Virus record (IMG/VR): IMGVR_UViG_3300017963_000230
Coordinates: 64,001 to 87,833 of that record
Length of the DNA stretch: 23,833 bases
Strand: one strand, 5' to 3'
Source: a virus
Positions 1 to 23,833 of this stretch are shown in pieces (position 1 is the first letter of the stretch; the number at the start of each line of letters is the position of its first letter). The notes beneath the pieces were generated by a model. That model had not been told where the DNA came from, ran no database searches, and saw only the letters and a list, made by a program, of their open reading frames with translations. Position numbers and translations under genes: made by a program.

Positions 1-474
1 ATAAGCCCCTGGTGCAGGAATAAAATCCACCCTCTCTATTTGACGTGGAGGTTCCCAAGACAACCTAAGTTCTGCTTTCTCAGCCCCACTAAGGAACTCA
101 ATAGCCGAAAACTCACGACGGGATCCAGTGTCAGAACTATCGTCTTCCATTATAAAAAGAACACTATTACCGCTCTCCCATCCCTCCCTATCCATCACTG
201 TTTGTAGTATGTCTCTGAGATCAGGAGTAGTGTACACCCTATTATCTACCCATTCTTGGAGGTTTGTCCAGTCCACAGAAGAGGTCAAAGGTCTACTATC
301 TAAATCACTTTTAGAGGAAGGAGCGGAAGGATTATCTTGATTAGCAAAATAGCATTTAACATTAGCATCTATAGAGTCTAGAGAAGAATAAGAAGTGAAA
401 ACCACAAAGGCTCTGGCTATAACAGATTCCTCAGGAATAACAACATTATTAAATCTGATAAAAGTTTTTGCCAT
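1..474 (-). CDS. Tail appendage / receptor-binding protein, N-terminal part (cut by window edge)
   Basis: Reading from the ATG at 474 to the left edge gives 158 open codons with no stop, beginning MAKTFIRFNNVVIPEESVIA. The start overlaps the stop of the upstream hub gene as TAATG, so the two are probably translationally coupled. The sequence resembles a beta-sandwich module often seen in secreted and phage tail proteins. That module reads roughly as an 'IRF..V.IP....I..A.V.F' strand, then 'Y..N.DNP', 'SRPLT..SVDW' and 'TPDLRDILQ.V.DREGW.SGNSVLFI.ED', and here ends near 'EKAELRLSWEPP'. I infer an adhesion or carbohydrate-contact role at the tail tip, because it follows the hub. The C-terminal part lies outside the window, so full size and function are unknown. 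Confidence 0.75.
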   Translation of the reverse strand, partial: MAKTFIRFNNVVIPEESVIARAFVVFTSYSSLDSIDANVKCYFANQDNPSAPSSKSDLDSRPLTSSVDWTNLQEWVDNRVYTTPDLRDILQTVMDREGWESGNSVLFIMEDDSSDTGSRREFSAIEFLSGAEKAELRLSWEPPRQIERVDFIPAPGAY

Positions 475-3089
475 TAGTAAACAGGGCTTCCTTGATAATC
501 GCCTATAGGTATAGCGATTGTGTCATTGTAAAAAGTAGATCCTTGGGTATAGCCGTCATCAGATGCTGAGGAAGGATAAAAAGCACCAGAAGAGGTAGAA
601 GAGGAAACTACTAATATACCCTGTATCCATATCACCCCTCCTTCCCTGTGCTCCATGTCGATAATTCTAAACTGAGTTCCTTCACTTGTGACCAAGCCGA
701 GCAGTCTTTTATCTAGATCCGCATCCGCTTCAAATACAAAATCAAAAATATCTCCTTTTTCAAAATCAGTAAGGTACTGTCCCCCTGTGTACTCCACTAC
801 TAATCGTGGTTGACACCTAACGTCTCTAAAATAGTTAAGTATGCGTTGAGCTAGTGATTCATCTCTGATAAAATCAAGCTGAAGTGGATCTTCTTCCAAT
901 ACTCCAAAATCAGCTTGACTTGTAACAGACTGAGCTAGAACTACATTCCTTTGAGATTCTATCTCCTCAGAATAAGCACTGGAACCAAAGGCACCTATCC
1001 ATTCCTTATTGTAGGCACCTACAAACTTATTCAATATTTCAGCTCTTGGTGTATAGCTCAACAATATAGATTCTATGTCTATACGGGCTGCTTCGATGGT
1101 TTTATCTGAAGTGTCAGTGTAAGGTATCCATTTAAGATTATGCTTGCCTTCCTCCCAATACTCTATACTACGGGATTGAAAAGCTATTTGACTAATGAAC
1201 TCCCTAATATTAGGTTTTTCCAGAAGTACAGGAGCAAGGGTGATATTATTAGAATCATAATCAGAGCCTGCTTGTGTGTATGTAGTTCCTATTTCACTGG
1301 AGGTTAAACCACAGCGTTCTATCAGGAAGTGCTTTAGTATGTAATCAGGCCTTTCTATCACTTCTCCGTCAGTGCCATAATCGCCCGAATCGTCCGCTTC
1401 ATATCCTTGTATGTCAGCCGAAACCCTACCCCCGATTACTGTATCAGCTACGCTATTACCTACTAATTCTACAGTACCTATTTTGAGGACTGTATTCTGC
1501 TTAGTAACACCTGAATAAGATTGAGGCACCTCCGCACCAATTATTAACTCCACCCATACAAGACTCGCTAAAACATAACCTCCAGCACTAGTGCCTGTTC
1601 TTGTTATATTAGCTTCCTCATTTAAGAAATTCTCCCAGGTGCCACTATACTCCCTCCATGGTCCTTTCTCTATCACATTTACTACAAAGTCCCCACCTGT
1701 CCTTGACCAATCAATAGTACTATTAATAAAATCAACATGTACACCACAATTTGTATCAGCAGCATAAATAGCACAACAAACACGGTATTGTTCGATATCA
1801 CCAGGTGCATCTTGAACAAAAACTTTAGATAATTCAACATTAGTGCCCTGACCTTGCATAGCACACCAACTAGTAACATTATTATCTACAATATTTTTAA
1901 GAGTACAATTTTCTTGGTGATAGATATCACTACATGAAAACCAACCTCCATCTCCTACAGTATACCTAGCTTGTTCAAACTCATATACTTCGTAATCTAC
2001 CCCTCCTGCGTTATGCTTATGCTGTGCATCTTGAACCGCAATATTATCATCTACATCTATAGTATCCTCTATCTCTACATTAACCTGGGCTTCAATAGAG
2101 GGAATAGTGTTAAATTGAATCACAGCCTTTCCAGGATAATCGGTATGCTCATCTCCGCTCTGCCCTGTATAAACCGTATAGTTTCCTGACTGAAGAACAT
2201 TCTCATCTGAATTTCTATTTATAACATATACGTCATCAATAGAATGAACAGGATGCCCTATCAAGTAAATATAGGCTGTCTGAATCTCTGCCACTGTTGC
2301 ACCTACATTATGAGCTACTGCATCTGTTCCATTATATCCCCTGATACATCCAGTAAGTGTATTGCCCACTCTTTGAACATACAATATTCTCTCAAAGTCT
2401 ATTTGAATCTCTGCACCACCAGAAGGAAATTTACTTCCTTCTGAAACATCGAAAGTACTTTGTACATTGGTAATATTAGTTACCAATGTAGACATAGATC
2501 CTGCATCAGCAGCTAGGAAAGGAACTCGTTTAGCCTGACCATAAACAATTGGTAGCATTTTGCCCCAATCATCTGGATCAGCTTCAGGATATGTCTCCTC
2601 ATCCATCACCTCAAATTCTATCTTTTTATCTATATCTATACTAAGATCAGAACAGTGAAGGGTTACCTCTTCCCATCCCATATCGATATCTTCAATGCTA
2701 CCCTTAAAACGTATGATTTCATCTGAAGCAGAGGCTCCTTCAAATATTTCAGATATGGTTACTACGGAATAAGCAGGTTTGTAATAATTAAAGAGTTTGG
2801 TGAAGTAATCCACACCTCCCACAGGAATGGTGTTGTCTATTACAAAACTAGTTTCTCCTGGTTCACTGGGTTTACCTTCTAATCCCACCTTTCCTGATCT
2901 TATTTCACTCCAACTAAGAACCATGGGTTCATAGAGCTGACTGTTGAACTCCATTTCAGACCCAGCACTACCAAAAGAACGGTCACAAAAATAAAGTGTA
3001 AGACCGCTTAATTCTATCTTGGCTAATCTTATTAAATCAGTATGTGGACTGTCCGAAGCTGTTTGATTAAAAGAGGTTAAGGTTTTCAT
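474..3089 (-). CDS. Tail hub / tail-tip protein with inserted galactose-binding-like domain
   Basis: This 871-residue protein follows the tape measure and a Dit-like gene, the usual place of the siphovirus tail hub. The N-terminal ~200 residues ('LTLYFCDRSFGSAG', 'FNSQLYEPMVLSWSEIRSG', 'SFVIDNTIP') look like the beta-rich start of phage hub or minor tail proteins. Around residues 250-270 is the phage-typical 'GCIRGYNGTDAVAHNVGATV' element. Roughly residues 365-520 form a Cys-rich segment including 'IVDNNVTSWCAMQGQG', reminiscent of F5/8-type C (discoidin) modules; this looks like an insertion. The C-terminal third (residues ~600-830) returns to hub-like sequence ('EKGDIFDFVFEADADLDKR'), and the last 40 residues are Ser/Gly/Tyr-rich. 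Start at 3089 overlaps the upstream stop by 4 nt (ATGA). The hub role is inferred mainly from order and length. Confidence 0.72.
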   Translation of the reverse strand: MKTLTSFNQTASDSPHTDLIRLAKIELSGLTLYFCDRSFGSAGSEMEFNSQLYEPMVLSWSEIRSGKVGLEGKPSEPGETSFVIDNTIPVGGVDYFTKLFNYYKPAYSVVTISEIFEGASASDEIIRFKGSIEDIDMGWEEVTLHCSDLSIDIDKKIEFEVMDEETYPEADPDDWGKMLPIVYGQAKRVPFLAADAGSMSTLVTNITNVQSTFDVSEGSKFPSGGAEIQIDFERILYVQRVGNTLTGCIRGYNGTDAVAHNVGATVAEIQTAYIYLIGHPVHSIDDVYVINRNSDENVLQSGNYTVYTGQSGDEHTDYPGKAVIQFNTIPSIEAQVNVEIEDTIDVDDNIAVQDAQHKHNAGGVDYEVYEFEQARYTVGDGGWFSCSDIYHQENCTLKNIVDNNVTSWCAMQGQGTNVELSKVFVQDAPGDIEQYRVCCAIYAADTNCGVHVDFINSTIDWSRTGGDFVVNVIEKGPWREYSGTWENFLNEEANITRTGTSAGGYVLASLVWVELIIGAEVPQSYSGVTKQNTVLKIGTVELVGNSVADTVIGGRVSADIQGYEADDSGDYGTDGEVIERPDYILKHFLIERCGLTSSEIGTTYTQAGSDYDSNNITLAPVLLEKPNIREFISQIAFQSRSIEYWEEGKHNLKWIPYTDTSDKTIEAARIDIESILLSYTPRAEILNKFVGAYNKEWIGAFGSSAYSEEIESQRNVVLAQSVTSQADFGVLEEDPLQLDFIRDESLAQRILNYFRDVRCQPRLVVEYTGGQYLTDFEKGDIFDFVFEADADLDKRLLGLVTSEGTQFRIIDMEHREGGVIWIQGILVVSSSTSSGAFYPSSASDDGYTQGSTFYNDTIAIPIGDYQGSPVY

Positions 3090-3820
3090 AGCATCTCTAA
3101 GAATTCAATATCTCGTTCAGCAGTTTCTTCCGTATTATAGTTTTCTTCTGTATCTCTTATCCTAGCAAACCAATAATTGCCTTCATGATCCATTATATAA
3201 AGAGGTTTAGAATAGTCGTCCAGATAATCCTCTGCCTGCCTAAAAGAAGCCAACGTATAGTCATTCTGAAAATGAGGTAATGTGTAATTTCTTTCCCTTC
3301 TAACTCCTCCTAGCTTGGTGCTCCTCTCCATGCCTCCCAATGTTTCACGCCAGCGAACATTAGGTAGTGGTTTACCTGAAGGACTTTCATAATTAATCCT
3401 AAACTCATACCCTAAACTCATCCACACCTCAGTACATTGAGGATTTACAGCACCAATAACCCGTATTCTCCAATAACGGTGAGTTAAAGCTGTAGTAAGG
3501 GTTTTTATGATTTGAGTATTACCAGACTGAGTCCAACTGGTAACAGCAGGTGACCAACTACTTCCATTATCACTATATTCCCAATGCATCGTTCTTCCAT
3601 TAAAATTATGTCTTTCAATCGCTAAGAAATCAACATTAAGAATACCAGATCCTTGATCGCACTCTATACTAATGTCTCCAGTATTAGTGTATTTCCAATA
3701 GAAGTCAATCGACCTGTCATAAAGTCTACTTTCAGGATAACCGCTATCAGGAGATCCTGTAACGGTTACCGAAGCGTCTTCCGCTAATATATTGTAAGGA
3801 AATAATTTTACAGATGACAT
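3086..3820 (-). CDS. Distal-tail (Dit-like) or minor tail protein with discoidin-like domain
   Basis: This 244-residue protein sits between tape measure and hub, where distal tail proteins are usually encoded. Residues ~30-140 contain 'LAIERHNFNGRTMHWEYSDN' followed by 'SSWSPA' and 'HRYWRIRVIG', a pattern typical of F5/8-type C/discoidin beta sandwiches. The C-terminal part, 'LDDYSKPLYIMDHEGNYWFA' followed by 'RIRDTEENYNTEETAERDIEF', resembles the end of small tail-tip proteins that carry a 'PLY..D..GN.W..R' strand. It starts 1 nt after the tape measure stop. The ribosome site is weak (GGGGAA about 8 nt upstream), suggesting coupling. The exact role (Dit versus an M-like minor tail protein) is not settled by sequence alone. 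Confidence 0.65.
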   Translation of the reverse strand: MSSVKLFPYNILAEDASVTVTGSPDSGYPESRLYDRSIDFYWKYTNTGDISIECDQGSGILNVDFLAIERHNFNGRTMHWEYSDNGSSWSPAVTSWTQSGNTQIIKTLTTALTHRYWRIRVIGAVNPQCTEVWMSLGYEFRINYESPSGKPLPNVRWRETLGGMERSTKLGGVRRERNYTLPHFQNDYTLASFRQAEDYLDDYSKPLYIMDHEGNYWFARIRDTEENYNTEETAERDIEFLEML

Positions 3821-3821
3821 T

Positions 3822-6800
3822 CTATTTTCCCCATCTTACTCCTAGTGCTTCGAGTTCTCGTTTAATTTCAACCGCTGCCTGTCGCATACTCCTACGGTCG
3901 CCTGTTAAATACCTAGGTGCTATATTAACATTGATAACTTTGCCTGGTTCCTTAGAGCTGTAAGGAACATTTCCTCCTTCTTGTAGCTTTACTATGGCAG
4001 GAGCAGGGGCAGGAGCCATTATTAAACCTCCAGTACGAGCGGCCACATAAGCCGTCCTACTTTGGGTGCTATAAGAAATATTGGAAAGGGAGGAGTGAAC
4101 ACGGGCACCAGCAGACCTTATATAGTTCACTACATTGCCTCCCTTTCGCAACTTGACTACTTTAGTATTAGAAGTGATAACTTTCTTTTTGATTTCTTTG
4201 ATTAAGCCACCTATTTTAGCAGCTACCCCTCCGCCATCCCCACCGTCGCCAGCAGCAGAAGCAGCAGTGGAAGCAGTTTCAGACCCACCAGATCTTTGGG
4301 CACCTCCTTGTGCCTCAACTACGGTCTGCGGCACCGTCATCTTATTAAGACCTTCAAAGAAATCAGGACCATATTTGCTAACAGCTTCTTTACGGGCGAC
4401 AAATTCCCCAGGCTCCAACATAGCTCTAACAATGTCTCCGCCTCCGTATCCAGCTATCTTACCTCTAGCCCTATCCGCCCATCCGCCTATTCTTCTGTGA
4501 ATTACTTCTTTAACTTGCTTAACTATTCCTCCCTTTCTCATATAGGTTCGCTCGCTCGAATCTGACTCTACAGTTTCACCCTCACCTTCAGGAGTAGTGG
4601 TAGAAGTGCTTCCACCTCCTCCACTCTGCTTAACTTCAACATTCAAAACTACTGATTTAGATTCAATTTGGTCCCATTCCTTTCTGAACTTGGTGACCCA
4701 ATCGTACATTTTATCCAATTTATCCATTGCTTCATCAGCTTGTAATTCCAATTTCTTCCTTGAAATTTCATCCATCTCCCCTTTGTATGCTTTTAACAAA
4801 TCAGTCATCTTAGTGATTGCTGTTTCTACATCCTGTTGTTCCTGTTTTCTATCCTCTGATAGATTTTTAAACGTGAGTTGTGCATTACGAGCGATATCCT
4901 GATACTGTTGGGAGAACCTACGGGCATTCTCTTCAAGGGTGTAAATTACTTCTCCATTTTCGTCCTTAACTTCGGTGGCTAACTGTTTGGTTAATTCTAG
5001 TGCTTTGTTGAAAAGTTCCTTATCTTTAGTTATTCTAGCCCTTCTTAAAACATCATCCCTTTCAGCCATTATGCTTCGGAACTTCTGCTCTTCACTCATC
5101 CCCTGACGGGATATTTCAAGAGCCTCTTCTTGACCTTTCTTTTTAAAATCAAGAGAGGTCTTTTCAAAATCTTCAGCCTCTTTTCTAAGTTCTGATTGTC
5201 TTTTCTTCAGTTCATTAATTATACCCTGGGTTACCTTAGCATTTTCCTTTAGTATCTTCTCAGTAAGTTCGGCCTCAAGCTCTCCCCTTTTCTGTGTAAT
5301 AACAGATTGATAACCCAAAATAGTATCCTGATGGTCTTTCTCTATTTGGGTTCTTTTCTCCAGATTTTCTTGCTTTACACGGGTTACCTCTTCCTCATTG
5401 CCCTGCGCTAACAGTAATTCCTTCTCATAAGTTTTCTCCCTTTCCTCTAATCGTCCTTCGTATTCCTCATTCTCTTTCTCTACAAATTCCTGTATCAAAT
5501 TTATCTGGTCATTTAAACTTTCCTCTGTAGTCTTGGTTTCCTTACCCATATCTTCCGCAAACTTGGCAAGGTATTTAGCTCTAATAGCAGCCCTTTCCTT
5601 CTGGAAACTCTCTTCTTTACCAAGAAGTATCTTTATCTGATCCTCAGCAGCCGCTATTTCATTTTCCATCTGTTTAAGTCTCTTAGCGAACTCTACCTTC
5701 TGGATGGGATCTAAACTCCTAAACATCTCTTGAAACGATTTAGGTAACTTACCTAACTGTTTTTCCCATTCCTCAGTCTCCTTCTCAAACTTAACGGTTA
5801 CTTTATTAAGTTCTTCAGTTATAGCAGATATAGCCTCTGGGCTTAACTTAACTCCCTGCATTTCTTCGATCTGCTTTATTATATCTTCTATAGAGGCCTG
5901 TCCTTTTGTAATTTCTTTGAGTTTTTGAGCCATAATAACATAAGTGTTAATGAGCTCTTCATTCTGCTTTTTATACTTTTCGGTTGATTTACCAGCATCT
6001 TCTAGATTTTCCGTAAAGTAACCTAAAAATTTACTAAGGGTTTCTAAGCCCTTCTTTCCTACATCCGAAAAGAAAGCAAACGCTGGGCTCAGTTTCCTCA
6101 GCACTATATTAGCTAAATCTATAATTTTGGCTCCAAAATCAGCAAGCCATTTAATTCCCTTGAGTATCCATTGACCAAAATCAGCTAACACACCTACAAA
6201 TACACCACCGAACCTTTTTACTCTTTCCTTAAATCCTTCCCATTTTCCAGTTTCATCTAATAGCTTTTTTTGCTCTTTAGCCAAATCAGAAGTTACAATG
6301 ATACTCTTTTTAAGTTCTTCCTCATATGCTCTCTGAGTAAGCACCGCATTCCTACCTACTGCATCTACTGACTCAGACAACACACCATTCAATAATTCAT
6401 ATTCTTTCCTTAAACGAGCAACTAACCCAGCATGTTCCTTACTTACATCCTTACCTTCATTCTGTCTTGCCTGAAGATCTGAAAGTGCCTGAGCATACAC
6501 CCTAAGAGTCTGTACAGTTTTCTCCTGCTCTTGTTGAGTTTTAATGGCCGCATTTACAGCTCTTTCTTGAGCACCTAGCCAAAACTTAATAGCTGCTACC
6601 ACCGCACCTATAGCTGCCGCCAGTAATAACCATCCTCCTTTAAATCCTTTTATTATCCCACCCACATTTAAAAGAGCAGTTTTCATTCCCTTAAATGTCA
6701 GTAAGGATTGACCCGAGACTATTTGAAGTTGAACTAATAATTGAATATACAATCTTAAAGTGGTAATGGCAGCACCTATTTTACTGCCAAGAAATACAAA

Positions 6801-8183
6801 AGCCACAGACAGACCTCTCAAAGCCTGTATAGACAACCAAATAGTACCTGTCCACACGGTAAAACTTGTAGTTAGCCTACCAGGACCTGAACTAACAAAA
6901 TCAGCAATACCTTTTGCAACGGCTCTGAGCACATCGATAAAACCTTTCATAACTCCTATTGCCCCGCCTTCACCGAAAGCTACTGCTATCAATTTTGCTC
7001 TATCTGCTAAATTCTTAATCTTAACTCCAAGACCTTCCATCTGTTTTGCAGCCATCCTAGCAGCTGAACCCACTTCATAGGTATACTCCAACATCTTACT
7101 AAAGTCACCTGTAACAAAAGCACGAGTAAGGATAGCGGCCGCTTGGGCACCACGCAGTCCAAACAACCTGTAAGCCTTGCCCATATCTACAACTTGCCTC
7201 TCAGAGTCATACAGTATAGGCTTGAGGTTCATTAAAGCCTGTTGGAATCCTACTAATTTAGGATTAACTTTGGTTAGAGCAATACCATGTGCTTCAAATT
7301 CCTCTCTTAAATTGCGGTTAGGTGCAAGAAGTCTGGCTAATACTTGCCTCAAACCAGTACCAATGGTACTTGCTCTCAGACCGTTATTAGCAAGAACCAT
7401 CATAGCGGCGGCGGTCTCTTCCAGCGATAGGCCTGTTTGTGCTGCCGCGGCACCTACAAAGTTGAACGCTATGCGGAGTTTGTCAAGGGTAAGTTTAGAA
7501 CGGTTGATAGCATTTGACATAACATCAGATACACGGGCTGACTCTACCGTTTGGAATCCAAATGCACGAATAGTGGTGGTGAGTAAATCAGAAGTAGTCT
7601 TTAAATCAGATAATGTTCCAGTAGCCAAGTTAGCTACTGCTTCCATCGACTGCATTGCCTCTGTAGCACTAAAACCAGCCTGTCCTAACAATACCATTCC
7701 CTCTGCTACTTCACCAGTAGAGAACTTGGTTTTCTGTGCCACATCTTTTATTGTTTCACCCATACCTAGCACTTCGTTGTCGGTAGCACGGGTGATAGCT
7801 TGGAGGTTTTTAAGAGCTTGATCAAAATCTATGATTTCCGTAACACCTGCTTTAAGAGCCTGCACTACGGAGAAGATAGCTGAGGCGGCTAATCCATAGG
7901 AAGCGGTTACCTTCATAGCAGCCAAAACACGCTTCCAAGCACCTTCCACTTTAGCAATCTGCTTGCTGTATTCCTGGACCGTCTTGCCACTCTTCTTAAC
8001 ACTCTTATCTACCTTGTCAATACCAGCGGCAGTTTCACTTCCCATCTTGGATCCGCCCCTAGCTCCCTGTTCAAAGGCAGCTCCCATCTTGCGTAATTCT
8101 TCTCTAATGCGGGCGGTTTTACTTAGGAAATCGCGTATGTCAGCCGTAAAAAGTGTACCTAGATTTAATGTTCTGTCAGCCAT
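3822..8183 (-). CDS. Tail tape measure protein (TP901 type)
   Basis: At 1453 residues this is the longest gene in the window and directly follows the tail chaperone pair, the diagnostic position of the tape measure. Residues ~115-340 match the TP901 tape-measure core, with 'FDQALKNLQAI', 'STGEVAEGMVLLGQAGFSA', 'LATGTLSDLKTTSDLL' and 'GLSLEETAAAMMVLANNGLR'. Hydrophobic segments lie at ~440-490 and ~515-540 ('GGWLLLAAAIGAVVAAIKFW'), as expected for a protein ejected into the host membrane. A highly charged, coiled-coil-rich region spans ~720-1170. The C-terminal third is Gly/Ala-rich. The ATG at 8183 overlaps the stop of the T-frame by 8 nt, so translation is probably coupled. By the usual 0.15 nm per residue rule the tail would be about 210-220 nm (inference). 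Confidence 0.95.
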   Translation of the reverse strand: MADRTLNLGTLFTADIRDFLSKTARIREELRKMGAAFEQGARGGSKMGSETAAGIDKVDKSVKKSGKTVQEYSKQIAKVEGAWKRVLAAMKVTASYGLAASAIFSVVQALKAGVTEIIDFDQALKNLQAITRATDNEVLGMGETIKDVAQKTKFSTGEVAEGMVLLGQAGFSATEAMQSMEAVANLATGTLSDLKTTSDLLTTTIRAFGFQTVESARVSDVMSNAINRSKLTLDKLRIAFNFVGAAAAQTGLSLEETAAAMMVLANNGLRASTIGTGLRQVLARLLAPNRNLREEFEAHGIALTKVNPKLVGFQQALMNLKPILYDSERQVVDMGKAYRLFGLRGAQAAAILTRAFVTGDFSKMLEYTYEVGSAARMAAKQMEGLGVKIKNLADRAKLIAVAFGEGGAIGVMKGFIDVLRAVAKGIADFVSSGPGRLTTSFTVWTGTIWLSIQALRGLSVAFVFLGSKIGAAITTLRLYIQLLVQLQIVSGQSLLTFKGMKTALLNVGGIIKGFKGGWLLLAAAIGAVVAAIKFWLGAQERAVNAAIKTQQEQEKTVQTLRVYAQALSDLQARQNEGKDVSKEHAGLVARLRKEYELLNGVLSESVDAVGRNAVLTQRAYEEELKKSIIVTSDLAKEQKKLLDETGKWEGFKERVKRFGGVFVGVLADFGQWILKGIKWLADFGAKIIDLANIVLRKLSPAFAFFSDVGKKGLETLSKFLGYFTENLEDAGKSTEKYKKQNEELINTYVIMAQKLKEITKGQASIEDIIKQIEEMQGVKLSPEAISAITEELNKVTVKFEKETEEWEKQLGKLPKSFQEMFRSLDPIQKVEFAKRLKQMENEIAAAEDQIKILLGKEESFQKERAAIRAKYLAKFAEDMGKETKTTEESLNDQINLIQEFVEKENEEYEGRLEEREKTYEKELLLAQGNEEEVTRVKQENLEKRTQIEKDHQDTILGYQSVITQKRGELEAELTEKILKENAKVTQGIINELKKRQSELRKEAEDFEKTSLDFKKKGQEEALEISRQGMSEEQKFRSIMAERDDVLRRARITKDKELFNKALELTKQLATEVKDENGEVIYTLEENARRFSQQYQDIARNAQLTFKNLSEDRKQEQQDVETAITKMTDLLKAYKGEMDEISRKKLELQADEAMDKLDKMYDWVTKFRKEWDQIESKSVVLNVEVKQSGGGGSTSTTTPEGEGETVESDSSERTYMRKGGIVKQVKEVIHRRIGGWADRARGKIAGYGGGDIVRAMLEPGEFVARKEAVSKYGPDFFEGLNKMTVPQTVVEAQGGAQRSGGSETASTAASAAGDGGDGGGVAAKIGGLIKEIKKKVITSNTKVVKLRKGGNVVNYIRSAGARVHSSLSNISYSTQSRTAYVAARTGGLIMAPAPAPAIVKLQEGGNVPYSSKEPGKVINVNIAPRYLTGDRRSMRQAAVEIKRELEALGVRWGK

Positions 8184-8559
8184 TTTTAAAACTACCTGAT
8201 AATTTTGGTTTAATCCTCTTTAACATCTCCATTGTAAGTTTTCTTCTGTCCTTTATTGACATGTGTTCATAGGATTCAGGATCCTTGAAGGTCGTAAGAT
8301 CCGTTTCCTTTTTCTTCTCCACCTCTTTGTCAAGATTGACACCAGCCATAGAAGCCCTAAAGCGCATCTCCTTATAAATACGGTCTTGGTAATGATCAAA
8401 TAAAACCTCAACCTGTCCAAAAGTAAGGCCTCCATTCCTATAACTTAACTTATAGAAGTGGTCTAAGGTGTAGCCGTAGATCTCACAACACGTGGTGACC
8501 GTTTCGGCGAGGGTGACAGTTGCTCCTGCCTCTTCACCTCCGGGAAGAGGCTTGTCAAC
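8176..8559 (-). CDS. T-frame of the frameshifted G-T tail chaperone fusion
   Basis: The -1 frame is open from just upstream of the slippery site to the stop at 8178-8176. Read from 8559 it gives 127 residues beginning VDKPLPGGEEAG, then 'LAETVTTCCEIYGYTLDHFY', 'KLSYRNGGLTFGQVEVLFDH', and ends 'KPKLSGSFKNG'. With G residues 1-119 the fusion is 246 residues. No credible start codon with a ribosome site exists at the head of this frame; the ATG at 8367 has only an SD-like AAGGAG touching the ATG and would drop the conserved-looking 'LDHFYKLSYRNGGLTFGQ' part. The stop overlaps the tape measure start by 8 nt. 'HFYKLSYRNGGLTFGQV' is typical of T-type extensions in lambda-like phages (from memory). 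Confidence 0.85.
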   Translation of the reverse strand, partial: VDKPLPGGEEAGATVTLAETVTTCCEIYGYTLDHFYKLSYRNGGLTFGQVEVLFDHYQDRIYKEMRFRASMAGVNLDKEVEKKKETDLTTFKDPESYEHMSIKDRRKLTMEMLKRIKPKLSGSFKNG

Positions 8560-8915
8560 TTTCCCAAAGGGCCTTCAAAGTTCTCCTTATAAACGATCTC
8601 CACAATTTCCATTAATTGAACATTCGTTATCTCTTCCAATATACTTTTATCTTCATCAGTAATCATCTCAACAATACGCTCGATATTTTCTTTGATTAAA
8701 CTTAACACAAAGGCTATAAACTGCATCATTCCTTCTTCATTTTCATCAGGTGCCATTTGAAGGAAAGCATTCAATCCTTTATTTACAAGGTCTGTGAGAT
8801 TAAGCTGATCAGATAATGAAAGAGGATAGATGGAAAGGTTCCGCAGGGTTCGCTTGCCTATTTCGACAGAGCGAACCTGCGGATTGAGTTTTCTATCATC
8901 AGAAGAGTCTGGCAT
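8463..8915 (-). CDS. Tail assembly chaperone, zero-frame product (lambda G-like)
   Basis: This 150-residue protein lies between the tail tube and tape measure genes, the place of lambda G. It is mostly helical and acidic in residues ~35-115 ('SLSDQLNLTDLVNKGLNAFL', 'LSLIKENIERIVEMI'). After residue 119 the zero-frame sequence becomes basic and Ser/Pro-rich ('QLSPSPKRSPRVVRSTATP'), as expected where the biologically meaningful reading continues in another frame. The start ATG at 8915 has a good ribosome site (GGAGGG, 7 nt spacer). A -1 frameshift at codons 118-119 extends it into the T-frame. Family knowledge: the G and GT proteins bind the tape measure and recruit tube subunits during tail assembly. 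Confidence 0.85.
   Translation of the reverse strand: MPDSSDDRKLNPQVRSVEIGKRTLRNLSIYPLSLSDQLNLTDLVNKGLNAFLQMAPDENEEGMMQFIAFVLSLIKENIERIVEMITDEDKSILEEITNVQLMEIVEIVYKENFEGPLGKLTSLFPEVKRQEQLSPSPKRSPRVVRSTATP
8528..8565 (-). promoter_or_regulatory. Programmed -1 ribosomal frameshift site with downstream hairpin
   Basis: On the minus strand 8571-8559 reads CCCTTTGGGAAAG. In the zero frame this contains three overlapping X_XXY_YYZ heptamers: C_CCT_TTG, T_TTG_GGA and G_GGA_AAG. The last, GGGAAAG at 8565-8559, is the heptamer used at lambda G/T. Seven nt downstream is a perfect 8-bp stem, GCCTCTTC (8551-8544) with GAAGAGGC (8535-8528), around an 8-nt loop. Spacing and stem match the usual stimulatory layout. 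Slipping at any of the three heptamers gives the same peptide (Pro-Leu-Gly-Lys-Val). Confidence 0.88.
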
Positions 8916-8940
8916 TTTATTTCCCTCCTAAAAGGTTGTT

Positions 8941-8954
8941 TCAGCTATTAAGCT
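8941..8954 (-). other. Small hairpin around the tail tube stop codon
   Basis: On the minus strand CAGCT-TAAT-AGCTG forms a 5-bp stem with the TAA stop in the loop. TAA is followed in frame by TAG (tandem stops). No U-tract follows, so it is not a rho-independent terminator. A similar arrangement occurs at the capsid stop. Confidence 0.4.
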
Positions 8955-9568
8955 GTAGTAGTAGTGGTAGTGGTGTAAGTTGTGGTATTCCAGATAATGT
9001 GACCCAGAGGGGCACTATCCCATACCGCATTTCCACCACTAATCCCGCTGTCTGCTCTCTTAGCCTCGAGTTGAAGGGCAACAGCAGCAGGTTCCTCAGG
9101 TGCAAACTCCATCTCAATAGAAGCAATAGCCTGAGCTCTTGGGAAAACAATGGTCATGGTGTTGGAGCCATCAGGGAAGGTATACAAAGCCTCCACTCTA
9201 ATGAACACCGGGGTTGAAATGTTACCCAACGGCACATCTCCACTATGTGCATTGGTATAATCTGCAGGATCCAAGCCATAAGCTAGAGCCATGTTTTTGG
9301 GAGTGATTTCCCTAAAACCACATGACAGCATAGCTGATTCCCGCAGCGGGAATGTAGCGTCCTCTAACAGAGGATATCCAGACTCTAGCTTATAGAATTC
9401 CAGATTACCTGTGTAAGAGGTGTTTGCCATAGCGCCTAGGCTGTGTGCAGAACCGAGACAGGGATTATAATTATGAATATTAGCCGCTGAAGGGCCTACC
9501 CTGATCTGCGCCAGACCTAACGCAATGGTGGTACTGTCTTTGGTCAATGGACCATAACGATCAACCAT
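8948..9568 (-). CDS. Major tail (tube) protein with C-terminal poly-Thr tail
   Basis: This 206-residue protein lies between the tail terminator region and the chaperone, the position of lambda V. Its opening, 'LGLAQIRVGPSAANIHNY' followed by 'SAHSLGAMA', then 'LEFYKLESGYPLLEDATFPL', is typical of siphophage tube proteins that begin with a variant of 'GQIRVG...SLG...' and carry 'ESGYP'. It has a strong ribosome site AAGGAGG with 8 nt spacing before the ATG at 9568, consistent with high expression. The last residues are NTTTYTTTTTTTA followed by TAA TAG. The same kind of tail ends the capsid protein and one connector protein and is not a normal part of tube proteins. Function as tube subunit is inferred from order, size and motifs. 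Confidence 0.83.
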   Translation of the reverse strand: MVDRYGPLTKDSTTIALGLAQIRVGPSAANIHNYNPCLGSAHSLGAMANTSYTGNLEFYKLESGYPLLEDATFPLRESAMLSCGFREITPKNMALAYGLDPADYTNAHSGDVPLGNISTPVFIRVEALYTFPDGSNTMTIVFPRAQAIASIEMEFAPEEPAAVALQLEAKRADSGISGGNAVWDSAPLGHIIWNTTTYTTTTTTTA

Positions 9569-9590
9569 AGTCTATACCTCCTTGTTAAAG

Positions 9591-9881
9591 TTAATGATTA
9601 CGAGTTTCTGCCAGAACTTCAGACTGCTCATTTATAGGATTAACCTCAATGTCGTCTGATTGACTTGCAAACCTCACCTTAGGCCAAAAATAAAAAGTAT
9701 TAAACTTACCGCAAGATCTCCTAAGACATTTCATCTTAAGCGATCCAAATATTATCATTTCAACAGGAGGATCTCCTGGATTTTCCTTATCACTACCAAA
9801 TACAAACTTCCAACATCCATTCGGTAGTCTTTCTATCATTCGCTTTCCACAGTACTTGCAGTGGTAGAATCGTTTTGCCAT
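9591..9881 (-). CDS. Small zinc-ribbon protein, possibly Com-like
   Basis: This 96-residue protein begins MAKRFYHCKYCGKRM and has a second Cys group, 'MKCLRRSCGKFNTFYFW', at residues ~49-65, together forming a likely four-Cys zinc ribbon. The spacing and the 'KC..SCGKFNTF' ending recall the phage Mu Com family, whose members end in a 'CPRCGTIN'-type knuckle. Here the second pair is Cx4C and the loop between pairs is longer than in Com. The C-terminal 30 residues are acidic and probably disordered. It lies between tail terminator and tail tube. Com activates translation of a DNA-modification gene (mom), but no mom-like gene is seen here, so the assignment is only a family resemblance. Confidence 0.6.
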   Translation of the reverse strand: MAKRFYHCKYCGKRMIERLPNGCWKFVFGSDKENPGDPPVEMIIFGSLKMKCLRRSCGKFNTFYFWPKVRFASQSDDIEVNPINEQSEVLAETRNH

Positions 9882-9891
9882 AATAGAGTTC

Positions 9892-10356
9892 TCACTTTGC
9901 CGGTGCCCTTAATCGTACTGTTATTATTTTATATTTGGTTTCATCAGGACCTTCCATAGGTATTGACTCATACACTTCGGTAACTAGCAGTTTCCCTATT
10001 TCTGTCCATGGATTAGTAGGATGACTCTGATAGAAAGTGATTCGTTTAAAGGCATCAGATTGACTGGTACTAGAGTCAATCGAAAGTCCTTCCACAATAG
10101 TGTCCCTTAACTGGGATAATTTAAAATATTCATTATCCTGTCTCGTACAGCAGTACACATGTACCAAGGTGTCAGATAAAAGAGCTACTTCTGAAAGGTG
10201 AATAATTACATTTATCCATTTATGAACGGTACGCCCTTGCAAGTCAGGCTGAGATAGAGCTTTATCAAAAGACATAGGGACGGAGTAGGTGTCTATAAAG
10301 AACTTTTTAACACTATCTCTGATATTTGCTTCTCTTGCTGTAGCGTCTAAAGTCAT
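9892..10356 (-). CDS. Tail terminator / tail completion protein candidate
   Basis: This 154-residue protein precedes the tail tube by one small gene, the place of tail terminators (lambda U). I place the start at the ATG at 10356 (MTLDATAREANIRDSVKK), because AGAGGTG lies 9 nt upstream; a GTG at 10368 would add four residues with no clear ribosome site. The mix of an N-terminal amphipathic helix ('IRDSVKKFFIDTY'), central beta strands ('HKWINVIIHLSEVALLSDTL') and a C-terminal strand ('YKIITVRLRAP') fits the small alpha/beta fold of terminator proteins. No family motif is decisive, so the call rests mostly on order and length. Confidence 0.5.
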   Translation of the reverse strand: MTLDATAREANIRDSVKKFFIDTYSVPMSFDKALSQPDLQGRTVHKWINVIIHLSEVALLSDTLVHVYCCTRQDNEYFKLSQLRDTIVEGLSIDSSTSQSDAFKRITFYQSHPTNPWTEIGKLLVTEVYESIPMEGPDETKYKIITVRLRAPAK

Positions 10357-10385
10357 ACTGTTATACACCTCTGTTCTTAAATTTA

Positions 10386-10412
10386 GTGCAGTTTATTTAA
10401 CGAATTCTGCAC
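10386..10412 (-). other. Weak inverted repeat in a 79-nt gap
   Basis: GTGCAG (10386-10391) and CTGCAC (10407-10412) form a 6-bp stem with a 15-nt loop. The short word AATTTAAGAA (minus strand) occurs on both sides. There is no U-tract, so a terminator is unlikely. This is the largest non-coding gap in the connector-tail part of the cluster. Confidence 0.25.
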
Positions 10413-10436
10413 GAACTTCTTAAATTGCTTGCTGTG

Positions 10437-10646
10437 CTATTTGCTAAACTTTTCCGCGTACTCTATTACGCTTTTAGCTTCTGGAATGAAGTTGTGCTCC
10501 AAGAACTGCTCTTCCTCAAACTCTTCATGTACACGAGCATAAACAGGAAGACTGTTCTCAATATACGTTTTGAGCATTTTAAGTTCTTTTAATGGCATTT
10601 CAATTTGAACATGAACATCCTTTGGATAAGCATCCACTATCTTCAT
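10437..10646 (-). CDS. Small acidic protein of unknown function
   Basis: This 69-residue protein starts MKIVDAYPKDVHVQIEMP. I do not recognise it. Two ATGs sit back to back at 10649 and 10646; AAGGAG is 3 nt before the first and 6 nt before the second, so the second is preferred. The start overlaps the upstream stop as TGATG. The sequence is helical and acidic ('LKELKMLKTYIENSLP', 'HEEFEEEQFLEHNF') with no Cys or membrane segment. It lies between a membrane/coiled-coil protein and the tail terminator candidate, so a connector or regulatory role is possible but unsupported. Confidence 0.6.
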   Translation of the reverse strand: MKIVDAYPKDVHVQIEMPLKELKMLKTYIENSLPVYARVHEEFEEEQFLEHNFIPEAKSVIEYAEKFSK

Positions 10647-10966
10647 CATCTACTCCTTGTTTGTTCATTGATGATTGCATCTTGCTTTTTCTTAAGGGAT
10701 TCCAATTGTAATCTTAATTTACGATAACGTTCACGATCTCTGGCATCATTCCATCTAGAACAATTATCATTTCCATGTTTATCTTCCAATTGACCCATCT
10801 GCATAGATATTTGATATATTGCATCTCCTACTATCTTCTGTTCTAGCCTAAGGTCAACAAGATTAAGATCTTCACTCTTAGCAAAGTAGGACAGTCCTCC
10901 TACTACCATTCCAATTATTGCCAGAACGGTTAAAATTGATTCGACATTACCTTTTAACCATTTCAT
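10646..10966 (-). CDS. Single-span membrane protein with coiled coil
   Basis: This 106-residue protein starts at the ATG at 10966, which overlaps the upstream stop as ATGA and has GGAG about 7 nt upstream; the ATG at 10972 is too close to the same site. Residues ~8-28 ('SILTVLAIIGMVVGGLSYFA') form one hydrophobic segment, preceded by a positively charged start (MKWLKGN). The rest is a charged helix with heptad-like pattern ('RYRKLRLQLESLKKKQDAI'). This topology resembles XhlA-type lysis accessory proteins or inner-membrane spanins, but the gene sits among connector genes, not in a lysis cassette. A single Cys is present (DNCSRWN). Function is unknown; lysis or membrane interaction is inference. 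Confidence 0.62.
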   Translation of the reverse strand: MKWLKGNVESILTVLAIIGMVVGGLSYFAKSEDLNLVDLRLEQKIVGDAIYQISMQMGQLEDKHGNDNCSRWNDARDRERYRKLRLQLESLKKKQDAIINEQTRSR

Positions 10967-11478
10967 CGCCATGCTCCCATTAATTTAGACATTGATTGAG
11001 TAGCTTGCTTAGGCCATCCTTCTTCTATAAACTCTTCAAGGGTAGGATTAAAAAGAGGCCTAGCAGCCTGCCCCCTTCTACCATATTCAGCCCAATACCC
11101 ATACTCAGCTATGCTAACAGGTGGACCAGGATCCGTTCCAAACCAAGAAGTACCAGGTGCCATAGCATGTGCAGGAACTCCTCCAAACCATCCTCCACTT
11201 AGTTTAAAAATTGTAAGAGACCTTTGTAAGGCTCCGCTCATTATCCACCATCTACTTTCACCAAAAGCAAACAACTTCCATTCCCTATAACGCTGGTTAA
11301 GAGGTGACCACTGTCCTGCAAACTTTTGAATACTGATATTACTACTTACACGATAAACATAGTCCAGTGCCGAACGCATGGGAAGGTCATTCTGCTCTAT
11401 CTGTGCCTTCCTTCTTATCTTTATCAAGGCACCCAGATACCGACGGTAGCTGTTCAAATCCCACGACATTCTCACCAT
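10963..11478 (-). CDS. Head-tail joining / tail completion protein (HK97 gp10- or lambda Z-like)
   Basis: This 171-residue protein begins MVRMSWDLNSYRRYLGAL at the ATG at 11478, with AAAGGA 9 nt upstream. A TTG at 11484 would add two residues. The middle carries 'WSPLNQRYREWKLF' and 'WIMSGALQRSLTIF', and the end 'AEYGYWAEYGRRGQAARPLF' then 'NPTLEEFIEEGW'. 'L..RY...K', 'L.M.GAL..SL' and 'YA..HEfGR.g.paRPFl' patterns are typical of small phage virion morphogenesis proteins that complete the head-tail joint. Its first ~30 codons overlap the end of the preceding gene by 92 nt in another frame, which is unusually long. Confidence 0.68.
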   Translation of the reverse strand: MVRMSWDLNSYRRYLGALIKIRRKAQIEQNDLPMRSALDYVYRVSSNISIQKFAGQWSPLNQRYREWKLFAFGESRWWIMSGALQRSLTIFKLSGGWFGGVPAHAMAPGTSWFGTDPGPPVSIAEYGYWAEYGRRGQAARPLFNPTLEEFIEEGWPKQATQSMSKLMGAWR

Positions 11479-11650
11479 TTTCAATTATCCTTTGATACGC
11501 TTCATAATCGGCTTTTTTTAGGGCTTCCCTCATCATTAAATAAGCCGAGTAAAGTCTATGCAGTAATCTTCCAGGTTCACAATTTCCGCCACATCGCTTA
11601 ACAAAAATATCTACTCTGATTAAATCCTCATCGCTGATAAACAAATTCAT
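11387..11650 (-). CDS. Small protein of unknown function
   Basis: This 87-residue protein begins MNLFISDEDLIRVDIFVKRC and overlaps the upstream stop as ATGA; a GAGG element lies 7 nt before the ATG. The first ~60 residues look helical ('RLLHRLYSAYLMMREALKK', 'DYEAYQRIIENG') with two Cys ('RCGGNC'). The last ~30 residues ('GCLDKDKKEGTDRAE') overlap the following gene in another frame and are low in hydrophobics. I do not recognise a family. A role near the head-tail joint is suggested only by its position. Confidence 0.55.
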   Translation of the reverse strand: MNLFISDEDLIRVDIFVKRCGGNCEPGRLLHRLYSAYLMMREALKKADYEAYQRIIENGENVVGFEQLPSVSGCLDKDKKEGTDRAE

Positions 11651-11829
11651 AGTATATGCCTCGGATCCACCTCATACTGATCTCCTTCTGGTAATCCGGT
11701 CTTACTATTCACTACATAAAAAGGCTTAAAACACTTAGGACAAACTACCTTGAAACGGTCGTCCTCTTTACTGCTGATTATAATAACTTCTGTTCCGCAA
11801 TAAGGACATAAACAACCTGGCTTGGACAT
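11647..11829 (-). CDS. Small zinc-ribbon protein
   Basis: This 60-residue protein contains 'CLCPYCGTEVI' and, about 22 residues later, 'VVCPKCFKPFYVV', two CxxC knuckles that should bind one zinc ion. I place the start at the ATG at 11829 (MSKPGCLCPYCG), 9 nt after AGGAG; the ATG at 11835 is only 3 nt from it. The fold resembles zinc-ribbon regulators and Com-like proteins, but the short length gives no specific function. It is one of four small Cys-rich proteins in this cluster. It is coupled to the next gene through an ATGA overlap. Confidence 0.6.
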   Translation of the reverse strand: MSKPGCLCPYCGTEVIIISSKEDDRFKVVCPKCFKPFYVVNSKTGLPEGDQYEVDPRHIL

Positions 11830-11878
11830 TAGCATAATCTCCTATGCTAAAGATAAAAGAACTCAAGCATTGAACTCA

Positions 11879-12544
11879 TTAGGCAGTAGTCGTAGTAGTA
11901 GTGGTGTAAGTTGTGGTGGTAGTGGTAGTAGGTCTAGTGTCAGTTCCCACTTCCAATACGTCCATGCCTTCAAATCTTCTCTTTTTTATCGCCTCTACCC
12001 TATAGTACTCTCCAGAGCTTAACAGCAGGCGATCTAAAACTTGGATATCATAACTGGATGGAACAAATGCCTCATGCACCTGTAACCCAATCAATCCAAG
12101 TTGCTCGTCTGTATCTAAGTCTATACCAAATAAAGGAGCCGTGATCAGTATAGGTTTGTTGGTTTCAACGGGTGTCCAAGTAGTTTTCATCAAAAGGGTT
12201 TGACTGTCCCTTGACTCACTTGGTCTGTACACCGTCATGGTTTCATTGGTTTTATATAATACGCCTTGATATGAGATAACTGTATTCTCAAACATCTCTG
12301 GCGTTAAATTCATTATGAAGTATTTCTCTGATGTGGTGGTAAATTGAATGACATCTCCAGCTAACGCTGAAGTATCATATACTAGGGTAGCTTCGAGAAA
12401 GAACTCTCGAATGAAGGGTTTTGTGACCTGAGCATTAGTTTCGTAGTCAAGATATTCTCCAAGAACATTCCCACTGTCCCTTAATATGTTATATTTAGTT
12501 CCGACCTCAACAATAGCTTCTTTAATATCAGGTCCAATGGTCAT
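11879..12544 (-). CDS. Head-tail connector / neck protein with C-terminal poly-Thr tail
   Basis: This 221-residue protein starts at the ATG at 12544, overlapping the upstream stop as TAATG. The body is beta-rich ('FFLEATLVYDTSALAGDVIQ', 'EYYRVEAIKKRRFEGMDVLE') and ends in a run that reads PTTTTTTTYTTTTTTTA, followed by TAA TGA. The part around 'LLLSSGEYYRVEAI' resembles the late strand of phage head-closure or stopper proteins. Location between an adaptor-like gene and the joining protein supports a neck role. The poly-Thr tail shares a 20-nt identical stretch (ACCACAACTTACACCACTAC) with the tail tube gene. The exact connector role is uncertain. Confidence 0.62.
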   Translation of the reverse strand: MTIGPDIKEAIVEVGTKYNILRDSGNVLGEYLDYETNAQVTKPFIREFFLEATLVYDTSALAGDVIQFTTTSEKYFIMNLTPEMFENTVISYQGVLYKTNETMTVYRPSESRDSQTLLMKTTWTPVETNKPILITAPLFGIDLDTDEQLGLIGLQVHEAFVPSSYDIQVLDRLLLSSGEYYRVEAIKKRRFEGMDVLEVGTDTRPTTTTTTTYTTTTTTTA

Positions 12545-12999
12545 TAGTCATTCTCTTTAGGAGTAAAATCAACTTCAGCTACATCACTATAAGTTATGTC
12601 CTCTCCTGTCTGACCTTCATAAGCAAATCCAGCATCGATCTTAGTACCAAAAGCATGAAATGGATCCACAGCACCAAAAAGATCAGGTCTATCTTCTTGA
12701 AACGCTACGAATTCCTCATCCATCGTACTGATTATTTCTTTATAATGTTCCCACCTTTGCTGAAGGTTTATTTGCTTATATTTGAATTTATGAGCAGATT
12801 CGGAGTAAAGGTAAAAGAAGATATGACGTTTGGCTCTTTTCTTAATCCATAACAGCTTGAGGGTGTCATCTAAAGGTAATGTCCATCCAGTTTCAGCCTG
12901 GGCATCTCCCAATCCATTTACGTAATCATCCCTCTCCAGATAAGTATCTAGATTTTTAACTTCCTCTGTTAGCTGATCGATTAATTCTTCTTCAGTCAT
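12544..12999 (-). CDS. Head-tail adaptor candidate
   Basis: This 151-residue protein is acidic and helical, with 'EELIDQLTEEVKNLDTYLER' at the start, then 'TLKLLWIKKRAKRHIFFYLY', then 'NLQQRWEHYKEIISTMDEEF'. All-helical proteins of this size directly downstream of the capsid gene are commonly head-tail adaptors (HK97 gp6 type). The C-terminal ~45 residues are Gly/Asp-rich. The ATG at 12999 has AGGTGA 6 nt upstream and overlaps the previous gene by 8 nt. The adaptor role is inferred from order and helical content rather than a motif. Confidence 0.52.
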   Translation of the reverse strand: MTEEELIDQLTEEVKNLDTYLERDDYVNGLGDAQAETGWTLPLDDTLKLLWIKKRAKRHIFFYLYSESAHKFKYKQINLQQRWEHYKEIISTMDEEFVAFQEDRPDLFGAVDPFHAFGTKIDAGFAYEGQTGEDITYSDVAEVDFTPKEND

Positions 13000-13183
13000 C
13001 TTGTTTCACCTGAGAAGGAAGCCTTCTTGACTTCCTATGATAAATAACCTTTATAGTTTTAACACCAAGGTCTACCTCTTCTTGTATGTCAGGAGGGAGG
13101 GGCGGCACTAAAACCGTCCCCTCCTCCCATATCTTTTTACCACTCTTTAGAGTACTCAATATTATTACTTTTTCGATATCCAT
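12992..13183 (-). CDS. Small protein after the capsid gene, unknown function
   Basis: This 63-residue protein begins MDIEKVIILSTLKSGKKIWE at the ATG at 13183, with a strong AAGGAGG 8 nt upstream. A GTG further up at 13210 would extend it into the region just after the capsid stop without a ribosome site. It appears to be a compact beta-strand protein ('IKVIYHRKSRRLP') with a Pro-rich middle ('VLVPPLPPD'). Its position right after the capsid recalls lambda FI, but there is no sequence basis for that name. It overlaps the next gene by 8 nt. Confidence 0.6.
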   Translation of the reverse strand: MDIEKVIILSTLKSGKKIWEEGTVLVPPLPPDIQEEVDLGVKTIKVIYHRKSRRLPSQVKQDD

Positions 13184-13208
13184 ATCGATTGCCTCCTTAA
13201 TTTCAACC

Positions 13209-13224
13209 ACTGCTATTAAGCAGT
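13209..13224 (-). other. Small hairpin around the capsid stop codon
   Basis: On the minus strand ACTGCT-TAAT-AGCAGT forms a perfect 6-bp stem with the TAA stop in the 4-nt loop. TAA is followed in frame by TAG. It has no U-tract. The same layout (GCT-TAAT-AGC core) occurs at the tail tube stop, although the outer stem bases differ. Confidence 0.42.
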
Positions 13225-14544
13225 TGTAGTGGTTGTGGTGGAGGATGATGTAGTCGTGGTGGTTGAGGTGGCTGCTAAGCCAGCTGCCTGTGCAACGGTT
13301 AAAACGTAAACCGCATCTCTCTGATAGAGAACGGGCAAGCCTTTATCCTGCACCCTAATCCACGTTACTTCAGGATCCCAATCCGTATTGGTATCCGTGT
13401 ATTGACCATAATGGCGAGCTACTCCGAAAGGTGCTTCTTTGTACTCAGCAATATTCTGACCATCGACTCTGGTAGACATCATAACGAACTTGTAGTCCGG
13501 TACGAATTTCTGTGCCATCGTTACATAGTCTTCCATCGCTTTGTACGAATTGGTAAATGGATATTCTATCTGAACGGTGCCAGCCTCGGCGTCTACTGAA
13601 AGGATGTACCTTTCCTCCCAAGTGCCAGCACTACGATCATGAATTCTCAGCGTTCCGCCAACTACAAAATCCTCATTGGCATCTACTGATATCCAAGTCG
13701 TGCTTCCGCCTGTTACGGCAGCAGTCAACCAGGCTTTGATCTCATATTGTTCATCGTAAACGACAAACCGAGGAATATCCAGTAAGGAACCCAGGATCTG
13801 GGGGTTGACACCCACAATTTCATGCACATTTCTGGCGATATTACCATAAAGCTCGCCAGTGCCGAAGGCGTCTCGCTTCAACAAGTTAGTGATGTTGGTG
13901 TCATTAGCAAGCAGTTTCAAGGTGCTGGAGTTAAAAATAGCGATGTCTACTTTACCGCCACACTCATCAGCAATTCGCTGCTTACCGTCCTGGATGTCGC
14001 CTATCACATTTCGACTTGCACCTGATCCCCAGTAGTAAGATGAGGTAAGTGCAACCCGGTTTGCAGTAGGAATACCATAATCAATGCTGACCTTATAGCC
14101 TCCCTGTACATCATAGGAGAAGCCATTATTGAACAGCATCTGGGCAAACATCCATTCCTTTCGTCTATTGCTCCTGTTTTTAAGGTTAGCCAATTCCCTC
14201 GCCAGTTTCTGCTGAGCTGTCATACGTTGGGATTCGGTGCCAGGTTGACGAAGATTATTTAGGAACTCTTCATCAAAAGGCATTTTCTCTTTCCAGTATG
14301 CAGCCTCGGCTCTGTGCTGGCTTATCCCGTGAGGAGCGGTCTGGGGCGCCGGAGCACCAGGCGGAACGAATGGGGTCATACCCCTTCCACCTCTGTGGCT
14401 TTCCCACTCGATGCTACTTGATGGGGACTGGCTGGATCCAAAAATGTTCATTAGAATCAATTCTGGCGGTGTAACAAATATCTCCATGTAATTCTGGAGA
14501 ACCGACAGTCTCAATTCCGGTATATCACTTTGACCACGTGGCAT
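13216..14544 (-). CDS. Major capsid protein (lambda gpE-like) with inserted beta domain and poly-Thr tail
   Basis: This 442-residue protein has the opening of the phage capsid E family ('MEIFVTPPELILMNIFG', then 'SIEWESHRGGRGMTPFVPP' with Pro/Ala-rich follow-up and 'AEAAYWKEKMPF'). The HK97-fold core continues with 'RRKEWMFAQMLFNNGF', 'DIQDGKQRIADECGGKVDIA' and 'VHEIVGVNP'. Residues ~272-340 hold an extra beta-rich segment ('WISVDANEDFVVGGTLRIHD', then 'YILSVDAEAGTVQIEYPF') between 'FVVYDEQYEIK' and 'VPDYKFVMMS', probably a surface domain. Residues 425-442 are almost only Thr and Ser, ending in Ala. A GGAGGTGA ribosome site 6 nt upstream predicts high expression. It lies after the protease/scaffold and decoration genes, as in lambda. 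Confidence 0.9.
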   Translation of the reverse strand: MPRGQSDIPELRLSVLQNYMEIFVTPPELILMNIFGSSQSPSSSIEWESHRGGRGMTPFVPPGAPAPQTAPHGISQHRAEAAYWKEKMPFDEEFLNNLRQPGTESQRMTAQQKLARELANLKNRSNRRKEWMFAQMLFNNGFSYDVQGGYKVSIDYGIPTANRVALTSSYYWGSGASRNVIGDIQDGKQRIADECGGKVDIAIFNSSTLKLLANDTNITNLLKRDAFGTGELYGNIARNVHEIVGVNPQILGSLLDIPRFVVYDEQYEIKAWLTAAVTGGSTTWISVDANEDFVVGGTLRIHDRSAGTWEERYILSVDAEAGTVQIEYPFTNSYKAMEDYVTMAQKFVPDYKFVMMSTRVDGQNIAEYKEAPFGVARHYGQYTDTNTDWDPEVTWIRVQDKGLPVLYQRDAVYVLTVAQAAGLAATSTTTTTSSSTTTTTTA

Positions 14545-14571
14545 ATGGTTTCACCTCCTTCCATCGTGGAA

Positions 14572-15267
14572 TTAACGGATGTATGTGTATTGGCCGAAAG
14601 TAGCAGAGCTAATGTCGGCAATAGCAGCGGCATCCAAGTTGGTAAGACATCCTGTGTACAGAACGCAATTACCAAGTATAAGGGTTGCAACAGCACCTTT
14701 AGCCGTAACACCAGTGCCTGTATCCACAGTTTTCTCCAAAATACCGACACAATCTGAGTAATTATTACCACTCGTGCCAGCTTCGACAATGATGTAGGCT
14801 CTTCGGGCGGTTGTAAAAGCAGTACCTCCAATAGCAGTCGTGAAAGTGATCTTTGCACGATGTGGATCAGAAGTACGATCGATAGCCGTGATCGCTCCCT
14901 TGTTCTCCGCAGCGGTGGTGTTGTCATTGATGATAACATCGTCGCCTACCTGGAACTTATAACTATCGTCCAAGGTAACATACACGAACTTATCAGTAGT
15001 TCCACTATTAGCAACCAAATAAGCCCGCGCATTATCAACGTCCGCTGGGAAGGTAGTAGGAGCGTAAGGCAAAAGTTTTGCCTTCCCACCAGCAGCCGAC
15101 AGGTTCTTTGCCAAGGTGGTACCTTGTTCAATCAAGCCATAACCAGCCTGAAGGGTGACAGGAACACGAAGAGCTGCCATGTGGTCTGAATAATATAGGC
15201 GTTTATAATCCTTCTGCGTACCATGAAGTACATGAGGGATATCGCCTCCTCGAGCTATATCTACCAT
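14572..15267 (-). CDS. Head decoration protein candidate (lambda D position)
   Basis: This 231-residue protein lies directly upstream of the capsid gene, the lambda D position, with a strong AGGAGGTGA site. The N-terminal ~75 residues ('RLYYSDHMAALRVPVTLQAG' onward) and the C-terminal part from ~165 ('ATLILGNCVLYTGCLTNLD') flank a beta-rich module at ~80-160. That module carries 'VTLDDSYKFQVGDDVIINDN' and 'GAITAIDRTSDPHRAKITF' and closely resembles the domain inserted in the capsid protein. The two ends together could be one D-like core split by an insertion. The ribosome site is partly covered by a small hairpin at 15280-15293. Decoration role is inferred from order, size and Gly/Ala/Thr-rich composition. 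Confidence 0.62.
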   Translation of the reverse strand: MVDIARGGDIPHVLHGTQKDYKRLYYSDHMAALRVPVTLQAGYGLIEQGTTLAKNLSAAGGKAKLLPYAPTTFPADVDNARAYLVANSGTTDKFVYVTLDDSYKFQVGDDVIINDNTTAAENKGAITAIDRTSDPHRAKITFTTAIGGTAFTTARRAYIIVEAGTSGNNYSDCVGILEKTVDTGTGVTAKGAVATLILGNCVLYTGCLTNLDAAAIADISSATFGQYTYIR

Positions 15268-15311
15268 ACAGTTTCACCTCCTATCTTAATAGGCTTCAAA
15301 GGGTTAAAGGT

Positions 15312-15866
15312 TTAAGTTTGAGCTTTCTTCTCCAAGTCCGATTTGGTTTGATGCCCAGCAAGATGGACCAATTTCTCTGCTATAGCCATATCGTTCTTGG
15401 TCTCCTCTTCCGATCCCTCAGAAGAGCCATCCTCGACTTCCTTTTTGGTGAAGCCAGAGCCCAGGACCTGTTCAGTCATGCCCCTGTCTTCCCAATCTTT
15501 AATCTCAGCGTCGATGGCTTCCCCAAACTTTTCGACATTCAGTACCCCATCCTCCACAAACTTGCTGTAGGAAACATGGGGCTGAACTTTATCGTAATAA
15601 CGTTCGGGAATCTTGCTGTCAGACAACTTATCAAGCCATATTTTAGAACCTTCGGCTTTGAGCTCATTCTCAGTCCGGATTGCATCTTTCTTCTCCAGCT
15701 CAAGAACTTTCTCACTCATAGACTCATTGTCCTTCTGCATCGTCTCCAGTTTGGCTTCCAAAACGGTCTTCTCTTTAGAGAATTCCTTCTCGGCTGCCTC
15801 CCTGCCAAGTTTAAGAGCAGCATCATAAATTTCTGGATACTTCTCTTGGAGTTCCTTAATATCCAT
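15312..15866 (-). CDS. Nested in-frame scaffold protein (lambda Nu3-like arrangement)
   Basis: Inside the protease gene the ATG at 15866 begins MDIKELQEKYPEIYDAALKL in the same frame and would give a 184-residue protein. It is preceded by AGGGAGGTGA (15884-15875) with an 8-nt spacer, as strong as the capsid gene site and far stronger than chance internal sites. The product holds the coiled coil (~residues 20-85) and the acidic C-terminal tail but no protease residues, which is what a capsid scaffold needs. In lambda, Nu3 is nested within C in the same way. Whether it is translated separately here is inference from the ribosome site. Confidence 0.75.
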   Translation of the reverse strand: MDIKELQEKYPEIYDAALKLGREAAEKEFSKEKTVLEAKLETMQKDNESMSEKVLELEKKDAIRTENELKAEGSKIWLDKLSDSKIPERYYDKVQPHVSYSKFVEDGVLNVEKFGEAIDAEIKDWEDRGMTEQVLGSGFTKKEVEDGSSEGSEEETKNDMAIAEKLVHLAGHQTKSDLEKKAQT

Positions 15867-16514
15867 TATCTCTTTCACCTCCCTTCTCTTTAAAACAGGT
15901 TTTTGGTTATCACTGAGGTCATCCTCAGCGTTGATTACTTTCTCTTCGTAATCAATATCGATAGGCTCCTTGCTGAAAGCCGAAGCACTAGTCTTATTAT
16001 CCCATCCAAACACACAAACAGACATCTCTCGAAACTTTGACTGCCTCCAGATAGTAGCTGGTCCTTTCATGGAGAACCCATTAACCTCTGCCTTCGCACC
16101 TTCATCCAGCTTCTCTACCACGAGCGGCTTGGCACTAATACTAGACTGGTAAGGAAATCCCTGTTTTGATAATTTAATGAACTCATCAGCAGCTTCAGTA
16201 TCCAACAGCTTGCTGTTTTCAGGGGCTACGAGCTGTCCTTCCTCATTCACAATAGGTTTACCCATAAAGGCAACCTTACGACTGGTATCATGATTTTCAA
16301 GGATAGGATAGCGGGATTCCTCGAATTTCATGCCTTGCAAGTCAATGGCAAGGTCCCCCCAGTACCAATGACCTTTAATAATCTTGCCTGAGTACCCAAC
16401 CATACTCAATTTAGGCTGTCCTTCTTCACCTTCCCCGAAGTCCACGAATGCTTGGCATCCATGTCCCTCATCTACAAAACGTAGTGCTCCTTTCGGTACT
16501 TGTTTCTCACTCAT
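15312..16514 (-). CDS. Prohead protease fused to scaffold domain
   Basis: I start this 400-residue protein at the ATG at 16514 (MSEKQVPKGALRFVDEG), where AAAGGAG lies 6 nt upstream and the previous stop is 2 nt away; an earlier ATG would overlap the previous gene. Residues 1-~180 look like a phage prohead serine protease: 'SRYPILENHDTSRKVAFMG' offers His75, and 'GFPYQSSISAKP' offers Ser124 or Ser125, followed by 'MKGPATIWRQSKFREMSVCV'. Residues ~215-300 are coiled coil ('AAEKEFSKEKTVLEAKLETM') and the end is acidic, typical of a scaffold. This matches lambda C or Mu I, which cleave internal head proteins. A strong internal start (15866) would also make the scaffold alone. Catalytic residues are read from motif position and not proven. 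Confidence 0.85.
   Translation of the reverse strand: MSEKQVPKGALRFVDEGHGCQAFVDFGEGEEGQPKLSMVGYSGKIIKGHWYWGDLAIDLQGMKFEESRYPILENHDTSRKVAFMGKPIVNEEGQLVAPENSKLLDTEAADEFIKLSKQGFPYQSSISAKPLVVEKLDEGAKAEVNGFSMKGPATIWRQSKFREMSVCVFGWDNKTSASAFSKEPIDIDYEEKVINAEDDLSDNQKPVLKRREVKEIMDIKELQEKYPEIYDAALKLGREAAEKEFSKEKTVLEAKLETMQKDNESMSEKVLELEKKDAIRTENELKAEGSKIWLDKLSDSKIPERYYDKVQPHVSYSKFVEDGVLNVEKFGEAIDAEIKDWEDRGMTEQVLGSGFTKKEVEDGSSEGSEEETKNDMAIAEKLVHLAGHQTKSDLEKKAQT
15875..15884 (-). promoter_or_regulatory. Strong internal ribosome binding site
   Basis: AGGGAGGTGA lies 8 nt before an in-frame ATG at 15866 inside the protease gene. It is the signal that supports a separately translated scaffold. Confidence 0.75.
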
Positions 16515-16516
16515 TT

Positions 16517-16987
16517 TTAGCTCCTTTTGCAAGCTGGTAAACTTGGCCAATGACGACACACGCATCTTCGAATACCAGAAGGATTAGGTGCGTGACGAGC
16601 ATACGCCAAGGCCGCTATAGCCCTTGCCTTTGTATTTACAGGATAGGTGCCCTTAGGTGCTCCTCCTGAAGGACCACAAAAAGGTCCTGTTTTATATTTA
16701 CCTGCATTAGAGCCTCCGGCTTTCTGCTGCTGGAGACCAAAAAATGAATCATGCAAAAGTAAATCTACCTGTTTCCAAGTAGATCCCATTTCTACCAAGG
16801 CTTCAAGCTCAAAACTTTCATCACTAAATTTACTATTCGCTATCCTTATTGCTTTTCCCTCACAATCACTACTACCCTGACTCTGGCATGATCTCAGTAC
16901 ACCATTAGCTATTTTAGCCCATTGAGCTGCCTGAGCTGAAGTCAAGCCCTTTTTAAACCTTTTGGCATCTGCCGCTGTCCAAGGCAT
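16517..16987 (-). CDS. Head-maturation-associated small protein
   Basis: This 156-residue protein begins 'MPWTAADAKRFKKGLTSAQA' then 'QWAKIANGVLRSC', which resembles the N-terminal module often found on phage head maturation proteins ('W...DA..F.K...S...QWA.vAN.vL' with a following 'A.riAN'). The C-terminal part, 'FCGPSGGAPKGTYPVNTKAR' then 'AIAALAYARHAPNPSGIRRC' and 'VCRHWP', resembles a second short module seen in phage head proteins (a 'YP...A.AR.AL.r.....p' repeat). It ends 2 nt before the protease start, so it may act with the protease. GAGGT lies 5 nt before the ATG. The enzymatic role, if any, is unknown. Confidence 0.62.
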   Translation of the reverse strand: MPWTAADAKRFKKGLTSAQAAQWAKIANGVLRSCQSQGSSDCEGKAIRIANSKFSDESFELEALVEMGSTWKQVDLLLHDSFFGLQQQKAGGSNAGKYKTGPFCGPSGGAPKGTYPVNTKARAIAALAYARHAPNPSGIRRCVCRHWPSLPACKRS

Positions 16988-16988
16988 C

Positions 16989-17414
16989 TCATACCTCTAT
17001 ATAAGGGTTGCAATAAAAAACCTCTCCGCCACGAGAGGCTACAGGTCTTACTTTAATAAAGGCATTATGTTTGATTGCATCTTTTACAGTTTTAGTTTTA
17101 CTACCTCCGCCAGAAGCGCCAACAGACAGCCCATTACCAATATATATCTCAACATGTACGACATGGGCATTCTCGTTAGCCCAGAAAACAAGATCTCCTG
17201 GTCTAGGTCCTTCAGTAGTAACAAATCTTTTAGCTAGAATATGAGCTGTCCAGTCACCCGATCTAGGAAGAATTCCCACAGATTTTAAGCACTCGATAGC
17301 AAGACCGCTACAGTCAAATCCTGAGGGATCGTCTCCTCCCCAAATATAAAAAGTGCCAAGATAGGACATAGCGATTCTCTGTACGAGCTTTCTGGCTACT
17401 TTTTCATCTATCAT
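16989..17414 (-). CDS. NlpC/P60 family cysteine peptidase
   Basis: This 141-residue protein is a minimal NlpC/P60 domain: 'YIWGGDDPSGFDCSGLAIEC' holds the catalytic Cys35 in the DCSGL motif, and 'RPGDLVFWANENAHVVHVEI' followed by 'YIGNG' holds the catalytic His87. Such enzymes cleave D-Glu-diaminopimelate-type bonds in peptidoglycan. No signal peptide or cell-wall-binding domain is seen. It lies between portal and protease genes, whereas lambda carries its NlpC protein (K) in the tail-tip block. It overlaps the portal stop as ATGA and has an AAGGAGGA site. It could be a virion lysin used at entry or an endolysin; the sequence does not decide. Confidence 0.88.
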   Translation of the reverse strand: MIDEKVARKLVQRIAMSYLGTFYIWGGDDPSGFDCSGLAIECLKSVGILPRSGDWTAHILAKRFVTTEGPRPGDLVFWANENAHVVHVEIYIGNGLSVGASGGGSKTKTVKDAIKHNAFIKVRPVASRGGEVFYCNPYIEV

Positions 17415-18988
17415 GCTCCTCCTCCTTCTAAGTCTTCCTGGGTAGCTTCAGCATCTACATTGTAAATAAGCTCGGGATACATCTCATCCTCTGTAGCCTT
17501 TTTCAATCTAGCTTTATGGTAGTTACCCACACCCATCCTTCGTGCTACCTCTTCATTAGGTATACCTAGTTGCTCACTCACAGGACCATGTTTAACCCCT
17601 AACAATGCTTTAGCACGGCCCTCTAGGTCTATTACTTCGCTAATGGGATAGGAAACTTTGATGAGTTCTTGAGGTTTCCTATCCACCTTTTTCACAATCG
17701 GACTTTTATCTTCATTAAATCCCACAGCTTCCTTTACTTTAAATATAGAAGGGAAATCAGAAACTACGGATTTAAGGTAGAATATGGAACCCCAAAAGTC
17801 ATGAATAAACCAGCGATCGAACAGCACAACCTCATCACTTACACGGTCTGACATTGGACCTCTCGAAGCCCTTATACTAGCATAAGGGCTCCGAGATTTG
17901 GAGGAGAGAATATCCTCGGGCTCGTTGAGTCCGCTCCCAACCATTTCAAGAATATCCGTATCCTGCTCCCTAATATTAGAAAGTACAGGATTCTTAACCT
18001 CTACCTCCATGCCAGGGGGAAGCACCAATGACGATCCTGGGGTCTTTTTTGCCATGATACCCGTCTTACGACGGTCATCATCAGATAAAGATAGCCAAAG
18101 TTTGAAACTCTTTGGCTCAGTTATTTTGAATATCCATAAATAAGCCCCAGATGACTTTTTATGGTCTATTTCATACTTTTTAAGGTTTTCGTAGTGATTT
18201 ATCCACTCAAGCGTAGTTCTTAGGTAGGATATCGCTCTTTTCGTAACAAATCCTTTCTCAAGCACTACAATAAATTTATTATAACTCTTGAATTTAGTGA
18301 AAGTTCTAGCCCTAGATTTGCTATTCGATTGCAATTTTGGGTCGTAAAGCTCGGATTCTGCGGCTAACGATAACAGTTCTGGGTAGTAAGCACAGAAAAT
18401 CGAGGGTATCTGTTGCATATTATTGCTATCGTAGCGGATATTGTACATCAGAGGCATTGTAGGCTTAGTAGGATGATTGATTACTCCACTTCCGTCCCCT
18501 CCACTGCTGCTAACCACAGAGGGATCCACAAAATCTACTTCTACAAAGCCATCTTTGTGTAAAGTAAGACATAAGAATAGTTCACCTTCTATCAAATGCC
18601 TCACGTAGTACTTATAAAGGAAATAATAAAGACGGTTGCGGGGATCATACCAAATTTCGTCAATGGCTTGCTGAATTTCAGGTATTCCTGAAGAGACCTC
18701 GAAGCCCATGCCAGTAACACGGCCAGCTAGACCTCTTATTGCAGTATTAATGTGGGGATTTTGATGAGCTTTCTGGAAGCAGACCGTCTGTAGTCGCTTC
18801 CTTACTTCGGTTGGATCTTCCTTTTTCCCTGCATCAGGAATGATAGGGAATCCATCTTCATCGGTTGCTCCAGAGTACCCTTCAGCTAGTGATTGCCAGG
18901 GCATACTGAAGGTGATGTGCCTTAAAACGTCATCTGGAATTTCTTGTATTCTCTCCGCTATCTCATCTCTACTCAACTCCACTGTCAT
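17411..18988 (-). CDS. Portal protein
   Basis: This ~525-residue protein follows the terminase, the standard portal position, and has portal length. I place the start at the ATG at 18988 (MTVELSRDEIAERIQEIPDD), with an AGGA element 8 nt upstream; the ATG at 19003 has no ribosome site. 'NPHINTAIRGLAGRVTGMGF' near residue 75 and 'YKYYVRHLIEGELFLCLTLH' near residue 125 fit the portal wing/crown region, where 'G...W...GE.f' strands are typical. The central part ('LEWINHYENLKKYEIDHKKS' onward) also fits. It is the first gene after the promoter at 19067-19038. No direct motif proves the function, but order, size and these patterns agree. Confidence 0.8.
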   Translation of the reverse strand: MTVELSRDEIAERIQEIPDDVLRHITFSMPWQSLAEGYSGATDEDGFPIIPDAGKKEDPTEVRKRLQTVCFQKAHQNPHINTAIRGLAGRVTGMGFEVSSGIPEIQQAIDEIWYDPRNRLYYFLYKYYVRHLIEGELFLCLTLHKDGFVEVDFVDPSVVSSSGGDGSGVINHPTKPTMPLMYNIRYDSNNMQQIPSIFCAYYPELLSLAAESELYDPKLQSNSKSRARTFTKFKSYNKFIVVLEKGFVTKRAISYLRTTLEWINHYENLKKYEIDHKKSSGAYLWIFKITEPKSFKLWLSLSDDDRRKTGIMAKKTPGSSLVLPPGMEVEVKNPVLSNIREQDTDILEMVGSGLNEPEDILSSKSRSPYASIRASRGPMSDRVSDEVVLFDRWFIHDFWGSIFYLKSVVSDFPSIFKVKEAVGFNEDKSPIVKKVDRKPQELIKVSYPISEVIDLEGRAKALLGVKHGPVSEQLGIPNEEVARRMGVGNYHKARLKKATEDEMYPELIYNVDAEATQEDLEGGGA

Positions 18989-19037
18989 TTTTTGATTCCT
19001 CATCTACAAGATGGTATTAAGAGAACAAATTGCCAAA

Positions 19038-19067
19038 TATATAACACACCTGGGGGCGGGTTGTCAA
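19038..19067 (-). promoter_or_regulatory. Promoter P2 for portal and downstream late genes
   Basis: On the minus strand TTGACA (19067-19062), an 18-nt spacer and TATATA (19043-19038) with an extended-10 TG one base upstream. It lies in the 115-nt gap between terminase and portal and leaves a leader of about 43 nt before the portal start. Its spacer matches that of the promoter at 23340-23311 at 12 of 18 positions, including GGTGTG next to the -10. Confidence 0.72.
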
Positions 19068-19103
19068 ACTATTTTTTGCTTTCCCAAAAAGAAAGGCGGA
19101 AAA

Positions 19104-20978
19104 TCAAGTATAATCCCCTACGATTCCTGTGCCTTGAATGAATGTTCCAAAGCTAGTCATTGACTTTCTGATTCTAAAAGAGTCAGGTCCGAGCATACGA
19201 CCTCCGTATAAACACCATCCCACACTATACACGGAATCGTCCTGTATTCCTCCCTTTTCAGTCTTTTCTGGACTTCCGAACCATCGCTTAATGGGATCAT
19301 GATCAAAGACTGACAGCTCTTCACGTAAAACATCGACCCGTTTACTTCCGACCACATGGATTGGTGGGCATTTAAATCTACCCTCACGGGCAACATTATA
19401 AAACTCTTTAAATGCTTCCCGTTGTCGGTCGTAATTAGGAAAGATAGGTTCGAAGAAAATATCTCGATCCTCGCACCACTGAACCATATCCCAGGACCCG
19501 TAGCGCTCGCTGCAGAATGCATCAATTCCATCATATTCTGTATCCATTTCGTCCATTAGACGTTTAACAATATTGATATCTTGATTCTGAATACTTGTCA
19601 GGAATATCAATATGTAGATATACTTCATATCTGGTATTTCAATAGTTTCATGGAAAGGATTACTGCGGCTTCCTGCCAGTCCCTTAAGCACAGCACAGAA
19701 AATGGTGCGAGCTTGTCCATGCACAGCAGTAGGATCTGCCATGTCAAGTCCAGTAAGTAAAGCCCAATCAGTATCAAAAATATCAGAAAGGAACTGCAAC
19801 GTAGAAACCGAAGGTGGACTATCTACAAAAGGACCTTCAAGGGTGAAAAGGGACTCTACCTTTCTAAACTTACTATCTATAAGAGCTACTCTTTCCCAAT
19901 CAGCTGCCGCCCCTTCGTTAAATCCTTTACCAGCAGTATCCTCCGCTCTAGCAATCAACTCATACTTTCTTCTAATAGCCGTTTGTATTTCATCATGATT
20001 TAAAAATCCATTATCTACACCGATGTAACCCATTTCCTCAATCATTTCATCTGTAAAAACCCGTACAGTTCCAGCCTCCCAGAGGTTCTGAAAATATCTC
20101 TCAAACTCTCCAAAAGGAAATTTGACTTTATAGTCATTAAGTTGATCCTCATCCATAAGAGGGTTCCAATAATCTTCCGAATCTGCACTTCTCGAGCACC
20201 TATAGCTGAAGTAGACATTTCGCAGGTTTCCTGCTTTCCATTCTTTATATAAATTATAGAGTACATGGGTCTTATCTGACACGGTTGAGTCGATTAAGCC
20301 AAACGCATTAGGTATATTTCTAATACTACCATCTAGCTGTACATAGAACCTTGGATTCTTCATATCAAACATTTCACTGAATGAGTAGGCTGTTATATTA
20401 GAAAGTATACCAGTAAAGGTACCAACGCTGCGGATGATACAATCTATGTCCTTACTCTTAGGATCGTCAGGGTCTTCCTTCAATCTGATTTCTTTTTCTT
20501 GGATATTATTCTTACCAATTAGTGCTAACAACGATGGGCTGTGGAGAATGATATCCCGTATAATATCATAATGAACGAACTTAACTTGGTCTCTACTATT
20601 AGCCCCTAGCATGATCTTCTGGCGGGAGAATGCCATAAACTTCCAGATTATTATAAGGCAGACTATTAGTGATTTACCTTCACCTCTCATCCAACAAAAC
20701 ACTATCTGCCTGTAGAGGAAATAACCTTCCTCATCCATCGCTAGACATTCCCTTAATATATCCTTCTGCCTTTCCCACATCTCTTTGTAGGAACGCTTAG
20801 TCTTGGGATTAGGTGTGTCAGGTAGATCACTTAGGGGGCACCAGTACTCCATTTTGTCTATGAAAATAGGAACCCTTACATGATCCTCACAGAAGCGAAT
20901 ACACCCTTCGGCTCCATCCTGATATGTTACCACTTCGTGATCTGCTGCTTTGATTCTACTCGCTCTTTTTACTGTCAT
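19104..20978 (-). CDS. Terminase large subunit
   Basis: This 624-residue protein is the packaging motor. Residues 94-103 (FCWMRGEGKS) are the Walker A element. The following 'KIMLGANSRDQVKFVHYDII' and 'ITAYSFSEMFDM' (~195-206) form the rest of the ATPase, with the glutamate of the Walker B region present but a Ser in place of the usual preceding Asp. The nuclease half shows Asp412 ('LLTGLDMADP'), Asp486 ('YDGIDAFCSERYG') and Asp580/581 ('GGIQDDSVYS') in the usual three-Asp arrangement. The ATG at 20978 has AAGGAG 9 nt upstream and overlaps the preceding stop by 4 nt. Family-level assignment is secure; the packaging strategy (cos or pac) cannot be read. Confidence 0.93.
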   Translation of the reverse strand: MTVKRASRIKAADHEVVTYQDGAEGCIRFCEDHVRVPIFIDKMEYWCPLSDLPDTPNPKTKRSYKEMWERQKDILRECLAMDEEGYFLYRQIVFCWMRGEGKSLIVCLIIIWKFMAFSRQKIMLGANSRDQVKFVHYDIIRDIILHSPSLLALIGKNNIQEKEIRLKEDPDDPKSKDIDCIIRSVGTFTGILSNITAYSFSEMFDMKNPRFYVQLDGSIRNIPNAFGLIDSTVSDKTHVLYNLYKEWKAGNLRNVYFSYRCSRSADSEDYWNPLMDEDQLNDYKVKFPFGEFERYFQNLWEAGTVRVFTDEMIEEMGYIGVDNGFLNHDEIQTAIRRKYELIARAEDTAGKGFNEGAAADWERVALIDSKFRKVESLFTLEGPFVDSPPSVSTLQFLSDIFDTDWALLTGLDMADPTAVHGQARTIFCAVLKGLAGSRSNPFHETIEIPDMKYIYILIFLTSIQNQDINIVKRLMDEMDTEYDGIDAFCSERYGSWDMVQWCEDRDIFFEPIFPNYDRQREAFKEFYNVAREGRFKCPPIHVVGSKRVDVLREELSVFDHDPIKRWFGSPEKTEKGGIQDDSVYSVGWCLYGGRMLGPDSFRIRKSMTSFGTFIQGTGIVGDYT

Positions 20979-21538
20979 GGAGAAGGTCTCCTTATTACCA
21001 ATTCAAATATGCTAACCGAAGCTAAGAAGTCATCAGGCAGTATATATTTATCAAAGTAGAGATCGGGAGGTCTGCCATAACATTCCCATACAAACTCAGT
21101 ACAGTAAAACTCTTCATCTTCACTCTCAAACTCGTAATCATACTGTACATGTTTTTCCAGAAATGCGAATGCCTTCTTTACAGCTTGGTATCGAGGATAG
21201 TGGGCACCAACATGCCTCAGCACAGCAACGTGGTCACAGCGGCAGAACGTAAGGATGTCCTCACTACATATACCTTCACCTAACATGTGAATCACTCTGT
21301 TATCCCCAACATAAATAGCGGCATGGGTGAAGTAGCCAGGTGTTAGCATACCTCCTAAATAATGATCATACCTTCGCAACAGCACATCTCCCTTCTGCAA
21401 GGAGTTCAGGATATCTCTCACGTCCTCCCCCTTCATACGGTAGTGGCTGTCGCCGAAGAGTATAACGCCACCTTTATAGAGACGGATGTCGGCTACGTTC
21501 TTAATCAGCCATTTTTTAATCTTCTTTAGATTTTGCAC
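20975..21538 (-). CDS. Permuted NlpC/P60-like protein (YiiX/YebB type)
   Basis: This 187-residue protein contains 'LQKGDVLLRRYDHYLGGMLT' then 'FTHAAIYVGDNRVIHMLGEG', with His72 in the 'THAAIYVG' motif, and then 'FYCTEFVWECYG' with Cys146. The His-before-Cys order is the permuted papain-like arrangement of the YiiX/YebB group, found in hydrolases and acyl-transfer proteins of the NlpC/P60 superfamily. It starts with GTG (21538) and overlaps the upstream gene by 23 nt. It is placed between small and large terminase genes, an unexpected spot for a cell-wall enzyme. Whether it cuts peptidoglycan, lipid or protein substrates is unknown. Confidence 0.8.
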   Translation of the reverse strand: MQNLKKIKKWLIKNVADIRLYKGGVILFGDSHYRMKGEDVRDILNSLQKGDVLLRRYDHYLGGMLTPGYFTHAAIYVGDNRVIHMLGEGICSEDILTFCRCDHVAVLRHVGAHYPRYQAVKKAFAFLEKHVQYDYEFESEDEEFYCTEFVWECYGRPPDLYFDKYILPDDFLASVSIFELVIRRPSP

Positions 21539-21704
21539 CTTTCCCTCTCCACATTACAATTATAGCCTTCAGCTTGCCCTTCTCATTTCTCAGCAATCCT
21601 ATATCCTTAACTTCTAGTCCACTGTACTCTTCCAATCCATTCAACATGTGCTCTATATTGTCCTCTGTCACCTGCAACTTGACGTTTAAATCATTGTTAG
21701 CCAT
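21516..21704 (-). CDS. Small protein of unknown function
   Basis: This 62-residue protein begins MANNDLNVKLQVTEDNIEHM and ends KAIIVMWRGKGAKSKED. AGGGGG lies about 8 nt before the ATG. It looks like a small alpha/beta protein with a basic tail. I do not recognise a family. It sits in the packaging block and overlaps the following gene by 23 nt. Confidence 0.55.
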   Translation of the reverse strand: MANNDLNVKLQVTEDNIEHMLNGLEEYSGLEVKDIGLLRNEKGKLKAIIVMWRGKGAKSKED

Positions 21705-21719
21705 AATTTTTACCCCCTC

Positions 21720-21917
21720 TCATCTGTTGAATTTTAAAAGATTTCTATTGCTTGTATGCTTTGCTATGCGCTTTTTTTCATCATAGCTAGCCCTCTTTTT
21801 AACCCTCTGTTCCACCAAGCATTTTTCACATCTCACCTTCCCATACTCTGCCATAGCACCACAATCTATACACCTACCCTCCATACGGCGCTTTATATTA
21901 TGTGATCGGCGTGGCAT
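21720..21917 (-). CDS. Small Cys-rich basic protein (putative zinc finger)
   Basis: This 65-residue protein has 'RCIDCGAMAEYGKVRCEKC', two CxxC pairs 11 residues apart that could bind one zinc ion, and is otherwise strongly basic (a 'MPRRSHNIKRRMEGR' start, a Lys/Arg-rich second half). Such proteins often bind nucleic acid. AAGGAG lies 8 nt before the ATG, which overlaps the upstream stop as TAATG. No family could be assigned. Confidence 0.62.
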   Translation of the reverse strand: MPRRSHNIKRRMEGRCIDCGAMAEYGKVRCEKCLVEQRVKKRASYDEKKRIAKHTSNRNLLKFNR

Positions 21918-22192
21918 TAGTAGTTCTCCTTATACCCCCACTCGTAAATGCCATGCACTGGACACCCAACAGTAGACTTCTTAAACTCTGATGTGCCACA
22001 CGTACATTTTGGACTACTACAATTACCATACTCTACTTTATAAGTAGTCCACAACTTACCTCCACACCAGGGACAGTATTCAAACTCTTTCCCTTCATAC
22101 TTCCCTACTATGGTTAACGGCAATGTCCATGGTGCATTAATAAGGTTTATGTTCTCTTCCCAATCCTTGCATCCACATTTCTTGACCTCCAT
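21917..22192 (-). CDS. Small Cys-rich zinc-ribbon protein
   Basis: This 91-residue protein begins MEVKKCGCKDWEENINLINA and contains 'EFEYCPWCGGKLW', then 'GNCSSPKCTCGTSEFKKS' and 'VGCPVHG', nine Cys in all, likely two zinc-binding sites. The 'YCPWCGGKL' knuckle is common in small phage proteins of unknown role. I prefer the ATG at 22192, which overlaps the upstream stop as TGATG; a GTG directly before it is possible. It is the second of two Cys-rich genes next to each other in the packaging block. Confidence 0.6.
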   Translation of the reverse strand: MEVKKCGCKDWEENINLINAPWTLPLTIVGKYEGKEFEYCPWCGGKLWTTYKVEYGNCSSPKCTCGTSEFKKSTVGCPVHGIYEWGYKENY

Positions 22193-22794
22193 CACTTCGC
22201 CGCCCTCCTCAATGTGGGTCTTTCATTAGGCTCACGCAGTCCTAAGTTCTGATCAAAGTACTTTTTGTTCCACTGCTCACGCCAATTAGCACCTCCAGGC
22301 ACCTCTTCAGCATCCTCTCGGTCTCTAGGCAGTATGCCTGGCTGCTTAAGGTTACCAAGAGCACGTATATACTCTCCTTCCAACCCAATGGACTTCTGCG
22401 TAGCCTCAATGGAGCGGATGGTTTCCCTTATCTCTTTAAATACGGGGTGCATCTTTAGCAACCCTCGGGAGGTGACGTAGCACACCTCCTGAACGCTGTA
22501 GGCGAATATCTGGAAGCGCACAAGCTGATGGAACAGTGGCAGCAGGCGCAGGGTGAAGGCGTTGAGTAGTTCTTGGTTCATATCCTTCTTAATCAAATCA
22601 TAGTAGCTGTCCATAACGGCACTGATATACCCAGTCTCCACGCTGCACTTTCCATTCTTGCTATAAGGACATTTCTGGTATACAGGACAGTCCTCTCCTA
22701 CGCAGTCTCTGACCGCGTCGATAGCGATCATGCGTAGGCCTTCCTTAGTGTATCCCTTTGTGGGTGTCAGTCGGTAGAGTTCTGTGTCTCGCAT
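22192..22794 (-). CDS. Terminase small subunit candidate with N-terminal Cys motif
   Basis: This 200-residue protein lies upstream of the large terminase. Residues ~115-145 ('HPVFKEIRETIRSIEATQKS' then 'IGLEGEYI') resemble the P27-type small terminase signature ('HPa...l......l..l...lGL'). An unusual N-terminal Cys cluster, Cx4Cx5Cx7C at residues 31-50 ('CVGEDCPVYQKCPYSKNGKC'), could bind zinc or an Fe-S cluster. A hydrophobic helical middle ('LLNAFTLRLLPLFHQLVRF') follows. The ATG at 22794 has AAAGGAG 8 nt upstream. The upstream Fis-type HTH protein is an alternative small-terminase candidate, so this name is tentative. Confidence 0.58.
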   Translation of the reverse strand: MRDTELYRLTPTKGYTKEGLRMIAIDAVRDCVGEDCPVYQKCPYSKNGKCSVETGYISAVMDSYYDLIKKDMNQELLNAFTLRLLPLFHQLVRFQIFAYSVQEVCYVTSRGLLKMHPVFKEIRETIRSIEATQKSIGLEGEYIRALGNLKQPGILPRDREDAEEVPGGANWREQWNKKYFDQNLGLREPNERPTLRRAAK

Positions 22795-23300
22795 TTGGTG
22801 ATCTCCTTTGTCATGGTTGGTTCGGCCTCTTCGGCGTAGGTAAGGCGCTTTAGACGCTCATATATGCCGCTGCGGGCAATACCAAGGCGACGGGCGGCAT
22901 CTGATTGCGTAGGCGTGTTGGCAAGGGCAATCTCGATGTATAAACGCTCTACGATGTCGCGGATGGTTTTCAAGGTGCATCCCTCATTATATTTACGGAG
23001 TAATATTTCGAATAGAGATTGGTCACGGGCTTGGTCTTCTAAGGCGGTTTGTAGTTGGTCAATATAGGTGAGCACTTTGGTGCCTTCGTTGGTAAGTGAC
23101 TGTTGAAGGTTGATTTGAGCTGCTTGCACGATATACACTTGCTTTCCGTTGCTGGTGAGCTCTCGCAAGGTGTGGTCGTCAAAGCGCACGTTTTGATTGA
23201 TCTTTGCTTTGGCCTGGGGCACCACGGTTTGCTTAGAAGGGGTGTTAATGAGTTCATACACACCATTGCGTATGCGGTTTATGAGTTGGGGAAGGTTCAT
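22767..23300 (-). CDS. Fis-type helix-turn-helix protein (regulator or small terminase DNA-binding subunit)
   Basis: This 177-residue protein is the first gene of the cluster. Residues ~115-160 ('LKTIRDIVERLYIEIALANT' then 'PTQSDAARRLGIARSGIYER' and 'LKRL') form a clear Fis/NtrC-type HTH, with the recognition helix 'ARSGIYERLKRL'. The N-terminal half has no family I recognise, with helical, Gln-rich parts such as 'VQAAQINLQQSLTNEG'. It could regulate the late promoters or act in packaging. It starts 10 nt after the -10 box of promoter P1, leaving almost no leader and no ribosome site, so it is probably translated from a leaderless mRNA. It overlaps the next gene by 28 nt. Confidence 0.72.
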   Translation of the reverse strand: MNLPQLINRIRNGVYELINTPSKQTVVPQAKAKINQNVRFDDHTLRELTSNGKQVYIVQAAQINLQQSLTNEGTKVLTYIDQLQTALEDQARDQSLFEILLRKYNEGCTLKTIRDIVERLYIEIALANTPTQSDAARRLGIARSGIYERLKRLTYAEEAEPTMTKEITKCETQNSTD

Positions 23301-23310
23301 ATTAATTCGC

Positions 23311-23340
23311 TGTATAGCACACCCCGGAGCGTGGTGTCAA
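23311..23340 (-). promoter_or_regulatory. Promoter P1 at the head of the late cluster
   Basis: On the minus strand TTGACA (23340-23335), an 18-nt spacer and TATACA (23316-23311), with the extended-10 TG one base before it. Transcription would begin about 2-4 nt before the ATG at 23300. The sequence matches promoter P2 in element order, spacer length and most spacer bases. Confidence 0.72.
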
Positions 23341-23470
23341 GTGGAAAATACGATGCAGGATTGGCCTCCGTTAAAGTTGTGTGAATTCGGTATTCTAATT
23401 TATGGTCGGGCCTCCATGCTCATTTATTAAGTATACCCCATTTGTTTATTGAAGGGGCTTCAGTTATCAC

Positions 23471-23625
23471 ATGTTGCATGTAATTAATAAATGTTGCAAT
23501 AAAATGTAAATTGTCATACTACAAATAATGTAGCTTACTACAATTAATGTAGTTTGTATTGCATGTTATTTATTTATTTAATGAAGCATATTTATTAAAT
23601 GTGTGGGGGCTTAGTTATTGCATGT
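23471..23625. repeat. Dispersed short direct repeats TTGCATGT and ATGTTGCA
   Basis: TTGCATGT occurs at 23474-23481, 23559-23566 and 23618-23625. ATGTTGCA occurs at 23471-23478 and 23491-23498, exactly 20 bp apart, which is two helical turns. This is iteron-like spacing. Confidence 0.5.
23519..23552. promoter_or_regulatory. Two tandem dyads CTACA-N5-TGTAG (operator-like)
   Basis: CTACA-AATAA-TGTAG (23519-23533) and CTACA-ATTAA-TGTAG (23538-23552) are two copies of the same dyad, 19 bp apart start to start. The half-site TGTAG recurs in the right-edge repeats. They look like binding sites for a dimeric protein, possibly the adjacent HTH protein (inference). Confidence 0.5.
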
Positions 23626-23648
23626 ATAATAAATAAATATGCTTCATT
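23580..23648. repeat. 17-bp perfect inverted repeat
   Basis: AATGAAGCATATTTATT (23580-23596) is the exact reverse complement of AATAAATATGCTTCATT (23632-23648). The 35-nt loop contains GGGGGC and one copy of TTGCATGT. It could extrude a cruciform or form a stem in RNA; it is not followed by a U-tract typical of a terminator. Confidence 0.65.
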
Positions 23649-23750
23649 TATTTATTATGTATTATATTAATGTATTAATATATATTTACTATATGTATAT
23701 ATAATAAGTAAATATTGTTTAGAAATATTATTGTAGTTATGTAGTTATGT

Positions 23751-23833
23751 AGTAGTATAGTAATGTAGTAATACAGTAGTATAGTAATGTAGTAGTATAG
23801 TAATGTAGTAATACAGTAGTATAGTAATGTAGT
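23751..23833. repeat. Perfect 40-bp tandem repeat, continuing past the window edge
   Basis: 23751-23790 and 23791-23830 are identical, and a third copy begins at 23831 and is cut by the window end. Each unit is built from variants of TAGTATAGTAATGTAGT and contains one ATACAGTAGT. Just to the left, GTAGTTAT repeats twice (23733-23748). Whether the array continues cannot be told from here. Confidence 0.85.

Follow-up and report, generated by a model that had tools for sequence, protein, structure and literature searches.

The window analysed here is a 23,833-nt stretch of viral DNA (positions 64,001 to 87,833 of IMG/VR record IMGVR_UViG_3300017963_000230), in which the genes for the major capsid protein, a head-tail connector-like protein and a tail tube-like protein each end in a Thr/Ser-rich run closing in Ala (Table 1). 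The initial annotation had reported Thr runs ending in Ala on these three minus-strand genes, and its description proved exact. With a tail defined as at least 10 Ser/Thr among the last 20 residues, these were the only 3 of the 119 ORFs retained from the whole 87.8-kb record to carry one; the chance per protein, calculated from the record's own Thr and Ser frequencies, was 2e-11 for the capsid, 1e-10 for the connector and 1e-7 for the tube. The accompanying statement that the other structural proteins are untailed held for this record but not for relatives, where further tail-region proteins are tailed.

Table 1. Tailed virion genes, their predicted acceptor tags and the shared 20-nt stretch (window coordinates).
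Feature	Position	Strand	Basis or remark
Major capsid protein (Phage_cap_E, HK97-like fold), C-terminal Thr/Ser tail	13216..14544	-	PF03864 E 3e-34; phrog_29 E 1.8e-48
Capsid tail TSTTTTTSSSTTTTTTA	13219..13269	-	Predicted O-glycan acceptor tag
Head-tail connector-like protein, Thr tail	11879..12544	-	Role from gene order; homologues present in relatives
Connector tail TTTTTTTYTTTTTTTA	11882..11929	-	Predicted O-glycan acceptor tag
20-nt stretch in connector gene, identical in tube gene	11898..11917	-	Record position 75898
Tail tube-like protein, Thr tail	8948..9568	-	Role from gene order
Tube tail TTTYTTTTTTTA	8951..8986	-	Predicted O-glycan acceptor tag
20-nt stretch in tube gene, identical in connector gene	8967..8986	-	Record position 72967

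The tape measure gene was clearly identified. Gene order is the main basis for naming the connector and the tube: the former gave a single PHROG match, weak and of unknown function (E 0.014), and none in Pfam, and the latter matched nothing in PHROG or Pfam. In an AF2 model of the capsid (mean pLDDT 74.9) the tail residues 427–442 fell below pLDDT 50, and Foldseek placed the YSD1, lambda and Chi capsids at the top (TM-score by query length 0.45–0.49). The tube prediction reached a pLDDT of 34.7, so that its C-terminus cannot be placed on the surface from the model.

Relatives in which these genes are visible had tails on all of them or on none. On the capsid tree, 26 tailed and 8 untailed sequences were separated by one branch (support 100/97), and the tail state required one change, a value as low as this being reached in 0 of 500 shuffles. 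The capsid tail was absent from all 8 untailed rows, the tubes of four untailed relatives (G007, G008, G010 and G011) also lacked it, and the connectors of untailed relatives mostly stop at ...DTR, the point at which the tail of the source connector starts. Absence of the runs from some of the three genes without pattern, which had been proposed as a sign against a shared function, was thus looked for among relatives, and the pattern found was all-or-none.

Outside the window, and so out of sight of the initial annotation, an 11-gene cassette occupies positions 50151–59383 of the record, on the strand that also carries the structural genes; it encodes glycosyltransferases, methyltransferases and sulfotransferase-like proteins. 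The clearest glycosyltransferase assignments are g79 (PF00535, E 5.4e-10) and g89 (PF13439, E 1.2e-6), with weaker matches for g81, g85 and g87; of the methyltransferases adjoining them, g80 matched PF08241 (E 2.1e-16) and g84 gave a weaker match. Homologues of g82, g84, g85 and g89 were present in 4/4 large tailed records, in largely the same gene order among relatives. In 3/3 large untailed records, which have capsid, portal and terminase in common with the tailed ones, g82, g85 and g89 found no match, and the sole core-gene match was to g84 (26%, in G008). The untailed relatives G007–G011 do have glycosyltransferases (PF00535 matches), and the idea that any glycosyltransferase predicts tails was rejected, as the untailed records hold other GT2 genes. 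PDB searches returned no match for g89, g82 or the sulfotransferase-like g83 and a single weak match, a mannosyltransferase, for g85. Single-protein scans with g89 and g85 recovered almost only the source phage, and tblastn with g89 against 50,697 phage records gave no match at E 1e-5.

The g79 family was resolved further by profile comparison. A profile of 21 homologues found polypeptide GalNAc-transferase 10 (GALNT10) as its best PDB match (E 6.8e-10), with GALNT7, 9, 4, 12 and 1 among the next matches and the bacterial GT2 enzyme 6h1j close behind (5e-8). Aligned over most of the GALNT catalytic domain, g79 agrees with it at the D-x-H, GGE-type and His positions. D-x-H is the metal motif of polypeptide GalNAc-transferases (CAZy GT27), in place of D-x-D; it was present in 30/31 g79 homologues, the sole exception being a 222-aa ORF, and GGE[N/H/F] in 29/31, whereas 6h1j and the GT2 enzymes of untailed records have D-x-D. 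Polypeptide GalNAc-transferases usually carry a C-terminal lectin domain; in g79 (338 aa) none was found, and Pfam yielded only GT2-type families. Mucin-type GALNT enzymes act on dense Thr/Ser acceptors, as the phage tails are predicted to be, but they are eukaryotic, and g79 is a phage-encoded, predicted enzyme.

The association of tails with the cassette was then surveyed through the GT4-type g89, using 80 loci of the 127 g89 homologues found. Loci recovered by g89 alone carried at least one S/T-tailed ORF in 39/80 cases, with 22/47 at ≥40% identity to g89 and 17/33 below 40%; when six loci from query-profile source records or a near-copy were excluded, 38/74 were tailed. All S/T-tailed ORFs (64/64) lay on the strand of g89. 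A control scan for GT2 (A2) yielded no tailed locus but only 6 loci, too few to serve, and control loci were drawn with a random 15-base pattern instead. Among these random viral loci 0/69 had an S/T-tailed ORF (Fisher p 2e-13 on 74 dereplicated loci, a value that overstates independence because the loci are related). For 22 further loci at ≥40%, whole records were searched, and a TTTTTA-stop pattern was found in 9 (backward control, 0) and an S/T run in 5 of the other 13; neither occurred in untailed records (0/5). Nine of the 47 loci at ≥40% had neither tail nor run (8 by two strict patterns over whole records, L190 by ORFs over the whole contig), and the 16/33 loci below 40% lacking a near tail were scored at the locus only. 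By computation, then, g89-type enzymes co-occur with S/T-tailed proteins in unrelated lineages, including those with other capsid families, where the tailed proteins match major tail, head decoration, major head and tail PHROGs. An (ACN)7-GCN-TAA pattern was found on 78 stretches, 6 of which also carry cassette genes, a lower bound since several stretches are short pieces of cassette-bearing records; some lineages may use tails without the cassette.

The reading that we consider probable is that the phage O-glycosylates its own virions and that the Thr/Ser tails serve as the acceptor tags. O-linked modification had been suggested for the tails at the outset and, as a prediction from sequence, is well supported by their all-or-none distribution, the co-inherited cassette and the GALNT-like enzyme. 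According to this proposal, abundant virion proteins would bear added, disordered Thr/Ser tags at their C-termini. Enzymes of the cassette would place O-linked glycans on these tags in the cytoplasm of the host and would trim the glycans with methyl groups and, in the source phage, sulfate. The likely product would be a dense mucin-like glycan coat over head, neck and tail. Tail glycosylation itself, the timing of cassette expression, the sugar used and the role of the coat (shielding or adhesion) are matters that we infer, as is the identity of the chain initiator, for which g89 (GT4-type) and g79 (GALNT-like) are the candidates. Serine-rich repeat adhesins of bacterial surfaces are glycosylated by GtfA/GtfB, and a GT4-type enzyme acting in the cytoplasm on Ser/Thr-rich repeats would follow the logic proposed for g89.

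A neutral origin, in which the runs are low-complexity sequence grown by replication slippage, would agree with the differing tail lengths among relatives (capsid extensions 22–73 residues, connector 13–46, tube 13–35). However, identical neighbouring Thr codons were not in excess, either in the source record (7/29 vs 9.8 expected at random) or across the clade (116/521 vs 138 expected, 20 loci), so the signature of triplet slippage is absent and that mechanism was rejected. Furthermore, the tails were retained in all three genes across capsids ~60% identical and missing from the 8 untailed rows, and in the source record the runs are confined to the C-termini of three virion proteins; neutral growth is hardly credible. 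The mixed Thr codons had been noted in the initial annotation, and the selection on residues that it drew from them is well supported by these codons and the all-or-none distribution. The 20-nt identity between connector and tube genes is likewise real, the 20-mer being found at just those two record sites, but it is weak evidence for one common module: a relative (L003) with a capsid 90% identical to that of the source phage writes the same tails in different codons, which indicates that tail nucleotides turn over fast.

The tails might instead remain unmodified and form polar, disordered brushes that provide spacing, solubility or adhesion, the cassette serving otherwise, e.g. in changing the host surface. 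The evidence for modification is drawn entirely from sequence, and phage proteins with poly-Thr are found on stretches without cassette genes too. The same-strand proximity of g89-type enzymes to S/T tails across capsid families, seen at none of the random viral loci, and the joint presence or absence of core cassette genes and tails in large records argue against unmodified brushes, which we regard as unlikely. Glycosylation of phage DNA by the cassette, with an indirect link to the tails, is very improbable. A usual source of the hydroxymethyl base that receives the sugar is a thymidylate-synthase-type gene (PF00303), and none was detected in 8/8 records, compared with 9/14 control genomes positive. 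Although phage glycosyltransferases that modify DNA are known (PMC12619734), DNA glycosylation was rejected on the absence of this gene, and it would leave the tails on virion proteins unexplained.

Virion glycosylation thus being the preferred reading, we lean, with less assurance, towards a portable mucin-like tagging system in several unrelated phage lineages, in which Thr/Ser tails on capsid, decoration, connector, tube and fibre proteins would be combined with a phage pathway (a GALNT-like initiator, a GT4-type transferase as its signature, methyltransferases and, in some cases, sulfotransferases) that coats the particle in modified O-glycans. If so, many uncultured phages would have sugar-coated particles recognisable by a Thr/Ser tail plus a g89-type enzyme, giving a handle on the frequency of virion glycosylation, so far reported for mycobacteriophages in the literature examined. 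Mucin-type glycosylation beyond eukaryotes would also gain a useful model, in which cytoplasmic enzymes act on a short, transferable acceptor tag, and the system might be a tool for O-glycoprotein production in laboratory bacteria.

The initial annotation knew of no described phage system of this kind, and on this point it was wrong: mycobacteriophages use enzymes of their own to glycosylate capsid and tail tube (PMC12363180, PMC11600133, PMC12619734). These sources and a further one, citing Freeman et al. 2023, describe virion glycosylation in Che8, Corndog and Myrna, glycans reported at the C-termini of capsid and tail tube, and, in cluster O, glycosyltransferase genes adjoining an O-methyltransferase (PMC12619734, PMC12363180, PMC11600133, PMC11256854). 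The source phage similarly has glycosyltransferase genes with a neighbouring methyltransferase. In contrast to its proteins, the capsid and major tail protein of Che8, reported as glycosylated, lack terminal Thr runs, and 7 Myrna proteins checked had no poly-Thr tail. Che8 gp108–110 were assigned by Pfam to GT2 plus methyltransferase, GT2-like and GT25, respectively; the enzymes common to the tailed phages are partly of other Pfam types and comprise, among others, GT4-type and GALNT-like transferases, to which the source phage adds sulfotransferase-like proteins. In hhalign comparisons with single Che8 sequences, cassette profile A7 gave no match to gp108 and cassette profile A6 none to gp109 or gp110. 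Our searches of the accessible literature on poly-Thr or Thr-rich phage proteins and mucin-like phage capsids, and broader ones, found no report of a poly-Thr tag; the tag, its distribution and the accompanying set of enzymes appear to be new. One study reported no glycoprotein in ten other phages, one of which has a methyltransferase gene, so such genes alone prove little (PMC12894461). C-terminal Ig-like domains are another add-on of siphophage tail-tube proteins, protruding from the outer surface of the tube (PMC8718954); these are folded domains, for which the accessible text of that source mentions no enzyme cassette, whereas the source phage carries Thr/Ser tags.

The capsid, connector and tube genes (the latter two labelled from gene order) lie on the minus strand, and each encodes a C-terminal Thr/Ser run with Ala as the last residue. 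Across the whole 87,833-base virus record, of which the window is the part 64001–87833, no other protein among the 119 ORFs kept (greedy choice, minimum 50 aa) has ≥10 S/T in its last 20 residues; the per-protein chance of such tails, from the T and S frequencies of the record, is ~1e-7 or less. The capsid is a Phage_cap_E protein with an HK97-like fold (Pfam; structure prediction and structure comparison), and pLDDT is below 50 over its last 16 residues in the predicted structure, which fits the expectation for a disordered tail.

Inheritance of the tails was examined in 39 loci from a capsid-based scan, together with the ORFs of 78 stretches fetched by a Thr-tail pattern. Since the latter were selected for a Thr tail, the capsid-fetched loci are the sole unbiased sample. 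Of the three genes, many scored loci show just one or two, and open (cut) ORFs were left out. By a 70% S/T rule, all the closed capsids, connectors and tubes detected in the near group have a C-terminal stretch of ≥14 residues, and none in the far group does. Far-group capsids and connectors end at, or ≤2 residues from, the point where the tail would start; the tubes of four untailed relatives (G007, G008, G010 and G011) have no tail at the end, and that of the far-group locus L036 has an unrelated 113-residue extension. In a capsid tree built from 34 rows after removal of the tails, 26 tailed rows fall together beyond one branch (support 100/97), adjoined by the untailed L022, and as few tail changes arose in 0/500 shuffles. 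Tail inheritance is all-or-none across capsid, connector and tube. A close relative whose capsid is 90% identical (L003) keeps all three tails with many codons different, and neighbouring Thr codons are identical in 116/521 cases vs 138 expected (20 loci).

The cassette g79–g89 is listed in the table with other features noticed. Its order g89-(g88)-(g87)-g85-g84-g82-g80-g79 is conserved, with gaps and insertions, in the large tailed relatives G002, G004 and G005, and up to the contig end in a fourth, G001, where g84 and g87 swap order. Homologues of g82, g84, g85 and g89 were found by blastp in all four and not in the untailed G007, G008 or G010, except g84 at 26% in G008. Three of the four tailed relatives have g79 and g80, the G001 contig stopping before them. 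The ORF filter dropped the capsid of G002 and the tubes of G004 and G005, all present by separate search. Sulfotransferase (PF03567) was found only in record G000 and its near-copy (2/15 records).

Cassette genes and other features in the record and its relatives
Feature	Position	Strand	Reading	Basis
Cassette, 11 genes (g79–g89)	record 50151–59383, beyond tail genes	same as tail genes		ORF listing
g79			GT2	Pfam, E 5.4e-10
g80			methyltransferase	Pfam, E 2.1e-16
g81, g85, g87			GT	weak Pfam matches
g82			G001 homologue weakly GT2	no own Pfam match; homologue E 0.01
g83			sulfotransferase	Pfam, E 1.6e-6
g84			methyltransferase	weaker Pfam match than g80
g86			possible sulfotransferase	Pfam, E 0.019, below cut-off
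g88			putative methyltransferase	its sequence alone; no family match in Pfam search
g89			GT4	Pfam, E 1.2e-6
Two small NlpC/P60-like proteins	window 16989–17414 and 20975–21538, among head genes, adjoining portal and terminase	−	putative cysteine peptidases	sequence reading
Different cassette of untailed relatives	G007 44724–55229 and G008 66162–74867, between connector and neck genes; G010 1–9931, before neck gene		GT2 plus genes reading as radical SAM and other enzymes	
Two further tail-region proteins	G001 70295–71698 and 71701–73854		ends TTTTTTTTTTTTTTA and TTTTTSSTTTTTTA; first has chitobiase C-terminal-like domain PF13290	

Either g79 or g89 may be the chain starter. Pfam places all 21 members of the g79 profile in GT2. 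The best solved relative of g79 is GALNT10, a polypeptide GalNAc-transferase (E 6.3e-6 with four g79 proteins, 6.8e-10 with 21); with the 21-protein profile it is followed by GALNT7, the bacterial GT2 6h1j (5e-8) and GALNT9, then by another polypeptide GalNAc-transferase, GALNT4, GALNT12 and GALNT1. D-x-H is the GALNT signature, in agreement with the g79 alignments: that with GALNT9 covers model positions 7–243, with matches at D-x-H, the GGE turn and a His further along. Among 31 g79 homologues in 82 loci, D-x-H is present in 30/31 and GGE with N, H or F as the next residue in 29/31; in place of D-x-H, 6h1j carries D-x-D, as does the GT2 of the untailed records.

To search blind to tails, a profile of five g89 proteins was used; it detected 127 relatives in viral contigs, of which 80 were kept. 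By a fixed rule (S/T at ≥10 of the final 14 positions, with ≥4 T), 39/80 loci had a tailed ORF, and 64/64 tailed ORFs were on the enzyme's strand. Below 40% identity the count was 17/33; tailed ORFs had densities of 4.2 and 6.0 per 100 kb in the two identity classes. Six seed loci (L162, L163, L169, L172, L173, L196) derive from the records used to build the profile or from a near-copy; 1/6 had a near tail, and 38/74 loci were tailed without them. A separate crude dereplication, also removing six loci, left 36/74. Control loci drawn by a random 15-base pattern gave 0 tailed ORFs (69 viral loci, 576 kb, 2534 ORFs); these average shorter than the g89 loci, and the 36 of ≥8 kb likewise gave 0. 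No near tail was present in 25 loci of ≥40% identity: two belong to the phage of the window or a near-copy of it, L190 covers its whole contig, and for the other 22 the search was extended to the full record. TTTTTA-stop was found in 9/22, and an S/T run, counted anywhere and not at C-termini alone, in 5 of the other 13 (untailed records: 0/5). Tails or runs accompany 38/47 g89 loci of ≥40% identity (32/41 without the seed loci).

In the divergent loci L230, L243 and L214, a capsid-like gene of another family (PF25209, E 2.1e-17 in L230, the one tested) precedes three small S/T-tailed proteins, with the g89 relative 1–3 kb beyond; the genes after it read as further sugar enzymes, including epimerases and glycosyltransferases. 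The tandem small proteins, directly after the capsid-like gene, are possible decoration proteins; one, scanned against PHROG, had no match.

Mycobacteriophages are reported to use their own enzymes to glycosylate capsid and tail tube, with C-terminal glycans; in cluster O the transferases are adjoined by a methyltransferase (PMC12619734, PMC12363180, PMC11600133, PMC11256854). The principle of phage virion glycosylation is therefore already known. For ten other phages, no glycoprotein is reported (PMC12894461). Unlike the window's phage, the mycobacteriophages Che8 (11 proteins checked) and Myrna (7 checked) are without Thr/Ser tails, and no description of a poly-Thr tag was found in the literature searched, whose coverage excludes most subscription journals. 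From strand and position, virion proteins and cassette would be produced together; cassette enzymes, acting in the cytoplasm, would put sugars on the flexible tails; methyl groups and, in the window's phage, sulfate may complete the glycans, and virion assembly would set them on the particle outside. Siphophage tube C-terminal add-ons are reported to project outward (PMC8718954). The coat could serve shielding or adhesion, both being possible.

Thr tails cannot all be tied to the cassette. The pattern (ACN)7-GCN-TAA matched the 78 stretches, 6/78 of which have cassette genes, several of the others being short pieces of records having the cassette. Ten tailed proteins, eight from these stretches, were scanned against PHROG: 7/10 match major tail protein, head decoration, major head protein, minor tail or tail families, and 3/10 had no match. 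Seven contigs of 181–256 kb (L087, L096, L125, L129, L136, L146, L156), with no cassette gene on their stretches, share a 125-aa protein with three Thr blocks that ends TTTTTTTA (incomplete in L087 and L129). A search with g89 also led to two GTDB contigs, from a Deltaproteobacteria and a Desulfobacteraceae MAG; both encode Thr-tailed proteins and a g79 homologue, and the remaining cassette also appears to be present, as read from sequence. These contigs give hints of the hosts of relatives, not of the window's phage, and binning errors are possible.
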